From contig NZ_JAAZTS010000007.1 of the NCBI RefSeq assembly GCF_019239235.1, forward strand, positions 62,001 to 126,000: 64,000 bases of DNA, given 5' to 3'. Position 1 is the stretch's first letter, and each line of letters opens with the position of its first letter. Origin of the DNA: Caecibacteroides pullorum (GTDB taxonomy: Bacteria > Bacteroidota > Bacteroidia > Bacteroidales > Bacteroidaceae). Below, one piece after another: positions 1-64,000 of this stretch. A model generated the notes under the pieces. It had not been told where the DNA came from. It searched no databases and saw only the letters and a program-made list of their open reading frames with translations. The position numbers and the translations under genes are program-made.

Positions 1-335
1 CGCTTTCGAAGAACGGTGTCATCTCCTTCACCGTGCAGTTGGAGGACGACAGTAACCGCCGCCTGCGTTCGGGCCTGAAGACCGATGTCTATGTGATGAA
101 CGCCGTGAAGGAAGACGTGATGCGTGTGGCCAACGCTTCGTACTATGTGGGCCGTGGCGAATACGACCTCTTTGTGCGCGACGGCGAGGGCCAGCTCGTG
201 AAGCGCAAGGTGCAGCTGGGCGACTCCAACTTCGAATATGTCGAAGTAGTTTCGGGCCTTAAGCCGGGCGACCAGGTGGTCGTCAGCGACATGAGCCAGT
301 ATAAGAACAAGAACAAGCTGAAACTGAAAGACTGA
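1..335 (+). CDS. HlyD/RND-type periplasmic adaptor, C-terminal fragment
   Basis: The reading frame is open from base 3 and enters from outside the window; only about 110 C-terminal residues are present. They contain the membrane-proximal region typical of membrane-fusion proteins: 'LRSGLKTDVYV', then a beta-rich stretch ending in 'VVSGLKPGDQVVVSD', the usual C-terminal signature of HlyD/MacA/AcrA-like adaptors. Such proteins bridge an inner-membrane ABC transporter to a TolC channel, and both partners occur downstream (ATPase at 6493, TolC-like protein at 16099). It is separated from the first permease by about 115 bp. The family is clear; the subtype cannot be judged from the fragment. Confidence 0.8.
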   Translation, partial: LSKNGVISFTVQLEDDSNRRLRSGLKTDVYVMNAVKEDVMRVANASYYVGRGEYDLFVRDGEGQLVKRKVQLGDSNFEYVEVVSGLKPGDQVVVSDMSQYKNKNKLKLKD

Positions 336-360
336 CCCACCGCAAGTTGTACCCGAAAGT

Positions 361-376
361 ACCCCACGAGTGGGGT
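361..376 (+). other. Short perfect inverted repeat before first permease
   Basis: ACCCCAC-GA-GTGGGGT lies between the adaptor stop and the first permease start, and a partial copy (GTGGGGT) follows at about 394. It could be a weak hairpin or an operator half-site pair. There is no T-run after it, so it is not a clear terminator. Confidence 0.3.
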
Positions 377-451
377 ATAAAAGCACTTCATTCGTGGGGT
401 GCACCGGCCGGAAAACAATGGGAATGGAACAAACTAAAAGTACATACAGAT

Positions 452-1756
452 ATGCTGAAAAACTACTTTAAACAAGCCTGGACCCTGATGCGGCAGAACC
501 GCCTCTTTACAGGCATCTATGTGGTGGGCACGGGCCTGTCCATTGCGCTGGTGATGACACTGTTCATCATCTTCTACGTCAAGTTCGGCCCCGTCTACCC
601 CGAGTATAACCGCGACCGCACGCTGGTGGTGAAGCCGATAAAGCGCTACCCGAAGGGCAAGCCCGAGAACTGGAACATCTACGGCGGCGTGGCCTACTAT
701 GTGGTGGACCAGATGCTGCCGGGGTTGCCTCATGTGGAGCAGGTGGCGGGCAGTGTGATTGATTTTTGGGGAGATTATCAGGTGTCTGCCACAGACGTAA
801 AGCCCTTCAAAGCTACTCCCCGTTTTGCCAACGGCGCTTTCTGGAAAGTCTTTTCCTTCCGTTTTGTTGACGGCCAGCCATTCACGCAGGAAGATGTGGA
901 GGCCAAGGCGCAAGTGGCCGTCATCGGTGAGTCGCTGGCCAAGCGGTTGTTTGCCGCCGTCGAGGGAGTGACGGGCAGGCACTTCGCTTTCAACGGGCGC
1001 GACTACCGCGTGTGTGGCGTGGTGCGGGATGTTTCCAATGCCACACCCGAAACGGCAGGCGACCTGTGGCTGCCCTTGCTCAATGCGCAGTATATCTCCA
1101 AGGAGCTGGACAGGCAGGGATTGCTGGGCAATGTGTTTGTATCGCTGCTGGTGGACGATGCGGAGAACTTCGAAGCCGTGCGCAGCGAGGTGCAGGGTGT
1201 GTTCCGGCGCTATACCCTGCAGGACAAGGATTATGAATACGACCTGATGGGGCAACCCGATCCATACTGGCTCAGCACTTTCCGCCAGGATGTGGAGAAG
1301 GCGCCCGACACGATGGAACTGGCCAAGGACTTCCTCTACATCCTGCTGGCCCTGCTCTTCATCCCTGCCTTGAATCTGAGTGGCATGATTTCCTCGCGCA
1401 TGGACAGCCGCATTGCCGAGCTGGGCATCCGCAAGGCTTACGGGGCTACGCGCCGCCGCCTGCTGGAGCAGGTGCTCTGCGAGAACCTGTTGCTCACGTT
1501 GCTGGGCGGTCTGGCAGGCCTGTTGTTCTCCTACCTGATTGTGCTGACGGCCAGCGACTGGATTCTGACGCTGTTCGACAAGAACATCTACGACACTTCG
1601 CTCTCCACGTCGCTCACGCCCGAGATGCTGTTCAATCCCGCCGTGTTCGGCTGCGCGCTGGCCGTGTGTGTGGTGCTCAATGTGGTGTCGGCCCTCGTGC
1701 CCGCGCTGGGGGCGATGCGTCACCCGATTATGGAATCGTTGAATACGAAAAGATAA
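452..1756 (+). CDS. ABC transporter permease, FtsX/MacB type (A member, pair 1)
   Basis: A 434-residue MacB_PCD/FtsX-type permease. One membrane helix near residues 20-45 is followed by a periplasmic domain of about 230 residues carrying the motif 'VCGVVRDVS', then three C-terminal helices. The segment 'NLSGMISSRMDSRIAELGIRKAYGA' region is the cytoplasmic coupling part that contacts an ATPase. I chose the ATG at 452 because all sister genes start M(L/I)K-x-YFxQAW; the frame is open further upstream (to 347) but that extension is not conserved. This is the A-type member; its B-type partner starts 6 bp downstream. No ATPase is fused to it, so it must use a separate one, probably the one at 6493 or one upstream of the window. 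Confidence 0.88.
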   Translation: MLKNYFKQAWTLMRQNRLFTGIYVVGTGLSIALVMTLFIIFYVKFGPVYPEYNRDRTLVVKPIKRYPKGKPENWNIYGGVAYYVVDQMLPGLPHVEQVAGSVIDFWGDYQVSATDVKPFKATPRFANGAFWKVFSFRFVDGQPFTQEDVEAKAQVAVIGESLAKRLFAAVEGVTGRHFAFNGRDYRVCGVVRDVSNATPETAGDLWLPLLNAQYISKELDRQGLLGNVFVSLLVDDAENFEAVRSEVQGVFRRYTLQDKDYEYDLMGQPDPYWLSTFRQDVEKAPDTMELAKDFLYILLALLFIPALNLSGMISSRMDSRIAELGIRKAYGATRRRLLEQVLCENLLLTLLGGLAGLLFSYLIVLTASDWILTLFDKNIYDTSLSTSLTPEMLFNPAVFGCALAVCVVLNVVSALVPALGAMRHPIMESLNTKR

Positions 1757-1762
1757 AATCTC

Positions 1763-3073
1763 ATGCTTCAAACCATCTTACATCAACTATGGAACCAGCG
1801 TCGTCAGAACGGCTGGATATTCCTGGAACTGCTGGTCGTCAGTTTCTTCCTTTGGACTGTTATCGACCCTATCTATGTATTGACCGCCAACCATGCCATC
1901 GACCGTGGCTACGACCCCGAGGGGCTTTACGTGGTGAACATCGGCATGTACGACGAGACGAACGGCAACTTCGACCCCGACATGGCTTCCGACTCGATGA
2001 ACCTGGTGGCCTACACGCGCCTGGCCCGCATCGTGCGCGAGCAGCCCGAAGTGGACAGCTGGGCCATTGCCGGCAATCAAAGTTTCCCCAACAGTAGCTT
2101 GTGGAGCGGTACGCAGGTCTTTGCCGACACCGCCTCCCTGCATCGGGAGGAGGGCTATGTGCATGCCCAGTCCTACAGCTTTGTAGCCCTCGACGGCAGC
2201 AACCTGCTCCGCACCTACGGCATGAAGGATGCCCGTACGAGCGGTGACATCCGCTTGCCTGAGCAGGTGGAGGACAAGGCATTCATTTCCGAACGGCTGG
2301 CGCAACGCCTTTTTGGTACGGCCGATGCCGTGGGGAAGAAAGTCTACCAAAGCGAGGATGCTTTGGAGGTAGCTGGTGTATTCCGTGACTTCAAGCACCG
2401 CGACTACGAGCAGCCTTATCCGCTCATTGTCACCATGTACAGCGAGATGTACGGAAGCCAATATATGCCGTGGTGGTACAATTTTGTTATCCGTCTGAAG
2501 CCGGGTGTGGACGTATCGGCTTTCAAGCAGCGTTTCCAGCAGGAAGTGGCACCGCAACTCTCTGTAGGCAACTTCTACTTCGACAGTCTGAAGGAATTTT
2601 CGGAACTGAGCGAGGACTATGCCATGAAGAGTGGTGTCACCAACAAGCTCCGCCTGCAATACGCCCTGACGGGTTTCGCCCTGCTCTGCATCTTCCTGGG
2701 CATGGTGGGCACCTTCTGGATACGCAGCAACGCCCGTCGCGGCGAGATTGGAGTGATGCGCAGCATGGGCGCTTCGCAAGGGTGCATCGTGCGGCAGTTC
2801 CTCCTCGAAGCCTGGCTGTTGCTGACGGTGGCCTTCGTGCTGGTCATTCCCTTCCTGCTCTATCATGCCCATGTCAACGGCCTGTACACGGTAGAGATGA
2901 ATGACAAGTTCGTGCCCAATCCCGCCTACGGGCAAAACCGTTTCGGCTTCCACTTCACCGTGGTACTGGCACTCAGTTACGTTGTTCTGATGCTGATAGC
3001 GCTGGTCGGAACGTATGTCCCTGTGCGCCGTGCGGCCCGTACGCTGCCGGTAGAGGCGTTGAGGGATGAATAA
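1763..3073 (+). CDS. ABC transporter permease, FtsX/MacB type (B member, pair 1)
   Basis: A 436-residue B-type permease. B members share an N-terminus with 'LWNQRRQNGW' followed by a membrane helix, a larger periplasmic domain, the coupling segment 'GTFWIRSNARRGEIGVMRSMGAS', two or three C-terminal helices and the terminal motif 'PVEALRDE'. The start lies 6 bp after the A member, so the two are co-translated and probably form a heterodimeric membrane unit. The region after its stop holds the first 42-bp repeat array. The substrate is unknown; MacB/LolCDE relatives handle lipoproteins, peptides or envelope stress signals. Confidence 0.88.
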   Translation: MLQTILHQLWNQRRQNGWIFLELLVVSFFLWTVIDPIYVLTANHAIDRGYDPEGLYVVNIGMYDETNGNFDPDMASDSMNLVAYTRLARIVREQPEVDSWAIAGNQSFPNSSLWSGTQVFADTASLHREEGYVHAQSYSFVALDGSNLLRTYGMKDARTSGDIRLPEQVEDKAFISERLAQRLFGTADAVGKKVYQSEDALEVAGVFRDFKHRDYEQPYPLIVTMYSEMYGSQYMPWWYNFVIRLKPGVDVSAFKQRFQQEVAPQLSVGNFYFDSLKEFSELSEDYAMKSGVTNKLRLQYALTGFALLCIFLGMVGTFWIRSNARRGEIGVMRSMGASQGCIVRQFLLEAWLLLTVAFVLVIPFLLYHAHVNGLYTVEMNDKFVPNPAYGQNRFGFHFTVVLALSYVVLMLIALVGTYVPVRRAARTLPVEALRDE

Positions 3074-3109
3074 AGCCTCAGCCCCGAAGCAAGGGGAAGC
3101 GGCAGGCCG

Positions 3110-3401
3110 AAACTCGGGAGTTTTGCCCCATCCGAGACGGCGGACGGCATGAAACTCGGGAGTTTCTACCCGTCAACCGTGGTAAACGGGGCAAAACTCG
3201 GGAAAGTCGCCCGAAAACCGCGGTAAATGGCATGAAACTCGGGAGTTTCTACCCGTCAACCGTGGTAAACAGGGCAAAACTCGGGAGTTTCTGCCCGTCA
3301 ACCGTGGTAAACGGGGCAAAACTCGGGAAAGTCGCCCGAAAACCGCGGTAAACGGCTCGAAACTCGGGAGTTTCTGCCCGACAACCGCGGTGGATGCGGA
3401 G
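3110..3401 (+). repeat. Tandem array of about seven 41-42 bp repeats (array 1)
   Basis: Units begin with AAACTCGGGA at 3110, 3152, 3194, 3235, 3277, 3319 and 3360, a period of 42 or 41 bp. Each unit holds a short palindrome (AAACTC-GG-GAGTTT in most units) and a second pair of complementary segments around CCGTGG. Two unit subtypes occur: one continues with GTTTCTACCCGTCAACCG, the other with AAAGTCGCCCGAAAACCG. The same family recurs at 11814-12064, again between permease genes. There are no unique spacers, so it is not CRISPR. It fills the otherwise gene-free stretch 3074-3567, whose remainder has only a C-rich/G-rich inverted segment (about 3520-3548) just before the next gene. Confidence 0.9.
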
Positions 3402-3567
3402 GCTGGACCGAATGGATGATGGATTTTGAGGGGCGTCGGCTGGCGACACTTCGTCTGACAGCCCCGCACGATAAAGGATATATTATAGAATGTAACAAAT
3501 AAAATGACCGCCCTATCCTTCCCCCATCCTTTTGGGAGAGGGGCCGGGGATGAGGCTTTTGATGATT

Positions 3568-4887
3568 ATGCTAAAGACCTATTTCAAACAAGCCCTTGCG
3601 TTGTCCAGGCAGAACTGCCTGTTCAGTACGCTCTACATTGCCGGCACGGGGCTGGCTATCGCCATGACGGTTGTGATGGCGCTGGTTTATTACGTGAAGC
3701 TGGCACCTGTGTACCCCGAGGAGAACCGGGCGAACATCTTGTACCTCACTAGCGCCAGTTTCCATTCGGATGAGAAGAAATCGACGTGGCAGTCCGGCTT
3801 GTCCTATCAGGCTCTTCAGGACTGGGTGTATCCGCTGAAGAACGTGGTGGCGGTGTCGGCCCGGTTGGAAAACGACATGGAGGAGAGCGGCTACATCCAG
3901 CCCGCCGACCGCAGCGGTGATTTCCGTCCGGCGGTGAAGCTGGTGGACCCTGCCTTCTTCCGCATCTATCCGCTCCGTTTTCTGGAGGGGCATCCGTTTA
4001 CCGAAGCCGACTTGGAGAGCGGCATCCGCGAGGCCGTCATCTCCGACGATCTGGCCCGCCGCCTGTTCGGCACCGTCGAGGGAGTCGTGGGGCGTTCGTT
4101 CTCGCTGGACTATGTGAATTGTCGGGTCTGCGGCGTGGTGCGCGGTGCCAGCTTCCTCACCTCGCAGTCGTATGCGCAGGTCTACCTGCCTTATTCGACC
4201 GCCCCGAACTACAGAAAAGCGCTTGCCGCCTACTTCCCCTATTGCGGCGGCTTTTCCGTCACTTTCCTGGTGAAGGACGGGGCGCAGGCCGATGCCCTGC
4301 GGGCGGAAATCGCGGACGTGACGAGGCGGCTGAACCTGCAGAACAAGGAGCAGTGGCAGATGGAGCTATGGAAGCAGCCCACTTCGCACTGGTTGAGCGT
4401 CTTCCAGAGCTATCCGTCGGACGCCAGCTTCAACCCCTGGAAGACGGTGGCCTATCTGGTTGTTGTGGTGCTGGTGCTCCTGCTCGTGCCCGCGCTCAAC
4501 CTGAGCGGCCTCATTGCCAGCCGCATGGAGAGCCGCTTGGCCGAGATGGGCGTGCGCAAGTCGTTTGGTGCGGGCAGGAGGGTGCTGCTCTCGCAGGTGA
4601 TGTGGGAGAACTTCTTCCTGACGCTGGCGGGCGGTTTGCTGGGCCTGATACTGGCCTGGACCACCGTCTACCTGAGCCGCGAATGGATCTTCACGCTGCT
4701 CAACGACTGGATGGTGGAGGCTCCGCAGGATGCCAACGTCTACGTGTCGGGCGAGATGCTTTTCGCGCCTGCCGTCTTTGGCATCGCCTTCCTACTCTGT
4801 CTGGCGCTGAACCTGCTGTCGGCCCTTCTGCCGGCGTGGATGTCGCTCCGCAAACCGATTGTGTATTCGCTGTATGAGAAAAGATAA
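3568..4887 (+). CDS. ABC transporter permease, FtsX/MacB type (A member, pair 2)
   Basis: A 439-residue A-type permease, very similar in plan to the one at 452 (start 'MLKTYFKQALALSRQ', periplasmic motif 'VCGVVRGAS', coupling part 'SRMESRLAEMGVRKSFGAG', C-terminus 'VYSLYEKR'). The start is set at 3568 by alignment with sister genes. An in-frame ATG at 3550, right after a G-rich tract, is a possible alternative. It lies downstream of repeat array 1; its B partner follows after a 150-bp hairpin-forming repeat. Confidence 0.86.
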   Translation: MLKTYFKQALALSRQNCLFSTLYIAGTGLAIAMTVVMALVYYVKLAPVYPEENRANILYLTSASFHSDEKKSTWQSGLSYQALQDWVYPLKNVVAVSARLENDMEESGYIQPADRSGDFRPAVKLVDPAFFRIYPLRFLEGHPFTEADLESGIREAVISDDLARRLFGTVEGVVGRSFSLDYVNCRVCGVVRGASFLTSQSYAQVYLPYSTAPNYRKALAAYFPYCGGFSVTFLVKDGAQADALRAEIADVTRRLNLQNKEQWQMELWKQPTSHWLSVFQSYPSDASFNPWKTVAYLVVVVLVLLLVPALNLSGLIASRMESRLAEMGVRKSFGAGRRVLLSQVMWENFFLTLAGGLLGLILAWTTVYLSREWIFTLLNDWMVEAPQDANVYVSGEMLFAPAVFGIAFLLCLALNLLSALLPAWMSLRKPIVYSLYEKR

Positions 4888-4893
4888 TTATTT

Positions 4894-5040
4894 AATGAAG
4901 AATGAAGAATTAAGAATGAAGAATTGCCATGCGGATGCTGACATTGACATTCCTCATTCGTATAAATTCTTCATTCCTCATTTCTATAAATTCCTCATTC
5001 GTATAAATTCTTCATTTTTCATTCTTCATTCTTCATTTTT
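4894..5040 (+). repeat. MITE-like imperfect palindromic repeat (copy A, GAATGAAGAAT family)
   Basis: The left arm (4894-4925) is built from AATGAAGAAT units and the right arm (5006-5037) from the complementary ATTCTTCATT units. The interior has direct repeats of CCTCATTCGTATAAATTCTT. It fills the whole gap between the A and B permeases of pair 2 and ends right at the start codon of the next gene, so it would be transcribed as a large hairpin. Copies B (7803-7898) and C (29190-29287) share the arms. Confidence 0.8.
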
Positions 5041-6345
5041 ATGTTTACCCTTATCTTGAAAACCCTATGGGCCCGTCGCCGCCGCAACGGCTGGCTGCTG
5101 GCCGAACTGATACTGGTCGCTGTCCTTTCGTGGAGCATCTTCGACCCCGTCATTGTGGTGACCTACGACCGTCACCTCCCGCTTGGCTACGATGCCGACC
5201 GCCTCTGCATGGTGTCCGTCGGTATGTTGCAACCGCAGGCGCCGGGCTATGATGCCCAGGCTACCGACTCTGCCTCGATGATGCAGGCGTATCTGAATAT
5301 CGTGGAACGTGCCCGCCAGCATCCCGATGTAGAGCAGGCCACTCCCGTACTTTCTTTCATATATCCCGGTTCGCAAGGAAGCAGTACTTCCACCCTGATG
5401 GCAGAAGGTGATACAGTGGGACTCGACCTTATGTATGTTGAGTTTCTGCCACATACCCATTTCTTTGAAACATTCGGCTTCAGGCCCGTGCAGGGCAGCA
5501 TGACGCCCGAAGAATTGTCGGACCATACGTATGGCGGGATGAATGTTGTATTGAGTGAGTATGCACAGGAAGCCTTGTTTCACACCCGTGTTTACAACAA
5601 GAATCTGCGTTGCTGGATGACGAACGAGACGGATACGATCTATTTGCCCGTTGTCGTAGGTGCGGTAGGAACTTTCAAGTACACCAATGACTGGCGTCCT
5701 GTTCCTGTCGCCTTCGAGCCGATATTGCATCCCGATATTCTTTCCAGTGTGAACGATATGCACGTAGTCATCCGTTTGAAGGAGGGTGTCAGCATGGACC
5801 GCTTCCTGCATGAGTTCCGTCCTTGGATGGTTCGCCAGATGCGGGTTGGTAACCTTTATGCACGCGATTTGCAGTCGTACGACAGCATCAACCGGATCAG
5901 TGAGTTTGGTACTGCGACGTCACTCTATCGCCGCAACCTGAGTATAGCCCTGTTCTTCCTTGTCAACCTCTGTTTAGGTGTTGTCGGTACCTTCTGGCTA
6001 CAGACCCGTACACGGCGCGAGGAGGTAGGCATCATGCTGTCCTACGGTGCTACGCCGCGCCGCATCCGGCTCCAGTTGCTGGGCGAAGGTGTGGTGCTCA
6101 CGACGATAGCTACCCTGATAGGCTGCTTCCTCTACCTGCAATACGGGCTCAGCGAGGGACTGAGCAAGGGCAGCGCCTGGATGAAGAGTACCATGCCCTG
6201 CTGGGTGGACCACTTCGGGCAGCACTTCGCCATCGTGTCGCTCATCATCTACCTCATTCTGCTGGTTGTGGTGCTGGTGGGTATTTACATCCCGGCCCGC
6301 CGCATCAGCAGCATTCCGCCTACCGAGGCGTTGAGAGACGAGTGA
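5041..6345 (+). CDS. ABC transporter permease, FtsX/MacB type (B member, pair 2)
   Basis: A 434-residue B-type permease with the N-terminal 'LWARRRRNGWLLAELILVAVLSW' type helix, the coupling segment 'GTFWLQTRTRREEVGIMLSYGAT' and the end 'PTEALRDE'. The start codon abuts the palindromic repeat, leaving no room for a separate ribosome-binding site. Its periplasmic domain is less GC-rich than those of its neighbours. A rho-independent terminator follows (6367-6397), so it probably ends the first transcription unit. Confidence 0.88.
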   Translation: MFTLILKTLWARRRRNGWLLAELILVAVLSWSIFDPVIVVTYDRHLPLGYDADRLCMVSVGMLQPQAPGYDAQATDSASMMQAYLNIVERARQHPDVEQATPVLSFIYPGSQGSSTSTLMAEGDTVGLDLMYVEFLPHTHFFETFGFRPVQGSMTPEELSDHTYGGMNVVLSEYAQEALFHTRVYNKNLRCWMTNETDTIYLPVVVGAVGTFKYTNDWRPVPVAFEPILHPDILSSVNDMHVVIRLKEGVSMDRFLHEFRPWMVRQMRVGNLYARDLQSYDSINRISEFGTATSLYRRNLSIALFFLVNLCLGVVGTFWLQTRTRREEVGIMLSYGATPRRIRLQLLGEGVVLTTIATLIGCFLYLQYGLSEGLSKGSAWMKSTMPCWVDHFGQHFAIVSLIIYLILLVVVLVGIYIPARRISSIPPTEALRDE

Positions 6346-6366
6346 AATCGTACGCTAAAAACGGAC

Positions 6367-6397
6367 AGGGTGTTCATTTTCGGACACCCTTCTTTTT
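6367..6397 (+). terminator. Rho-independent terminator after permease pair 2
   Basis: Stem AGGGTGT / ACACCCT (6367-6373 and 6384-6390) with a 10-nt loop, followed by a T-rich tail TTCTTTTT. It separates the first two permease pairs from the ATPase-led unit. Confidence 0.8.
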
Positions 6398-6429
6398 GCT
6401 AAAATACAGATAATCAGTGATGCGTGATT

Positions 6430-6446
6430 TTGGCACGACTTTTGAA
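6430..6446 (+). promoter_or_regulatory. Candidate sigma-54 promoter upstream of ABC ATPase
   Basis: TTGGCACGACTTTTGAA matches the sigma-54 consensus YTGGCACGrNNNTTGCW at all positions but one: GG at 6432-6433, then exactly 10 bp, then GA where GC is usual. It is about 47 bp upstream of the ATPase start and after a terminator. An NtrC-type activator and its kinase are encoded at the end of the same cluster, which strengthens the call. Confidence 0.6.
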
Positions 6447-6492
6447 TTAAGTTCACCACAGAGAATACAATAACTATAAACAACATACAATT

Positions 6493-7164
6493 ATGGACAT
6501 GATCAAATTAACAGGTATCAACAAGATTTACCGTACAGACGAGATTGAAACACAGGCATTGGAGAACGTGAACCTGACTGTAGAGCAGGGGGAATTCCTC
6601 AGCATCATGGGACCTTCGGGTTGTGGCAAGTCCACGTTGCTCAACATCATGGGGCTGCTCGACACACCCACCAGCGGCACCATCGAAATAGCCGGTACCC
6701 GCGTGGAGGGTATGAAAGATAAGGAACTGGCTGCTTTCCGTAACCAGAACCTGGGCTTCGTCTTCCAGTCGTTCCATCTGATCAACTCGCTCAACGTGAT
6801 AGACAATGTGGAACTTCCGCTGCTCTACCGTAAGGTCTCTGCCAAGGAACGCCGTCGTCTCGCCGAAGAGGTGTTGAGGAAGGTGGGCCTCAGCCATCGT
6901 ATGCGCCACATGCCCACGCAGCTTTCCGGCGGTCAGTGCCAGCGTGTAGCCATCGCCCGCGCCATCATCGGTAATCCTGAGATTATCCTCGCCGACGAGC
7001 CGACAGGTAACCTGGACTCGAAGATGGGTGCCGAGGTCATGGACCTGCTGCATCAGTTGAATGAGGAAGACAAGCGTACCATCGTCATGGTGACGCACAA
7101 CGAAGACCAGGCCAAGCAGACGAGCCGCACGGTGCGCTTCTTTGACGGTCGCCAGATAGGATAA
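6493..7164 (+). CDS. ABC transporter ATP-binding protein, LolD/MacB type
   Basis: A 223-residue complete nucleotide-binding subunit. Walker A GPSGCGKST is at residues 40-48, signature LSGGQ at about 144-148, Walker B 'IILADEPTGNLD' with its aspartate near 167, and the H-loop 'VTHN' near 201. The size and the 'FVFQSFHLI' Q-loop context match the LolD/MacB group that drives FtsX-type permeases. It is the only ATPase among ten permeases in this window, so it may be shared by several pairs. It is preceded by a sigma-54-like promoter, and a GIN-domain protein follows 30 bp later. Confidence 0.93.
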   Translation: MDMIKLTGINKIYRTDEIETQALENVNLTVEQGEFLSIMGPSGCGKSTLLNIMGLLDTPTSGTIEIAGTRVEGMKDKELAAFRNQNLGFVFQSFHLINSLNVIDNVELPLLYRKVSAKERRRLAEEVLRKVGLSHRMRHMPTQLSGGQCQRVAIARAIIGNPEIILADEPTGNLDSKMGAEVMDLLHQLNEEDKRTIVMVTHNEDQAKQTSRTVRFFDGRQIG

Positions 7165-7194
7165 CGCATAACAAACCGACAAAACAGACAGACA

Positions 7195-7821
7195 ATGAAA
7201 ACAAACATTATAGGAATCATGATTGCACTGGTACTGGCATTTGCCGCGGCAGTAGGCGCATGGGCGCAGGACGGGAAGGTGAGCGAAGTGCGCAAAGTGA
7301 ACGGCTTTTCTTCCATCAAGATAACATCGGTGGCCAATGTCATTTTCACGCAGGGCGACCGGTATTCGCTCCGCCTGGAGGGCAAGGAGAAATGGGTGAA
7401 GCTTACCACCACCGAGGTGAAAGGCGGTTGCCTGATCATCGCTTTCAAGAAGGGGGAGAAGAGATCTGTCAAGAACATTGACGGCCTGAAGCTCTATGTC
7501 ACCGCTCCCACGCTGGAGGAGGTTGAGCTGACCGGCGTGGGCAGCTTGGAGTGTAAGGAGCCTTTGAAGCTGGACGACTTCACGCTTCGCATCAACGGCG
7601 TAGGCTCTGCCGAAGTGGCCGACCTGACCTGTAGCCGCTTCACCGTCAGCCTGAACGGAGTGGGCGATGCCGAGGTGAACGTTGATTGCGACTACCTGAA
7701 AGCACGCATGGGCGGCGTAGGTAGCCTGGAACTGAAGGGGAGTGCCGATGAGGCCGACATATCGCGCAGCGGCATCGGCAGTGTGAATACGAAACGATTA
7801 AAAATTAAGAATGAAGAATGA
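7195..7821 (+). CDS. Secreted GIN-domain (DUF2807) protein
   Basis: A 208-residue protein with a clear signal peptide (residues 1-24, cleavage near 'AWAQ') and a beta-solenoid-like body. Repeats such as 'VELTGVGSLECKEP', 'LRINGVGSAEV', 'VSLNGVGDAEV' and 'RMGGVGSLELKG' are typical of the 'putative auto-transporter adhesin, head GIN domain' family. It is probably periplasmic or surface exposed. The last residues ('KIKNEE') come from a hairpin repeat that overlaps the 3' end, so the original C-terminus may have been altered. It sits between the ATPase and permease pair 3, suggesting a shared transcript; its role in transport is unknown. Confidence 0.8.
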   Translation: MKTNIIGIMIALVLAFAAAVGAWAQDGKVSEVRKVNGFSSIKITSVANVIFTQGDRYSLRLEGKEKWVKLTTTEVKGGCLIIAFKKGEKRSVKNIDGLKLYVTAPTLEEVELTGVGSLECKEPLKLDDFTLRINGVGSAEVADLTCSRFTVSLNGVGDAEVNVDCDYLKARMGGVGSLELKGSADEADISRSGIGSVNTKRLKIKNEE

Positions 7822-7898
7822 GGAATGAAGAATTGGCTCTTCCTATGCCACCTTTCTTATTCATTAAATTCTTCATTCTTCATTCATAATTCTTCATT
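7803..7898 (+). repeat. MITE-like imperfect palindromic repeat (copy B)
   Basis: Arms 7803-7834 and 7867-7898 are built from the same AATGAAGAAT / ATTCTTCATT units as copy A. The left arm overlaps the last codons and stop of the GIN-domain gene, and the right arm ends 6 bp before the next start codon. It is therefore inside the operon transcript. Confidence 0.75.
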
Positions 7899-7904
7899 AA
7901 AAAG

Positions 7905-9197
7905 ATGATCAAGCAATATTTTCAACAAGCCTGGGCGCAGCTCCGCCAGCAGCCGCTCATCAGCGGGGTGACGGTGGCGGGTACGGCCCTTTCCATCTTC
8001 CTCATCATGCTGGTGGTGATGATGCAACAGGTGCAGGTCGAACCTTTTGCGCCCGAAAGCAACCGCGACCGCTTCCTGCACGTGAAGTGGGGCAGCATCA
8101 CTAACGAAGCGTGGGGCGACAGCAACAGCAACGGTCCGTGGAGCGCAGCTTCGCTGAAAGAAATCTACGGCAAGCTGACGACGCCCGAGGCCGTCACCGT
8201 CTATGTGGTATATTCTCTGCCCAAGCCGGTCAGCCTGCCCGGCCAGCCCACTACGGCGGTCGATGTGCGCGAGACGGACAGCCAGTTCTGGACGGTGTTC
8301 GACTTCGCCTTCACCGACGGTAAGCCTTTCGATCAGGCCACGTTCGATGCCGGTCGACCGGTGGCCGTCATCACCGAAAGTGTGGCGCGCCTGCTGTTTG
8401 GTACGACGAAGGCCGTGGGAAAAGAATTCCTGCTGGCCCATGCGCCCTATCGGGTGTGCGGCGTGGTGAAGGACGTATCGACGCTGGCCGAAACGGCCTA
8501 CGCGCAGGTATGGATTCCTTATACCTCGACCGACCAGGTGAACAACACGTGGGAGAACGACCTGATGGGCCAAATGAGTTGCACCATCCTGGCCCGCGAC
8601 CGCAGCGACTTCCCCGCCATCCGCGAGGAGGCTGCCCGCCGGTTGGATGAATTCAATAAGGTGATAGGCGAGAACGGCTATCGAATCATCAACCGCAACC
8701 GTCCCTACGACCAGGAGAAGAACGCCCTGACAGCCGGCGCCAATGTGGAGCCGGATGTGACGGCTGCCCGCTGGACCCGTTTCATCATCTTCCTCATCCT
8801 GCTCATCGTGCCTGCCATCAACCTGAGCAGCATGACGCAGAGTCGCCTGCGCCGTCGCGTGGCGGAGATCGGGGTGCGCCGTGCCTTTGGCTGCACGCGC
8901 ATGGAACTGCTGGGGCAGATACTGGGCGAGAATTTCATCGTCACCCTGCTGGCAGGTGTGCTGGGGCTGATAATCAGCCTGCTCTTTGCCTTCCTGCTGG
9001 GCGATACCCTCTTTGTGCAGGACTGGACTACTGCGCTCAATCCGCCCGTGGTCGATGCCTCCATCCTGATACATGCCTCCACTTTCGGCTGGGCGTTGCT
9101 CTTTTGCTTCGTGCTCAACTTGCTCAGCACCGGCATTCCCGCCTGGCGGGCGTCGCGGATGAATATCGTGGAGGCGATTAACGGCAAGGCGCAGTGA
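7905..9197 (+). CDS. ABC transporter permease, FtsX/MacB type (A member, pair 3)
   Basis: A 430-residue A-type permease starting 'MIKQYFQQAWAQLRQQP'. It has the periplasmic motif 'VCGVVKDVS', the core 'IVPAINLSSMTQSRLRRRVAEIGVRRAFG' and the C-terminal 'MNIVEAINGK'. It is closest to the A member at 10518, sharing several identical motif blocks, so pairs 3 and 4 look like a recent tandem duplication. The start immediately follows palindromic repeat B. Confidence 0.88.
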   Translation: MIKQYFQQAWAQLRQQPLISGVTVAGTALSIFLIMLVVMMQQVQVEPFAPESNRDRFLHVKWGSITNEAWGDSNSNGPWSAASLKEIYGKLTTPEAVTVYVVYSLPKPVSLPGQPTTAVDVRETDSQFWTVFDFAFTDGKPFDQATFDAGRPVAVITESVARLLFGTTKAVGKEFLLAHAPYRVCGVVKDVSTLAETAYAQVWIPYTSTDQVNNTWENDLMGQMSCTILARDRSDFPAIREEAARRLDEFNKVIGENGYRIINRNRPYDQEKNALTAGANVEPDVTAARWTRFIIFLILLIVPAINLSSMTQSRLRRRVAEIGVRRAFGCTRMELLGQILGENFIVTLLAGVLGLIISLLFAFLLGDTLFVQDWTTALNPPVVDASILIHASTFGWALLFCFVLNLLSTGIPAWRASRMNIVEAINGKAQ

Positions 9198-9224
9198 TGT
9201 GAATGTATAAAATAGGATTACATT

Positions 9225-10481
9225 ATGAACAAGAAACTATTTACCCAAATACGCAACGAGTGGCGCAGCAACCTGTGGCTGGCGCTGGAGTTGCTGGTGG
9301 TGAGCGTGGTGATGTGGTACATCATCGACCTGCTTTACTGCCGCCTGGCCACCTATATGGAGCCGCGCGGCTTCGATACGGAGCATTGCTACCTGATAAC
9401 CATGGGCGTGCTCACCGACAAGAGTCCCGACTATACCCCCTATAGCGATACCCACAAACAGACCGACGAAGTGCGCGAGCTGGTGGAACGCCTGCGCCGC
9501 CGCCCCGAGGTGGAAGCGGTCAGCCTGTCGCAAAATTCCTATCCTTATAATGGTAGCAACGGCTCTGCGGAAGTGGATTACGACACGCTTCATGCGCCCC
9601 GTTGGACCATCCGCCGCATTGTGACGCCCGACTTCGTACGCGTGTTCCGTTACCGGGGGGCGCGTGGCGAGACGCCCGAGCAGCTGGCTGAAATATTGGA
9701 GCGGGGAGACTTCCTGGCTTCGGACAACCTGTATCGCAAGTACAGCGTCCCGATGACGTCGCTGGTAGGCAAGAAGGAATTCTATCTGTTCGGGGACACA
9801 ACCCAAACGTTTCGCCTGGGCGCCGTCTTGCAGAATGTGCGCTACGACGACTTCAGTCAGGCACGTTCCAGCTATTCCATGGTGTTCAACATGAACCTGC
9901 TGGACGAAGGGTGGTGGAACGCCGACCGCGAGCTCTGCGTCCGCGTCCGTGCCGACCGGGACCAGAACTTTATGGAGAACCTGAAGGCCGACAGCGAGAA
10001 GCAGTTCCGCATTGGTAATCTCTACATCAGCGACGTCAGGAGCTTCAAGGACATCCGTCACAGCTTCCAGCAAGGCGAGACCAGCCAGATGCGCAACTTG
10101 GTTGTGGGTATGGGCTTCCTGCTGCTGAACATCTTCCTGGGACTGCTCGGTACGTTCTGGTTCCGCACGCAGCAACGGCGCGGCGAGATTGCCCTGCACA
10201 AGGCGATGGGCGCCACGGACGGTGCGGTGTTCGGCCGCCTGATGAGCGAAGGCATGTTCTTGCTGCTGATCGTCACCGTGCCTGCCATCATTATCGACGT
10301 CTTATTGGCCCATTTCGAGTTGAACAGCTGGCGCAACGGCACTACGCTGGAGTGGACGCGCCTGGCTTTCTGCGTCGCCGCCACGTTTGTCCTCATCGCC
10401 GCCATGATCGGTATCGGTATCGGGCTTCCTGCCCGTCGTGCCATGAAGGTACAGCCGGCGGAGGCGTTGCACGATGAGTAA
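9225..10481 (+). CDS. ABC transporter permease, FtsX/MacB type (B member, pair 3)
   Basis: A 418-residue B-type permease with N-terminal 'LFTQIRNEWRSNLWLALELL', coupling segment 'GTFWFRTQQRRGEIALHKAMGAT' and the end 'PAEALHDE'. The start is 27 bp after the A partner. The N-terminus is nearly identical in pattern to the B member at 12131 ('LFTQLRNEWRGNFFLALELL'), again supporting a duplicated pair. Confidence 0.88.
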   Translation: MNKKLFTQIRNEWRSNLWLALELLVVSVVMWYIIDLLYCRLATYMEPRGFDTEHCYLITMGVLTDKSPDYTPYSDTHKQTDEVRELVERLRRRPEVEAVSLSQNSYPYNGSNGSAEVDYDTLHAPRWTIRRIVTPDFVRVFRYRGARGETPEQLAEILERGDFLASDNLYRKYSVPMTSLVGKKEFYLFGDTTQTFRLGAVLQNVRYDDFSQARSSYSMVFNMNLLDEGWWNADRELCVRVRADRDQNFMENLKADSEKQFRIGNLYISDVRSFKDIRHSFQQGETSQMRNLVVGMGFLLLNIFLGLLGTFWFRTQQRRGEIALHKAMGATDGAVFGRLMSEGMFLLLIVTVPAIIIDVLLAHFELNSWRNGTTLEWTRLAFCVAATFVLIAAMIGIGIGLPARRAMKVQPAEALHDE

Positions 10482-10517
10482 GGCCTCTAACTATTAACCG
10501 TTAATCACTCGCTGAAC

Positions 10518-11801
10518 ATGATACGATTCTATATTCAACAAGCTATTTATCACCTGCGCGAGAATCCCGTCGTCAGCTGGATCTCCGTGCTGGGCACGGC
10601 GCTGTCCATCTGCATGATCATGGTCATCGTCATCACCCTGCGCGTGCGGACGGCGGACTGCGAGCCGGAAGTGAACCGCAGCCGCTCGCTCTACGTGCCC
10701 AACATGTCCTACCGTGCCAAGGGCGACCTGAGCGGCAGCTCTGCCAACTCGAGCATGTCGGTACAGACCGGGCGCGAATGCTTCAAGGCGCTGACTACGG
10801 CCGAGGCTGTCACCCTGGCGTCGAACCCCGGCAAGGTGCGCGTTTCGCTGCCCGCCGGTGCCAAGCTGTCGGCCGACATGGTGCAGACCGACGAGGACTT
10901 CTGGCAGGTTTTCCGCTTCCGCTTCCTCGACGGCAAGCCCTTCACGACGGCCGACGTGAGCAGCGGACTGCCCCGCGCCGTCATCGCCGCTTCGGTGGCG
11001 CGCCGCCTGTTCGGGCGGACGGACGTCAGCGGGCAGCACGTGGAGCTGAACCACGTGGACTTCCAGGTGTGCGGCGTGGTGGCCGACGTCTCCATGCTGG
11101 CCACCGACGCCTACGCCCAAGTGTGGATACCTTATACGGCCGGCAACGCGGAGGCCAACTCGTGGGGCTACAACCTGATGGGGCCGATGCGCGCTGTCAT
11201 CCTGGCCCGCAGCCGGGCGGACTTCCCCGCCATCCGCGAGGAGTGCGAGCGCCTGCGACAGAAGTACAACGATGCGCAGGAGGGCGTGGAGGTGTTCTAC
11301 CGCGGCCAGCCCGACACGCAGTTCACCCACCTCTATCGCACGTGGAGCCAGGAGCCCGACGTGCAGGGCGTGGTGCTGCGCTACGTCGTGGTGATGCTCA
11401 TCCTGCTCATCGTGCCTGCCATCAACCTCTCGAGCATGACCCTCTCGCGGATGCGCCGGCGGATGGCGGAAATCGGAGTGCGCAAGGCCTTCGGCGCCAC
11501 GGCGAACGAACTGATGCGGCAGGTCTTCCTGGAGAACCTGCTACTGACCTGCCTGGCGGGCCTGCTGGGGCTGGCGCTGAGCTACGCCGCCACCTTCGTG
11601 CTGAACGGCTTCCTCTTCGGCAACTCTACCAACGCCTATCTGGCGGGCGAGACCAGCCTGACGGCGGGCGCCCTGCTCAGCCCCTGGATTTTCCTGGCGG
11701 CCTTCCTCTTCTGCCTGCTGATGAACCTGCTCAGCGCGGGCATCCCCGCCTGGCGCGCCTCGCGGATGAACATCGTGGAGGCCATCAACGGGAAGCGGTA
11801 G
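10518..11801 (+). CDS. ABC transporter permease, FtsX/MacB type (A member, pair 4)
   Basis: A 427-residue A-type permease. It begins 'MIRFYIQQAIYHLRENP', carries 'VCGVVADVSMLATDAYAQVW' type periplasmic sequence, 'NLSSMTLSRMRRRMAEIGVRKAFGA' type coupling sequence and ends 'MNIVEAINGKR'. The codon composition is among the most GC-rich in the window. Repeat array 2 lies between it and its B partner, so this pair is split by about 330 bp. Confidence 0.88.
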   Translation: MIRFYIQQAIYHLRENPVVSWISVLGTALSICMIMVIVITLRVRTADCEPEVNRSRSLYVPNMSYRAKGDLSGSSANSSMSVQTGRECFKALTTAEAVTLASNPGKVRVSLPAGAKLSADMVQTDEDFWQVFRFRFLDGKPFTTADVSSGLPRAVIAASVARRLFGRTDVSGQHVELNHVDFQVCGVVADVSMLATDAYAQVWIPYTAGNAEANSWGYNLMGPMRAVILARSRADFPAIREECERLRQKYNDAQEGVEVFYRGQPDTQFTHLYRTWSQEPDVQGVVLRYVVVMLILLIVPAINLSSMTLSRMRRRMAEIGVRKAFGATANELMRQVFLENLLLTCLAGLLGLALSYAATFVLNGFLFGNSTNAYLAGETSLTAGALLSPWIFLAAFLFCLLMNLLSAGIPAWRASRMNIVEAINGKR

Positions 11802-11813
11802 GCGGACAGGCCG

Positions 11814-12064
11814 AAACTCGGGAGTTTCTACCCGTCAACCGTGGTGGATGGGGCAAAACTCGGGAGTTTCGCCCGAAAACCGTGGTGGACGAGGCAAAAC
11901 TCGGGAGTTTCTACCTGTCAACCGTGGTAAACGGGGCAAAACTCGGGAGTTTCTGCCCGTCAACCGTGGTAAACGGGGCAAAACTCGGGAGTTTCTGCCC
12001 GTCAACCGTGGTAAACGGGGCAAAACCCGGGAGTTTCCGCCCGACAACCGCGGCGGACGCGGAG
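11814..12064 (+). repeat. Tandem array of about six 41-42 bp repeats (array 2)
   Basis: Units start at 11814, 11856, 11897, 11939, 11981 and 12023 and belong to the same family as array 1. The sequence after the last unit (GCGGAG-x-CT-x-GAC-x-GAATGGAT) is also shared with array 1, so the two arrays derive from one ancestral block. A C-rich/G-rich inverted segment (about 12091-12116) then precedes the next gene. Long open frames through the array on both strands encode only repeated low-complexity peptides and are not counted as genes. Confidence 0.9.
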
Positions 12065-12130
12065 ACTTGACAGAATGGATTACTAATTTTCCCCCTCCCC
12101 ACAGCGGGAGGGGGGCGAACGAAAGAAACG

Positions 12131-13432
12131 ATGATGAAAAAACTCTTTACTCAACTGCGAAACGAATGGCGCGGCAACTTTTTCCTCGCGCTGGAACTGC
12201 TGGTGGTCTTCGTGGTGCTGTGGTACATCGTGGACTGGTGCTGCGTGACGGCGCGCGTCTACTTCGCCCCGATGGGCTTCGACACGCGCCACTGCTACTG
12301 CCTGATGGTGAACCGCCTGACGCCGAACTCCGCCCTCTACACGCCCGGCCGCACCGTGGGCGACGACATGGACGACCTGCTGGAGATAGCCGAGCGCCTG
12401 CGCCACCGTCCCGGCGTGGAGGCGGTGGCCATCTCGCAGAACTGCATCCCCTACGGCGACGGCAGCAACGGCATTGAGGCCTTCGTGGACACGGTGCCCG
12501 TCTACGCCATGCTACGCCTGACGCAGCCCGACTACATGCGCCTGTTCCGCATCCGCGGCGTGGCCGTGCAGGGCGCCGACGGGCGGACGGTGTACACCGC
12601 GAGCTCCGACTCGCTGGCCGCCGTGCTGGGGCCGGGCACGATGGTCCTCTCGCGCAACGCGGCGGCGGACTGCGACGCCCTGGGTCGGCCCGACGCCACG
12701 GAGCTGCTGGGCCGCCGGCTGTCCTTGTGGAAGCCGGACACTGACAACAGCCTGCGTGTGGCGGGCGTTGCCGAGCCCATGCGCTGGAACCATTTCACGA
12801 CCGCCGACCAGTGGGGCGGACCCTTCCTGGCGACGGACTTCCCGCGCGAGGTGATGGTGGAGTACGAGAACCCCGCCTACCTGCAACTGAGCGTGCGCGT
12901 CACGCCCGAGGCCGACCACGGCTTCGCCGAGACGCTCATGGCCGAGGCCGACCGCCTCTACCGCGTGGGCAACGTCTACGTGCTCGACGTCCTCTCGTTC
13001 GACCAGCTGCAGCACATCGAGGAGCTGGAAGACGTCAACGAAGTCAAGACGCAGCTCTGCATCCTGGGCTTCCTGCTGCTGAACATCTTCCTGGGCGTGG
13101 TCGGCACCTTCTGGTTCCGCACGCAGCACCGCCGTCAGGAGGTGGCGCTCCGTATGGCGATGGGCAGCACGCGGCGGGGCATCTTCCTCCGCCTCGTGGC
13201 CGAGGGCCTGTTGCTGCTCACGCTGGCCGCCGTGCCTGCCGCCCTTGTGGCGCTGAACCTCGGCGTGGCGGAGCTGGTGGACGTCGGCCGATTGCCCTTC
13301 GACGCGCCGCGCTTCGTGCTCGCCCTCGCGCTCTCGTGGCTGCTGATGGCGCTGATGATTGTCGTGGGCGTATGCTATCCCGCCCGCCGCGCCATGCAGG
13401 TTCAGCCCGCCGAGGCGCTGCACGACGAGTAA
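12131..13432 (+). CDS. ABC transporter permease, FtsX/MacB type (B member, pair 4)
   Basis: A 433-residue B-type permease with coupling segment 'GTFWFRTQHRRQEVALRMAMGST' and C-terminus 'PAEALHDE'. Two adjacent ATG codons (12131 and 12134) could start it. It is more GC-rich than its relative at 9225 and its periplasmic domain has a small extra segment around residue 140-160. It is followed after 30 bp by pair 5. Confidence 0.88.
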   Translation: MMKKLFTQLRNEWRGNFFLALELLVVFVVLWYIVDWCCVTARVYFAPMGFDTRHCYCLMVNRLTPNSALYTPGRTVGDDMDDLLEIAERLRHRPGVEAVAISQNCIPYGDGSNGIEAFVDTVPVYAMLRLTQPDYMRLFRIRGVAVQGADGRTVYTASSDSLAAVLGPGTMVLSRNAAADCDALGRPDATELLGRRLSLWKPDTDNSLRVAGVAEPMRWNHFTTADQWGGPFLATDFPREVMVEYENPAYLQLSVRVTPEADHGFAETLMAEADRLYRVGNVYVLDVLSFDQLQHIEELEDVNEVKTQLCILGFLLLNIFLGVVGTFWFRTQHRRQEVALRMAMGSTRRGIFLRLVAEGLLLLTLAAVPAALVALNLGVAELVDVGRLPFDAPRFVLALALSWLLMALMIVVGVCYPARRAMQVQPAEALHDE

Positions 13433-13462
13433 TCATGAATCTCTGATAAACCGCTTTTTGAC

Positions 13463-14812
13463 ATGAAACATTCTTTGTTACACAACCTGCGTTCGTTCTT
13501 CCGCCTGCTGGGCCAGCACCGCTTCTACACGGCGGTGTGCGTGGTGGGTACGGCAGTCACCATCGCCTTCGTTATGGTAGTGGTCATGGTCTATGACTTC
13601 CGTACGGCGGACGTGGCTCCTGAAACCCGACGCAGCCGTGTGCTCTACAACTACGGCACCCAATGCATGCGTCCCGATGGTTCGAACATGTGGGGCTACC
13701 GCGCCTTGGGCCCCACCGCTTTCCATGCTTTTTTCGACAATCTGCCCGGCGTGGACGAGCTGACGTGGCATGGCGGACTGAGCAAAGCGGTCTGTGCTTT
13801 GCCCGCTTCGTCCGACCGCCGGTCGGTGATGCTTCGTGCCGTGGCTGCCAACTGGTTCGACTTCTTTCGCTACCGTTTCGTGGCGGGCCGTCCCTTCACA
13901 CAGGCTGAATACGATGCCGGTCGCGCCGCTTTCGAGCAGGCCGATGACGAGTGGCGGCTCGTCCGCAATCGTGAGGACGGCGTGGTGCGGCGTTTCATTG
14001 TCATCAGCGAGCGCCTGGCACGCCAGCTGTACGGCGGAGCCGCCGAGGCGGTGGGCAAGCAGCTGTTGCTGGATTTCCAGGAGGCTCGTGTAGTGGGCGT
14101 GGTGGCCGACGTCAGCTCCATCTTTCAGACCGCTTACGCCGATGTCTGGGAGCCCTTCACCCTGATGAATGAGGACAACCTCGATCCGAACCTCGCCACT
14201 GCGGGTCTGATAGGCTTTCGCTATGCCGTCCTCCACCTGTCGCCCGGCACATCGGCGGCCGCCGTCCGCGCCGAGGTAGACCGCCGCCTGGCACAGCTCA
14301 ACAGTCAGGGCCTGGAATACATTCTGAAGGATCCGAAGCTCTATACGCATACGGAATACACTTTTTTCCGCGACGGTAACATCAGTGCGGGACTGGTCTA
14401 CGCCCTGCTGTTGGTAGTGTTGCTGGTCGTTCCCGCGGTGGGCATCTCGGGGCTGGTCCATGCCCAGATGCAGAGCCGCCTGGGCGAGATTGCCATCCGC
14501 AAGGCGTATGGTGCTTCGAATGCCAACATCATCGGCCACCTCTTCATCGAGAGTCTGGGCACCACGCTGATAGGTGGCGTGCTGGGCTACGCCCTGTCGT
14601 GTGTCTTGGTCGTGGCGGGTGGCACGTGGCTGTTCGGCACGGGTGGTGTCGAGTTGCAGGGCATTGTGCTAGGAAGCGACCTGCTGCTGCGTCCGTCGTT
14701 GTTCTTGGCAGTGCTGGCGGCGTGCCTAGTCTTCAATGCGCTGTCCACCCTGCTCCCGGCCTGGATGGCGGTGCATCGCAGTATTTCGTACACATTAACC
14801 GGAGGAGAATAA
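13463..14812 (+). CDS. ABC transporter permease, FtsX/MacB type (A member, pair 5)
   Basis: A 449-residue A-type permease and the most divergent A member ('MKHSLLHNLRSFFRLLGQHRF' start). The periplasmic domain is longer, the motif reads 'VVGVVADVSSI', and the coupling part reads 'HAQMQSRLGEIAIRKAYGAS'. The stop is followed after only 2 bp by the start of the B partner, so the two are translationally coupled. Confidence 0.87.
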   Translation: MKHSLLHNLRSFFRLLGQHRFYTAVCVVGTAVTIAFVMVVVMVYDFRTADVAPETRRSRVLYNYGTQCMRPDGSNMWGYRALGPTAFHAFFDNLPGVDELTWHGGLSKAVCALPASSDRRSVMLRAVAANWFDFFRYRFVAGRPFTQAEYDAGRAAFEQADDEWRLVRNREDGVVRRFIVISERLARQLYGGAAEAVGKQLLLDFQEARVVGVVADVSSIFQTAYADVWEPFTLMNEDNLDPNLATAGLIGFRYAVLHLSPGTSAAAVRAEVDRRLAQLNSQGLEYILKDPKLYTHTEYTFFRDGNISAGLVYALLLVVLLVVPAVGISGLVHAQMQSRLGEIAIRKAYGASNANIIGHLFIESLGTTLIGGVLGYALSCVLVVAGGTWLFGTGGVELQGIVLGSDLLLRPSLFLAVLAACLVFNALSTLLPAWMAVHRSISYTLTGGE

Positions 14813-14814
14813 AC

Positions 14815-16068
14815 ATGTGGAGACAATTGTTCAATCAGATATGGAATCAGCGCCGCGCCAACGTCTGGCTGTGGACGGAGCTGTGCATCGTGACCGTACT
14901 GCTGTGGTATGGTATCGATCTGGTCTATAACTACGAAGGGGCGGCCTGGCAGCCCAAGGGCTACGACACCTCGTGCGTCTTCGACCTGACGGTGGCAACG
15001 AAGCCCCTGGAGGTCATCAACGACGCCGACAACCGGCGGGCGGGCGAGGACTTCACCTACCTGTACAATCTGATCAAGGATTATCCCGGCGTGGAGGCCG
15101 TCTGCGCCTACCATGGCAGCATTCCCTATACGGACGACGCCATGTTCGAGGGTTATGCACCGCACAGCGACTCGACGCACGTGGTGCACAGCTACATCCG
15201 CTACGTCACGTCCTCTTACTTCGACGTGTTTCGCCTGAAGCCTTTGGCCGGGCAGCCCGACGAGGCGCACTGGTCGCCTGCCGAATATCCCATGCCGGTA
15301 TGGATGAGTGCCGACCTGGCCGATTCGCTGTTTCATCTGCCCAATGTGGCCGACGCCGTGGGCAAGACCTGCTTTAACCCTTACTTCTTGAAGTCGGCCC
15401 GCCCGCAGACCAATTATCGTGTGGCAGCCGTCCTGCCCCGCCACAAGCTGAGCGACTACGAACGCTACGAGCCGTTCATCTATCTGCCTGCCCAGAAGGC
15501 TCTCTTCTGGCAGAACGTGGCGATACGTGTCGCGCCCGACCAGGTGGCCGGTTTCGCCGAGCGTTTCCGCCGCGACATGCAGCCTGTGTTCGACCGTGGC
15601 ATCTTCTACCTGAACACCATTCGTTCGTACGACGACATGAAGGCGGCCTACGACGTGCAGCAGGGCACGGTGAACTACCTGAACACGGTCTATGCCGTGG
15701 CGGCCTTCTTCCTGTTCAACGTCTTCCTGTGCGTCTTTGCCACATTTTGGTACCGCACGCGCAAGCGCCGTTGCGAGGTGGCGCTCCGCATGGCGATGGG
15801 CAGTAACCGTCAGTCGGTGATGGCCTATTTCCTGTTGGAGGGTCTTCTGCTCCTGTTGATGACTGCCGTGCCCGCCTTGGTCATCGCTTTCAATATCCAG
15901 TTGGCTGACCTGACCGTTCACACGCTGATGGATGCGACGGGCGGGCGTTTTGCAGGCTGCTTTGGTTTGGCACTGTTACTGATGGCACTGATTATCATGG
16001 TCGGCATCTGGTATCCCGCCCGTCAGGCCATGAAGATACAGCCCGCCGAGGCGCTGCACGATGAATAA
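14815..16068 (+). CDS. ABC transporter permease, FtsX/MacB type (B member, pair 5)
   Basis: A 417-residue B-type permease starting 'MWRQLFNQIWNQRRANVWLW', with coupling segment 'ATFWYRTRKRRCEVALRMAMGS' type and end 'PAEALHDE'. The ATG at 14815 is preceded by GGAGGAG at an ideal distance, an unusually strong Shine-Dalgarno sequence for this group; the frame is open further upstream but that region encodes the A member in another frame. The TolC-like gene follows after 30 bp. Confidence 0.88.
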   Translation: MWRQLFNQIWNQRRANVWLWTELCIVTVLLWYGIDLVYNYEGAAWQPKGYDTSCVFDLTVATKPLEVINDADNRRAGEDFTYLYNLIKDYPGVEAVCAYHGSIPYTDDAMFEGYAPHSDSTHVVHSYIRYVTSSYFDVFRLKPLAGQPDEAHWSPAEYPMPVWMSADLADSLFHLPNVADAVGKTCFNPYFLKSARPQTNYRVAAVLPRHKLSDYERYEPFIYLPAQKALFWQNVAIRVAPDQVAGFAERFRRDMQPVFDRGIFYLNTIRSYDDMKAAYDVQQGTVNYLNTVYAVAAFFLFNVFLCVFATFWYRTRKRRCEVALRMAMGSNRQSVMAYFLLEGLLLLLMTAVPALVIAFNIQLADLTVHTLMDATGGRFAGCFGLALLLMALIIMVGIWYPARQAMKIQPAEALHDE

Positions 16069-16098
16069 CTTTTGCTAACGATTAATAGTATATATGAT

Positions 16099-17595
16099 AT
16101 GAGAATGAAATTCTGTTTCCTGTTGATGACATGGGTGCCGCTGGCATCTTTCGCCGCCGCTCCTGCTGCTGCCGACAGTGTGCATCATCGTCCCATCACG
16201 CTGGATGAGGCTATCCTGCTGGCTCGCGTGCAGAGTGTGGACGCAGCTGTGGCCCTGAACGAACTGAAAACCGCCTACTGGGAGTACCGCACCTTCCGTG
16301 CCGACTTGTTGCCGGAAGTGAACCTGACGGCTACCCTACCTTCGTATAACAAGAGCTATAACTCCTACCAGCAGGACGACGGTTCGTACACCTTCGTGCG
16401 TAACAACTACATGCAGATGAGCGGCCAGCTTTCTATCGACCAGAATATCTGGCTGACGGGCGGTACGCTCTCACTGAACACGTCGCTTGACTTCCTGCGC
16501 CAGATGGACGGCACCGTGGGCAACCGCTTCATGTCCGTGCCTCTGGCATTGACGCTGAACCAGCCCATCTTCGGCGTGAATACCATTAAGTGGGACCGCC
16601 GTATCGAGCCCGTGCGTTACGCCGAGGCGAAGGCAGCCTTCCTCAGTGCCACGGAGGAGGTGACGATGACCACCATCAACCACTTCTTCAACCTTCTGCT
16701 GGCCCGCGAGAACGTTAACATCGCCCGTCAGAATCTGGCCAACGCCGAGAAGCTTCACGAGGTGGCGAAGGCCAAGCGCCGCATGGGACAGATCAGCGAG
16801 AACGATCTGCTGCAGCTGGAGCTGAACGTGCTCGATGCCCGCTCCACGTTGACTTCGAACGAAAGCTCGCTGAAGAGCAACATGTTCGCCCTGCGCTCGT
16901 TCCTGGCCTTGGGCGAGGACGAGGAGTTGGAACCTGTGGTGCCCGACTCTGTGCCCGATGTCCTGCTCAACTATGACGAGGTGCTGGACAAGGCGTTGAA
17001 AAACAATTCTTTTGCCCACAACATTCGCCGCCGTCAGTTGGAGGCCGATTACGAGGTAGCCAAGGCAAAGGGCAACATGCGCGAAATCACCCTCTTCGCT
17101 CAGGTGGGCTTTACGGGTACGGACAATCGCTTCGACAGTGCTTATCGCCGTCTGAAAGACAATCAGGTGGTGGAGGTGGGCTTTAAGATACCCATTCTGG
17201 ACTGGGGCAAGCGTCGCGGTCAGGTGAAGGTGGCACAGAGCAACCGCGAGGTGACCGAGAGCAAGCTGCGCCAGGAGTCGATGAACTTCAACCAGAACAT
17301 CTTCATCCTGGTAGAGCAGTTCAACAACCAGCAGGCCCAGCTCCACCTGGCCGACGAAGCCGACCGTATCGCCCGCAAGCGTTACCACACCAACGTGGAG
17401 ACTTTCCTCATCGGCAAAATCTCCACCCTCGACCTGAACGACTCACAGACACAGAAGGACGAGGCGCGTCGCAAGCACATCACCGAGCTGTTCTACTACT
17501 GGTACTATTACTACCAGCTGCGCAGCCTGACGTTGTGGGATTTCGTGGCCGGCACGGGTATCGATGCTGACTTCGACAAGATTGTGCGCCGATGA
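16099..17595 (+). CDS. TolC-family outer-membrane efflux protein
   Basis: A 498-residue outer-membrane factor with a signal peptide (cleavage near 'AAPAAADS'), the opening 'ITLDEAILLARVQS', long coiled-coil-forming helices in two repeats, and 'VGFKIPILDWGKRRGQVKVAQSN', a standard OEP-domain signature. It would form the trimeric exit duct for the adaptor and permeases encoded upstream. The start at 16099 (ATG) gives a proper signal peptide; a second ATG lies two codons on. Its position as last structural gene before the regulators supports one functional export locus. Confidence 0.9.
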   Translation: MRMKFCFLLMTWVPLASFAAAPAAADSVHHRPITLDEAILLARVQSVDAAVALNELKTAYWEYRTFRADLLPEVNLTATLPSYNKSYNSYQQDDGSYTFVRNNYMQMSGQLSIDQNIWLTGGTLSLNTSLDFLRQMDGTVGNRFMSVPLALTLNQPIFGVNTIKWDRRIEPVRYAEAKAAFLSATEEVTMTTINHFFNLLLARENVNIARQNLANAEKLHEVAKAKRRMGQISENDLLQLELNVLDARSTLTSNESSLKSNMFALRSFLALGEDEELEPVVPDSVPDVLLNYDEVLDKALKNNSFAHNIRRRQLEADYEVAKAKGNMREITLFAQVGFTGTDNRFDSAYRRLKDNQVVEVGFKIPILDWGKRRGQVKVAQSNREVTESKLRQESMNFNQNIFILVEQFNNQQAQLHLADEADRIARKRYHTNVETFLIGKISTLDLNDSQTQKDEARRKHITELFYYWYYYYQLRSLTLWDFVAGTGIDADFDKIVRR

Positions 17596-17634
17596 GGCGG
17601 CGGTTCGCGGAATAATGTTTATTTTTGCGCCATT

Positions 17635-18987
17635 ATGATACTAATTGTAGATGACGACAGTGCCATCCGTTCTTCGCTTAGCTTCATGCTTAAGCGGGCG
17701 AAGTACGAGGTGAAGGCGGTCTCCGGTCCCAAGGAGGCCATTGAGGCGGTGCGTTCCACCACGCCGCAACTCATTCTGATGGATATGAATTTCAGCCTCT
17801 CCACCAATGGTCAGGAGGGGTTGACCTTGTTGAAGCAAGTCAAGCTATTCTGCCCCCAGACGCCTGTGATTCTGATGACGGCATGGGGCAGTATTCCTCT
17901 GGCCGTGCAGGGCATGCAGGCAGGAGCCTTCGACTTCATCACCAAGCCGTGGAACAACGCGGCCCTGATGCAGCGCATCGAGACAGCCCTTGAACTAACG
18001 GCAGGAGGACAGGAAGCCGACGAGCCCCTGACGGACAACGACGGCTTTGACCGCAGCCACATCATCGGACGCAGCAAGGCGTTGATGGACGTGTTGGCCA
18101 CGGTAAAGCGCGTGGCACGGACGAACGCCTCCATCCTGGTGACGGGCGAGAGCGGTACGGGTAAGGAGCTGATAGCCGAGGCGGTGCATCGCAATAGTCC
18201 TCGACGTGGCAAGCCTTTTGTCAAGGTCAACCTGGGCGGTGTGTCGCAGACGTTGTTCGAGAGCGAGATGTTCGGCCACAAGAAGGGCGCTTTCACCGAT
18301 GCTGTGTCCGACCGTAAGGGACGCTTCGAACTGGCCGACAAGGGTACCATCTTCCTCGACGAGATTGGCGAACTCGACCTCTCGTGCCAGGTGAAACTCC
18401 TGCGTGTGCTTCAGGAGCAGACCTTCGAGCCGTTGGGTGACAGTCAGCCTCGCAAGGTGGATGTCCGCGTGGTTTGTGCCACCAACGCCGACCTGGAGCA
18501 GATGGTGCGTGAGCATACCTTCCGCGAAGACCTTTTCTATCGCATCAACCTGATAACGGTTCACTTGCCAGCTTTGCGTGAACGGCGTGAAGACATCCCT
18601 CTGCTGGCCCGCCATTTTATAGAAAAACGTTGCCAGACTGATGGTTTCGCACCCGTCCGCCTGACTGACGATGCTTTGGACTACCTGAGCAGCCTGCCCT
18701 ATCCGGGTAATATTCGCGAACTGAAGAACTTTGTGGAGCGGACGTTGCTGGTATGTGGCAAGGAGGTGTTGACGGCAGACGACTTCAAGCAGCAGTACCA
18801 TCCTACAAGTGCACCGCAGACCGTCTCCCTGCAAGGCATGACGCTCGAGGAGATGGAGCGGCAAACCATCCTTCAGGCTCTCGAAAAGCATGGGAACAAC
18901 CTTTCGCAGGTGGCCCAAGCCTTGGGCATCAGCCGTGCGGCACTCTATCGCCGTCTGGAGAAATACGGTATCAGCACCAACGATTAA
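17635..18987 (+). CDS. Sigma-54-dependent response regulator, NtrC family
   Basis: A 450-residue three-domain activator. The receiver (1-120) has acidic D6-D8, phosphoacceptor D50 in 'LMDMNF', 'MTAW' and 'TKPW'. The AAA+ domain has Walker A GESGTGKE at about 170-177, 'FGHKKGAFTDA' at about 213-223 and Walker B 'IFLDEIGE' near 240. A Fis-type helix-turn-helix closes the protein (about 410-450). The loop that contacts sigma-54 reads GAFTDA rather than the usual GAFTGA; this variant occurs in functional family members but is worth noting. It is 12 bp upstream of its kinase, and its likely target is the sigma-54-type promoter at 6430. Confidence 0.93.
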   Translation: MILIVDDDSAIRSSLSFMLKRAKYEVKAVSGPKEAIEAVRSTTPQLILMDMNFSLSTNGQEGLTLLKQVKLFCPQTPVILMTAWGSIPLAVQGMQAGAFDFITKPWNNAALMQRIETALELTAGGQEADEPLTDNDGFDRSHIIGRSKALMDVLATVKRVARTNASILVTGESGTGKELIAEAVHRNSPRRGKPFVKVNLGGVSQTLFESEMFGHKKGAFTDAVSDRKGRFELADKGTIFLDEIGELDLSCQVKLLRVLQEQTFEPLGDSQPRKVDVRVVCATNADLEQMVREHTFREDLFYRINLITVHLPALRERREDIPLLARHFIEKRCQTDGFAPVRLTDDALDYLSSLPYPGNIRELKNFVERTLLVCGKEVLTADDFKQQYHPTSAPQTVSLQGMTLEEMERQTILQALEKHGNNLSQVAQALGISRAALYRRLEKYGISTND

Positions 18988-18999
18988 TCCTGCTGTGCC

Positions 19000-20322
19000 A
19001 TGCGACTGAAAACCTTGTTCTTCCTCTTGGCCCTGCTGCTGATTGTGGTGTGGGGCATTCTGCTTATGCTGGCGCTTGAGTCGGGAAAGACCTTGTTCTA
19101 CGTGGGCGAGGGAGTGACTACGCTCAGCCTGATAGTGTTGGTCTATTTCTATCGCAAGCTGGTGATGCCCCTCAACAGCATTGCCAACGGTATCGACCTG
19201 CTACGCGAGCAGGACTTCAGCAGTCGCCTCTCTAAAGTGGGGCAGGCGGAGGCCGATCGCATTGTGACCATGTTCAACGGCATGATGGACCAGCTGAAGA
19301 ACGAACGCCTGCGCCTGCGTGAACAGAACCATTTTCTCGACCTGCTCATCAGCGTGTCGCCGATGGGCGTTATCATTCTCGACTTCGACGGCAAGGTGTC
19401 GATGCTGAATGCCGCCGCACTCCGTTTCTTGGGCTATACGTCGCAGACCGATTTGATTGGCAAAAACTTCAGTGCGCTTGATGCTCCGCTGGCAGAAGAA
19501 ATCAACCGGCTGGACAAGGATTCTACCGATACCATTCGCCTGAACGACTCCATGATTTATCGCTGCTCGCGCCTTTCGTTTGTCGATCGTGGCTTCCCCC
19601 ATCCGTTTATCCTCATCGAGAGTCTGACGTCGGAAGTGGTGAAGGCGGAAAAGAAAGCATATGAGAAAGTGATTCGTATGATAGCCCACGAGGTGAACAA
19701 CACGACGGCGGGTATCACATCCACACTAGAGACCGTTAATGAAGCGCTGGAGGAGATGGACGACACCGCCGACCTACGCGACGTGATGAAGGTCTGTGTG
19801 GAGCGTTGCTATGGCATGAGCCGCTTCATCACCAACTTCGCCAACGTGGTGAAGATACCCGACCCGCAACTGGAGCAGGTGCGCCTGAACGATCGCGTGT
19901 CTGCCTGCAAGCGGTTTATGGAGACCATCTGCCGCGACCGCGACATCACCCTGCACAATGAATTGTGTGCAGACAATCCTTTGGTGTGGATGGATACTGT
20001 CCTCTTCGAACAGGTACTGGTGAACATCATCAAGAATGCGGCGGAAAGCATCGGCCGGTCGGGCGACATTTACATTCGCACGTCGGCCTCACCTGCCGTC
20101 TTGGAAGTGGCAGATACAGGTGCAGGCATCTCACGCGAGGTGGAGGCGAAATTGTTCAGTCCCTTCTTCTCTACCAAGCCCAACGGACAGGGCATCGGAC
20201 TTATCTTTATCCGCGAAGTGCTCAGCAAGCATGGCTGTACGTTCTCGCTTCGCACCTGGCCCGACGGGCTGACACGTTTCCGCATCAATTTCCCTGAAAA
20301 GAAAGTTGGTGAAACATTATAA
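19000..20322 (+). CDS. Sensor histidine kinase, NtrB-like
   Basis: A 440-residue membrane kinase. Two N-terminal helices (about 5-25 and 35-52) flank a very short periplasmic loop, followed by a HAMP-like region, a PAS domain (about 110-215), the phosphoacceptor H230 in 'MIAHEVNNTT', and a HATPase_c domain with 'NIIKNAAES' (about 345), 'DTGAGI' (about 372) and 'GQGIGL' (about 397). With so little periplasmic sequence it probably senses membrane state or a cytoplasmic signal through PAS. It pairs with the regulator 12 bp upstream. Confidence 0.92.
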   Translation: MRLKTLFFLLALLLIVVWGILLMLALESGKTLFYVGEGVTTLSLIVLVYFYRKLVMPLNSIANGIDLLREQDFSSRLSKVGQAEADRIVTMFNGMMDQLKNERLRLREQNHFLDLLISVSPMGVIILDFDGKVSMLNAAALRFLGYTSQTDLIGKNFSALDAPLAEEINRLDKDSTDTIRLNDSMIYRCSRLSFVDRGFPHPFILIESLTSEVVKAEKKAYEKVIRMIAHEVNNTTAGITSTLETVNEALEEMDDTADLRDVMKVCVERCYGMSRFITNFANVVKIPDPQLEQVRLNDRVSACKRFMETICRDRDITLHNELCADNPLVWMDTVLFEQVLVNIIKNAAESIGRSGDIYIRTSASPAVLEVADTGAGISREVEAKLFSPFFSTKPNGQGIGLIFIREVLSKHGCTFSLRTWPDGLTRFRINFPEKKVGETL

Positions 20323-20324
20323 AA

Positions 20325-20364
20325 TTTTCCCAGTTAAGAAATGGTTTTTTCTTAACTGGGAAAA
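20325..20364. terminator. Bidirectional terminator between kinase and TonB receptor genes
   Basis: A 17-bp perfect stem (TTTTCCCAGTTAAGAAA and its complement) closes a 6-nt loop and is A/T-flanked on both sides, so it can end the plus-strand regulator transcript and the convergent minus-strand receptor transcript. Confidence 0.88.
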
Positions 20365-20407
20365 AATAAATCCTTGACTGGGGAAGAAAAATGCCAGGCT
20401 GGGGGCA

Positions 20408-22786
20408 TCAGAAGCGGCAACGCAGGTCGATGCCTACCTGTATGGGACGTCCCATCTGGGCGAAGCCGCGGCTCATGGTTTCGAACCAGAAGGCCTGATA
20501 GCGCTTGTTCAGTGCATTGTCCACCCACAGGGCAATCTGCCCGTTGCCTTTATTGAGACTCAACCGTCCGTTCAGCGTACCGTAGAGGGCCTGGCTGGCA
20601 TTGTTTGCCTCCGTCCAGTAGATGCGGCCTGCAGCCTTATAGTGGGCGTCGAGGGTGATGTCGTCCAGCCATGCGCCTGCCTTCATCGCAAAAATGTATT
20701 GACCACCCACGTTGAACGTGTGTTTGGGAACGAAAGGCACATATTTCCCGTTATAATTCACTTCGTTGCTCACCACGTAGTCGGTAAATGTGGCGTACGT
20801 ATAGCCATAACTACCGCTCAGGCTTAAGGCATCGGTCAGTTGGGCACGCAGGGCGGCTTCGGCACCCAGACTACGGCTCTTGCCGGCATTGACGGTGATG
20901 CGTCCCAGTCCGCTGGCGGCGAAGCGCGAAATCTGCTGGTCGTGCGTGTCCATGTAGAAGGCTGCCAGGTCGGCCTGCAGGCGGCCGTCGCAGAGGGTCA
21001 GATGAGAGCCTACCTCGTAGTTCCATGAGTATTCGGGGCGGTAGAGCGTGGCCTCGCGGATGTCCTGCGGTTCCTTCTTGAACTGTTCAAACATTTGCGC
21101 ATACTTCTTGAACTGCTCGTCTCGAGCCAGTACATCCATCGTCACTCCCATCAGAGAGCCGCTGATGACATCGGAAAACATCTGTATGTTATATCCGCCT
21201 GAGCGGTAACCCTTCGTGACGGAAACATAGATATTGTTCTGTCGGTCAAAGTCGTATTGCAGGGCAAATTTGGGCAGCAACTGTAGATAGTCGGTTTGCT
21301 CATGCCCAATGAAACTGGCCACAGCATCCTTGTCGAGGGCTTCGGCCTGGATGGGGAAGGGCATACCCGGCATCTGCATCTTCATGCTGAAGTCGAAGTT
21401 CATTTGACATCCCGTATTATAATCCATCATGAGTTTCTCGTAGTCAAGGCGCAAGCCGACTGTAAACGACAGTCCATCGACCAAAATATCGTTAATAGTA
21501 CTTTGATGATAGAAGGCTGTATTGAGAATGGGAGTGCTGAAGACACCAGGCACAGGCAAGGTCGTATTGTTGACCGTAAACTTCAGCTGGGGAGCCATAG
21601 GATTATCTTGAGGGAAAGCACTATTCACATTGTCCTCAATCATCGTTTTCACACCATCTTGCTCGAAGGTGACGGGCGCGTCGGTATCGAGCCACTGGTA
21701 GAAGGCGCTGGCGCCTGTGGTCCACTGCCAGCGGCGGCCGGGTTTGGACTTCAGCACCAGTTCCTCGCTCACGGTCTTGGAATTCTGCTTCTGCATCATG
21801 GTGTAGATGTTTTGTTCCGTGAAGTCTTGGTCCAGGTCCATGTGGTCGTCCAGAAACTGAAAGCCCGTCACGCTGCTCAGGATGAAGTTATCAGCCTGAT
21901 GCTCCAGGTTGAGGCCGCCGTTCAGCAGGTTGCGCCTGTAGCCGCTCTTGTGGTTGTAGGCGATGCGGCCGATGTAGTCGGCACGGTCTTCCTCGCCCTC
22001 GGTCACGCCGGTATATTCATACGGGTATCCGCCCTGGTTGGTATATTCATAGTTCAGAGTGAAATCCAGCTTCAGGTTCTCCTTGGGCAGGTAGATGGCA
22101 CGGAAGCGGCCGCCGAATTCGTCGTCCTTGTCCACGCGCTCGTTCAAGTAAGAGTTCTTGAAGAAACCTCCCTTGTGTTCGTAGAAGAAGTTGGCGGAGA
22201 AGGCAAACTGGGGGCTGATGCGGTGGTAGTGGCTGACGCTGGCCTTATAGTTGTTGTAGGTGGCGGCACTCAGTGTGAGGTCCGTCCCCTGATAGGTGAA
22301 GGGTGACTTGGTGAAGACACGTATCAGTCCGCCCATCGTGTTGCGTCCGTATAGTGTACCTTGCGGGCCGCGCATCACGTCGATGCGCTCGATGTCGGAG
22401 TAATTGAAGTCGAAGGCCGACTTGTCGATGAAGGGGATATTGTCCACGTAGAGGCCCACGGCCGGCGTGTTGATGCGCGAGCCGATGCCACGCACATAGA
22501 CCGAGGTTGTCAGTTTCGAGCCATAGTCGGGTATAAAGAGGTTGGGCACCAGTGACGACAGGCTCTTGACCGAGCGGACGGCATTACCCCGCATGTCGGC
22601 CTGCGAGAAAGAAGTGGCCGAGAGGGCTTGCTGGCGCAGGCGGCTGTTTTCCTTGGGCGTGGCGATGACCACCACTTCTTCGATGTCCACTACTTTGGTA
22701 GAGTCTTTGGGGGCTTCTTCGCCCCAGGCTGTTTGCGTTACTCCGACGGTCAGCAACGCGAGGAAGGTCCAAACAGATTTCTTCAT
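20408..22786 (-). CDS. TonB-dependent outer-membrane receptor
   Basis: A 792-residue receptor with a signal peptide ('MKKSVWTFLALLTVGVTQTAWG'-type), a TonB-box-like stretch 'IEEVVVIATPKEN', a plug domain with 'IERIDVMRGPQGTLYGRN', and a beta-barrel ending in an aromatic residue ('RCRF'). It lacks the N-terminal carboxypeptidase-like domain of SusC proteins and has no SusD neighbour, so it resembles iron-chelate/haem-type receptors rather than glycan importers. The ATG at 22786 starts the signal peptide; the frame is open a little further upstream. The substrate cannot be told from sequence. Confidence 0.9.
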   Translation of the reverse strand: MKKSVWTFLALLTVGVTQTAWGEEAPKDSTKVVDIEEVVVIATPKENSRLRQQALSATSFSQADMRGNAVRSVKSLSSLVPNLFIPDYGSKLTTSVYVRGIGSRINTPAVGLYVDNIPFIDKSAFDFNYSDIERIDVMRGPQGTLYGRNTMGGLIRVFTKSPFTYQGTDLTLSAATYNNYKASVSHYHRISPQFAFSANFFYEHKGGFFKNSYLNERVDKDDEFGGRFRAIYLPKENLKLDFTLNYEYTNQGGYPYEYTGVTEGEEDRADYIGRIAYNHKSGYRRNLLNGGLNLEHQADNFILSSVTGFQFLDDHMDLDQDFTEQNIYTMMQKQNSKTVSEELVLKSKPGRRWQWTTGASAFYQWLDTDAPVTFEQDGVKTMIEDNVNSAFPQDNPMAPQLKFTVNNTTLPVPGVFSTPILNTAFYHQSTINDILVDGLSFTVGLRLDYEKLMMDYNTGCQMNFDFSMKMQMPGMPFPIQAEALDKDAVASFIGHEQTDYLQLLPKFALQYDFDRQNNIYVSVTKGYRSGGYNIQMFSDVISGSLMGVTMDVLARDEQFKKYAQMFEQFKKEPQDIREATLYRPEYSWNYEVGSHLTLCDGRLQADLAAFYMDTHDQQISRFAASGLGRITVNAGKSRSLGAEAALRAQLTDALSLSGSYGYTYATFTDYVVSNEVNYNGKYVPFVPKHTFNVGGQYIFAMKAGAWLDDITLDAHYKAAGRIYWTEANNASQALYGTLNGRLSLNKGNGQIALWVDNALNKRYQAFWFETMSRGFAQMGRPIQVGIDLRCRF

Positions 22787-22805
22787 TGCAGTCTTATTTT
22801 TTCGG

Positions 22806-22842
22806 CCGCAAAGTAAGGGAAAATCCACGGAACGTGCAATCC
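22806..22842 (-). promoter_or_regulatory. Candidate promoter of the TonB receptor gene
   Basis: On the minus strand, TTG is followed after about 20 bp by TTACTTTG, close to the Bacteroidetes -33/-7 consensus (TTTG, TAnnTTTG), about 20 bp upstream of the start codon. The -7 element has one mismatch. Confidence 0.4.
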
Positions 22843-22881
22843 TCACTTATGAGGAAATCGAGAGGAGAAAAAGAGGAAGGT

Positions 22882-23190
22882 TTATTGGTTTAGTAAGCTT
22901 TCCAGATATTGCGGATTGCGTCGTGTGTCCCATATAAAAGCAATGAGGACATGGTCAGCATAAATTAGGTAGAAAATCTTGCAATGATGTTTGACGATAT
23001 AACGGTAGTCCGAAGGCTGTCCGTTTATGATTTCACGACTTCCCATTTCTGGAAAGATAAGTAGATAGCGCGTTTCGTTTCGAATCTCCCCGACAATTCT
23101 ACGGGCTGTATCAGCCCCAGTCTGAGGTTGATAGAAGCGGAAAATGTTCCTTAGGCTTTCAATAGCTTGTTTCGACCAGCGTATTACCAT
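22882..23190 (-). CDS. ParE/RelE-superfamily toxin
   Basis: A 102-residue type II toxin-like protein: 'VIRWSKQAIESLRNIFRFY', a central helix pair, 'FPEMGSRE', 'DYRYIVKHHCKIFYLIYADHVLIAFIWDTRRNP'. This pattern is the ParE branch of the RelE/ParE fold (gyrase poison or mRNA interferase families). Its start overlaps the end of the upstream antitoxin gene by 7 bp, a standard toxin-antitoxin arrangement. Confidence 0.85.
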   Translation of the reverse strand: MVIRWSKQAIESLRNIFRFYQPQTGADTARRIVGEIRNETRYLLIFPEMGSREIINGQPSDYRYIVKHHCKIFYLIYADHVLIAFIWDTRRNPQYLESLLNQ

Positions 23191-23426
23191 GACTGTATTT
23201 CTTGAGCCAGTTCTTTGTCACTTAAGCTTTCTCCTTGTTTGTCCTCACATACAGCCTTGTCCATTAGTTTGTACAGCAAATCGGAGGGCATGGCTGCCAG
23301 TTGTTCGCCTGCTTCTTCGTTACGTATCAGGTGGCAGGCTGCAGCCAGTTTGGTCAAGGAAGCTTCGCTATTGAAACCATTGATGATTTCACGTACCAGT
23401 TCTAATTTGTATGCGTCCAGTTCCAT
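23184..23426 (-). CDS. Antitoxin partner of ParE-like toxin
   Basis: An 80-residue, mostly helical, acidic protein that overlaps the toxin start by 7 bp. I do not recognise a specific DNA-binding family; the call rests on size, charge, order (antitoxin first) and a strong promoter directly upstream. The C-terminal segment ('SLSDKELAQEIQSW') probably wraps the toxin. Confidence 0.7.
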   Translation of the reverse strand: MELDAYKLELVREIINGFNSEASLTKLAAACHLIRNEEAGEQLAAMPSDLLYKLMDKAVCEDKQGESLSDKELAQEIQSW

Positions 23427-23457
23427 AATCAGGTGTTGCTTGGGATTTTGTTAGATA

Positions 23458-23487
23458 CAAAGATATAGAAAACGCTGGAATAATCAA
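23458..23487 (-). promoter_or_regulatory. Promoter of the toxin-antitoxin operon
   Basis: On the minus strand TTG is followed after 19 bp by TATCTTTG, a very good Bacteroidetes primary-sigma promoter, about 32 bp upstream of the antitoxin start. Confidence 0.6.
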
Positions 23488-23591
23488 CCGAAATCGGAAT
23501 AATAGTGCATCTTGTACTGATAATAAACGCATTACACTGAAAATCTCGGAAATACGGGAAATAGCAATTTAGCAAAGAAACGCAAGGTAAT

Positions 23592-23620
23592 GAAATAGAA
23601 CGGTTGCCTAATCGTTACCC
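23592..23620 (+). repeat. Left att-like direct repeat
   Basis: GAAATA-GAACGGTTGC-CTAA-TCGTTACCC. Compared with the right copy it differs only by one missing C and by the 4-bp block CTAA (TATC in the right copy). GGTTGC and GTTACC form weak inverted arms around a variable centre, as in tyrosine-recombinase core sites. Confidence 0.6.
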
Positions 23621-23704
23621 GAAAACGAGTAAGATTTTTCTTTGTGTCGTCACGTTTCATAGTTCTGCATCATATTGCGTATCAATGTATAACTCGCTGA
23701 CAAC

Positions 23705-23712
23705 TAATTTTG
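23705..23712 (+). promoter_or_regulatory. Candidate -7 element of the integrase fragment gene
   Basis: TAATTTTG matches TAnnTTTG 20 bp upstream of the ATG at 23733. No clear -33 element was seen. Confidence 0.35.
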
Positions 23713-23732
23713 TAACCAAAAAAGATTGGATT

Positions 23733-24050
23733 ATGCGAAGTACATTTAAGGTGCTGTTCTACGTGAACGCAAGCAAGGAGAAAAACGGTATTGTTCCCAT
23801 CATGGGACGAGTGACAATCAACGGCTCAGTAGCCCAATTCAGTTGTAAGCGTACCATTGCAAAAGAGCTTTGGGATGTAAAAGGCAACAGAGCCAAAGGT
23901 AAGAGCAAGGAAGCAAGAGAAATCAATCTTGCTTTGGATAATATTAAGGCTCAAATCATCAAGCACTATCAACGCCTGTCGGATAGAGAAGCCTATGTAA
24001 CTGCCGAAATGGTACGCAATGCCTATGAAGCTATAAAACGCAACCTTTAG
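23733..24050 (+). pseudogene. Truncated tyrosine-type integrase (arm-binding domain only)
   Basis: The 105 residues from the ATG at 23733 match the N-terminal arm-DNA-binding domain of Bacteroidetes transposon integrases: 'STFKVLFYVNASKEKNGIVPIMGRVTINGS', then 'WDVKGNRAKGKSKEAREINLALDNIKAQIIKHYQRL' and 'VTAEMVRNAYEAI'. Family members are around 400 residues; the core-binding and catalytic domains (R..H-x-x-R..Y) are missing, and a terminator hairpin follows the stop at once. It is probably a relic of the integrase that inserted the island, although a short regulatory product is possible. Confidence 0.75.
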
Positions 24051-24094
24051 CCGTAATAATTTGCCCATAGTGTGCTTATTATTACGGCTTTTTT
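24050..24094 (+). terminator. Terminator after integrase fragment
   Basis: Stem GCCGTAATAAT / ATTATTACGGC (24050-24060 and 24078-24088) followed by TTTTTT. The stem starts at the stop codon of the fragment, suggesting that the truncated gene ends at a natural or relocated terminator. Confidence 0.8.
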
Positions 24095-24145
24095 GTAATT
24101 TGCAGTTGGATTGAGGCAACTCCATCCAAAGACATATGAGAAAAA

Positions 24146-24323
24146 GAAGAAGCGTTATGCTTATCTCGAAGTCGGGAACGTAGGAAATTCAAGACTATTC
24201 AGAGAGAAAAAGCGTAATGGTTTCTCGCGCTATAGCGTGGGCTGCTATTACCATACCCTCTGAATTAAGGTTATTCCTACGACCTCCGACTTAGAAGATG
24301 GCATTGCAGTGCCACGCTTCTTG
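24146..24323 (+). ncRNA. Candidate structured RNA or long imperfect palindrome
   Basis: About 180 nt fold into a long rod by nested complementary blocks: AAGAAGCGT with ACGCTTCTT, AAGTCGG with CCGACTT, CGTAGGAA with TTCCTACG, TTCAGAG with CTCTGAA, and an apical palindrome CGCTATAGCG. Pairing blocks are in perfectly nested order. A smaller hairpin (TTGGAT / ATCCAA, about 24107-24127) precedes it. The gene-free stretch 24051-24370 holds only the terminator, these structures and the promoter at 24332. A 6S-like or element-encoded RNA, or a folded recombination site, are all possible. Confidence 0.4.
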
Positions 24324-24331
24324 TAATAAAC

Positions 24332-24339
24332 TAACTTTG
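24332..24339 (+). promoter_or_regulatory. Candidate -7 element for the small-protein operon
   Basis: TAACTTTG fits TAnnTTTG about 31 bp upstream of the ATG at 24371; a convincing -33 element is missing. Confidence 0.4.
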
Positions 24340-24370
24340 TAGGCACACCAAGGAACAAAAAAGAAAGATA

Positions 24371-24586
24371 ATGAGCAAGTTAGCAAAAATTTTAGTTACA
24401 GTAGGAGTTGTATTTTTATTTTTTATCATTACAATTCCAATAACTGCGGGTATTAAAAGTTCAGGGAGTTCGCCTACTTTTATCAATTTGATTCTCCTTA
24501 TGGGGTTAATAGGAGGTATAAAAGCGATTTGGAAAAGCGAGAAAAAAGATAATAATGATAACGATACCCCTGTCTTGCAAAAGTAA
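24371..24586 (+). CDS. Small membrane protein of unknown function
   Basis: A 71-residue protein with two predicted membrane helices (about 4-27 and 36-56) and a charged, Lys/Asp/Asn-rich tail. I do not recognise a family. It is 5 bp upstream of the J-domain gene, so both are likely expressed together. The AT-rich composition matches the island. Confidence 0.6.
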   Translation: MSKLAKILVTVGVVFLFFIITIPITAGIKSSGSSPTFINLILLMGLIGGIKAIWKSEKKDNNDNDTPVLQK

Positions 24587-24591
24587 GCGAT

Positions 24592-25089
24592 ATGTTTAAA
24601 GACTATTATAAAATACTTGACATTCATAGACACGCTACTGCACAAGAAATCAAATCAGCATATCGTGCAATGTCTATGAAATGGCATCCAGACAAAAATC
24701 CAGGAACTGATGTGACAAATATCATGCAAGATATAAATGAGGCGTATGCAATATTGAAAGATACGAATAAACGAGAAAGATATAATCAAGAATATGATAT
24801 CTTTTACGCACAATTATCCTTTAATTCTCATAAGGTATCAGACAACGATTTTTCAAAAGAGTACGAATATGACTATGATATAAAAGATGATATTCTAAAA
24901 GACGATATCGCAGATGCAAGAAAATATGCCAAAGAACTTGTAGATGAATTTTTAAAATCATTTAAAGAGGCTTCTAAGGCAGCTGTAAAAGGAACTGCGG
25001 AAAAATCACTACAATATGCTGTTTCTTGGATAATTGCAGGTTTTGTATTGGCTATATTGGGAAGTATTATTAGAAGTTGTAATTCTTAA
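24592..25089 (+). CDS. J-domain (DnaJ-like) protein with C-terminal membrane anchor
   Basis: A 165-residue protein. Residues 3-65 form a J domain with the essential HPD triad at 32-34 ('KWHPDKNPGTD') and 'INEAYAILKD'. An acidic middle region and an amphipathic helix (about 105-140) lead to a C-terminal membrane helix (about 143-162). It lacks the Gly/Phe-rich, zinc and substrate-binding domains of DnaJ, so it probably recruits Hsp70 (DnaK) to the inner membrane for a specific partner, perhaps the neighbouring small membrane proteins. The J domain is certain; the partner is inference. Confidence 0.82.
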   Translation: MFKDYYKILDIHRHATAQEIKSAYRAMSMKWHPDKNPGTDVTNIMQDINEAYAILKDTNKRERYNQEYDIFYAQLSFNSHKVSDNDFSKEYEYDYDIKDDILKDDIADARKYAKELVDEFLKSFKEASKAAVKGTAEKSLQYAVSWIIAGFVLAILGSIIRSCNS

Positions 25090-25099
25090 AGATTAAAAA

Positions 25100-25537
25100 A
25101 TGAAGCAGAAAATTTTGTATATAATAATGATTGTTATTACTTTGTTTGCTTGTAAAAATAAAGCTTATGATATGATAGAATATAAAAACTCGGAAACATC
25201 TCTATGTTTTAATGTTCCGTCATATATGCACAAATCAAAAGAAGATAATTCTTCTATGTTATTTGAGGGTAATGGAAAGTTTGTAAACTTTATGTGGAAC
25301 AAATCTGAAAATGGTTGGGATATTGATAAGTTTTCTCAGAAGATGACAAAAGATAGTGAGGGCTTGACATTAGTTGAAAAGAATGATACATTAATAGTTT
25401 ATGAAATACACAAAGGTGTAGTAACAATGCCTGCATTGATATTTAGTTTACAAGAAAGGAACGGATATTCTATATTAGTAACTACAATGGGGATTAGTAG
25501 AACAAACCATCAAACGATTACCAGTTCAATAAAATGA
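25100..25537 (+). CDS. Small putative lipoprotein, unknown function
   Basis: A 145-residue protein with a lipoprotein-like signal (hydrophobic segment ending 'ITLFACKN', lipobox cysteine at 18). The mature part is a mixed alpha/beta domain without a family I recognise. Its stop overlaps a possible start of the next gene (ATGA), so translation is probably coupled. Confidence 0.55.
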   Translation: MKQKILYIIMIVITLFACKNKAYDMIEYKNSETSLCFNVPSYMHKSKEDNSSMLFEGNGKFVNFMWNKSENGWDIDKFSQKMTKDSEGLTLVEKNDTLIVYEIHKGVVTMPALIFSLQERNGYSILVTTMGISRTNHQTITSSIK

Positions 25538-26157
25538 TTTTTATGAGGAATATTTTATTTTCATTGTGCTTATTATTTTCTTCTGCAAATAGTTTTGCGC
25601 AGTATAATAATGTTTGTGATGTTGCATATACTGATTTTAATAATTTAATAGAAGCTTTTTTACAACTTCCCACTGAGCAAATACGAAATGAAGAAATATA
25701 CAACCGTTTAGACGAACTCCAGAATATCATCAATGAAATTCATGTTTCTAAAGAAGAACGATATAAATTAAATTCCTTACAAGCGGACATTAGTGCTGTT
25801 AAAGAATTTATGTCTCCTATTTCGAATAAATATAATGCTCATCTTTCAAACAACAACATAAACAGATTACAAACAATCTTTGGGGAAAATTTTACAAAAG
25901 CAAAACTAAATGTAAAATGTCCAAGTGATGAGGTCCAGTTTATAGAGGTTAAAGTGGGTAGCTTGATTATCTGCTATTTTCATTGTATATCAAAAATAGC
26001 AGATAATGGTCTACGTATAAAATTTCATGCAGTGTCAGGTAATACTACCAGTAGTGGAGAATATGGGGCGATGAAGAATGAGTATACTCCAATAATACAT
26101 AATGCAGGACAGAAATATGTAAAAGTTTCTTCTGCAACAATAGTAGAAAGATTTTAA
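25534..26157 (+). CDS. Secreted protein of unknown function
   Basis: A 207-residue protein with an N-terminal signal peptide ('MRNILFSLCLLFSSANSFAQ'; cleavage after 'SFAQ' expected). The ATG at 25534 overlaps the preceding stop; the ATG at 25543 gives a more typical signal peptide and may be the true start. The mature part has a helical, Asn/Glu-rich first half and a beta-rich second half. No family was recognised. It is the last gene of the four-gene island operon. Confidence 0.55.
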   Translation: MIFMRNILFSLCLLFSSANSFAQYNNVCDVAYTDFNNLIEAFLQLPTEQIRNEEIYNRLDELQNIINEIHVSKEERYKLNSLQADISAVKEFMSPISNKYNAHLSNNNINRLQTIFGENFTKAKLNVKCPSDEVQFIEVKVGSLIICYFHCISKIADNGLRIKFHAVSGNTTSSGEYGAMKNEYTPIIHNAGQKYVKVSSATIVERF

Positions 26158-26253
26158 TAACCACAGCCGATTTTAAGTTGTTCACAAATCATAGTAGGCA
26201 TAATAACCATAGCTTACACTATTCGAGTAGATAAGAATCTTGGTGATATTAAA

Positions 26254-26290
26254 AGAGCCTGTCTCAAATTGTTAGGACGGGCTCTTCCTG
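26254..26290. terminator. Terminator between convergent island genes
   Basis: AGAGCC pairs with GGCTCT (arms 26254-26259 and 26280-26285), with additional partial pairing inside, preceded by an A-run and followed by TTCCTGTC. It lies between the convergent genes ending at 26157 and 26302. Confidence 0.55.
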
Positions 26291-26301
26291 TCAAAGATAA
26301 G

Positions 26302-26499
26302 TTATTTGCCACTGTCTGTTGAGCTAATCTCTCTAAAAATGCCTTTATTAACACATTCTGTAGCATCTGTATCATAATACACAATTCCATTAGGAAGAAT
26401 CTCTTTTATAAAAGGACAATAATATGTCCCCTTTGCTAAATTAACTCTCGATTGTTTATTAGCACAATCAATACACATTTTAAAACTATTATCATTCAT
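26302..26499 (-). CDS. Small Cys-containing protein, unknown function
   Basis: A 65-residue protein with 'CIDCANK' near the N-terminus and two further cysteines ('YYCPF', 'TECVN'), a spacing compatible with a single metal site. It has no recognised family. It is transcribed against its neighbours; the 26500-26701 stretch beyond it is AT-rich with no gene seen. Confidence 0.4.
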   Translation of the reverse strand: MNDNSFKMCIDCANKQSRVNLAKGTYYCPFIKEILPNGIVYYDTDATECVNKGIFREISSTDSGK

Positions 26500-26701
26500 A
26501 ATAATATGGATTATATAATTATTAACAATATTACCATGCTATTATCCTGTATACCAAGATAGTATAAATAAATGATATTACAATTTTTTGGGGTGTCTTT
26601 TTGTAATATTTCAAATCTCAAAAGATTTGTTTATAGACTAACCTTGCTGGATTTGTAGAAAGAAAAAGAGACAACATCCGTATTATCCACATTTCTTTTT
26701 G

Positions 26702-26709
26702 TACCTTTG
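26702..26709 (+). promoter_or_regulatory. Candidate -7 element of the DUF1016 nuclease gene
   Basis: TACCTTTG fits TAnnTTTG, 18 bp upstream of the ATG at 26728. No strong -33 element is visible. Confidence 0.45.
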
Positions 26710-26727
26710 TTGGCAAATAATAAGCAT

Positions 26728-27858
26728 ATGAGCGATTTACAGACATACGCCAAGGCGGTACGGGTTATTAAGGAAGCGATATTGCGTAGTCAGTATCGTG
26801 CAGCATCTTCTGCTAATAAGGAACAATTGTCATTGTATTATGGTATAGGTTGTTATGTTTCTAAAAATTCTCGTGAGGGCTTCTGGGGCAAAGGTGCAAT
26901 TGAGTCCATTAGCCAGCAACTGCAAAAGGAGTTGCCCGGGCTTCGTGGTTTCTCGGCATCGAACATAAAGAATATGCGTTCATTCTACGAAGAGTGGTCG
27001 CCTGTTATAAATCGCCAGCCAATGGCTGACGAAAATAAAACGCTAACTGCGGTTAGCGATTCGGAACTTAACGAGCAAATGTTGCTTATTGAAATTCGCC
27101 AGCCGATGGCTGACGAATTTAATTGGGCGGACTTTGTTGCCATCGGTTTTAGCCATCATATTGAGATTATAACAAAAGCAAAATCATTAGAAGCCCGCTT
27201 GTTCTATATCCACGAATCAGCCACACGGTTTTGGAATAAATACGTTTTGCGAGATTATCTCAAGGCTGATTTGTACAACCACCGAGGAACGCTCCCCAAT
27301 AATTTCACCGCTACAATGCCGAGTACAAAGCAGGCATTAAAGGCAGTAAACGCATTCAAGGATGAATACTTGTTGGATTTTATCAATGTAGAAGAACTTG
27401 ATACACAAGATGAAGACTTGAACGAACGTGTGCTCGAAAAGTCCATTGTGGATAACATCAAAAGGTTTATCCTGACCTTCGGACAAGATTTTATTTTCGT
27501 AGGCGACCAATACAGATTGGAGGTTTCGGGAGAGGAAATGTTTGTTGATTTGCTTTTCTTCAATCGAGAACTAAACTCACTCGTTGCCGTCGAGCTAAAA
27601 TCAGGGAAATTCCGTTCTTCATACTTAGGACAATTGAGTACATATCTGTCGGCTCTTGACACATATGTAAGGAAACCACACGAAAACCCTGCAATTGGCA
27701 TCCTGTTATGTCGCGATATGAATCAGTCATTCGTTGAGTTTGCTATTCGAGACTATGACAAGCCTATGGGCGTTGCAACTTATAGGGCAACGAAAGATAT
27801 GCCCGAGCGATTGCGCAATGCACTACCCGATATTGAAGAATTAAAGAAACTACTATAA
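26728..27858 (+). CDS. DUF1016 / YhcG-type PDDEXK nuclease
   Basis: A 376-residue protein with the YhcG N-terminal helical domain ('YYGIGCYVSKNSREGFWGKGAIESISQQLQKELPG', 'GFSASNIKNMRSFYEEW') and a C-terminal PDDEXK nuclease core with 'MFVDLLFFNRELNSLVAVELKSGKF', the expected D...ExK residues. The ATG at 26728 is preferred over an upstream TTG. The linker (about residues 94-130) is made largely of two copies of 'RQPMADE' encoded by palindromic DNA (see repeat entries). These proteins often sit in defence or mobile regions; the substrate is not known here. Confidence 0.88.
   Translation: MSDLQTYAKAVRVIKEAILRSQYRAASSANKEQLSLYYGIGCYVSKNSREGFWGKGAIESISQQLQKELPGLRGFSASNIKNMRSFYEEWSPVINRQPMADENKTLTAVSDSELNEQMLLIEIRQPMADEFNWADFVAIGFSHHIEIITKAKSLEARLFYIHESATRFWNKYVLRDYLKADLYNHRGTLPNNFTATMPSTKQALKAVNAFKDEYLLDFINVEELDTQDEDLNERVLEKSIVDNIKRFILTFGQDFIFVGDQYRLEVSGEEMFVDLLFFNRELNSLVAVELKSGKFRSSYLGQLSTYLSALDTYVRKPHENPAIGILLCRDMNQSFVEFAIRDYDKPMGVATYRATKDMPERLRNALPDIEELKKLL
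27012..27116 (+). repeat. Three palindromic DNA repeats inside the DUF1016 coding region
   Basis: The 21-bp palindromes at 27012-27032 and 27096-27116 read TCGCCAGCC-A/G-ATGGCTGACGA and each encode 'RQPMADE'. Between them CGCTAACTGCGGTTAGCG (27041-27058) forms another hairpin. All stay in frame and lengthen the linker between the two domains. Confidence 0.8.
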
Positions 27859-27863
27859 ATAAG

Positions 27864-27912
27864 AACGCAGACAAAAGAAAATAATCATCATTCGTTTTTG
27901 TCTGCGTTTCTT
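27864..27912 (+). terminator. Terminator after DUF1016 gene
   Basis: A 13-bp perfect stem AACGCAGACAAAA / TTTTGTCTGCGTT (27864-27876 and 27896-27908) followed by TCTTTT, directly after the stop codon. Confidence 0.85.
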
Positions 27913-27916
27913 TTAT

Positions 27917-27924
27917 TACCTTTG
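27917..27924 (+). promoter_or_regulatory. Orphan -7-like element near right island end
   Basis: TACCTTTG matches TAnnTTTG but no plus-strand gene follows; only the right att-like repeat lies downstream. It may be a relic promoter that once drove a gene across the junction. Confidence 0.3.
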
Positions 27925-27968
27925 TGCCGTCAGAGTTATCACATTGAAGCATAACAATGAAGAACTCA

Positions 27969-27998
27969 GAAATACGAACGGTTGCTATCTCGTTACCC
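27969..27998 (+). repeat. Right att-like direct repeat
   Basis: GAAATACGAACGGTTGC-TATC-TCGTTACCC, the partner of 23592-23620. The 110 bp from here to the next gene (28111) show no other feature. Confidence 0.6.
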
Positions 27999-28110
27999 AA
28001 TTTTCAAGCAATCCGACCAACCGATTTATTCTAAACGAGTTATCTTTTCTTACAAAAAACTTTGATATCTATGTGTTGTGGCTTGTCTATTTAATGTTTA
28101 CTTTATCTTT

Positions 28111-28719
28111 TCAGATCTGGTCCGCTTCCACATAGCCGTGCATCACAGCATAGATGGTAAGGCCCGAGACGGACTTGATACCCAGCTTCTCCGTGATGTT
28201 TTTGCGATGGCTGATGACGGTAGTCAGGCTGATGTTCAGGCGGTCGGCTATCTCCTTGTTGATAAATCCCTTGACCACCAGCACCAGCACTTCTATCTCG
28301 CGTGCCGTCAGTTCGTGACCGGCAGGCACATTGGTCGGCTGGTCGGTGAGAGCAGGCAGCTTGCCGGGGTGACCATGCCGATGGCCATGTCCATGCAGTT
28401 GGACGATGCTCCGCACCAGTTCTTTTTCCGGCTGACAGATGTTCAGTGTCAGCACGCCTGCCAGTTGCGGACCGGCTTCGCCCGCGGCCAGTACGATGGT
28501 CTTGGGCCGTCGCGGCAGGAAGAACGCCGTATGCTCGAGGTACACCTGCGACGAGATGAAGTAGTGGGCATACATGTCGGGCGTGTCGTCCATAAAGGCT
28601 GCAAACGAGGGGAACGTACGGATGACGGCGCCAGGGATCAGCTCTTCGAGCAGGTCGCTCAGCCCCAGGTTGCTCAGGGTGTTGGGGTCGATGATGGCGA
28701 TTTCGGGAGTGGATGTCAT
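28111..28719 (-). CDS. LuxR-type regulator with degenerate receiver and His-rich linker
   Basis: A 202-residue protein. The C-terminus (about 138-202) is a LuxR/GerE helix-turn-helix ('LTAREIEVLVLVVKGFINKEIADRLNISLTTVISHRKNI'). The N-terminus looks like a receiver fold ('IAIIDPNTLSNLGLSDLL') but the usual phosphoacceptor aspartate and conserved Lys are not apparent. The linker has five alternating histidines (109, 111, 113, 115, 117), suggesting possible metal binding. ATG 28719 is preferred over a TTG two codons upstream. It is 20 bp downstream of the oxidoreductase gene and may share its transcript. Confidence 0.82.
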   Translation of the reverse strand: MTSTPEIAIIDPNTLSNLGLSDLLEELIPGAVIRTFPSFAAFMDDTPDMYAHYFISSQVYLEHTAFFLPRRPKTIVLAAGEAGPQLAGVLTLNICQPEKELVRSIVQLHGHGHRHGHPGKLPALTDQPTNVPAGHELTAREIEVLVLVVKGFINKEIADRLNISLTTVISHRKNITEKLGIKSVSGLTIYAVMHGYVEADQI

Positions 28720-28739
28720 AATCAAGAGTTAAGTTATGG

Positions 28740-30374
28740 TTATTTATTTCCTTCGCAATATTCTGCCGCAGCCTCGGCACACCGTTCGCCATCCACACCA
28801 GCCGAGACGATGCCGCCGGCATAGCCAGCTCCCTCACCGCAGGGGAAGAGGCCGCGCAGGCGGACATGTTGCAGGGTGTCGCGGTCGCGCACGATGCGGA
28901 CGGGTGCCGACGTGCGGGTCTCTACGGCTATCATCACGGCGTCGTTGGTCAGGAAGCCATGGGCGTTGCGGCCGAACTGCTGGAAGCCTTTGGCCAGACG
29001 GCCGGCGATGAACGGGGGCAGCCAGAAGTGCAGGGGCGAGGCAATCAGGCCGGGGGCGTACGACGTCTCAGGCAGGTCGGCACTGAGGCGGCGGTTCACG
29101 AAGTCGGCCATGCGCTGGGCGGGCGCCGTCTGCCGGCGATTGCCCTGCTGCCAGCAGAGGCGTTCGAGGTGTTCCTGGAAGGAAAGCATATTTAATGAAG
29201 AATGAAGAATGGAAGCTGCGCTTCCGAATGAAGAATTTCTATCATCGCCCAATAATTCTTCATTCTTCATTCTTAATTCTTCATTTTCCAGGTCTTCCGG
29301 CCGTATCTCCACCACCATGCCACTGTTGCTCCAGCGCGAGCCGCGGTTGCTGGGACTCATGCCGTTCACCACAATCTGTTCGGGACCGCTGGCGGCGGGC
29401 ACGATGAAGCCGCCAGGGCACATGCAGAAACTGTATACGCCACGGCCGTCTACCTGCGTGACGAAGCTGTATTCGGCGGCGGGCAGGTACTTGCCGCGTC
29501 CGTTCTTGTTGTGATACTGTATCTGGTCGATGAGGGTGGCAGGATGTTCTAGGCGCACGCCCACGGCGATACCCTTGGCCTCAATTTCCACGCCGTTGGC
29601 AGCCAGCCAGCGGTAGACGTCGCGGGCAGAGTGGCCCGTGGCCAGGATGACGGGGCCGAGGAACGTCTGACCCGTGTGGGTTTCGATACCCTTTACCTCG
29701 TCTCCCTCGATGAGCAGAGCGTCCATGCGTGTCTGGAAATGAACTTCGCCGCCACACTGAAGAATGGTGTTGCGCATGTTCTCGATGACGCGGGGCAGCT
29801 TGTCGGTGCCGATGTGCGGATGGGCGTCCACCAGGATGGAAGTGGAGGCGCCGTGCTGGCAGAAGACGTTGAGTATCTTGTCCACATTGCCGCGCTTCTT
29901 GCTGCGGGTGTAGAGCTTGCCGTCGGAGTAGGCTCCCGCGCCGCCTTCGCCGAAGCTGTAGTTCGACTCGGGGTCCACGGCCTGCGTGCGGCCGATCTGG
30001 GCCAGGTCTTTCTTGCGCTCGCGCACGTCCTTGCCGCGCTCCACCACCACGGGGCGCAGGCCCAGCTCGATGAGGCGCAGGGCGGCAAAGAGGCCGCCGG
30101 GACCGGCACCCACGACGATGACCTGCGGGCGTCCTTCCACGTTGGGGTAGTCCGTATGCTGGTATTCGTCGTCCTTGGGCACTTCGTTGACGTAGGCCCG
30201 CACGGTGAGGTTCACGAAGACCGTCCGTTGGCGGGCGTCGATGCTCCGCTTCAGGATGCGGGTGGCGTTGAGGGTTCTCTCGTCAAGGCCTTTCTCGCGT
30301 ACGAGATAGGCTTTCAATCGTTGTTCGTTGGCTGCTACCTCGGGTAGCACTCTGATCGTATATTCGTATGTCAT
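28740..30374 (-). CDS. FAD-dependent oxidoreductase (NAD(FAD)-utilising dehydrogenase family)
   Basis: A 544-residue flavoprotein. After an N-terminal alpha/beta domain (1-80) comes the dinucleotide-binding motif 'VIVVGAGPGGLFAALRL' (86-102), 'FGEGGAGAYSDGKL' (141-153), 'ILATGHSARDV' and 'FCMCPGGFIVPAAS', all typical of this widespread uncharacterised family. Residues about 364-395 are foreign: they are encoded by a palindromic GAATGAAGAAT-type repeat (29190-29287) inserted in frame. The surrounding conserved parts continue without a frameshift, so the gene is probably still active. It starts 6 bp after the radA stop and is co-transcribed with it. Confidence 0.88.
   Translation of the reverse strand: MTYEYTIRVLPEVAANEQRLKAYLVREKGLDERTLNATRILKRSIDARQRTVFVNLTVRAYVNEVPKDDEYQHTDYPNVEGRPQVIVVGAGPGGLFAALRLIELGLRPVVVERGKDVRERKKDLAQIGRTQAVDPESNYSFGEGGAGAYSDGKLYTRSKKRGNVDKILNVFCQHGASTSILVDAHPHIGTDKLPRVIENMRNTILQCGGEVHFQTRMDALLIEGDEVKGIETHTGQTFLGPVILATGHSARDVYRWLAANGVEIEAKGIAVGVRLEHPATLIDQIQYHNKNGRGKYLPAAEYSFVTQVDGRGVYSFCMCPGGFIVPAASGPEQIVVNGMSPSNRGSRWSNSGMVVEIRPEDLENEELRMKNEELLGDDRNSSFGSAASILHSSLNMLSFQEHLERLCWQQGNRRQTAPAQRMADFVNRRLSADLPETSYAPGLIASPLHFWLPPFIAGRLAKGFQQFGRNAHGFLTNDAVMIAVETRTSAPVRIVRDRDTLQHVRLRGLFPCGEGAGYAGGIVSAGVDGERCAEAAAEYCEGNK
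29190..29287 (+). repeat. MITE-like palindromic repeat inserted in a coding region (copy C)
   Basis: Left arm AATGAAGAATGAAGAAT (from 29194) and right arm AATTCTTCATTCTTCATTC (from 29253) belong to the same family as the copies at 4894 and 7803. In the minus-strand gene it adds about 32 in-frame residues ('NEELRMKNEELLGDD...'). Confidence 0.8.
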
Positions 30375-30380
30375 AGGTCC

Positions 30381-31748
30381 TTATCCAAAAAGTGTTCTGA
30401 AAGCTTCCTCCACCTTTCTCACCGGCACCAGCTCGATGTGCAGCTTCCGCGTGTCCAGTCCCTGCAGGTTGTGCTTGGGCAGGATGAAGCGCTTGAAGCC
30501 CAGCTTCTCGGCCTCGCCGATGCGTTGTTCGATGCGGTTCACGGGGCGTATCTCGCCCGAGAGTCCTACTTCGCCCGCCATGCACACTTCGGCTTCGATT
30601 TCCGTGTCCACGTTGCTCGATAGGATGGCGCTGATGACGGCCAGGTCGATGGCAGGGTCGTTCACCTTCAGGCCGCCGGCGATGTTCAGGAAGACGTCCT
30701 TCTGTGCCAGCTTGAAGCCTACGCGCTTTTCGAGCACGGCCAGGAGCATGTTCATGCGGCGCAGGTCGAAGCCCGTGGCCGAACGTTGCGGATTGCCGTA
30801 GACGGCGGAGCTGACCAGTGCCTGCGTCTCGATGAGAAACGGACGTACACCCTCGATGGCCGAAGCGATGGCTACACCGCTCATGCCTTCGTGGTCCTGG
30901 CTCAGTAGCAGTTCAGAAGGGTTGCTCACTTGTCGCAGGCCGTCCTGACGCATCTCGTAGATGCCCAACTCGGCGGTGCTGCCGAAGCGGTTCTTGATGC
31001 TGCGCAGGATGCGGTACAGGTAGTGCTGGTCGCCCTCGAACTGGAGGACGGTGTCCACAATGTGTTCCAGCACCTTGGGGCCCGCGATGCTGCCTTCCTT
31101 GTTGATGTGGCCGATGAGGATGACCGCTGTATGCGTCTCCTTGGCAAAGCGCAGGATGCTGGCGGCACACTCGCGCACCTGGGCGATGCTGCCGGGCGAG
31201 GACTCCAGCGCTTCGGTCGAGATGGTCTGTATGGAGTCGATGATGACCAGGTCGGGACGGGTGTTCTTGATGTGGACATAGATCTGTTCGAGCGACGTCT
31301 CGCAGACGATGAGGCAGTCGGACGACTGCTTGGTCAGTCGCTCGGCACGCAGCTTCAGCTGGCGGGCACTTTCCTCACCCGAGACGTAGAGTACGCGCTT
31401 CTCCGTCAGTCGCAGGACGGTCTGCAGCACCAGGGTCGATTTGCCGATGCCCGGCTCACCGCCTATCAGCACCAGCGACCCCTGTACCAGTCCACCGCCC
31501 AGCACACGGTTCAGCTCGGCGTCGTGCAGGTCGATGCGGGGTTCGTCTGCGGCCTCTATCTCGTCCAGCGTCACGGGTTTGGCTTTCGTCGGCGCGATGC
31601 CTGCCTCGGGTCGTCGGGCTACGGGTTCCTTGCGCACGATTTCCTCGACGAAGGTATTCCACTGCCCGCACGCAGGGCACTTTCCCTGCCACTTGGGCGA
31701 CTCCTGTCCGCAGTTGCTGCACACGTACACGGTTTTTTCTTTGGCCAT
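30381..31748 (-). CDS. radA: DNA repair protein RadA (Sms)
   Basis: A 455-residue protein with an N-terminal C4 zinc finger (CSNCGQESPKWQGKCPACGQW region, residues 9-29), a RecA-like ATPase with Walker A 'GGEPGIGKST' and the RadA-specific 'KNRFGS' motif, and a C-terminal Lon-protease-like domain. RadA drives branch migration at recombination intermediates. The ATG at 31748 gives the canonical 'MAKEKTVYVCSNCG' start; the frame extends upstream without conservation. A strong promoter lies 30-60 bp upstream. Confidence 0.97.
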   Translation of the reverse strand: MAKEKTVYVCSNCGQESPKWQGKCPACGQWNTFVEEIVRKEPVARRPEAGIAPTKAKPVTLDEIEAADEPRIDLHDAELNRVLGGGLVQGSLVLIGGEPGIGKSTLVLQTVLRLTEKRVLYVSGEESARQLKLRAERLTKQSSDCLIVCETSLEQIYVHIKNTRPDLVIIDSIQTISTEALESSPGSIAQVRECAASILRFAKETHTAVILIGHINKEGSIAGPKVLEHIVDTVLQFEGDQHYLYRILRSIKNRFGSTAELGIYEMRQDGLRQVSNPSELLLSQDHEGMSGVAIASAIEGVRPFLIETQALVSSAVYGNPQRSATGFDLRRMNMLLAVLEKRVGFKLAQKDVFLNIAGGLKVNDPAIDLAVISAILSSNVDTEIEAEVCMAGEVGLSGEIRPVNRIEQRIGEAEKLGFKRFILPKHNLQGLDTRKLHIELVPVRKVEEAFRTLFG

Positions 31749-31777
31749 ATCAGAACGTTTAAAAAAGATTGTGGCTT

Positions 31778-31808
31778 CAAAGATAGTGCAAACCGGGAGA
31801 AGCACAAA
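31778..31808 (-). promoter_or_regulatory. Promoter of radA operon
   Basis: On the minus strand TTTG, 19 bp, TATCTTTG: a perfect match to the Bacteroidetes -33/-7 promoter, about 30 bp upstream of the radA start. Confidence 0.72.
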
Positions 31809-32218
31809 GCGAAAACATAGTTTTCGGCTTTTTCGCCCTTCTCTTGTTTGGCTGCACCCTGCCAGCTTTCCTCCTTCTGTTGTCCCGATTGTTGACGGAC
31901 ATTTGTTGCTTTTTCTGTGTATATGCTTTCGTTTCCACTCTTTTTTCGGAGAACTCCGCCGGGGCCGGCATCCGTCGTCGTTTCCGTTATCGACGCTGTA
32001 AAGATACTCCTTCTTTTTGTACGGTCCAAAATTTGGCCCTCTGTAATCGCTAAAAATTTGTTAACAAAAACCTTGTTTTGTGTTAATAAAACTAATTCAT
32101 TGGTTTCCAGTGTAGAAAACAACGTTTTCGCGCTGGCAGGACGTCGTTTTCTTTTCGTTACGCTGTCACTATGTGTTTTTATGGATGGAATGCATTTGGT
32201 GTGTGAATGAAAAACGAG

Positions 32219-32285
32219 AACTGTCAACTGTCAACTGTAAGGCTGGAAATTGCAGGATTTCCCTTACAGCTGACAGTTGACAGTT
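32219..32285. repeat. Long hairpin repeat (AACTGTCAACTGTCA family)
   Basis: Arms of about 24 nt (32219-32242 and 32262-32285) built from tandem AACTGTC units end in GTAAGG / CCTTAC and enclose about 19 nt. A further single copy of the arm is at 32401-32424. Between them lies a 45-bp run of pure A/T (32321-32365). The gene-free stretch 31749-32659 holds the radA promoter, these repeats, two GTTAAC-containing inverted segments (about 32057 and 32475) and the carbonic anhydrase promoter; no gene was seen. Confidence 0.75.
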
Positions 32286-32400
32286 TTCTAATTTCAGTCT
32301 GGAAAAAAACGCTTACAACTTTTATATTATATATATAAATATATATATATAATATAAACTATAATTATCAATTTTCTCTCTGTCTCTTCCTGATTTTATA

Positions 32401-32424
32401 AACTGTCAACTGTCAGCTGTAAGG
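32401..32424 (+). repeat. Second copy of AACTGTC arm repeat
   Basis: AACTGTCAACTGTCAGCTGT-AAGG is nearly identical to the left arm of the hairpin at 32219, separated from it by an AT-only tract. Confidence 0.7.
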
Positions 32425-32534
32425 GGTGTGTGGAGTGGGCGTGCTGCTTGTTCTTGTAGATCAACGGTTTAGTTTTTGTTAACACGAAATTCGGTTTTCG
32501 TTAACAGATTTTTAGGGATTATAGGAGGCTTGTT

Positions 32535-32566
32535 TTTGGTCGTTACGTAGTGAAGCTTTAATTTTG
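32535..32566 (+). promoter_or_regulatory. Promoter of the carbonic anhydrase gene
   Basis: TTTG (32535-32538), 20 bp, TAATTTTG (32559-32566): excellent Bacteroidetes-type promoter. It implies a 5' leader of about 85 nt before the ATG at 32660. Confidence 0.68.
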
Positions 32567-32659
32567 CTGTATCGACGCAAGGGGAGAAGTGTGGCGGATG
32601 CCGGCCTGCCGAAGTATTCTCTCCGAAACAGTTTTCACTCAAAAAAGGTAAGGAAACGT

Positions 32660-33202
32660 ATGATTGATGAAATTCTGAAATACAACAAGCAGTTTGTGGC
32701 CGAAAAGGGTTATGAACGGTTTATCACGACAAAGTATCCCGACAAGAAGATAGCCATTCTGTCGTGCATGGATACGCGGCTGACGGAGCTGTTGCCCGCT
32801 GCACTGGGCATCAAGAACGGCGACGTGAAGATGATCAAGAATGCGGGAGGCATCATCTCACATCCCTTTGGGAGCGTGATTCGCAGTCTGCTGGTGGCCA
32901 TCTACGAACTGGGTGTGACGGAGGTGATGGTCATTGCCCACTCCGACTGCGGGGCGTGCCACATGAGCAGCGAACAGATGATAGCCCACATGAAGGCGCG
33001 GGGCATCAAGCAGGAGACGATTGACATGATGCGCTTCTGTGGCGTGGACTTCGAGTCGTGGCTTTATGGCTTCGGCGATACGGAGAAGTCGGTTCGACAG
33101 ACGGTGGACGCCATCCTGAACCATCCGCTCATCCCGCACGACATACGCGTGTCGGGCTACATCATCGACTCCGTGACGGGCGAGCTGACGCCGGTGGAAT
33201 AG
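32660..33202 (+). CDS. Beta-class carbonic anhydrase
   Basis: A 180-residue enzyme with the zinc ligands and catalytic dyad of beta-carbonic anhydrases: C36, D38 and R40 in 'SCMDTR', and H94 and C97 in 'HSDCGAC'. It catalyses reversible CO2 hydration in the cytoplasm. The ATG at 32660 follows a purine-rich AAGGTAAGGAAA stretch, and aligns with the family start; the frame is open upstream to 32564 but there it covers the promoter. It is convergent with the asparaginase gene with only 3 bp between the stops. Confidence 0.92.
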   Translation: MIDEILKYNKQFVAEKGYERFITTKYPDKKIAILSCMDTRLTELLPAALGIKNGDVKMIKNAGGIISHPFGSVIRSLLVAIYELGVTEVMVIAHSDCGACHMSSEQMIAHMKARGIKQETIDMMRFCGVDFESWLYGFGDTEKSVRQTVDAILNHPLIPHDIRVSGYIIDSVTGELTPVE

Positions 33203-33205
33203 GGG

Positions 33206-34243
33206 TCAGACGGTGATTTCGCCTGCCAGGGGGACAGTCATCAGGCGGCGCACTTCGTCGGGGCCGTAATTGTGACCCAGGAGGAACATCAGCTTGGTGA
33301 CGGCCGATTCGGTGGTGCTGTCGTAGCCGCTCACCACGCCGGCCTGCATCAGCCAGTAGCCCGTCTCGTAGCGTTCCATCTCGACCATGCCGGCATGGCA
33401 TTGGGTGACGTTGACAATGACGATTCCCCGCAGGCTGGCGGCTTGCAGAAGGCGTAGGAACCACTCCTTGCGGGGGGCGTTGCCCGAGCCGTAGGTTTCG
33501 AGCACTACGGCTTTCAGCCCTTCGGTGGCCAGCAGGGAGGCTACAATGTTTTCCTGAATGCCGGGGAAGAGCTTCAGGATGGCAATGTTGGTATCCAGCA
33601 GGTAGTGGGGTTTCAGCGTAGCTGCGCTGGGATGGGCGTGGATTTGCACATTATTATATTTAATGTGGATGCCGGCCGACGCCAGGTTGGGGTAGTTGAA
33701 CGAGCGGAAAGCATTGAAGTTTTCGGCGTTCATCTTGGTGGTACGGTTGCCGCGCATCAGGTGGTTTTCGAAGAAGATGCAGACTTCGGGTACCACGGGG
33801 CGTCCGTTGGGATGGCAGGCGGTGGCTATCTCGATGCTGGTCAGCAGATTTTCCTTGCCGTCGGTACGCAGGACGCCGATGGGCAGCTGCGAGCCGGTCA
33901 GGATGACGGGCTTGTTCAGGTTTTCGAGCATGAAGCTCAGTGCCGAAGCCGTGTAGGCCATCGTATCGGTGCCGTGCAGGATGACGAAGCCCGTGTACTG
34001 GTCGTAGTGGTCGCTAATGATGCGCACCAGTCGTTGCCACGCCTCGGGATCCATGTCCGACGAATCCATTGGAGGGTCGAACTGATATGTGTCAATGCAG
34101 AAACCGAAGTTTTGCAGCTCGGGAATGTGCTTCTGGAGCTGCTCCATGTTGAAGTTTTCCAGTGCACCTGTCTCGGGGTTTTCTATCATTCCGATAGTAC
34201 CGCCGGTGTATATTAGCAAAACGGAAGTATTATTGGCGACCAT
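33206..34243 (-). CDS. ansA: L-asparaginase, type I (cytoplasmic)
   Basis: A 345-residue asparaginase without a signal peptide. Both active-site threonine motifs are present: 'IYTGGTIGM' near the N-terminus and 'LHGTDTMAYTASAL' near residue 90. It hydrolyses asparagine to aspartate and ammonia, which fits with the aspartate-consuming threonine operon next door, although the two are divergently transcribed. The ATG at 34243 is preferred over an upstream TTG. A -7-like TATATTTG (minus strand, 34271-34278) lies about 30 bp upstream. Confidence 0.93.
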   Translation of the reverse strand: MVANNTSVLLIYTGGTIGMIENPETGALENFNMEQLQKHIPELQNFGFCIDTYQFDPPMDSSDMDPEAWQRLVRIISDHYDQYTGFVILHGTDTMAYTASALSFMLENLNKPVILTGSQLPIGVLRTDGKENLLTSIEIATACHPNGRPVVPEVCIFFENHLMRGNRTTKMNAENFNAFRSFNYPNLASAGIHIKYNNVQIHAHPSAATLKPHYLLDTNIAILKLFPGIQENIVASLLATEGLKAVVLETYGSGNAPRKEWFLRLLQAASLRGIVIVNVTQCHAGMVEMERYETGYWLMQAGVVSGYDSTTESAVTKLMFLLGHNYGPDEVRRLMTVPLAGEITV

Positions 34244-34270
34244 ACAATGTTTTATTTCACAATTTCTCTG

Positions 34271-34278
34271 CAAATATA
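34271..34278 (-). promoter_or_regulatory. Candidate -7 element of the asparaginase gene
   Basis: TATATTTG on the minus strand, with a TTTG about 23 bp further upstream, slightly longer than usual. Confidence 0.5.
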
Positions 34279-34461
34279 GTTATATTTCTTTAAAGTGCTG
34301 ACAAAATGAAAGAAAAGTAGCGCGGAATGTTCTGTTTTCCGCCTGTGGAAATAGAAAAATAGAAGGGCGCTTTCGGACATTTGTCTTGACTTTTGGGGGC
34401 GCTTTCTGCACTTTTATCGCAAAAAAGTGGGGAAAAGTGTTAGATTGAATGTTTTTATTGC

Positions 34462-34469
34462 TATATTTG
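34462..34469 (+). promoter_or_regulatory. Candidate -7 element of the threonine operon
   Basis: TATATTTG matches TAnnTTTG. It would place the transcript start near 34476 and give thrA an untranslated leader of about 230 nt. The -33 region is weak. The stretch 34279-34461 shows nothing else. Confidence 0.5.
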
Positions 34470-34506
34470 CGGCAACCTATCAAAAAACAACGAAGGAACA
34501 GAGACT

Positions 34507-34566
34507 ATGAACGGATACTATTTTTATACAGGGACATCCATGTGTACCATGACCCTTAGGGGTTAG
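34507..34566 (+). CDS. Putative threonine-operon leader peptide
   Basis: A 19-codon open frame about 30 nt after the predicted transcript start and 140 bp upstream of thrA encodes MNGYYFYTGTSMCTMTLRG. Four of its last twelve residues are Thr and three of the total are Met, amino acids made from the pathway that thrA opens. Short leader peptides with control codons mark attenuation. Small complementary segments follow (ACCC/GGGT at the 3' end of the frame; GTGT/ACAC before a T-rich stretch), but I could not define a convincing terminator-antiterminator pair. Confidence 0.4.
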   Translation: MNGYYFYTGTSMCTMTLRG

Positions 34567-34708
34567 GGGATAGTATTTGTGTTTCTACGTGTTACACTAT
34601 TTTTCAGCAGTTTTTTCAATTTTACATTTTCAGGAACGTCAGTGCAGACCCTTTCGAGGTGTTTGCTTCCGACACATTGTATCACCCTTTCAATCTATAT
34701 ACAGAGAA

Positions 34709-37141
34709 ATGAAAGTTATGAAATTCGGCGGAACGTCAGTAGGTTCCGCAAAAAGCATTTTGAGCGTCAAAAAGATAGTAGAGGCCGCAGACGAGCCGGT
34801 GATTGTGGTTGTTTCGGCTTTGGGAGGCATTACGGACAAGCTGATAGATACTTCCCGCAAAGCGGCGGCTGGTGATGCCTCTTACGAGGATGGTTTTCGT
34901 GAAATCGTATTCCGCCATGTGGAGATGATCAGAGAGGCTTTTCCGGCCGATCCTCAACAGATGGAATTGCAACATAAGGTGGGCGAACTGCTGAACGAGC
35001 TGAAAGATATCTTCCAAGGTATCTACCTCATCAAAGACCTGTCGCAGAAAACGTCGGATACCATCGTGAGTTACGGCGAGCGCATTTCGTCTATCATTGC
35101 TGCCCAGCTGACGGGAGCCGAATGGTTTGACTCGCGCCAGTTCATCAAGACGGAAAAGAAGTTTTCCAAGCATGTGCTCGACAAGGAACTGACCAACCGA
35201 CTGGTGCGTAGCACCTTTGCCAACCTGCCCAAACGTTCGCTGGTGCCTGGCTTCATTGCCACCGATGTGACGACAGGCGACGTGACCAACCTGGGACGGG
35301 GCGGGTCTGACTATACGGCCGCCATCATCGCAGCCGCTCTCGACGCCGACTCGTTGGAGATATGGACCGACGTGGACGGCTTCATGACTGCCGATCCGCG
35401 CGTCATATCTACTGCCTACACCATCAACGAGCTGAGCTATGTGGAGGCTACGGAGTTATGTAACTTCGGCGCCAAGGTGGTCTATCCGCCCACGATCTAC
35501 CCCGTTTGCCACAAGAACATCCCCATCCTTATCAAGAATACCTTCAACCCCGAAGGCGAAGGAACTATCATCAAGCAGGAGGTGTCCGATCCGCAGAGCA
35601 AGCCCATCAAGGGTATCTCGTCCATCAACGACACCACGCTGATCACGGTCCAGGGTCTGGGTATGGTAGGCGTTATCGGTGTGAACTACCGCATCTTTAA
35701 GGCGTTGGCCAAAAACGGCATCAGCGTGTTCCTCGTGTCGCAGGCGTCGTCGGAGAATTCTACTTCTATCGGTGTGCGCAATGCCGACGCCGATCTGGCT
35801 TGTGCCGTGCTGACCGAAGAATTTGCCAAGGAAATCGAGATGGGTGAAATCTCGCCCATCCAGGCGGAGAAGAACCTGGCTACGGTCGCTATCGTAGGCG
35901 AGAACATGAAGCATACGCCGGGTATCGCAGGCAAGCTGTTCGGCACGCTGGGACGCAACGGTATCAATGTGATAGCTTGTGCGCAGGGTGCTTCGGAGAC
36001 GAACATTTCATTCGTAGTCGAAAGCAAGTCGCTCCGCAAGTCGCTCAACGTCATCCACGACTCGTTCTTCCTTTCCGAATACCAGGTGCTCAACCTCTTC
36101 ATCTGTGGCATCGGCACGGTAGGTGGAAGTCTCATCGAACAAATTCAGAGTCAGCGCCAGAAGTTGATGCAGGAGAACGGCCTTCAGCTGAATGTGGTGG
36201 GTATTGCCGACGCTTCGAAAGCGCTCTTCTGCCGCGAAGGCATCGACCTGGAGCACTATCGCGAGGACTTGAAGCAGAAGGGAATGGACAGCTCGCTGGG
36301 CGTGTTGCGTAACGAGATTATCGGCATGAACATCTTCAATTCGGTGTTTGTCGACTGTACAGCCAGCGCGGGCGTTGCTTCTCTCTACAAAGACTTGTTG
36401 CAACACAACGTGTCCGTGGTGGCCGCCAACAAGATTGCCGCCTCGTCGGAGTACGAAAACTATCGTGAACTGAAGCAGATAGCCCGCCAACGTGGGGTGA
36501 AGTACCTCTTCGAAACCAATGTAGGCGCAGGTCTGCCCATCATCAATACCATCAACGACCTTATCCATAGCGGCGACAAGATCCTGAAGATCGAGGCCGT
36601 GTTGAGCGGAACGCTGAACTATATCTTCAACAAGATCAGTGCCGACGTGCCCTTTAGCCAAACTATCCGCATGGCGCAGGAGGAGCGCTACTCCGAACCC
36701 GATCCGCGCATCGACCTCAGCGGCAAGGACGTTATCCGCAAACTGGTCATCCTGGCGCGTGAAGCCGGTTACCGTCTGGAGCAGGACGACGTGGAGAAAC
36801 ATCTCTTCGTGCCCGACGACTTCTTCGAAGGTTCCTTGGACGACTTTTGGAAGAAAGTGCCTACATTGGATGCCGACTTCGAAGCCCGTCGCCAGGTGCT
36901 CGAGGCCGAAAAGAAGCATTGGCGTTTCGTGGCCCGTCTGGAGGATGGCAAAGCTTCGGTAGGCCTGCAGGAAGTGGGCATCGGCCATCCTTTCTATGGC
37001 TTGGAGGGCAGCAACAACATCATTCTGCTCACCACCGAACGCTACCGCGAATATCCAATGATGATTCAAGGCTATGGCGCAGGAGCCAGTGTGACGGCCG
37101 CTGGCGTCTTTGCCGACATCATGAGCATTGCGAACGTTTAA
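34709..37141 (+). CDS. thrA: Bifunctional aspartokinase / homoserine dehydrogenase
   Basis: An 810-residue fusion. The aspartate kinase part begins 'MKVMKFGGTSVGSAKS' and continues to about residue 290, followed by two ACT-type regulatory domains ('VQGLGMVGVIGV', 'VAIVGENMKHTPGIAGKLF') and the homoserine dehydrogenase part with 'FICGIGTVGGSL' (about 465) and 'FVDCTASAGVASLYKDLL', 'EPDPRIDLSGKDVIRKLVILARE'. It performs steps 1 and 3 from aspartate to threonine. The ATG at 34709 gives the family start; the upstream open frame is not conserved. It is the first gene of thrA, phosphoglycerate-mutase-like gene, thrC. Confidence 0.97.
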   Translation: MKVMKFGGTSVGSAKSILSVKKIVEAADEPVIVVVSALGGITDKLIDTSRKAAAGDASYEDGFREIVFRHVEMIREAFPADPQQMELQHKVGELLNELKDIFQGIYLIKDLSQKTSDTIVSYGERISSIIAAQLTGAEWFDSRQFIKTEKKFSKHVLDKELTNRLVRSTFANLPKRSLVPGFIATDVTTGDVTNLGRGGSDYTAAIIAAALDADSLEIWTDVDGFMTADPRVISTAYTINELSYVEATELCNFGAKVVYPPTIYPVCHKNIPILIKNTFNPEGEGTIIKQEVSDPQSKPIKGISSINDTTLITVQGLGMVGVIGVNYRIFKALAKNGISVFLVSQASSENSTSIGVRNADADLACAVLTEEFAKEIEMGEISPIQAEKNLATVAIVGENMKHTPGIAGKLFGTLGRNGINVIACAQGASETNISFVVESKSLRKSLNVIHDSFFLSEYQVLNLFICGIGTVGGSLIEQIQSQRQKLMQENGLQLNVVGIADASKALFCREGIDLEHYREDLKQKGMDSSLGVLRNEIIGMNIFNSVFVDCTASAGVASLYKDLLQHNVSVVAANKIAASSEYENYRELKQIARQRGVKYLFETNVGAGLPIINTINDLIHSGDKILKIEAVLSGTLNYIFNKISADVPFSQTIRMAQEERYSEPDPRIDLSGKDVIRKLVILAREAGYRLEQDDVEKHLFVPDDFFEGSLDDFWKKVPTLDADFEARRQVLEAEKKHWRFVARLEDGKASVGLQEVGIGHPFYGLEGSNNIILLTTERYREYPMMIQGYGAGASVTAAGVFADIMSIANV

Positions 37142-37143
37142 TA

Positions 37144-37225
37144 AATGGAAAATTGAGAATGGAAAATTGAAAATGAACGTATAGTCACTTCGCAATTCTC
37201 CATTTTCAATTTTCAATTATCCATT
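37144..37225 (+). repeat. MITE-like palindromic repeat in the threonine operon (copy D)
   Basis: Arms AATGGAAAATTGAGAATGG (from 37144) and the complementary CCATTTTCAATTTTCAATTA type segment (to 37225) fill the gap between thrA and the next gene. The architecture is the same as copies A-C but the unit sequence differs (GGAAAATTG instead of GAAGAAT). It will form a hairpin in the operon mRNA. Confidence 0.75.
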
Positions 37226-37231
37226 AAAAAA

Positions 37232-38479
37232 ATGAAACACATCATTATATTGGGCGACGGCATGGCCGACTGGCCTGTCAAGTCGCTGGGCGGCAAGACG
37301 TTGCTGCAGGCCGCCCATACACCCTATATGGACAAGCTGGCCCGCATGGGGCGTACAGGACGTCTCGTTACTGTGGCCGAAGGCTTTCATCCGGGCAGCG
37401 AGGTAGCCAACATGTCGGTCATGGGTTACAACTTGCCCAAGGTGTACGAAGGACGTGGCCCGCTGGAAGCCGCCAGCATTGGCGTCGACCTGAAGCCGGG
37501 CGAGATGGCTATGCGATGCAACATCATCTGTATCGAAGGCGACCTGCTGAAGAACCATTCGGCGGGACACATCACAACACCCGAAGCCGACATACTGGTG
37601 AAGTATCTTCAGGAGAAGCTGGGAAACGAGCGGGTACACTTCTATACAGGTGTGCAGTACCGCCATCTGCTGGTGATCAAGGGAGGCGACAAACGTATCG
37701 GTTGTACACCGCCTCACGACGTGCCGCTCAAGCCCTACCGCCCTCTGATGGTGAAGCCTATGCCAGGTACGGAACACATTACCCGGCCCGAAGGCGGTGC
37801 CGAACTGACCCCCAAGCAGACAGCCGACCTGATCAATGAGCTGATCGTGCGCTCGCAGGAATTGCTCGAAGACCATCCGCTCAACCTGAAGCGCAAGGCC
37901 GAGGGGAAGGATCCTGCCAACAGCATCTGGCCATGGAGCCCTGGCTATCGTCCGCAGATGGAGCCGCTGGCTGAGAAATATCCCCAAATCCGTAAGGGCA
38001 GTGTCATCTCAGCCGTCGACCTGATCAATGGTATCGGTTACTATGCAGGTTTGCGACGTCTGACGGTAGAGGGCGCCACTGGCTTGTATGATACCAACTA
38101 CGAGAACAAGGCTGCCGCTGCACTCGAGGCGCTGAAGACCGACGACTTCGTTTACCTTCATGTGGAGGCCAGTGACGAGGCGGGCCACGAGGGCGATGTG
38201 GACTTGAAGATACGCACCATCGAGAACTTGGACAGTCGCGCCATTGGCCCCATCTACGAGGTGGTGAAGGATTGGGACGAACCGATAGCCATTGCTGTCC
38301 TGCCCGATCATCCCACGCCCTGCGAACTGCGCACACATACGGCCGAACCTGTACCTTTCCTCATCTGGTATCCGGGCATCGAACCCGACGAGGTGCAGAC
38401 CTTCGACGAAGTGGCGGCCTGCAACGGCGCTTATGGCCTGATGAAGGAAGACGAGTTTATGAACGAATTTATGAAATAA
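37232..38479 (+). CDS. ApgM-family phosphoglycerate-mutase-like protein, likely homoserine kinase
   Basis: A 415-residue alkaline-phosphatase-superfamily protein: metal site 'IILGDGMADW' at the N-terminus, 'ANMSVMGYN' with the phosphate-binding Ser, 'HVEASDEAGHEGD' and 'VLPDHPTPCELRTHTAEPVPF' with the second set of metal ligands. Annotated family members are cofactor-independent phosphoglycerate mutases, but the position between thrA and thrC, and the absence of a GHMP-type thrB, point to homoserine phosphorylation, a role that has been proposed for this family in Bacteroides. The family is certain; the homoserine kinase role is inference from context and prior proposals. Confidence 0.85.
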   Translation: MKHIIILGDGMADWPVKSLGGKTLLQAAHTPYMDKLARMGRTGRLVTVAEGFHPGSEVANMSVMGYNLPKVYEGRGPLEAASIGVDLKPGEMAMRCNIICIEGDLLKNHSAGHITTPEADILVKYLQEKLGNERVHFYTGVQYRHLLVIKGGDKRIGCTPPHDVPLKPYRPLMVKPMPGTEHITRPEGGAELTPKQTADLINELIVRSQELLEDHPLNLKRKAEGKDPANSIWPWSPGYRPQMEPLAEKYPQIRKGSVISAVDLINGIGYYAGLRRLTVEGATGLYDTNYENKAAAALEALKTDDFVYLHVEASDEAGHEGDVDLKIRTIENLDSRAIGPIYEVVKDWDEPIAIAVLPDHPTPCELRTHTAEPVPFLIWYPGIEPDEVQTFDEVAACNGAYGLMKEDEFMNEFMK

Positions 38480-38497
38480 CCCAAATACCGAAAAAAC

Positions 38498-39799
38498 ATG
38501 AAATACTATAGCACCAACCAACAGGAACGCGATGTCAGCCTGGAAGAGGCCGTTGTCAAAGGACTGGCCGCAGACAAGGGACTTTACATGCCCGATGTCA
38601 TCAAGTCGCTGCCCGCATCGTTTTACGACCATATCGAGGATCTCAGCTTTCAGGAGATAGCCTGCCGTGTGGCCGATGCCTTCTTTGGTGAAGACGTACC
38701 GGCCGACACCTTGAAGCAGATTGTCTGCGACACGCTGAGCTTCGACGCACCGCTGGTGCCCGTGTCAGACAACATCTATTCGCTGGAGCTTTTCCATGGC
38801 CCTACGTTGGCTTTCAAGGATGTAGGCGGCCGCTTCATGGCTCGTCTGCTGGGGCACTTCATCCGCAAGGAGGGCAAGCGGCAGGTCAACGTACTGGTAG
38901 CCACTTCGGGCGATACAGGCAGCGCAGTGGCCAATGGCTTCTTGGGTGTGGAAGGTATCCACGTCTATGTGCTCTATCCCAAAGGCAAGGTGAGCGAGAT
39001 ACAGGAGAAACAATTTACGACCCTCGGGCAGAACATCACCGCCCTCGAAGTGGACGGCACTTTCGACGATTGCCAGGCGCTGGTAAAGGCTGCCTTCATG
39101 GACAAGGAGCTGAACGCCCACATGCAGCTGACGAGCGCCAACTCCATCAACGTGGCTCGCTTCCTGCCGCAGGCCTTCTATTATTTCTACGCCTACGCTC
39201 AACTGAAGAAGGCGGGTAAAGCCGATAACGTTGTTGTCTGTGTGCCCAGCGGCAATTTCGGAAACATCACGGCAGGGCTCTTTGGCAAACGCATGGGGCT
39301 GCCCGTAAAGCGCTTCATCGCCGCCAACAATCGTAACGACATCTTCTACAAATACTTGCAGACAGGTGTCTATTCACCTCGTCCGTCGGTAGCCACTATT
39401 GCCAACGCCATGGATGTGGGTGCGCCCAGCAACTTTGCCCGTGTGCTCGATCTTTATGGCAATAGCCATGACGCTATCTGTGCCGACATCAGTGGGGCTA
39501 CCTATACCGACGAACAGATAGCTGAAACGATGAAGAACGTATGGCAGGCGCATCATTACCTGCTCGACCCGCATGGTGCTTGTGGCTATCGTGCCCTGTC
39601 CGAAGGATTGAAGCCGGGCGAAACAGGTATCTTCCTGGAGACGGCCCATCCCGCCAAGTTCAAGGATACGGTAGAGAAAATCATCGGCGAAGAAGTGGAT
39701 ATACCTGCCAAATTGCAGGCTTTCATGAGAGGCGAAAAGAAAAGCGTAGCGATGTCGAAAGAGTTTACTGCGTTCAAAAACTATCTGATGAACGAGTAA
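38498..39799 (+). CDS. thrC: Threonine synthase
   Basis: A 433-residue PLP enzyme with 'MKYYSTNQQERDVSLEEAVVKGLAADKGLYMP' at the N-terminus, the Lys-containing PLP motif 'FHGPTLAFKDVGGRFMA', 'ATSGDTGSAVANGF' and 'SANSINVARFLPQ'. It converts O-phosphohomoserine to threonine and completes the operon. It lies 18 bp after the preceding gene; a strong terminator follows. Confidence 0.97.
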   Translation: MKYYSTNQQERDVSLEEAVVKGLAADKGLYMPDVIKSLPASFYDHIEDLSFQEIACRVADAFFGEDVPADTLKQIVCDTLSFDAPLVPVSDNIYSLELFHGPTLAFKDVGGRFMARLLGHFIRKEGKRQVNVLVATSGDTGSAVANGFLGVEGIHVYVLYPKGKVSEIQEKQFTTLGQNITALEVDGTFDDCQALVKAAFMDKELNAHMQLTSANSINVARFLPQAFYYFYAYAQLKKAGKADNVVVCVPSGNFGNITAGLFGKRMGLPVKRFIAANNRNDIFYKYLQTGVYSPRPSVATIANAMDVGAPSNFARVLDLYGNSHDAICADISGATYTDEQIAETMKNVWQAHHYLLDPHGACGYRALSEGLKPGETGIFLETAHPAKFKDTVEKIIGEEVDIPAKLQAFMRGEKKSVAMSKEFTAFKNYLMNE

Positions 39800-39819
39800 A
39801 AACGGTCTTTTGTTCCTGA

Positions 39820-39877
39820 AAAAAGGCTGTATTAAGAACTAGCAGTGATCGAGGTTCTTGATACAGCCTTTTTCTTT
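39820..39877. terminator. Bidirectional terminator between thrC and the T6SS locus
   Basis: A 20-nt nearly perfect stem AAAAAGGCTGTATTAAGAAC / GTTCTTGATACAGCCTTTTT (39820-39839 and 39854-39873) followed by CTTT, with A-run on the other side, between convergent genes. Confidence 0.9.
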
Positions 39878-39902
39878 ACCCGACTAACGGGGGGAATAGT
39901 GG

Positions 39903-42335
39903 TTACAGATCTTTTTCCAAGTAGGTGAACGTCGTCTTTCCGATGACGAACTTGGTTCCATGATAAAGTTTCTTCCTGACGTTTGTTTTCAGTGGCTTCT
40001 TATTGAATAGGATGCCCTCTTCCAGTGCTGTCAGGTAAAGGTAGCCGTTGACCATTCTCACTTCGGCCTGTTCGGGTGCGATGGGGCTGGTGATGTCCCA
40101 CGTCATTTGCAGGTCACAGTTGACTGACTTGCCAATCAATATTCTTTTCGATTGTTCAGGTGCTTTCATCCATTTATAGATTGCGATATCCATATCCTTG
40201 ATAGGCCCTTCTACTCGGAGGAAGTATCGTTCGGACTTCGGACACGTGGCCGCTACGCTGATGGCAAATCCGATGCAGTAGATCATGTAGCTCAGGAGCA
40301 GGAATTCACGTGTATCGACCTGGGCGTTGAAGGAGAATGACCACAAGTACATGGACCCCAGTCCGAAAATGATAGAGATGACCGCACCGATCAATGCCTT
40401 CTTTAATTTGATGTCAGTTCCATAGGCCACTGCTGATGCGATGACGAGTCCGCTCAACATCCAGGGAATCCAATCGACGAGGAAGGAATTGTCCTTGAAG
40501 TTCAGTGCTATGGAGATGACACATCCAATGAAAAATGACAGGTAGCTGAAAAGACCTCCAATGAGCGATCGGGCAATGATTTGCAATGTCCTTTTCCATA
40601 GCCAACGGCCATGGCTGGTCAGAAGGCTTAATGAGAAAGTCAGGAAAAAGCCAATGTTCAGACCGTAGAACGGCAGGAACAGAAGGTGGCTGCCGTATTC
40701 TTCTACAAGCGTGGTGATTTGTGGGGAACCTGAATCTACACCAAAAATGAGGTATATGAGTTTTACCAGTAACAAATTCTCGTTGTTATGGACGTTGGCT
40801 GTAAAGTTTATCCAGGCAATAAGGCCTGCAAAGGCTCCGGCGATGATCCACGCGAGGTAAAACGATGCATTGTGTGGGTCAAACAAGTTTCTTGAGTTAT
40901 AGTAGTGCCGTCCTTGTTTGCAATGTCTTCCGTATTCTGGACACTGGTATTCGTTTTCGTCCCAGCAGGATTTGTGAAGTATATGCCGGCATTTTGCAAC
41001 GATTTCGTCACCTTCCACAAAGGGAGCTTTGCAGAAATAGCAGGATTGCTCAATCAACATTCCGTTGTAACTCATGTTCTTACCAGTGTATCGGGTTACG
41101 TATTTTCTCTTGAACAACCAATAGCTGATGGCTGGTAAAATGAATTGGAAAATCAGATAGAGCAAGAGAATGGTTATTATACCAATCAAACAGCCTTGAA
41201 GGATGATTTGAAGCGTTGTTGAGCCATTGATAATGACAGGATTGTAGATACTTCCTACATTGTAGGAAATATAGTCGGAAGCAACCAGGCTGTCGCCTGA
41301 GTAGCAGGTAATCTGAAGCTTGCGTTCCATTCCTCTGTAAATCTTGTAGTCAGGATTTACATAGTTGAAGGTGTAGTCAATATAATTGTTGTTGAACAAA
41401 TGCAGTATGTCGTTCAATTTCAGTTGTTGGTTGGAGGCATTGATGTATTTACCTCCACTTTTATGGCAAAGCGCTGTCAAGAAGTTTTGGGACTCTTCAT
41501 CTGCCTGGCTGGCCAGCATGTCTTGTTTTTCTCCTACGTCGTAGCCTTCGTTCCCTTTTTCCAGGTTGAAATAGAAGATGGGTAATGTTTGGGTTGTATC
41601 TATTTGTTGGATGATTTGGTGTTGCAGTTCGAAGTGTTTGGGGTCAATGGGTTTGTTATGGTTGTAGACCTTTCCGTCAGAGAAGATGAACATGATTTTT
41701 CGTGCGGAGGCAAGAAGGCCTGTCGATGGAGTGTTTTTGACTCTCTCGACATATTCGGAAGAATCCTTTTTGAACTCGTCTATTTTGGAGGAAAGGGCAC
41801 GATAGAGGTATTTTTCTCCTGGCTCACATTTGAAATAGTTGTTCATGACATAATCTGTCGCAATCATGGTTGGAGTCACTTCACCATTTTTCATGAAGGC
41901 TACATGAAGATGATCCAGCGCAAAGAGTTTTGCCAGGTTTTTGATGATCTGATTTTGTTGATTGATCGCAATGGAATCCAATGTCAGGTCAATCAGGAAA
42001 AGTGCGTCTAATTTTAACTCGTTAATTTCTTTCAGTTTAAGGTTTTCATAACTTTCCAGTTGGGGCTGGGTTTTCGGATCGTAGGTATTGTTTTTTAAAA
42101 ATTCTTTTGTTTCGAAATGAATGCTGTCGGCGCTGCTGCTCAGCAACATTGCCGTGAGGGTGTCGTTTATCTCTACGTTCAGATGGAAACGTTTGTGATC
42201 TGGCTCAAATTCTATTTTGGTGATGTTGATGTTCAAATCTTGCTTGGACGCATTGTTGGTGACGTTGAATTGATCGCAGCCCGACAAGGCGAGGAGTGAC
42301 ACTAACAGAAGCGATATGATGTGGCGGCTTTTCAT
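39903..42335 (-). CDS. Polytopic lipoprotein with vWA-like, RING-H2-like and FHA-like parts (T6SS-associated)
   Basis: An 810-residue protein. A lipoprotein signal ('LALSGC', Cys20, with Asp at +2) is followed by a periplasmic region containing a vWA-like fold (about 108-320; 'ALFLIDLTLDS', 'KIMFIFSDGK'). A first membrane helix (about 376-405) leads to a cytoplasmic segment with C432, C435, C449, H451, H454, C457, C465 and C472: the RING-H2 order, with only the last spacing longer (six residues instead of two). Six more helices (about 490-700) bring the C-terminus to the cytoplasm, where residues 725-810 resemble an FHA domain ('RILIGKSVNCDLQM', 'VNGYLYLTALEEGILFNKKPL', 'TKFVIGKTTFTYLE'). Seven helices with the N-terminus outside place both RING and FHA in the cytoplasm. 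As last gene of the Ubl/E1/E2-T6SS operon it is the obvious candidate E3-type adaptor. Domain calls are by eye. Confidence 0.75.
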   Translation of the reverse strand: MKSRHIISLLLVSLLALSGCDQFNVTNNASKQDLNINITKIEFEPDHKRFHLNVEINDTLTAMLLSSSADSIHFETKEFLKNNTYDPKTQPQLESYENLKLKEINELKLDALFLIDLTLDSIAINQQNQIIKNLAKLFALDHLHVAFMKNGEVTPTMIATDYVMNNYFKCEPGEKYLYRALSSKIDEFKKDSSEYVERVKNTPSTGLLASARKIMFIFSDGKVYNHNKPIDPKHFELQHQIIQQIDTTQTLPIFYFNLEKGNEGYDVGEKQDMLASQADEESQNFLTALCHKSGGKYINASNQQLKLNDILHLFNNNYIDYTFNYVNPDYKIYRGMERKLQITCYSGDSLVASDYISYNVGSIYNPVIINGSTTLQIILQGCLIGIITILLLYLIFQFILPAISYWLFKRKYVTRYTGKNMSYNGMLIEQSCYFCKAPFVEGDEIVAKCRHILHKSCWDENEYQCPEYGRHCKQGRHYYNSRNLFDPHNASFYLAWIIAGAFAGLIAWINFTANVHNNENLLLVKLIYLIFGVDSGSPQITTLVEEYGSHLLFLPFYGLNIGFFLTFSLSLLTSHGRWLWKRTLQIIARSLIGGLFSYLSFFIGCVISIALNFKDNSFLVDWIPWMLSGLVIASAVAYGTDIKLKKALIGAVISIIFGLGSMYLWSFSFNAQVDTREFLLLSYMIYCIGFAISVAATCPKSERYFLRVEGPIKDMDIAIYKWMKAPEQSKRILIGKSVNCDLQMTWDITSPIAPEQAEVRMVNGYLYLTALEEGILFNKKPLKTNVRKKLYHGTKFVIGKTTFTYLEKDL

Positions 42336-42366
42336 TGTTGCGGATTATTTTCGGATTATAATTTCA

Positions 42367-43212
42367 TTAGATAGTCGGATAGTCATTATTGTCTTTGTCC
42401 ATCATTTCACGGAGTTTCTTTGCGTTCTCTCGTGCCTGCTTGAGCGCTTTCAGTTTGGCTTGCAGCATGTTGAGAAACAGTAATATCATAGCTACTGCAG
42501 CCAGGCTATACAAATAGTCTTTTATTCGCTGTAGCCAGGGCTTGTATTCCAAGGCCTGTATTTTATCGGATATGTTTTTCAGTTCGATGTACTTTTCTTC
42601 TATCGGCTGAAAACGGGGAAGGAGGTTCTTGAACTCCTCAGACAGGCTTTTGGCAATGTCATAGTGGCTTTGAATTTCCGCGAACACCAGCTGTTCTTTC
42701 CCTTTCACCTTTTCGAGTTCAGCAGCCAATGCTTTAATCAGTGAATATTCGACTGCTGTCTTATAGAGCTTGGCATAAGCGCTGTCTTGTGCCTGAAAAA
42801 AAACTTCTGCATCTGCAAAATCTTTTTGTGCATCGAAGAAGTGTTTTTGAATGGCAATCGAGTCCAGCAAGTTCTGTTTGGTCAGTTGATAGTCGGCAAC
42901 AATCTGCAGCAGGGAGTCGTCTTCGGCTATTTCGATCTGCCTCGATTGGTAATAGGTATTCCATTTGGCGTCGATGGTTGTCACTTTTTGGCTGGCTTCC
43001 GTAAGCTGCTCGTTCGATGTATATTGTCCAACCCTGGCGGAAATATCTTTGAGTTCCTGATAAAAGCTGAGCATGCGGCTTTCTATTTCCAGCAGATGCA
43101 TTTCGTCAACAAAGCTGTTTGATTCATCCTGCCCCCAGATTTGGGTGCAGGAGAAAACCATTCCGATGCATAGGCAGAACAGTAGCCGTATGTGATGTCT
43201 CAATTCTTTCAT
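42367..43212 (-). CDS. Envelope protein: signal peptide, coiled coil, C-terminal membrane helix
   Basis: A 281-residue protein with an N-terminal signal (cleavage probably near 'IWGQ'), a long helical, coiled-coil-rich periplasmic region (about 35-225) and one membrane helix (about 237-258), followed by a basic 'KLKALKQARENAKKLREMM' cytoplasmic tail. No family recognised. It lies between two other envelope components in the T6SS operon, 5 bp from the gene upstream and 31 bp before the vWA/RING/FHA gene. It could be a periplasm-spanning part of the membrane complex that replaces TssL/TssM; this is inference. Confidence 0.65.
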   Translation of the reverse strand: MKELRHHIRLLFCLCIGMVFSCTQIWGQDESNSFVDEMHLLEIESRMLSFYQELKDISARVGQYTSNEQLTEASQKVTTIDAKWNTYYQSRQIEIAEDDSLLQIVADYQLTKQNLLDSIAIQKHFFDAQKDFADAEVFFQAQDSAYAKLYKTAVEYSLIKALAAELEKVKGKEQLVFAEIQSHYDIAKSLSEEFKNLLPRFQPIEEKYIELKNISDKIQALEYKPWLQRIKDYLYSLAAVAMILLFLNMLQAKLKALKQARENAKKLREMMDKDNNDYPTI

Positions 43213-43217
43213 ACGCG

Positions 43218-44366
43218 TTATTTCTTTTGGCAGGTTTGGCGGAAATAAGCTTTGGCTTTGTTGAATATGTTGAGGGCTGCCTGCTGGTCGTGGTTGACTT
43301 CTGTCGCTCGTTGCACGTGCGCTTCAATCAGGGTTATAGCTTGTTTGCATGCAGTTTCCAGGTCTTTTTTCTCAATCTCGTCTGAACTCAATAACCATTT
43401 GTTGGTGTTGTTGTCAATTTGTCTGGCTGTTGCCAGAATGTAGTCGGCGCTGAGGTCAAACTTTGTGCTCTGTTTTTCTCTTATAACTTGGAATTTACAT
43501 TGCATCTTTTGGATAGCGTCCACGTAGCTGTTGTAGGCTTCTATGCTCGATTGGATATCTGGGCAGGCGCTTGTTTCTTCCTTTTTGGGGTATTGTTTCA
43601 GTAGGAGCGCTTTCATTTCATTGAATATTCCTTCACTTTCAGGACTCTTCAGGTTGGAGTGCTGGCCGAATTTTTGGTCGAGTGTGGTATATCCCGTTTT
43701 GATGTTCTCGAGCAGGGTTGCTGCAGCCTGTATCTCTTCTTCTTTTCCAAAACAAGGGTCTCTTTTGATAGAAATGTTGTATTTGCGGTTCAAGTCCGTT
43801 TGGAAAAAAAGGTTGTATTTAATTTTCTTTCGACCTGTTTGTTCGCTCATGACGAGTATATCTCTGAGTGTGATAGATACATCGGCCACTTCATGAAGAA
43901 TGTCGAATGTTTGTTCAATGTAGTCGTTCACCATCTTGTATTCGGTCGGCTGTGGTTGAAGTCCCTCATACTCAATCCACTGCTTGAAGATGTGTTTTCT
44001 TTTGGGCTTGATGGACTTTCTCAAGGGTTTCATCATCTTGTATCTTGCCTTTTCATCCGATTCCACCACGTAGGGCAGTCTGTTGGGGCGGAGTTTGCGA
44101 AAGCGGACAGCATGTGAGTAGCGTACGTTATCTTGGAAAACGAACAGTTTCCGATAGGATATCAGGTTGACTGTCAGTTTGTTGCTGGGCTCGTTGAAGC
44201 TGATTTTTACCAGAAGGTCCATGTCGGTTGTTCCCGGTATAAGTGAGATGTGGTCCACGTATGGGGCGTTTCCTGCCACTTCTATTTGCTTGACTGTTTG
44301 TGCTTTCAGGTTACAGCTGAAGCAAAATAGAATGAGAACATATATGACATTATTCAGGAATTTCAT
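43218..44366 (-). CDS. Periplasmic protein of unknown function (T6SS-associated)
   Basis: A 382-residue protein with a signal peptide ('MKFLNNVIYVLILFCFSCNLKAQ'; cleavage after 'KAQ'). The first third is beta-rich ('VKISFNEPSNKLTVNLISYRK'), the rest mainly helical. No family recognised and no further membrane helix. A -7-like TATTTTTG lies upstream on the minus strand (44390-44397), so it may also have its own promoter. Context suggests a periplasmic subunit of the secretion machine. Confidence 0.65.
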   Translation of the reverse strand: MKFLNNVIYVLILFCFSCNLKAQTVKQIEVAGNAPYVDHISLIPGTTDMDLLVKISFNEPSNKLTVNLISYRKLFVFQDNVRYSHAVRFRKLRPNRLPYVVESDEKARYKMMKPLRKSIKPKRKHIFKQWIEYEGLQPQPTEYKMVNDYIEQTFDILHEVADVSITLRDILVMSEQTGRKKIKYNLFFQTDLNRKYNISIKRDPCFGKEEEIQAAATLLENIKTGYTTLDQKFGQHSNLKSPESEGIFNEMKALLLKQYPKKEETSACPDIQSSIEAYNSYVDAIQKMQCKFQVIREKQSTKFDLSADYILATARQIDNNTNKWLLSSDEIEKKDLETACKQAITLIEAHVQRATEVNHDQQAALNIFNKAKAYFRQTCQKK

Positions 44367-44431
44367 GTTTCAGCATTTAAATGTATGAACAAAAATACGA
44401 ATTTAAATTGAAAAATAGTTATTCTATTGCC

Positions 44432-45040
44432 TTATTTTAAAGCGGGTTGCTGATCGAAATAAACCCATCCTTGAGGCTCTCCTTGTTTGACTACCCATTC
44501 TGCCACTTTCAAGTCTTCCGGATAGGGAGGTTCTTGAATGGCGTGATAACGGTCGTAAGTCAGATAGTGTCCAATACGCTCTACGCACCAGGCCAGGCTG
44601 GAGTAAGTGTCAGGGCTATTCAGGCATACCCTTCCCGCAAAGTCTCCGAAATATCGGATGTTGGGATGCCATGGATGAGGGATTGCTTGGCCTTCTTTAT
44701 CGTAAGTCAGGAAATAAAATTCGGCAGGTGCATCCACGCAAGGGTAATTCTCGGGCAGGTAGATACGCATGCGAAAGGTTGAAGCGAAAATAGGCTTGTT
44801 GGCTATGCCTGGCTCGTTCAATCGTTCAAGTTGTTCTACATTGCAAATGGAGCGGATATGATAGGTTATCAGATACATTGTGGGCAGGCCTTGTTCATTA
44901 CGTCTGATAATTTGATACTCCATTTCGTTTCGTTGTTCAAGGGCACGATCCAGTTGGCTCCATTCATGGAGCAGTCTCCGATTTCTTCCATTCAATTGTT
45001 GAGAAGAGTACTCTTGCCAATTCGTGGGATATGTTCGCAT
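44432..45040 (-). CDS. E2-like ubiquitin-conjugating (UBC-fold) protein
   Basis: A 202-residue protein with the UBC fold signature in order: 'FRMRIYLPENYPCVDAPAEFYF' (90-110, the FxxxxPxxYP beta-strand region), the 'HPN' motif at 125-127, and the expected catalytic cysteine C139 in 'GRVCLNS' 12 residues after the HPN, followed by 'SLAWCVERIGHYL'. In eukaryotic E2 enzymes HPN and Cys occur at the same distance. Helical extensions at both ends are specific to this protein. It would accept the Ubl from the E1-like protein encoded at 49621. It is 28 bp downstream of the Ubl gene. Confidence 0.85.
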   Translation of the reverse strand: MRTYPTNWQEYSSQQLNGRNRRLLHEWSQLDRALEQRNEMEYQIIRRNEQGLPTMYLITYHIRSICNVEQLERLNEPGIANKPIFASTFRMRIYLPENYPCVDAPAEFYFLTYDKEGQAIPHPWHPNIRYFGDFAGRVCLNSPDTYSSLAWCVERIGHYLTYDRYHAIQEPPYPEDLKVAEWVVKQGEPQGWVYFDQQPALK

Positions 45041-45068
45041 GCTGAATTCTGTTAGGGTGTATGACTCT

Positions 45069-45386
45069 TTATCCGGGGAAGGGGTCAGGAATTAGAAAAA
45101 CGGTATCTCCATTGTTGACGTTGTAATCTGCCAACGTCTGGTCTGTTTTTCCAATCCTGGGTCTGAGTACGCGTGTTTCGTGAGTCGCGGTGTCCTCTTT
45201 CCCGAAGAAATAGTCTAAAGGAGCCCCTGTCGGGTCTATCGATGGAAAATCGAAGATAAGCCGTCCGTCTTTCCCGATGGCATGACGCAGATTGTTCATC
45301 AGGGTACTCAGGGGAGCCTGTGGGTTCATGATGCGGAACCTTACTTTTTTGTCTTTATATACGATGTCTAAAAAGAAATCTTCCAT
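45069..45386 (-). CDS. Ubiquitin-like (YukD/beta-grasp type) protein
   Basis: A 105-residue protein with a beta-grasp pattern: strand pair 'FFLDIVYKDKKVRFRIMNP', helix 'PLSTLMNNLRHAIG', strands 'RLIFDFPS' and 'RVLRPRIG', and 'TLADYNVNNGDTVFLIPDPF' as the last strands ('tL.dy.v..Gdtv.li' is standard in Ubl proteins). It ends in Pro-Gly, so the C-terminal glycine needed for adenylation is exposed without processing. An insertion of about 20 residues mid-domain ('PTGAPLDYFFGKEDTATHE') is unusual. A -7-like TATTTTTG upstream (minus strand 45409-45416) may give separate expression. Confidence 0.8.
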   Translation of the reverse strand: MEDFFLDIVYKDKKVRFRIMNPQAPLSTLMNNLRHAIGKDGRLIFDFPSIDPTGAPLDYFFGKEDTATHETRVLRPRIGKTDQTLADYNVNNGDTVFLIPDPFPG

Positions 45387-45408
45387 TGTTACGTCTTTGT
45401 TTGGATTG

Positions 45409-45416
45409 CAAAAATA
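45409..45416 (-). promoter_or_regulatory. Possible internal promoter before Ubl gene
   Basis: TATTTTTG on the minus strand fits the -7 consensus in the 85-bp gap between the TssF and Ubl genes, the largest gap in the operon; a TTG is 16 bp upstream, shorter than ideal. Confidence 0.3.
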
Positions 45417-45471
45417 ATAAATTAAGAGTTCTCAATAGCTCTGTTTGTCGGACGTTTTTCCAATCGCCTTC

Positions 45472-47169
45472 CTAACTGATCTCGATACTGACTTGAACCG
45501 GCAGGATGTTGGTGCTTCTTACTTCAATCATTTTTTGCAACAACATTTCGGTCATTGGTATTTTCTCCTGAAAGTTTCGTTTGATGTAGGGATCGTTTTT
45601 CAGGGATATGTAAACCTGAGTCTCCAAGCCGCAATGGTAGCGTTCCGTGTGGCGGTTGTTTCTGACTCTTATGCTTGTTATCATATCGTTTGTGATGCCA
45701 AAGCGGGTACCCAGTTCGTTATAACATAAGATTTTGATATCTGCAGGTGTCACAATTCGATCGTTGGTGGTCAGGTAGTAGCGCGTGAGTAGGTTTTCGG
45801 CGTCCATGTTCTGCACTTCGTCAAAGCCGGGCATAGGTTCGGCAACCAGCTTGACATCTGTAAAGTAGCCGTTTGCCAGGATATTGAACCGGCTTCTGTT
45901 GTTCAGCAAGCTGTTGACAGCGCTACCGTTAGTGACCAGATAGTCTATGTGGAGACTTTTGTCTTTGGGACGGAAACCGTTGTCGTTCTTGAGCATCAGA
46001 TAGAGGGTCGGCGTATAAATGTTCGGAGTCTTGGCCAATCCTTCCGACATTTTTTTCAGCAGAGAGTAGAAGCTGTCCATGAAGTTTCCTTCTCGAAGGG
46101 AGTCGATACCCTGAAAGGCATAATAATCGGAGGAAAAGCGGTTGATAAGCGTAGTGGCCAATTTGACCAGATGCTCAGGATTGAAACGGCTGGCTGTCAT
46201 TTTACGGATTTCAATGGGTTCCTCTTTGAACATTTGCGTATCTGCAGGTCGGAGCAGGTGCAGGAATTGCCAGTATGTGGAAAAGTCGCTTGCACCGTTT
46301 AGGCGCGTGATGGGAGAACTGGACGAAAGGTTGGCAGATGCTATGGAGGCATTGGCCAGGATAGTACAGTTCAGCGACAACAGTTCCTTGTCGAACAGGA
46401 ACTGGTCGTCAATGCCAAAGAATTCGAAAACCAGTTCCAGTCTTTCGTTTGATAGGGATGTGGCCGACGGGGTTTTGTAAGTATCTATTGCAAACAGTCG
46501 TACGTTTTGTCTCGCAAATAAATCAAACCAGATGTGGCGTGGCTGGAAAATGGGCGATTCGTTGTAGAGCAGGTTTTCCAGCGAGAAGCATCTGTCCAGG
46601 GGCAAATCGGCGTAATCCCACGGCTTGATGAGCGGAAGCGGGTGGCCGTTGGCAAAAACCTTCAGATCTTGGAAATGAGGGGTGCCGATTAGGAAGGTCA
46701 TGCCAGACAGGTTGTTGACCGGTTCTTTGAATTGCAGGCCCACTTTCCAGCGGCGGTTGTCTATACGGACTATCGAGGATATCTTGCAGTTGAATACCCG
46801 TGTGCTGAGAAGTGGAATAAATGTGAACGGTGTGTCCTGAAGGGAGAAGACCGTTCGATGGTCCAGTGTCTGGATTGAGATACTTTCACTGGGTGTCACT
46901 TCTACGGCAGCTGTTGCCGGGAGTGCGTGAGTCCGTTCGTAGGGGACGAGCATCTGTTCCAGCTCATAAAGGATTTCGGCCTTGAGCTGTTCGATTTCGT
47001 TGTCGATTTCGTTAGCCTGATAGGCCAGCGCTGTCAGAAACAGGGAGAAAACCGGATCTTGCTCAATGCCTTCCAGGTGTTCGCTGTTGGTGCTTTGTTC
47101 CCAAACGGCAATGGCTTCTTTGATGATTTCTTTTGCCCTTTGGCGTGTATTGAATATCGTCTGTTTCAT
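45472..47169 (-). CDS. tssF: T6SS baseplate protein TssF
   Basis: A 565-residue protein with the TssF plan: an N-terminal helical segment 'DPVFSLFLTALAYQANEIDNEIEQLKAEILYELEQMLVPYE', then 'PATAAVEVTPSES' and a beta-rich body with 'FGIDDQFLFDKELLSLNCTILANA'. TssF is the largest wedge component of the T6SS baseplate (two copies per TssG). Length is at the short end of the family, as in Bacteroidetes systems. It lies 44 bp after the TssE-like gene. Confidence 0.82.
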   Translation of the reverse strand: MKQTIFNTRQRAKEIIKEAIAVWEQSTNSEHLEGIEQDPVFSLFLTALAYQANEIDNEIEQLKAEILYELEQMLVPYERTHALPATAAVEVTPSESISIQTLDHRTVFSLQDTPFTFIPLLSTRVFNCKISSIVRIDNRRWKVGLQFKEPVNNLSGMTFLIGTPHFQDLKVFANGHPLPLIKPWDYADLPLDRCFSLENLLYNESPIFQPRHIWFDLFARQNVRLFAIDTYKTPSATSLSNERLELVFEFFGIDDQFLFDKELLSLNCTILANASIASANLSSSSPITRLNGASDFSTYWQFLHLLRPADTQMFKEEPIEIRKMTASRFNPEHLVKLATTLINRFSSDYYAFQGIDSLREGNFMDSFYSLLKKMSEGLAKTPNIYTPTLYLMLKNDNGFRPKDKSLHIDYLVTNGSAVNSLLNNRSRFNILANGYFTDVKLVAEPMPGFDEVQNMDAENLLTRYYLTTNDRIVTPADIKILCYNELGTRFGITNDMITSIRVRNNRHTERYHCGLETQVYISLKNDPYIKRNFQEKIPMTEMLLQKMIEVRSTNILPVQVSIEIS

Positions 47170-47213
47170 TTCTGTCTCATTTAAGTTATGGTCAGGACGT
47201 TTCTTGAAGGAAG

Positions 47214-47660
47214 TCAGTTCCAGAGGTTGATGCTGGTTGTGTACTTGTAGGGTTCATTGGTCTCCATAAGTATGCCTTCAACGACGATTTGAATCATTTT
47301 TTGGTTTTTAAGGTATGTCATGGAAACGGAAACTTCAGTCAGCCTTTTCTCGTATTGTTCGATAGCTTTTTTCAGGTCTACCGCAAATGTATTGAGGTTT
47401 TTGGAGTTTCCCGAAACCTTCTTGTCGTAAAGTTTCGAGTTTGAGTTGTCCTGTGGCAATGAGTCATAAATGACCCCTTCCTTTTCGTTGAATATCTCGA
47501 ATTTCAGGTTGTTGAATATAAATCCGAATTCAGGATCTGCCCCACAGCCTCCACACGGTGTGCTCAGCAGCAGTTCGATGAACGCGTCGATGGCCATTTG
47601 CGACTTGGAAGCGTAGGCCAGACGTCCGTTTGTTACTTGCAAAGGTAGTAAAACGTTCAT
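47214..47660 (-). CDS. tssE: T6SS baseplate protein TssE (gp25-like)
   Basis: A 148-residue gp25-like protein: 'AIDAFIELLLSTPCGGCGADPEFGFIFNNLKFEIF' corresponds to the family segment where the 'I...L.T..GeR...P.fG' motif normally lies, followed by helical 'AVDLKKAIEQYEKRLTEV' and strands 'SVSMTYLKN..MIQIVVEGIL'. It would nucleate the sheath on the baseplate. The segment contains a C-G-G-C pair where GER-type residues are common, an odd feature. It is 9 bp from the TssK stop. Confidence 0.78.
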   Translation of the reverse strand: MNVLLPLQVTNGRLAYASKSQMAIDAFIELLLSTPCGGCGADPEFGFIFNNLKFEIFNEKEGVIYDSLPQDNSNSKLYDKKVSGNSKNLNTFAVDLKKAIEQYEKRLTEVSVSMTYLKNQKMIQIVVEGILMETNEPYKYTTSINLWN

Positions 47661-47669
47661 GACATACTT

Positions 47670-48809
47670 TTAAATTAATGGTGTGAATTCATCCTCTTCT
47701 TTTTCTACTGGGACATATAGAGCATTGTACAGGCTTTCATACAGATTCTTGTACAGGCTTTCGTACAGTTCTTCCGACAATTCTCCCGACAACAGGTCAT
47801 GTAGTTCGGTCTTGAGTTGTTGGTTGATGTAGTCGGTCAGGCGGACAGTCAGGTCTTCGGAAATCTCGGCATAGAGTTTGGCCTTAAGTTCAGTGTAAAG
47901 TTGTTCGTACAGTTCAGGGCGCAATTGTTCGTACAATTCTGCCTTGATTTGTGCTTTCAACTCGTCAAAGTCGATGGTGTGGTCTTCCAGGACTACTTTG
48001 TCGAGGGTGCCTGCCGCGTTATGCAGATAGCTGTCCAACCAGTCCAGCCAGTTTGCGATGTCATATCCCGAATAAGCCGGTATGGTTACAGGTGTCTCGG
48101 TGTTTGGCGTAACGATATAGTAGTCTATGGCTTGGGCTATTTCGTAGGTCAGTTGGATGAAAGGGCATGTCCTGCCTTGAGTATCATAACTCTTTAACAG
48201 ATAGGCATAGCGTTGGAAAGCACGTTTCCCTTCTCCAGACTCCAGATTCGGATGTTCGGCCAGTAAGCTGACTTGCTTTGTGAGTTGCTCCAAATACGGT
48301 TGGAAGCGGTTGTTAGACGATAGATATAGACAAGGAGGAATGTAAGATTCGTCGATGGAAAAGATACCGTCGCTGACTTTGAATTTCATGACCGGGAAAA
48401 GGTCTGTCCCTTCCAGTTCGCTCAGGGAATAGATGCCGTATGTGTATTCCGGCCGTACAAAGGGTACCTCCTTTACGTCGAATTCCACTTCCTTTTCGCC
48501 GAAACCGCAGGCCAGGTAGTATTCGTTGCCATACACCAGCGGGACGGTCACTACAACCTTTTCGTCGATGTGCAGAATTTTTCCGGAGGGGAGTAGAGCC
48601 ATACAAGCCAGGTGGTCTATTTCCAGTTTGTTGCGGACGAAACCGCCTTGCCTGTCGAATTCGGTGAAAGGTATGAGGCCGAATTCATTTCCGTTGACGG
48701 CTCGGGTTGCCGCTTGTTGTCTGTGGCGCAGGTTCTCGTCCAGTTCTAGAAAAGTTTGGGCGGAGATTGCCATGCCGGCTTTCCAGTCTATTCTTGAGTT
48801 GATATTCAT
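47670..48809 (-). CDS. tssK: T6SS baseplate protein TssK with repeat-rich C-terminus
   Basis: A 379-residue TssK-like protein. 'INSRIDWKAGMAISAQTFLELDENLRHRQ' matches the start of TssK ('W..Gm.l.pqhf...d'). The beta-sandwich shell domain runs to about 160, and the helical middle domain to about 280. Residues 283-366 are an amphipathic series of related units ('ELYEQL', 'ELKAKLY', 'ELYESLY', 'NLYESLY', 'NALY') instead of the usual membrane-complex-binding domain. The start overlaps the TssG stop by 4 bp (ATGA), so translation is coupled. Confidence 0.8.
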   Translation of the reverse strand: MNINSRIDWKAGMAISAQTFLELDENLRHRQQAATRAVNGNEFGLIPFTEFDRQGGFVRNKLEIDHLACMALLPSGKILHIDEKVVVTVPLVYGNEYYLACGFGEKEVEFDVKEVPFVRPEYTYGIYSLSELEGTDLFPVMKFKVSDGIFSIDESYIPPCLYLSSNNRFQPYLEQLTKQVSLLAEHPNLESGEGKRAFQRYAYLLKSYDTQGRTCPFIQLTYEIAQAIDYYIVTPNTETPVTIPAYSGYDIANWLDWLDSYLHNAAGTLDKVVLEDHTIDFDELKAQIKAELYEQLRPELYEQLYTELKAKLYAEISEDLTVRLTDYINQQLKTELHDLLSGELSEELYESLYKNLYESLYNALYVPVEKEEDEFTPLI

Positions 48810-49624
48810 AATAGGTTCCTGTTAGTGTCAATATGCTGGGTTGATGTCTCGGTATTGTAGTCCAGTGTCAGGGCGTTACCCAGGGCAAAGGGGCGCTCAT
48901 GATGTTTGATGGCAATGGTGCAATGCGTGTCGAAGGGAATGAACCATTCGCGAATAAAGTCGGCAAACGGATCTACGGTCGCTTTTAGCTTGTTGTATGC
49001 TTCTGTTGTCAGGTTTGGGACAATCAGATGGAAGGTGATGGCGGGTTGTGAATAGCCGATGCCTTCGTCCCACGTATATCGGCCGGTCGTCATCTCTACA
49101 GGGCAGTCGAACAGGCTTTTCAGCAGGGTTCGCAAGAAACCGAAATCAGCGCGCAGGTGGCTGATGAGGAGAAGCAGCGGGGCTGTTTTTCGGATGTATG
49201 GATTTTCTTCTTTCTCCAGGTCGTAGCCGAAATAGTGTTTGAGCAGCAGGGCCAGTTTCCCGCCCGACAGTTGTGAGGTTTCTTTCTCAATGTGGAGGCG
49301 GAATCTGAAGTTCAGGGTGTCTACAGGCTTGAAGAGATCTTTCAGAAGTTCCTCTTTCTTTTTGAGTTGTTCGTATTTCTGTTCGAAACCTTTTCCTTTC
49401 AGGGCATTGTCGGGAGCGATAACTCCTTGGGGGAGTAACCGCAGAAAACCGTCGCGAGCCAGGCGTACCGTCCGTTTGTCCTCTTCGAACGACAGGATAT
49501 CCGGGCTGTAGTTCCGATAGAATGCGCCGGCGCATTCCGCTTGCCACTGGTCTGTGTGGTCAGGGAAGAGGTAATTCAAGAGGAATTCCGCACTGATGTC
49601 AAATGGTTTTGTCTCGTTCATCAT
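48806..49624 (-). CDS. tssG: T6SS baseplate protein TssG
   Basis: About 272 residues. Family-like segments are 'SQLSGGKLALLLKHYFGYD' and 'FDCPVEMTTGRYTWDEGIGYSQPAITFHLIVPNLTTEAYNKL' plus the C-terminal 'REWFIPFDTHCTIAIKHHERPF', matching the Bacteroidetes type of TssG. The start is set at 49624, where ATGATG overlaps the stop of the E1-like gene (ATGA); the frame is open another 33 codons upstream inside that gene. The coupled start ties baseplate and E1 expression together. Confidence 0.75.
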   Translation of the reverse strand: MMNETKPFDISAEFLLNYLFPDHTDQWQAECAGAFYRNYSPDILSFEEDKRTVRLARDGFLRLLPQGVIAPDNALKGKGFEQKYEQLKKKEELLKDLFKPVDTLNFRFRLHIEKETSQLSGGKLALLLKHYFGYDLEKEENPYIRKTAPLLLLISHLRADFGFLRTLLKSLFDCPVEMTTGRYTWDEGIGYSQPAITFHLIVPNLTTEAYNKLKATVDPFADFIREWFIPFDTHCTIAIKHHERPFALGNALTLDYNTETSTQHIDTNRNLL

Positions 49625-50853
49625 GCCTGTCTGTTTTGATATAAGAAGGTTGAGTAATTTCGTTCGTCGGCCAGCTCTACGTAGCGGCTGCCGTTTTCTG
49701 TCCGCACATGCAGGACGCTCCACGGCGGAATGCCGATCTGTGACAGAGTCAGATCCCGATAGGGAAAATCCCTGTCGACAGTTTTTATCTCATGTTGGTA
49801 GAGGGCGTGGAAAGGAAGCTGGCGTAGGGTGGGCTCTTCTTCCAGAAAACGGGCGATGGCATAGTCGGGAAGCAGGGCGGCTACTTTTCGCTCGTCTTTC
49901 CGTACGGTCAGGTAGTCCACGAAGCTGTGGTCTCTGAGTACGATTTCCACGTCCCGGCATCCCAATTGCCCAGCCAGGCTGTCCAGTGTCTCACCAATCG
50001 GCCTGTCCGTCGTGAGGTTTACTTTTTCTATCGGTTCCCATCGGTCGTGCACGGGGCATTCTTCGTCGTAACCCGTAAAGTCTGCGATACGTGCGGCCAG
50101 GTGTTGACCTTCGTAATAGAACATCTTTCCGCATAGCGAGGTCAGTTCTCCGCTGGCCAGTTCATCGGGGTGTAGCAGTTTGATGGCTTCCTGTGCTTCT
50201 ACGGCACCGATGACGGAAGCGATTACTGGCGTGGTCGGTACACGGTTCGCCTGTTCATTTCGTCGGATGGCCGCACTGCATGACAGGCGGTACGACATGT
50301 CCTTCAGCGCTTCAGGCCCCAGATTGCAGGCGTAGCAATTCTTGCCAGGTACGAACACCCGCGCTGTGCCTTCCAGTCCGTCTATGCCGCCGTCTACCCA
50401 AGGCACACCGGCACGCATGCACAGGCGGTTCAGGCAATAGCGCGCCCAGCGGTTGTCCACGCAGCCCACGACGACATCCATCCGTCGTAGCAGGCCCAGC
50501 CCGACATCGTGGCAGATGTCGCTCTCGAGTGGCAGCACTTGAATGGATGGATTGATTTCGCGGATGCGCTTTGCTGCTACGGTCGCTTTGGGGCGACGGG
50601 CTTCGGCGTCTGCCCGACTGAAGAGGATGGAGCGGGTCAGGTTCGATGGTTCGATGGTGTCGAAGTCCACAACGACCATGTGACCGACACCGAATAAAGC
50701 CAAGTTCTTCAGCACCTCGTTGCCAAGGGCACCGCAACCCACTACCATCACATTGGCTCGGTCCAGCCGCTCCTGCTTGAACCAGGAGAACAGCGGGAAC
50801 ACGTCCGCGCCCCATGTGGGAGCTAAGGTCGGTATCGGGTCATTTTCTTTCAT
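49621..50853 (-). CDS. E1-like (ThiF/MoeB/UBA-type) activating enzyme with C-terminal extension
   Basis: A 410-residue protein. The adenylation domain has 'VMVVGCGALGNEVLKNLALFGVG' (nucleotide loop, 36-57), 'VVVDFDTIEPSNLTRSILF' (61-78), 'KATVAAKRIREINP' and 'GCVDNRWARYCLNRLC'. Further motifs are 'CYAC' (173-176, likely zinc ligands), candidate thiol C192 in 'LSCSAAI', and 'PTTPVIASVIGAVEAQEAIKLLH' (206-228), typical of E1 proteins. Residues 275-400 form a separate domain with beta-grasp-like features ('LTLSQIGIPPWSVLHVRTENGSRYVEL'), perhaps for binding E2 or Ubl. It is first in the operon and overlaps TssG by 4 bp. Confidence 0.85.
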   Translation of the reverse strand: MKENDPIPTLAPTWGADVFPLFSWFKQERLDRANVMVVGCGALGNEVLKNLALFGVGHMVVVDFDTIEPSNLTRSILFSRADAEARRPKATVAAKRIREINPSIQVLPLESDICHDVGLGLLRRMDVVVGCVDNRWARYCLNRLCMRAGVPWVDGGIDGLEGTARVFVPGKNCYACNLGPEALKDMSYRLSCSAAIRRNEQANRVPTTPVIASVIGAVEAQEAIKLLHPDELASGELTSLCGKMFYYEGQHLAARIADFTGYDEECPVHDRWEPIEKVNLTTDRPIGETLDSLAGQLGCRDVEIVLRDHSFVDYLTVRKDERKVAALLPDYAIARFLEEEPTLRQLPFHALYQHEIKTVDRDFPYRDLTLSQIGIPPWSVLHVRTENGSRYVELADERNYSTFLYQNRQA

Positions 50854-50882
50854 TGCAAGATGCTTTCTGTGGTTTGGCTGCT

Positions 50883-50915
50883 CAAATGTAGCAAATATTC
50901 GGGAAAGCCCCCAAA
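50883..50915 (-). promoter_or_regulatory. Promoter of the E1-TssG-TssK-TssE-TssF-Ubl-E2 operon
   Basis: On the minus strand TTTG, 21 bp, TACATTTG, about 30 bp upstream of the E1 start: a good match to the Bacteroidetes promoter consensus. Confidence 0.6.
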
Positions 50916-50983
50916 CGATTGAGACAATATTTGGCTGAAAACCTGTAAAAAGCCTTCTTTTACAAGATTATTTCCATTTCTTT

Positions 50984-51111
50984 TGTGAAGTTTCATCGTA
51001 ATTCGGTGTGAATTAGCGGTTTCTTGTGAAACTTGCATCTGGTTTCACATGAGACGGGTATGTTTCACCATTATTGCCTTGTTTACAATCGGTTACCATT
51101 CATTGTGAAAC
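50984..51111. promoter_or_regulatory. Cluster of GTGAAAC / GTTTCAC half-sites (candidate operator)
   Basis: A perfect inverted repeat TGTGAAAC, 9 bp, GTTTCACA (51025-51049) is accompanied by GTTTCACC (51062-51069), TGTGAAAC (51104-51111) and a weaker TGTGAAGTTTCAT (about 50984). The cluster lies in the 600-bp gap between the divergent E1 operon and the plus-strand unit starting at 51452 and so could control both. The rest of 50854-51451 holds the promoters and no convincing gene. Confidence 0.5.
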
Positions 51112-51416
51112 GGTGAAGGATAAAACGGGAGAAATGACTTATCTTTTGTTTGAGGGAGAGTTATCTGTCAGTGAAATATTGACCGTTTGGATATATTCAT
51201 AAAGTAATGTTTGGAGTCGGATAAAGCAATGCTTTAAGCTGGACAAATGGCTGCTTTCTCTTGTTTGGACAATAGCCTTCTTTCGCTTGCTAACTATCTA
51301 CATGACGAAGCTAAAGTTCATAGTTATGAGTATAAAGTGGCATTTTATACAGGAATAATGCCGATATCCCTTGAAGAAAATCGGAGAGCAGCGTCGGTTA
51401 TTCCGTTATTTTTCCG

Positions 51417-51424
51417 TATGTTTG
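51417..51424 (+). promoter_or_regulatory. Candidate -7 element of the plus-strand T6SS-locus unit
   Basis: TATGTTTG fits TAnnTTTG and lies 28 bp upstream of the ATG at 51452; no clear -33 element was seen. Confidence 0.4.
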
Positions 51425-51451
51425 CAAGGTATGATTTCAGAAACAGTACGC

Positions 51452-52780
51452 ATGAGATATGGGTGGATCATAATTCTGTGGTGCATGACGGCTTTTCCCG
51501 TGATGGCGCAGCGGATGCGCATCGAGGATTTCGGACGCTACAAGAGGCCGTTCCTGCAAAAGTCGCCTTTTACGACAGACAAACGGCAAGCTCTGCTCGA
51601 CTTTTTTACTAACGAGAAGGGTTTCCAGTTTTTCGTGGAAGATGCATCTGTAGCCACGACCGAAGGAGAAGGAATGGTCACCCTGACGCTGCCCCATCGT
51701 ACCAGCTTCCTCGTCATCAAGCATCCCGTCTACGGGCAGCTGGCCTGGAAGGTGCCCGACGGCGTGTTGAAAAAGAAAAAGCACTATCATGCCTATCTCC
51801 ATACTGAAAGTTTGGAGAAAGAGTTCCGTCAGCAGAAGCAGTGGGCGCTGATTTCGACGGTGCCCGAACATGCCATCGTCTACGTAGATACCGTTATCCA
51901 TCCTCTTTTGGACGGGACCCTTTCCCTTTACTTGCCACTGGGCCGGCATGCTTGCCGTATTGAATCGCCTTTCTACCAGACCTTGAACGATACCATCGAA
52001 CTGACAGACTCCGCCCGTTTTGAGAAGCGCTACGTGTTGCAGCCTTTTTATGCCTACCTGACCGTAGAGACCGACTGGCCCGATGCCCGCATCTGCCTGG
52101 ACGGGCAGCCGTTGGGGATGCAGCGCATCGAGACGTCCCGTCTGATGCCCGGCCGATATCGGCTGACCGTCGACCAAGGCGATTCGCTCTACTACGAACA
52201 GTGGTTGGAGCTGGCCAACGCAGAGCGTAAGGTGGTCGACCTGCATGGCATCGAGTTGCGTCCGTTCCCGCAGCCAGGACAGACCATAGAGACGCTTGGG
52301 TTCCCGAATGAGGTTTTGGCAGACTCCTTGGCTTCGGACAGCCTTCAGGTACAGCCAGAACAATGGGCCGACGTACATATTACCGCTTTCGACGCCGACA
52401 CCGAAATCTGGCTCAACCGCGAGCAGGTGGGGCAGGGCGAATGGCGGGGAAAGCTGGCGCCAGGCTTTTATGCCGTCAGTTCGAAGAAAGAGGGGCTGGA
52501 CTCGCGCACCGACTTCTTCTGGGTGGATGCGGGGAAGAGCGTGGAGTTGAACCTCATTTCGCCTCTGGCCGATTACGGATTGCTGAACGTGTCGTGCGAC
52601 GAGGTGGATGCGGCCGTTTTCCTGAACGGCCTCGCGGCAGGCTTTGCTCCTTGTGTACTGCGTAACCTGCCCGTCGATCGCACCTATCGCCTCCGGCTGG
52701 TCAAGGGGCGCAAGGCGGCCGAGACGCTCGTTCGTCTGAAGGGAAATGACATTGTGAACGTGAAACTGAAACTGAAATAA
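51452..52780 (+). CDS. Secreted multi-domain beta-rich protein with PEGA-like repeats
   Basis: A 442-residue protein with a signal peptide (cleavage near 'FPVMAQ'). The mature part contains several PEGA-like segments: 'PEHAIVYVDTVIHPLLDGTLSLYLPLGRHACRIE', 'WPDARICLDGQPLGMQRIETSRLMPGRYRLTVDQ', 'DADTEIWLNREQVGQGEWRGKLAPGFYAV' and 'EVDAAVFLNGLAAGFAPCVLRNLPVDRTYRLRL'. Such domains occur in envelope proteins that contact peptidoglycan or surface structures. ATG 51452 gives the signal peptide; upstream in-frame ATGs (51431, 51371) are less likely. Divergent from the E1 operon, it is probably a periplasmic component of the secretion system. Confidence 0.72.
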   Translation: MRYGWIIILWCMTAFPVMAQRMRIEDFGRYKRPFLQKSPFTTDKRQALLDFFTNEKGFQFFVEDASVATTEGEGMVTLTLPHRTSFLVIKHPVYGQLAWKVPDGVLKKKKHYHAYLHTESLEKEFRQQKQWALISTVPEHAIVYVDTVIHPLLDGTLSLYLPLGRHACRIESPFYQTLNDTIELTDSARFEKRYVLQPFYAYLTVETDWPDARICLDGQPLGMQRIETSRLMPGRYRLTVDQGDSLYYEQWLELANAERKVVDLHGIELRPFPQPGQTIETLGFPNEVLADSLASDSLQVQPEQWADVHITAFDADTEIWLNREQVGQGEWRGKLAPGFYAVSSKKEGLDSRTDFFWVDAGKSVELNLISPLADYGLLNVSCDEVDAAVFLNGLAAGFAPCVLRNLPVDRTYRLRLVKGRKAAETLVRLKGNDIVNVKLKLK

Positions 52781-52802
52781 TAAATAACCAAAAGGAAAAC
52801 AG

Positions 52803-53534
52803 ATGAGAATGACTGTGTATAAGCTGTTGCAGGAAGCCCAGCAGAAAATGAACGGATATGCGGTGTATATGAACTACCAGTTCATGCACTTCGGTGTGAA
52901 GGCCGAGCCGGCCGCCCTCCTGACGGTCGAAGTCGAAGTGGGCGGTGAACGGATGAATCTGGAAGACGTGGCCGATGTGGCGTTACCCCAGGACGATCAG
53001 TTCGCTTTGATTCCCAAGGAGCAGGATTACCTGTTTGCCATCTGCAAGGCTGTGGCCCAGGCGCATCCCGACTATAAGATCAAACAGAAACCGATGGACG
53101 AGGACAGCGAGGAAAGCGGAGAGGAGGAATCCTCGGACGGAGAAGAGGATCGGTACGTCCTGTGCACGATGCCCGAAGTGAACGACGACCGGCACGATGC
53201 GGGCATGGATTACGTGAAGGCCATTTACGAGGAAATGACGGCCAAGATTGATGTGGTAAATGCCGCGTATGGCGCGAAGATCGCCAAGCAACTGGTCGGT
53301 GCCAAGCCCGAGGAAATGGACGAGGCGAAGGAGGAACTCCAGAAGGTGTATGACCAGATAAAGGATATATGCAAGTCCTATCGCGAGGAGAAGGAAAAGC
53401 AGATAGAGGAGGCTTATCAGGATTACCTGAAGAAGAAGGCCGAGGCCGAGCAGGCCGAGAGCGAGCGTCAGGCCGCGCGTGGCGAAGACAAAGGCATGAA
53501 ATTGGACCTGAGCCAGTTTACCGGCAAAGAATAA
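52803..53534 (+). CDS. Acidic coiled-coil protein, unknown function (T6SS locus)
   Basis: A 243-residue cytoplasmic protein: an N-terminal alpha/beta part (1-95), a very acidic linker (about 98-117, 'DEDSEESGEEESSDGEED'), a second domain (118-165) and a long charged helix (about 170-225) ending in 'DLSQFTGKE'. No family recognised. It is 22 bp after the PEGA-like gene, so the two form a unit. It is opposed by the convergent spike operon; a GC-rich hairpin (GCAGGGG / CCCCTGC, 53559-53579) spans the gap into the end of the PAAR-like gene. Confidence 0.6.
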   Translation: MRMTVYKLLQEAQQKMNGYAVYMNYQFMHFGVKAEPAALLTVEVEVGGERMNLEDVADVALPQDDQFALIPKEQDYLFAICKAVAQAHPDYKIKQKPMDEDSEESGEEESSDGEEDRYVLCTMPEVNDDRHDAGMDYVKAIYEEMTAKIDVVNAAYGAKIAKQLVGAKPEEMDEAKEELQKVYDQIKDICKSYREEKEKQIEEAYQDYLKKKAEAEQAESERQAARGEDKGMKLDLSQFTGKE

Positions 53535-53566
53535 AAAGTGCCTGGCCTGTAACGGCGGGCAGGGGA

Positions 53567-53956
53567 TTATTTCCCCTGCGAGTCGCACGTATGGCCGGGC
53601 ATGTTGATGGAGATGCTGCCGCCATAGGCACACATCAGCTTGCAGTTGTCCAGCAGGGCCGGCATGTTGGTGATCAGTTGCTTGCCGCCCGGTGCCCAGG
53701 GAGCCACGATTACCGGAATGCAGGGCATGGGCGTCAGGACGCCCATTGCGGCCGAGGTGGCGGAGGCCACCATGGGGTTGCTCAGCGACTGGCACATGCC
53801 GAAGGGCAGAATATTAACCAGTGGAGCGAAATCCATGATGGTGGCTTTCGGCTTGTTCTGGATCATCGGCCGCAGAGGGACCGTTACCATTAATGAAGAA
53901 GGGGTCATACCAAACGTGCATTTCAGCATTGCGCCCATACAAACATATTTTGCCAT
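53567..53956 (-). CDS. PAAR-like protein, DUF4280 family
   Basis: A 129-residue Gly/Pro/Met-rich protein: 'MAKYVCMGAMLKCTFG', 'KPKATIMDFAPLVNILPFGMCQSLSNPMVASATSAAMGVLTPMPCIPV' and 'PWAPG...NMPALLDNCKLMCAYGGSISINMPGH'. These are hallmark segments of DUF4280, a PAAR-like spike-tip family found with contractile injection systems. Conserved cysteines (6, 13 and others) and the terminal His may bind a metal at the tip. It is the last gene of the ClpV-VgrG operon, 13 bp after the spike companion. Confidence 0.85.
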   Translation of the reverse strand: MAKYVCMGAMLKCTFGMTPSSLMVTVPLRPMIQNKPKATIMDFAPLVNILPFGMCQSLSNPMVASATSAAMGVLTPMPCIPVIVAPWAPGGKQLITNMPALLDNCKLMCAYGGSISINMPGHTCDSQGK

Positions 53957-53969
53957 AATCTTTCCGTTT

Positions 53970-55760
53970 TTATCCGTTGTTCGATTTCAGTTCTTCTTCA
54001 CTCAGTTTCGCACTCAGCTTGGCGGTAGACGGCGCGCCGGGCACGGAGATGCCTTCGGTGGTGTAGGGGGTCTTGAACGACGAATCCACCTTCAGATTCT
54101 TCATCTCGACCGTTCCGGCGGTGACGTCGGACTTGAACGTCGATTTGCCCTGCGAGGTCATCTCACCGTAGAGGGTGGTCTTACTGCCGGAGAGCGCGGC
54201 GTCGCCGCCGCTCAATTGCAGGATGGCCTTGCCGTCCTGTTGCAGCTCGACGGTAGTGTCGCCGAAGAGGCCCACCTTGTCCGAGGCCACCTGCACACTC
54301 TTGCTCCGCGTCTTCTTGTCCCTTGCTCCCGCATAGACTTTTTCTGCCAGCAGAAGCAGGCTGCTACCTGCAGCCAGCTCCTTGTCGGTACGCTTCTCCT
54401 TGTCCACGTCCATTGCCTTCACTTCTACCGTCTTGGCGTTGGCGGCAATCGTTCCGGTAGCCTTGCCTTCGGTGTCGGTGGCGTTAAGGTTGATTTTTTC
54501 GGCGCGCAAGGTGAACGAACCCTCCTTGGTCAGGCTCTTTTCTTCGGTTTTGTCGTCCTTCGTCTCGTAGTCCACGGCCTCCACCTGGATTGCCTTCGAG
54601 ACGACGCGTACGCTGCCTTCGGCCGGCAGGTCGGTGTTCTTGTCCGCTATCTTGGGGTTGGCGGTGTTGATTTCCACGTCCTGCGAGCCCATGTAGATGC
54701 CGCTGTCCTTGATCAGTGCGCCGTCGTTGCCGTAGGAGGTGAGGCTGATTTCCTTGCCTGCCAGGCCGATGCCCGCGCCGTCGTTGGTTCGCAGGTTGCC
54801 GTCACCGTCGGTCGAAGTGAGGCTGATATTTTCGGAGCGGAGCGAGATGAAGGTATCGGTGGTTTGCTCCTTGAACGACGATTTCAGTTGCTTGGCTGCC
54901 TCTTTTTGTTCCTTGACGGCAGCCAATTGTCGGTTGCTCTCGGCAAGGAGAGAGAGAGAATTGAAGTAGTGAGTCAACGCATTGTAAAGAGTGGACGTTG
55001 TTTGCTGGAATTCATAATGCAGTTCGTCAATGTCCAGGAAGTTGGTTCGGGTCTCTATTTCGGAACTGTTTAGCGTATCTTTCTCAATCAGTTCGTTCAT
55101 GTGGGATACTAACGAAGCCACTGTCGATTTGGCTTGGCTTGCTGTTTGGTTGAGGTCATTGATATGTGTGTTCAATGCCTTTTCTTCCTGCTCCAAACTT
55201 TCGGAAAGCGTGTCGCACGGCAGTGTGGCATCGATGCTGATTTGTCCGTTGGTGGAGAGATGAATTCCGCTGCCGCTGTTGGATAGACTGCTTTGGGGGA
55301 AATAGTCATCGGCATTCTCACCCCGCAAAACGATGTTTTGGGCTTGGGATACAATCTCAGAAATGGGCTTTACGACCTGTTCTATACCGTCCTTACCTGG
55401 ATCTACCGCAATCTGGCGGATGCTGGGAGCGCGGCTTACGATACTGCCGATTCCCGATGTTCCAGTTCCTACCCCTTCCAGATCGATGTTGGTTGCCCGT
55501 ATGACAACCTTTGAACCTCCACCCCATAATATACCGCTTTTGTCCACATTGCCGATAATGATTTCGGGAGCGGAGATAATTATTCGGTTGTCATCACGGA
55601 TGTAGCGTCCTTTTTCCAGATTGTCAAGAATATCCTGTTTGATCCGTTGGATTTCGTCTTTTTGAGAACGGATCTCTTCAATATCTTTTTTTACATTTTG
55701 CTGGAACTTTTCCAATGCGCTTTTCCAATCCGTGAATTGCTCTGTTATGTCTTTTCTCAT
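53970..55760 (-). CDS. Coiled-coil and beta-repeat protein, spike-associated (unknown family)
   Basis: A 596-residue protein. Residues 1-52 are a charged coiled coil, then beta-rich repeats (60-110; 'IIISAPEIIIGNVDKSG', 'VVIRATNIDLEG'), a helical section (about 185-310) and a long series of short strands (310-560; 'FISLRSENISLTSTDGDG', 'SFTLRAEKINLNATDTEG', 'LLLAEKVYAG', 'SVQVASDKVGLFGDTTVELQQDG') typical of a trimeric beta-helix. VgrG upstream contains similar strand units. It lies between VgrG and the PAAR-like tip gene, so it may extend the spike or link VgrG to its tip; an effector role is also possible. Confidence 0.65.
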   Translation of the reverse strand: MRKDITEQFTDWKSALEKFQQNVKKDIEEIRSQKDEIQRIKQDILDNLEKGRYIRDDNRIIISAPEIIIGNVDKSGILWGGGSKVVIRATNIDLEGVGTGTSGIGSIVSRAPSIRQIAVDPGKDGIEQVVKPISEIVSQAQNIVLRGENADDYFPQSSLSNSGSGIHLSTNGQISIDATLPCDTLSESLEQEEKALNTHINDLNQTASQAKSTVASLVSHMNELIEKDTLNSSEIETRTNFLDIDELHYEFQQTTSTLYNALTHYFNSLSLLAESNRQLAAVKEQKEAAKQLKSSFKEQTTDTFISLRSENISLTSTDGDGNLRTNDGAGIGLAGKEISLTSYGNDGALIKDSGIYMGSQDVEINTANPKIADKNTDLPAEGSVRVVSKAIQVEAVDYETKDDKTEEKSLTKEGSFTLRAEKINLNATDTEGKATGTIAANAKTVEVKAMDVDKEKRTDKELAAGSSLLLLAEKVYAGARDKKTRSKSVQVASDKVGLFGDTTVELQQDGKAILQLSGGDAALSGSKTTLYGEMTSQGKSTFKSDVTAGTVEMKNLKVDSSFKTPYTTEGISVPGAPSTAKLSAKLSEEELKSNNG

Positions 55761-55794
55761 ATGTATGATCTATTTTTGCTGGTTTAGTGGGCTG

Positions 55795-58700
55795 TTATAT
55801 GTTTCTTAGGAAATCTATTATTTGCTGCATTTTGTTTGCTAAAGTATACTCGTTTATTGTATTATTGTCAAGAAAAAGTGTTTGATCTTCTTTCCTTGAG
55901 AATAATATATCTCCTCCACTTGCGTGATCCCAATTGTATTGGTCGTAAAAACCATTGAGCCCCCAAGCTTTTACAAACCTTCTCTTTAAACCGGTGGTTA
56001 AGGGAACATCGAGCTCTACTTGTTGTTGACTATTAGTTATAGTGATACCTTGTATAGCAGCATTCCAATTGGCGTCGTCGTAACCAGCTATTTGTGCTGG
56101 TAGGTTGACAGTAATACCATATGGATTATTGCCATTGAGATTATTTATAAATTGTCGGATCACACTTCTGAGTTCAATTTTATTAATTGTGGCATTAGCA
56201 TTGAAATTCGAATTGTATGCGTTCTGTGCATTTAGAAAATAAACTTCTTCGCAAAGGGTACTAATATTGCCGTCTAGAGCGTAGAGCGCAGTTTTACAGG
56301 GATCGCTAAGCGACTTGCTAAGTGATTCTTTGACATTATTCCATACGGATTTTCTTACTGATTTATAGAGTCCTTTTGCCATATCGTTTATATGCATTGC
56401 AATAGAAAAAAGATTTAGGAAATCCTTTGTCCCTCTATTTTGAACTTTTAATGGCTGATATTCTTGATTGGCAACAAAATTTCCAAGGAGTGTATCACTA
56501 TCGTCGGGATCGCGGCTTAACCCACCAGGTTGTTGTAGTATGGCGTATGGCCTACAACGTTGATTATATTTATCAATCATTGTTCCAATTGCTATAGTAT
56601 TTGCTTTACATGTGTTAAATAAATCAATAATAAATTGATGAGCAGCAACAATGTCGCCAAAGAAAGATGCAGTTTCTTTGTGCTTAACTCCACCGGTCCA
56701 TAATGCCGTCCTACGTAATTGTAAGTTTCTTCCAGGGATTTTTGCTTCTCCCTTACCTGCTTCGATGCATAAATATCTGTTGGACTTGATGAGCATCGTG
56801 CCACCGATAGGACGAATTAGAGTTTCCATAAAAGTGCGTATAAGGCCCATATCAATGGGTTGTATTTTCTTGAGCACATTAACCGCGGTGTCTTTTAAAC
56901 TTTCTTTTAAAAGCTGAACAGAGGTTGGCCAAAAGTGGGATACGATATTGTTTCCGGAAGAAATGGAAAGGTTGTTACCCGCCACGATATCAATGTTCTT
57001 TCCCTCGATACGGACATTCCCGTTGGGCGCACTGATGGTGATACCTGTAAAGGCGCTGATATTTACTTTGCCCAAAGGGCTGTCGATGGAGATGGCACGT
57101 TTGTCCGATGACATGGATATGGAGTACAGTCCGTGTTCGTCGGTAAACTCGATGCCTCCCATCGCTTTCTTGAAAGAATCTGGGAAAATATCCACTTTAT
57201 GGTCACGTAAACTAAGTTCTGTTTTGATAAAACCGGTTGGGCAGAAACTTTTAATGGTACTCATCAATGGGGACAATGAATTTAAAGCGTCTGAACTGGC
57301 TGATGGGTCGGAGAAAATGATAGAATGACCGTTTACGGACGAAATGACACGAGCTTTGTCCCGTTTGAAAGCGTATGGAACCGTTGATTCGTCTTCTTTT
57401 GCGGCTCTTGTATAGAGCATACCTTCTACGTAAGGCTTCTCAATATTTCCGTTCTCGTAGTTGATAATGGCTTCGTCGCCTATCTGGGGAAGGAAGTTGA
57501 AGCCGCTGCCGTCCGAAGCCATGGGCAGGGCAATGCGGATCCATGGTGTAGGGTCTTCCGTTTGGCCTTGCCACGGATAGCGTACCCTTACACGGTTCAT
57601 TTTCAAGGGATCCGTATTGTGCGTGATGAAGGCTCGTTGGGCTTTGGCCTCTCGGATGGGGCCGACAGGAGCGGCAGGGGGGAATACGAACTCATTCTCT
57701 TTGTATGGGATGGCTTCGATGTCGAAGGTCTCTGCACCGCTGTTGGCGCAGCCGTTCATCTGGACAACGATATATTGTTCTCCGTCCAGCTCTATCAGGC
57801 TGCCCAGCGTGAGGGGGTAGAAATGGTCGCCCAATGCAATTTGGATACGTGACCGTTCGTTCGCTTCTATTCCTTTGCGGACGGCTTCATAAAATTCCAG
57901 GCTGAAGGTGACGTAACTGTCCAAAGCATTTTTAACGCTCTCTGATGTACTGAACGGATGGATGCGGTCACCGTTTTTTCTGTCGTCTGTATAGATTCCC
58001 TTTTTAAAATTTTTGTCTTCATAGTCGTCATTGGTCGCTTTGGCAGATAAACTACAATTCAGTATGGTTATTCCCGTATCAGAGATTAAGTTTACTGCTG
58101 CTTCAATCATATCGGCCGAATTAACGATGTCGGTAACAGCGTTGATAAAAAAATATCCTGGCCACAGGGCAAAATCTTGCCATTTGGTGTATTCATCTTT
58201 GGGAGGAAGGGAAACCAGGTTCTCATCTGAAGCCAGTTGGGAATCCTGAAGCTGTATATTTTCATTGTCTTGCAGTTCCGAAGGGAAACGTTTCACTTTA
58301 TTTTCCCTGAGGGAATAATTATGATGGCTGCTTACGATATAGTTTTCTTTCCATGCAGTAGCTGTTTCATCAGAAAAATTGACGGAAACATACTCCGTAA
58401 TGGGGGTTATGTCATCTTGTTCTTTATCATCCTTATCTTTTTTAGTCTTTTTTTCCCACCCGATATTGAAATATCCGTCCTCGTAATAGAGAAATTCTCC
58501 GCATCGGTTGCTGACTCTGACCAGAAAATCGAAGAAACTTTCGTTGTATTGCACGAGGTAGGGCTGGATAAATTCTTTATCATTATAGTATAGATAGCGA
58601 GGATTTTTGTTAAATTGAGATTTTGTCCCATCATTGATAATAGAGTTTAATTTCTTTATTTCGCTATCAAGTTCTTGTATTCTTATACTTATATTTTGAG

Positions 58701-59376
58701 ACAATGCCTCCTTTTCATTAAGCGTCTTTTGCAGTTTCTCTTTTGTGTTTTCGTTTGTCTCTTTGTTTATCTTATCGTTGAGGTCGTTTATTTCTTTATT
58801 AATTTCCTTTTGTTTTTCCTCGAGGTTTGCCTTCTCTGCTTCCCGTTCCTTCTTCAAACTTTGAGCATTCTCTATTGTCAGTTGTTCATCTATTGTTTCA
58901 GGAAGGTTATTGGGCCAAAGATCTTTGTTCAAAAAAATGTCTTGAGTGAATTTTTTACCTGTATAGGCTTTGCAATACGTATCCAGTGTAAGGAACTTAA
59001 ACGGGTCGTAGGCTTGGAACGTAGCATAATAAACGTTCCCTTTTTTCTCGATTTGTATCCCGAAAATATAATAGTCTTTTGCAATGCTGCTACTCTTGTT
59101 ATCAGCTTGGGCTGTTAATTCGATTTTTTTTCCTTTGAATGTGCTGCAAATAGCATTGACACCGCTACATCCTGTAATTTGCAACTTGAAGATAAGTTCT
59201 CCCGGCTTGTAAATAGCTTTCGAGTAGCTCAAATCTTGGAGCGTGCAAATCCATGTTCTATTTTCTGTATGAATAGTACATGTGGACTTTTCTCCGTTTG
59301 AGTTGTAGCTTATGCTAATGTATTTCTTGTTTATGATTTGTGGAATATCGTAGATTGTTAAAGTATAGGAAGCCAT
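55795..59376 (-). CDS. tssI: T6SS spike protein VgrG (TssI), large, with coiled-coil insertion and C-terminal extension
   Basis: A 1193-residue VgrG. The gp27-like part starts at residue 1 but is interrupted at about 170-250 by a Glu/Lys/Asn-rich coiled coil ('KKEREAEKANLEEKQKEINK...'). The gp5-like OB fold (about 575-665) shows the family signature 'NRVRVRYPWQGQ', 'PWIRIALPMAS', 'FLPQIGDEAIINYENGNIEKPYVEGMLY'. A short beta-helix ('GNVRIEGKNIDIVAGNNLSISSG', about 790) is followed by about 380 residues of unknown function, probably a cargo or docking domain. The coiled-coil-coding DNA is markedly AT-rich. Most VgrG proteins in Bacteroidetes are near 600 residues. Confidence 0.9.
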   Translation of the reverse strand: MASYTLTIYDIPQIINKKYISISYNSNGEKSTCTIHTENRTWICTLQDLSYSKAIYKPGELIFKLQITGCSGVNAICSTFKGKKIELTAQADNKSSSIAKDYYIFGIQIEKKGNVYYATFQAYDPFKFLTLDTYCKAYTGKKFTQDIFLNKDLWPNNLPETIDEQLTIENAQSLKKEREAEKANLEEKQKEINKEINDLNDKINKETNENTKEKLQKTLNEKEALSQNISIRIQELDSEIKKLNSIINDGTKSQFNKNPRYLYYNDKEFIQPYLVQYNESFFDFLVRVSNRCGEFLYYEDGYFNIGWEKKTKKDKDDKEQDDITPITEYVSVNFSDETATAWKENYIVSSHHNYSLRENKVKRFPSELQDNENIQLQDSQLASDENLVSLPPKDEYTKWQDFALWPGYFFINAVTDIVNSADMIEAAVNLISDTGITILNCSLSAKATNDDYEDKNFKKGIYTDDRKNGDRIHPFSTSESVKNALDSYVTFSLEFYEAVRKGIEANERSRIQIALGDHFYPLTLGSLIELDGEQYIVVQMNGCANSGAETFDIEAIPYKENEFVFPPAAPVGPIREAKAQRAFITHNTDPLKMNRVRVRYPWQGQTEDPTPWIRIALPMASDGSGFNFLPQIGDEAIINYENGNIEKPYVEGMLYTRAAKEDESTVPYAFKRDKARVISSVNGHSIIFSDPSASSDALNSLSPLMSTIKSFCPTGFIKTELSLRDHKVDIFPDSFKKAMGGIEFTDEHGLYSISMSSDKRAISIDSPLGKVNISAFTGITISAPNGNVRIEGKNIDIVAGNNLSISSGNNIVSHFWPTSVQLLKESLKDTAVNVLKKIQPIDMGLIRTFMETLIRPIGGTMLIKSNRYLCIEAGKGEAKIPGRNLQLRRTALWTGGVKHKETASFFGDIVAAHQFIIDLFNTCKANTIAIGTMIDKYNQRCRPYAILQQPGGLSRDPDDSDTLLGNFVANQEYQPLKVQNRGTKDFLNLFSIAMHINDMAKGLYKSVRKSVWNNVKESLSKSLSDPCKTALYALDGNISTLCEEVYFLNAQNAYNSNFNANATINKIELRSVIRQFINNLNGNNPYGITVNLPAQIAGYDDANWNAAIQGITITNSQQQVELDVPLTTGLKRRFVKAWGLNGFYDQYNWDHASGGDILFSRKEDQTLFLDNNTINEYTLANKMQQIIDFLRNI

Positions 59377-59394
59377 GATGTTCTACTGTTAAGA

Positions 59395-59904
59395 TTAGAA
59401 ATTGATATACAGTTCCTTTTGATAGCTGTCGCTACCGATGTAGGTAATTGATTTGGTCAACAGTCTGATGCCAGTCATCATCAAGTTGACATTTTCTTCT
59501 TCCTCTTCGGAAAAGAAGGGTGAAGTTTCAGGATGAGAAGCACCAAAGACTTCGTCTACACTGATGACGTAGCCAGTTACGACCAGTCCGCTGTCGTAGT
59601 CGCTCAATGTGTTTTCTCCTTCGTCTGTACGGAAGGTCGCGTTGAAAACGATCGAGAAACACGACTCTGTATGCTCGTCCAGCCGTTTGTATATTTCTTT
59701 CAGGTAACCGTCCGGTAAGGATTTGATTTGGAGTTGCAGGGTAGTAGTCTGGGTAGGGCCGTAAGGCATTCCCCTGTCATTCCTTTTTCTGGCACATTCA
59801 TAATGGAATTGTTGCAGCGTGAAGCCTTGCTCTCTTTTGACTTTGGTTTCACGGATGTCGTCGAAATAAAGAGAGGCTTTCTGGTTATTTGAGATGTTTT
59901 GCAT
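59395..59904 (-). CDS. Divergent Hcp/TssD-like protein
   Basis: A 169-residue protein that keeps an Hcp-like series of strands ('FTLQQFHYECARKRNDRGMPYGPTQTTTLQLQIKSL', 'SFVFNATF'-type strand, 'LVVTGYVISVDEVFG') but has an acidic insertion 'FFSEEEEENVN' and a longer C-terminus. It lies 18 bp upstream of VgrG, so it might be an adaptor ring between tube and spike. Family membership is by plan and position, not by strong motif. Confidence 0.55.
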   Translation of the reverse strand: MQNISNNQKASLYFDDIRETKVKREQGFTLQQFHYECARKRNDRGMPYGPTQTTTLQLQIKSLPDGYLKEIYKRLDEHTESCFSIVFNATFRTDEGENTLSDYDSGLVVTGYVISVDEVFGASHPETSPFFSEEEEENVNLMMTGIRLLTKSITYIGSDSYQKELYINF

Positions 59905-59930
59905 AGAAGGTCTTAATTTGAGGGTTTGCT

Positions 59931-60338
59931 TTATTGGAATTCAGTCTCGTCAATCTCCAGTTTCTTCACCATGATGCCCAGTTTGAGCTGATGGCGGTTG
60001 GTGTCGCTGATATTATAGATTTCGTCAATCGAAAAGCATTTGGCATCCTCAAACTTGAAGGTTCGTGTCGTTATGTCGTATTTGGCAGACTGGTTGGTCA
60101 GATCGACTACGACTTTGCCGGACAATGAAGTCTGGTCGATGTACCATTCAAATAGCATGAGGTCGTTTTTGCCGGGAGCGATAACCGACAGGATAAGCTG
60201 GTCGCACCGCGGATTATCGTCGGGGGTGTAGGAATTGTGATGTCTTGATACTTTGACCTCGCATTGGACTACCCGATACGTGTTGGTATAGGTGCCTGAG
60301 GCGTTATCCCCCAAATATAGGTTTGCAAATAAGGACAT
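59931..60338 (-). CDS. Hcp/TssD-like tube protein (third copy)
   Basis: A 135-residue protein with the Bacteroidetes TssD pattern: 'YRVVQCEVKVSRHHNSYTPDDNPRCDQLILSVIAPGKNDLMLFEWYID', then strands 'GKVVVDL..', 'TFKFEDAKCFSIDEIYN'. More divergent than the two copies upstream. 26 bp separate it from the next gene. Confidence 0.7.
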   Translation of the reverse strand: MSLFANLYLGDNASGTYTNTYRVVQCEVKVSRHHNSYTPDDNPRCDQLILSVIAPGKNDLMLFEWYIDQTSLSGKVVVDLTNQSAKYDITTRTFKFEDAKCFSIDEIYNISDTNRHQLKLGIMVKKLEIDETEFQ

Positions 60339-60375
60339 AACGGGATGTTTATTACTTTGTGTCTTTTAACTTTAT

Positions 60376-60400
60376 CTCCCCGACAAAAAATGTCGGGGAG
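60376..60400. other. Stable hairpin between Hcp genes
   Basis: CTCCCCGACA, 5 nt, TGTCGGGGAG: a perfect 10-bp GC-rich stem in the 96-bp gap after the second Hcp gene. On the transcribed (minus) strand it is not followed by a T-run, so it is more likely an mRNA-stabilising or processing element than a full terminator. Confidence 0.6.
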
Positions 60401-60434
60401 GTGATAAGGTGCCGGCGGATGGCGGCTATAAGCT

Positions 60435-60833
60435 TTATTTCCAAGGGTTCTGGAAATCAACGGGACCGTTCTTCAGTTCTTGGCAAACGATTTGCAGTTG
60501 CTCGAAGTGTTCCTCGCCATCTTCCCATTTTTCCAGATAGTGCACGCAATAGCATCCTGTGCCTTCCAGTTCCTTCATCGTAGAACCGTCGATGGTGTTG
60601 TAGAAGGTAATCTTGATATCACGTGGATCGTTGGGTGACAGCATCCATTGCAACAACTGGTTGTTGCCGTCGTTCATAGCTTTGACACGGATGTCAATAC
60701 GGCCACCTCTGGGGATACCGGAGATTTGGCCTTCACGGTCGGTCGTCTGTGAGAAAGTGTAGTCGATCATCATGACTTCACGGGTCTCGAAATCTTTTAC
60801 CGATAATTGTACCGGGGTTATGTTTTCTGCCAT
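60435..60833 (-). CDS. tssD: T6SS tube protein Hcp/TssD (second copy)
   Basis: A 132-residue Hcp with 'FETREVMMIDYTFSQTTDREGQISGIPRGGRIDIRVKAMNDGNNQLLQWML', the standard TssD core in Bacteroidetes, and 'CYCVHYLEKWEDGEEHFEQLQIVCQEL'. Closely related to the copy at 60873. Hcp hexamers form the ejected tube and often carry effectors. The stable hairpin after the stop fits a need for high mRNA levels. Confidence 0.88.
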   Translation of the reverse strand: MAENITPVQLSVKDFETREVMMIDYTFSQTTDREGQISGIPRGGRIDIRVKAMNDGNNQLLQWMLSPNDPRDIKITFYNTIDGSTMKELEGTGCYCVHYLEKWEDGEEHFEQLQIVCQELKNGPVDFQNPWK

Positions 60834-60872
60834 AGTGTTTCTGTTTTTTTAGTTTGACATCATGTTCTGAAC

Positions 60873-61265
60873 TTAAGCCCAGTCGTTTTCAAAAACAACA
60901 GACTCGAATTCAATCTTTTGACAGGTGATTTCGATTTCCTCGAAATGACCTTTCTTGTCTTCCCATTTTTCCTCGAAGTTTACGCAATAACCGTTGGTGA
61001 ACTTGATCGTCTTCATGTTCTTGCCGGTTTTTGTTTCCAGGAAAGTGATTACACCGTTTTTGGGCAGGTTGCGTTCGATCATCCATGCCAACAAATCGGG
61101 GGTACCGTCATTAAGAGCTTTTACACGGATGTTGATTTTACCACCACGGGGAATACCCGACATCTGGCCTTCTACGTCAGTAGCCTGGTCAAATTCGTAT
61201 TTAACCATCATGACTTCGCGTTCCTTATAGCCGTCAACTTCTAATTTTACAGGTGTCTTTGCCAT
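60873..61265 (-). CDS. tssD: T6SS tube protein Hcp/TssD (first copy)
   Basis: A 130-residue Hcp: 'YKEREVMMVKYEFDQATDVEGQMSGIPRGGKINIRVKALNDGTPDLLAWMIERNLPKNGVITF' and 'YCVNFEEKWEDKKGHFEEIEITCQKI'. It directly follows the sheath genes, the usual position of the main tube subunit, with 42 bp to TssC and 39 bp to the second copy. Confidence 0.9.
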   Translation of the reverse strand: MAKTPVKLEVDGYKEREVMMVKYEFDQATDVEGQMSGIPRGGKINIRVKALNDGTPDLLAWMIERNLPKNGVITFLETKTGKNMKTIKFTNGYCVNFEEKWEDKKGHFEEIEITCQKIEFESVVFENDWA

Positions 61266-61307
61266 AATCTTACGTTTTTAAAGTATGTTTATAGAATAAA
61301 ATTGGAT

Positions 61308-62678
61308 TTATGCCATTTGAGCATCCTTGTCTTTCTTGTCTGCAGAAACTTTGATAATGAAATTTTTGGCCGAGTAGAAAGGAGTCAGGCTGATGTCGCA
61401 TGTGATACGTTTAGTTACCGGATCCTGTGTCGGCTCTTTGATTTCATAATTCTGGAACAAGTTGCCGTAGCCCTTGTAGTCGTTCAGGAAGGCCTGAATT
61501 TTTGCTTTCAAGTTTTTGGGAGAGTTATAGGGATCCCAGTTCTCGAGAGCTACTTCGTGTACGTAGTTCATCAGTACTTTCTTGACCCAGTCGAATACGC
61601 GGACGATGGGGTATTCTTTCATGGCGGTGTTGTCGCCGTTGTAGAGGGTTGTATTGTTGAAAGCCATTACACGTCCTTCAGAGTATACCATTGGAATGAC
61701 TTGATTGTCCATCAGGGCAGCTATCTCAGACTTCAGCAAGTCCAGTTTGACTCCCTTGACACCGTCGAGCGTACCGTATTTCTTACCACCGGCTCCCTGG
61801 GCCATGTTGGCGCTTTCGTCATACAGCTTTCCTGCTAATGCACCAGAACTGCAAATATAAAATGCAGGACTGTCTTTCTCGTCTTCTGACAGTTTTTCAG
61901 AATCACGTCCAACAAGCCAGTTTGCGGTCATAATGACATTTTGCAGTTCGATGTCGCTATCGCGGTAGCCTTCTGTGTTGGCTTGCAAGTCATCAAATGA
62001 ATATTCGTCGGCATGGTCTGTGATCAACATGACTTTGTATTTGAAGGCTATTTTGGCCCATTGCAACAAAGTTGGTTTGTCTTGGAATACATTGCCGGGA
62101 ACAACCATCAAGCTGTAGCAATCTTTCAGGCTCAGACGGTCGAAACCGTTGCGTAGCAAGGTATCTACTTCTTGAGCAAATCCTGAATCGCTGTCAGCAA
62201 TATCGTCTTTGTATACATTGATGATACGCAGATTTTTCACTTTGTCTGTATTGGCGTTCTTGAAGAAACTGTCAAGAGCTCGATAAGAACGTTCCAAATT
62301 GGCTGTTGCATAGAGAGCGTCCGTGATGCCCTGGCTAAGAACTTTGGTGTACTTATCTTCTTTGGCTTTGCAGGCGTCTACAAACTCGGACGCGCTTTCG
62401 TGGCCTTCGTTGAGTATCTCGAGCCAGCCTTTAATGTCGTTTATCAGGTTTTCCCGTTTATCCTTAAAACGTTTGTCTGACAAGAATACGGCTTTTGCAG
62501 CCTTGCGCGCAGGGTTCAGGTTGTCTGCATCGGGCATGAAACCACGGATGGCATTGAAGCCTCCGAATGCAGATAATAGTTGGGATACATCTTTTGACTG
62601 GGCCGGTTGCTGGGGCTGTTTTACTTCGCCGGCACCTTGTGATGCGCTATTGCTTTTTTGTAATTCTGCTTCTGGCAT
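61308..62678 (-). CDS. tssC: T6SS sheath protein TssC
   Basis: A 456-residue large sheath subunit of the Bacteroidetes type: 'ALYATANLERSYRALDSFFKNANTDKVKNLRIINVYKDDI', 'SVVPGNVF'-like core, 'LPKLLQ'-like helix 'TLLQWAKIAFKYKVMLITD', 'YCSSGALAGKLYDESANMAQGAGGKKYGTLDGVKGVKLDLLKSEIAALMDNQVIPMVYSEGRVMAFNNTTLYNGDN' and 'VFDWVKKVLMNYVHEVALENWDPY'. It pairs with TssB to form the contractile sheath. The N-terminal 35 residues are Gln/Ala-rich. 20 bp separate it from TssB. Confidence 0.88.
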   Translation of the reverse strand: MPEAELQKSNSASQGAGEVKQPQQPAQSKDVSQLLSAFGGFNAIRGFMPDADNLNPARKAAKAVFLSDKRFKDKRENLINDIKGWLEILNEGHESASEFVDACKAKEDKYTKVLSQGITDALYATANLERSYRALDSFFKNANTDKVKNLRIINVYKDDIADSDSGFAQEVDTLLRNGFDRLSLKDCYSLMVVPGNVFQDKPTLLQWAKIAFKYKVMLITDHADEYSFDDLQANTEGYRDSDIELQNVIMTANWLVGRDSEKLSEDEKDSPAFYICSSGALAGKLYDESANMAQGAGGKKYGTLDGVKGVKLDLLKSEIAALMDNQVIPMVYSEGRVMAFNNTTLYNGDNTAMKEYPIVRVFDWVKKVLMNYVHEVALENWDPYNSPKNLKAKIQAFLNDYKGYGNLFQNYEIKEPTQDPVTKRITCDISLTPFYSAKNFIIKVSADKKDKDAQMA

Positions 62679-62698
62679 ATTATTGATTATTTAGTGGT

Positions 62699-63163
62699 TT
62701 ATTTATTATTTTCCAATTCTTCCAGCATGGCTTGCAGCATCTCTTTCAGTTCTTCTTTAGCAGTACTGTCTTTCAAGATGTCTCTCAGCTTTCTGTTTTG
62801 TTCGATACTTTTGCGGATTTTGCTGTTGGTGTCGATTTTCTTTTTCACACTTGAGAGGAACTGGCTGTTTTCAACAAGTCTGCCTTTTCCTCCCTGGGCT
62901 TCAAAGTCGCGAAGTTCACTGAAATGGAGTACTTCATTTACCGAACCACCTTCTTCGTCCACAAAGTCGACTTCGACGGACGGTTTGAAGTGGGCAAATG
63001 CGTCGTTGATGTTTTGGATATCTTCTACAAACTCCGGATTGCCCGGTTCTGCGTCTGATGTGTATTGGTCGATCATCAACGTCTTGTTGTTGTCAATGGG
63101 GGTGACTTTTGCATTGGATTCTTCATCTGGAGCCATCGAGATGAAATTCTCTTTCATTGCCAT
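62699..63163 (-). CDS. tssB: T6SS sheath protein TssB
   Basis: A 154-residue small sheath subunit with 'KPSVEVDFVDEEGGSVNEVLHFSELRDFEAQGG' (the TssB 'f..l.dF.p' segment), then 'LVENSQFLSSVKKKIDTNSKIRKSIEQNRKLRDILKD' and an acidic C-terminal helix 'KEELKEMLQAMLEEL'. It is 54 bp downstream of clpV. Confidence 0.85.
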   Translation of the reverse strand: MAMKENFISMAPDEESNAKVTPIDNNKTLMIDQYTSDAEPGNPEFVEDIQNINDAFAHFKPSVEVDFVDEEGGSVNEVLHFSELRDFEAQGGKGRLVENSQFLSSVKKKIDTNSKIRKSIEQNRKLRDILKDSTAKEELKEMLQAMLEELENNK

Positions 63164-63217
63164 AAGATTCTTGTTTTTTAGGGTTATTATTTATAGGATT
63201 TATACATTCATCTAATA

Positions 63218-64000
63218 TTAGAGTGTTATAAACTCCGGTTTTCCTTCTTTCATCCGGACTTCAACAGTATCGCCTGATTTGATTTTGCCGGAAATGATCA
63301 GTTTGGATAGCGGGTGTCTGAGCTCCTTGCGTATGATACCAATAACGGGGCGTGCACCATATTGTGGGTTGAATCCCATCATAGCGATATCTCGTTTGGT
63401 TTCTTGAGTGATATTGAGTTTGATATCTTGCTCTTCCAATAACTTTAGCAGTCCCTTCAGGTGTATGTCGAAAATACGTGTAACGGTTTCTTCTGTAATC
63501 GGTGAGAAGGGAACGATTTCCGTCAGACGTCCCAGGAATTCGGGCCTGAAATAGTTTTGCATGATGTCCATCAGGTCGTTGTTCTGAGGGATGGTTCCTT
63601 TGTTGAACGAATCAACGATAAATTGGCTGCCGATATTGGAGGTGAACAGAATCAAGGCGTTTGAAAAATCGCCTACACGGCCCAGACGGTCATGCAGCTT
63701 GCCTTCATCCAAAATCTGGAGGAATAAATCAAATACAGACTTGTGAGCTTTCTCGATTTCGTCAAATAGTACTACGGAATAGGGCTTTTGGCGGATTTTA
63801 TTTACCAAAAGACCACCTTCTTCATAACCAACATATCCCGGAGGTGCTCCGTAAAGTAATGCGACGGAATGTTCTTCCTTGAATTCTGACATATCGAAAC
63901 GGATAAGGGCGGATTCGTCTTCGAACAGGAATGCTGCCAATGCTTTGGACAATTCAGTCTTACCGGTTCCGGTTGGACCAAGGAAGAAGAAGGAGCCCAT
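63218..64000 (-). CDS. clpV: T6SS sheath-recycling ATPase ClpV (TssH), C-terminal part
   Basis: The last 260 residues of a ClpB/ClpV-type AAA+ ATPase; the rest lies beyond the window edge. The second ATPase domain is present: Walker A 'LGPTGTGKTE', pore loop 'GAPPGYVGYEEGG', Walker B 'VVLFDEIEKAHKSVFDLFLQILDEG', sensor 'LFTSNIGS', arginine-finger region 'YFRPEFLGRL' and sensor 2 'YGARPV'. Linkage to TssB-TssC makes ClpV the best call over housekeeping ClpB. It disassembles contracted sheaths. Confidence 0.93.
   Translation of the reverse strand: MGSFFFLGPTGTGKTELSKALAAFLFEDESALIRFDMSEFKEEHSVALLYGAPPGYVGYEEGGLLVNKIRQKPYSVVLFDEIEKAHKSVFDLFLQILDEGKLHDRLGRVGDFSNALILFTSNIGSQFIVDSFNKGTIPQNNDLMDIMQNYFRPEFLGRLTEIVPFSPITEETVTRIFDIHLKGLLKLLEEQDIKLNITQETKRDIAMMGFNPQYGARPVIGIIRKELRHPLSKLIISGKIKSGDTVEVRMKEGKPEFITL

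What the first reader, a model, noticed from the sequence alone, without database searches (positions are those of the whole stretch)
44432..50853. Ubiquitin-like conjugation set (Ubl, E2, E1) inside a T6SS baseplate operon
One minus-strand operon encodes an E1-like enzyme, TssG, TssK, TssE, TssF, a beta-grasp Ubl and an E2-like protein in unbroken order with 4-bp overlaps at E1/TssG and TssG/TssK. Seen directly: E1 adenylation loop, candidate E1 thiol C192, E2 HPN with C139 twelve residues later, and a Ubl ending in Gly. Established: prokaryotic E1-E2-Ubl neighbourhoods exist, including in defence and in other secretion contexts, but I know of none embedded in a T6SS operon. Inference: protein conjugation acts on a T6SS part, an effector or an assembly step.
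Basis: partly seen in the sequence, partly recalled or inferred. Interest (0 to 1): 0.93.

Follow-up and report, generated by a model that had tools for sequence, protein, structure and literature searches.

The report
Secretion weapon with own ubiquitin system
Some gut and rumen bacteria carry a gene cluster for a needle-like protein-injection machine that also encodes a small ubiquitin-like protein, matching activating and conjugating enzymes and a membrane protein with a RING-type zinc finger, which together are predicted to tag proteins and likely act on a part of the machine itself.

Summary
It is a candidate membrane-bound E3.

It is no chance insertion. All 72 related loci found are titled Bacteroidota; 58 carry all ten genes in the same order, and the catalytic residues of E1 and E2 are invariant. 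A rearranged sister branch adds a membrane-anchored JAMM-protease gene, so writer and eraser genes coexist there.

Of 30 T6SS (TssC) loci in two genome samples, 12 are in TssN genomes, 12 go with this E2, 6 have neither. One genome holds both kinds, on separate contigs. The window genome lacks detectable TssN, TssO and TssR, the Bacteroidota membrane-complex genes I tested.

Conjugation and its target are untested. I favour Ubl attachment to a cytoplasmic component at the baseplate-membrane junction. My searches of the held library found no description of it; one relevant 2011 paper was not held.

The parts
49621..50853 (-). E1-like adenylating enzyme, 410 aa; C192 candidate thiol; C173/C176/C266/H269 candidate zinc ligands
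   Evidence: PF00899 2.8e-52; profile best in PDB to UBA7 4.3e-37, then UBA6/UBA1/SAE2, MoeB 9.9e-29, ThiF 9.7e-27; C192 in 68 of 68
48806..49624 (-). TssG-like baseplate protein, 272 aa
   Evidence: no Pfam or PDB match; window-class profile hits the ORF next to TssN in 3 of 6 TssN-type loci, 31-57 bits
47670..48809 (-). TssK-like baseplate protein, 379 aa
   Evidence: NCBIfam TIGR03353 2.6e-14, VasE 4.9e-4
47214..47660 (-). TssE (gp25-like), 148 aa
   Evidence: PF04965 8.4e-8; K81 invariant 65 of 65
45472..47169 (-). TssF-like baseplate protein, 565 aa
   Evidence: PF05947 0.059; window-class profile hits an ORF in 6 of 6 TssN-type loci, best 45-84 bits
45069..45386 (-). ubiquitin-like protein, 105 aa, ends in Gly with no tail to remove
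   Evidence: Rad60-SLD 8.1e-4; AF2 pLDDT 89.2, beta-grasp order of elements; Foldseek to Ub-like folds; 72 of 73 end in Gly
44432..45040 (-). E2 (UBC-like), 202 aa, HPN 125-127, C139
   Evidence: UQ_con 0.0025, 37 of 41 relatives, PDB UBE2K 4.3e-5; HPN and C139 73 of 73
43218..44366 (-). orf382, secreted/periplasmic by its N-terminus (inference), unknown
   Evidence: no good Pfam match; found in 64 of 72 loci
42367..43212 (-). orf281, N-terminal signal/TM, C-terminal TM, unknown; fused to the RING protein in 3 loci
   Evidence: TM scan; L017, L022, L038 single ORF
39903..42335 (-). 810-aa candidate membrane RING E3: lipobox C20, VWA about 106-316, TM 382-400, RING-type C432-x2-C435-x13-C449-x-H451-x2-H454-x2-C457-x7-C465-x6-C472, six further TM, FHA 702-810
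53567..53956 (-). PAAR-like DUF4280
   Evidence: PF14107 5.3e-32
55795..59376 (-). VgrG/TssI spike, 1193 aa
   Evidence: PF04717 5.8e-18
59395..61265 (-). four Hcp/TssD-like genes
   Evidence: PF17642 2.4e-30, 8.9e-24, 2.5e-10, 0.0017 (the last below cut-off)
61308..62678 (-). TssC
   Evidence: PF17541 2.5e-105
62699..63163 (-). TssB-like
   Evidence: PF05591 0.02; position before TssC
63218..64000 (-). ClpV/TssH, C-terminal part; the gene continues beyond the window, 816 aa in all
   Evidence: PF07724 6.5e-57; L074 218-2668

Best explanation
This T6SS gene cluster encodes an E1, an E2, a ubiquitin-like protein and a membrane protein with a RING-type finger, which are predicted to attach the Ubl covalently to a cytoplasmic component of the T6SS, likely at the baseplate-membrane junction. 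Predicted steps: the E1 adenylates the exposed C-terminal Gly of the Ubl and takes it onto C192; it passes to E2 C139; the RING domain of the 810-aa protein, placed on the cytoplasmic side of the inner membrane next to a phospho-reading FHA domain and tethered to the periplasm by its VWA domain, recruits the charged E2 and directs transfer to a lysine of a baseplate or membrane-complex protein. The tag would help dock or license the baseplate for firing. In the window's branch there is no maturation or eraser protease in the cluster; in the sister branch a membrane-anchored JAMM enzyme would remove the tag. Shown: the genes, their co-inheritance, invariant catalytic and metal-ligand residues, the predicted Ubl fold, the separation from TssN. 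Inferred: activity, E3 role, substrate, purpose.
For: Gene set integral to the cluster: 58 of 72 loci with all ten genes in order; pairwise distances of the ten proteins correlate at 0.66-0.95 over 56 loci, 0 of 999 permutations as high in each of five tests (this shows common inheritance, not interaction). Active-site residues: E2 HPN and C139 73 of 73, E1 C192 68 of 68, Ubl last residue Gly in 72 of 73 (L071 ends GGR), RING ligands 72 of 72 for seven, 70 of 72 for the eighth. Ubl is the most conserved of the ten, mean pairwise identity 0.79 against 0.38-0.60. Topology: positive-inside counts put RING and FHA in the cytoplasm with E1 and E2. JAMM motif HxHP/E-x6-S-xx-D after a TM helix in 8 of 8 rearranged loci and 4 of 4 sister genomes looked at (L080, L086, L091, L092), 0 of 64 main-order loci. 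T6SS tie: E2 in 4 of 8 TssC-positive against 1 of 239 TssC-negative genomes (order) and 9 of 22 against 0 of 279 (family). TssN, TssO, TssR not detected in E2-type genomes (TssO and TssR 0 of 6).
Against: No activity was tested. The RING-type finger has x6, not x2, between its last two ligands, its Pfam scores are below cut-off, and no RING fold was among the listed fold matches. The E1 C-terminal domain and the E2 were not folded. Target lysines are not clear: the invariant ones are few (TssE K81 65 of 65, RING protein K713 and K721 72 of 72, TssK K195 62 of 63). Kinase/FHA-type T6SS loci manage without both TssN and the Ubl set, so the set is not needed by every TssN-less T6SS. The same set also occurs once without TssC, beside SrfB/SrfC-type genes (G016), so its job need not be T6SS-specific. 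Profile comparison of the Ubl or the RING protein with TssN gave nothing significant.
Confidence: 0.5

Rival explanations
1. The Ubl is attached to cargo or to the tube and spike (Hcp, VgrG, effectors) as a loading or sorting tag rather than to the baseplate.
For: Four Hcp-like genes, a 1193-aa VgrG and a PAAR-like gene in the same cluster; in sister loci Ubl and E2 come directly after VgrG/PAAR; in L070's genome E1 sits between PAAR and VgrG.
Against: In the main branch Ubl and E2 are fixed between TssF and the envelope genes, and the RING finger is in the membrane protein, not in a cargo protein.
Confidence: 0.15
2. The cascade is quality control: spent or misassembled T6SS parts are Ubl-marked at the membrane for extraction or degradation.
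For: Membrane RING next to a ClpV-bearing cluster; by analogy with membrane RING E3s such as synoviolin, a weak PDB match (E 2.1; the quality-control role is recalled).
Against: No protease, proteasome-like or Ubl-receptor gene was recognised in the cluster.
Confidence: 0.13
3. The parts are a non-covalent scaffold: the Ubl docks the baseplate as the built-in Ub-like domain of TssN is proposed to do, and the enzymes are vestigial.
For: TssN was reported to have an EccD-like topology with a Ub-like cytoplasmic domain and to bind TssK (PMC10781749, passages); the Ubl model has TM-score 0.66 to the EccD5 Ub-like domain, the highest query-normalised value among the 50 rows listed.
Against: Invariant E1 and E2 catalytic residues and terminal Gly; JAMM residues kept in sister loci.
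Confidence: 0.1
4. It is an anti-phage Ubl module (Bil/Bub-like) that happens to sit in the T6SS cluster.
For: Bil attaches a Ubl to a phage central tail fibre (PMC11364771, one passage), and a T6SS is tail-like; E1 matches PADLOC E1-E2 models at 1.8e-17.
Against: No PADLOC match for Ubl or E2 at E up to 1; BilB uses a CEHH motif (PMC11354881, passages) while this E2 has HPN; E2 was absent from 239+279 TssC-negative genomes except one.
Confidence: 0.07
5. Chance insertion or annotation artefact.
For: None found.
Against: 72 loci, conserved order, co-inheritance.
Confidence: 0.01

Closest known systems
T6SS type iii of Bacteroidota (TssBCDEFGHIK + membrane complex TssNQOPR)
   Same: Core genes: TssC, TssD, TssE, TssI, TssK, ClpV by family match, TssB/F/G by weak match, profile or position; Bacteroidota only so far.
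   Different: TssN, TssO and TssR not detected in the window genome, whereas PMC10781749 (section 11 read) reports the membrane complex or part of it in all 443 systems found, with tssN nearly ubiquitous; E1, E2, Ubl and RING genes in the cluster instead.
BilABCD / Bub antiviral Ubl conjugation systems
   Same: E1, E2, Ubl in one operon; JAMM enzyme in the sister loci.
   Different: Single Ubl domain here, two in BilA; HPN in the E2, CEHH in BilB (PMC11354881 passages); RING-type membrane protein; T6SS neighbourhood. PDB BubCD matches the E1 only at 4.9e-9 against 8.3e-30 for UBA7.
Prokaryotic E1-E2-JAB-Ubl operons of types 6a-6d
   Same: Same enzyme classes.
   Different: 6d E2-like proteins lack the conserved His of classical E2s (PMC1779556 passages); no T6SS neighbourhood in the passages seen. 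The later paper that defined Prok-RING families (recalled) was not held.
Type VII secretion YukD / EccD Ub-like domains
   Same: A Ub-like fold inside a secretion machine; 17 of 41 Ubls match YukD at E up to 0.1; fold match to EccD5.
   Different: No E1/E2/RING set is associated in what I saw (PMC1779556 passages); EccD's domain is fused to its membrane protein, this Ubl is free with a terminal Gly.
SrfABC-type locus with the same Ubl set (G016)
   Same: E1, Ubl, E2, JAMM protein and the VWA-RING-FHA-type protein on one strand.
   Different: SrfB and Virul_Fac genes in place of the T6SS genes; no TssC match in that genome.

Membership tests
T6SS (contractile core) | sheath TssBC, tube TssD, spike TssI, ClpV, baseplate TssE/F/G/K | tested here: met
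   TssB 0.02, TssF 0.059 and TssG (no family match) are weak on their own
T6SS type iii | membrane-complex protein TssN | tested here: not met
   no PF17555 match in G000, while 12 TssC-bearing genomes of the two samples have one over the cut-off
T6SS type iii | membrane-complex proteins TssO and TssR | tested here: not met
   0 of 6 E2-type genomes; TssO 4 of 4 and TssR 3 of 4 TssN-type controls
T6SS type iii | TssP and TssQ | not tested
   no accession at hand; operon proteins had no such Pfam match at E up to 1
E1-E2-Ubl conjugation system | E1 adenylation domain with catalytic Cys | tested here: met
   C192 68 of 68. That C192 is the thiol is inferred from invariance and position
E1-E2-Ubl conjugation system | UBC-fold E2 with active-site Cys | tested here: met
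   by sequence profile, no structure predicted
E1-E2-Ubl conjugation system | beta-grasp Ubl with C-terminal Gly | tested here: met
E1-E2-Ubl conjugation system | covalent conjugates on target proteins | not testable with these tools
   needs biochemistry
RING E3 | eight metal ligands in cross-brace order, last pair C-x2-C | tested here: inconclusive
   C3H2C3 ligands invariant but last spacing x6; a review states that prokaryotic RINGs have a longer insertion there (PMC11354881 passage); no RING row in the fold listings
Bil system | two-domain ISG15-like Ubl, E2 CEHH motif, JAMM BilC | tested here: not met
   single 105-aa Ubl domain; HPN E2; no JAMM motif in the window or 64 main-order loci

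The most novel reading that the evidence does not exclude
A separate T6SS lineage that replaced the membrane protein with a built-in ubiquitin-like baseplate dock (TssN) by a free ubiquitin-like protein welded onto the machine by its own E1, E2 and membrane RING ligase: a bacterial nanomachine whose assembly is licensed by ubiquitin-type conjugation, with a JAMM eraser in the sister branch.
Probability: 0.2. Interest if true: 0.97.

Novelty: new variant of a known kind. Interest (0 to 1): 0.9.

Why it matters
If true, ubiquitin-type conjugation with an HPN E2 and a membrane RING protein serves the building of a bacterial machine, not only defence. It would define a T6SS class that current Bacteroidota models, which rest on TssN-TssR, would miss, in common gut and rumen genera (Bacteroides, Alistipes, Parabacteroides, Prevotella). 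It also gives a small, genetically approachable E1-E2-RING-JAMM pathway with a natural comparison between branches with and without the eraser, and bears on where eukaryotic ubiquitin signalling came from.

Tried and rejected
Chance insertion: rejected by 72 loci and co-inheritance. Missing E1 in L061 and L070: rejected, both genomes hold a close E1 elsewhere (474.7 and 459.5 bits), L070's in the other half of its T6SS cluster, L061's on a contig without T6SS genes in the 8 kb held. orf281 as a JAMM protein that lost its protease domain (same place before the RING gene): no detectable relation by hhalign. Ubl or RING protein as relatives of TssN, or RING protein/orf382 as relatives of TssR: no significant hhalign match, although TssR is also reported to carry a vWA domain. 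RING fold by structure search: VWA and FHA fill the lists and no RING row appears; absence there proves nothing. A first JAMM scan used a wrong spacing and found 0 loci; repeated with the right spacing. Its match in L075 (HAHPVACESSASSHD) I set aside as spurious because it has a different spacing and does not lie beside the Ubl set. TssN matches under the cut-off (4 genomes in the order set, 6 in the family set, one of them the E2-type genome G490 at 24.6 bits in a 698-aa frame) were not counted as TssN. G239, G285 and G342, among the six TssC loci with neither marker, lie on contigs of 5-11 kb, so their type is unknown. A deubiquitinase elsewhere in the window genome was not searched for. Literature: searches are search listings; of PMC10781749 I read section 11 and passages, of PMC4714493, PMC1779556, PMC11354881 and PMC11364771 passages only; the Hor et al. 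2024 Bil paper I know only through the passage in PMC11364771. The 2011 paper on prokaryotic RING fingers (recalled) is not held, so prior notice there cannot be excluded.
Full report
Observation. E1, TssK and TssE have clear family matches; E2 and Ubl weak single-sequence ones that firm up with relatives: UQ_con 37 of 41, Rad60-SLD 32 of 41, YukD 17 of 41, ubiquitin 17 of 41, all at E up to 0.1. The E2 profile matches UBE2K at 4.3e-5. The E1 profile is nearer to the adenylation domains of UBA7 (4.3e-37) and other eukaryotic E1s than to MoeB or ThiF (9.9e-29, 9.7e-27) in the PDB. The PDB profile match of the Ubl is not worth quoting: its top E-values come from many weak copies in polyubiquitin. 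The AF2 model of the Ubl (41 sequences, pLDDT 89.2) has the beta-beta-alpha-beta-beta-beta order of a beta-grasp, and Foldseek lists talin FERM, SUMO, engineered ubiquitins, a bacterial Ubl, Caldiarchaeum ubiquitin and EccD5 at E 5.7e-4 to about 5e-3.

Conservation. A scan of genome contigs with the E2 gave 72 loci (L002-L073), all with Bacteroidota titles: Mediterranea, Bacteroides, Alistipes, Millionella, Parabacteroides, Prevotella/Xylanibacter, Paludibacteraceae and unnamed relatives, and one Sphingobacteriia. The scan looks for short peptides of this E2, so more distant E2s are under-sampled. All ten genes stand in the same order and strand in 58 of 72. Of the other 14, four are cut by ends, two lack E1 beside TssG, and eight have the order Ubl-E2-...-RING-E1-TssG-TssK as far as the DNA reaches. 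L073's Ubl was picked by eye (it ends in IPG) because BLAST missed it. Over 56 loci with all ten genes unfused, protein distances correlate at 0.66-0.95, and 0 of 999 permutations reached the observed value in each of five pairs tested. The Ubl is the most conserved of the ten (0.79 against 0.38-0.60). In three loci orf281 and the RING protein are one ORF.

The eraser. In all eight rearranged loci, and in the four sister genomes examined (L080, L086, L091, L092), a protein encoded in the cluster has a TM helix followed by the JAMM motif; JAB Pfam matches are weak (0.0013 to 0.034 in five of six T6SS-linked JAMM proteins scanned, none in L072), clear in G016 (1.7e-8). An upstream Glu-bearing segment and the HxHP/E-x6-S-xx-D motif are kept in 13 of 13 aligned. 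The motif is absent from the 64 main-order loci and from the window. So the window's branch has no recognised eraser in the cluster, and its Ubl needs no trimming.

Which T6SS. In 247 genomes of the order, TssC occurs in 8, this E2 in 5, TssN over its cut-off in 3; E2 and TssN do not share a genome. In 301 of the family, TssC occurs in 22 (23 loci), E2 in 9, TssN over cut-off in 9. Taking both samples, 30 TssC loci: 12 belong to TssN genomes, 12 to E2 genomes, 6 to neither. G468 holds both kinds, with its E2 on the contig of one TssC (C23) and its other TssC and TssN on other contigs. TssC scores separate the kinds: 737-770 bits with TssN, 316-353 for the window's kind, 418-441 and one 568 for sister kinds, which include five of the six 'neither' loci (G239, the sixth, scores 744 and is probably a fragmentary TssN type). 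Three of the 'neither' loci (G440, G258, G412) could be read well: none of the Ubl set at E up to 1e-3; the G440 ones tested carry protein-kinase and FHA domains, and G258 and G412 have look-alike ORFs that I did not scan. Sister Ubl-type loci G357, G366 and G490 were read; a kinase domain was confirmed in G357. E2 without TssC occurs in one genome, G016, where the same set stands beside SrfB and Virul_Fac genes. TssO and TssR are undetected in 6 of 6 E2-type genomes and present in 4 of 4 and 3 of 4 TssN-type ones. PMC10781749 (section 11) holds that the TssN-R membrane complex, or part of it, is found in all Bacteroidota T6SSs its models detected; the window's class falls outside that by TssN, TssO and TssR. 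TssP and TssQ were not tested.

Mechanism. The chemistry is inferred from residues, the target from context. For the baseplate-membrane junction: gene order (E1-TssG-TssK-TssE-TssF-Ubl-E2-envelope genes), a RING finger in the inner-membrane protein, absence of TssN, and the report that TssN has a Ub-like cytoplasmic domain and binds TssK (PMC10781749 passages). The bold form is that a conjugated Ubl took over the dock of TssN. Against it: no detectable sequence relation, T6SS loci that lack both, and the SrfB-linked copy. The FHA domain and the kinase in a sister locus suggest, without proof, phosphorylation upstream of the ligase.

Novelty. Searches for the combination found no paper describing it; preprints and most subscription papers are not in that library, and the recalled 2011 RING paper was not held. 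I rate it a new variant of two known kinds, T6SS and bacterial Ubl conjugation, rather than categorically new.

Noticed in passing
L076-L079, L083 (G440, G258, G412): T6SS loci of the same family with neither TssN nor the Ubl set; in G440 protein-kinase, FHA and FHA-trypsin proteins flank the core. A possible third class.
   Followed up: partly
L090 1548-18543 and L101 (G016): E1, Ubl, E2, JAMM protein and RING protein beside SrfB and Virul_Fac genes, and a second JAMM motif in a 284-aa ORF of L101: the same Ubl set apparently used by another system.
   Followed up: partly
window 51371-53534, + strand: Two + strand genes between the PAAR-like gene and E1, opposite to the operon; look-alikes stand in the same place in G468. 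Unknown.
   Followed up: no
L061 and L070: E1 moved away from the baseplate half, and in the same two loci the last RING ligand Cys is replaced by Asn.
   Followed up: partly
L017, L022, L038: orf281 and the RING protein form one ORF, suggesting they work together.
   Followed up: no
window 53970-55760: 596-aa protein without Pfam match between VgrG and the PAAR-like gene, conserved in many loci; possibly a spike extension.
   Followed up: no
L073 8955-9413: 152-aa protein with a ZFAND1-like Ub-like domain match (1.4e-4) directly before the Ubl.
   Followed up: no
L072 9986-11114: Two E2 genes in a row (43% and 44% identical to the window's E2).
   Followed up: no
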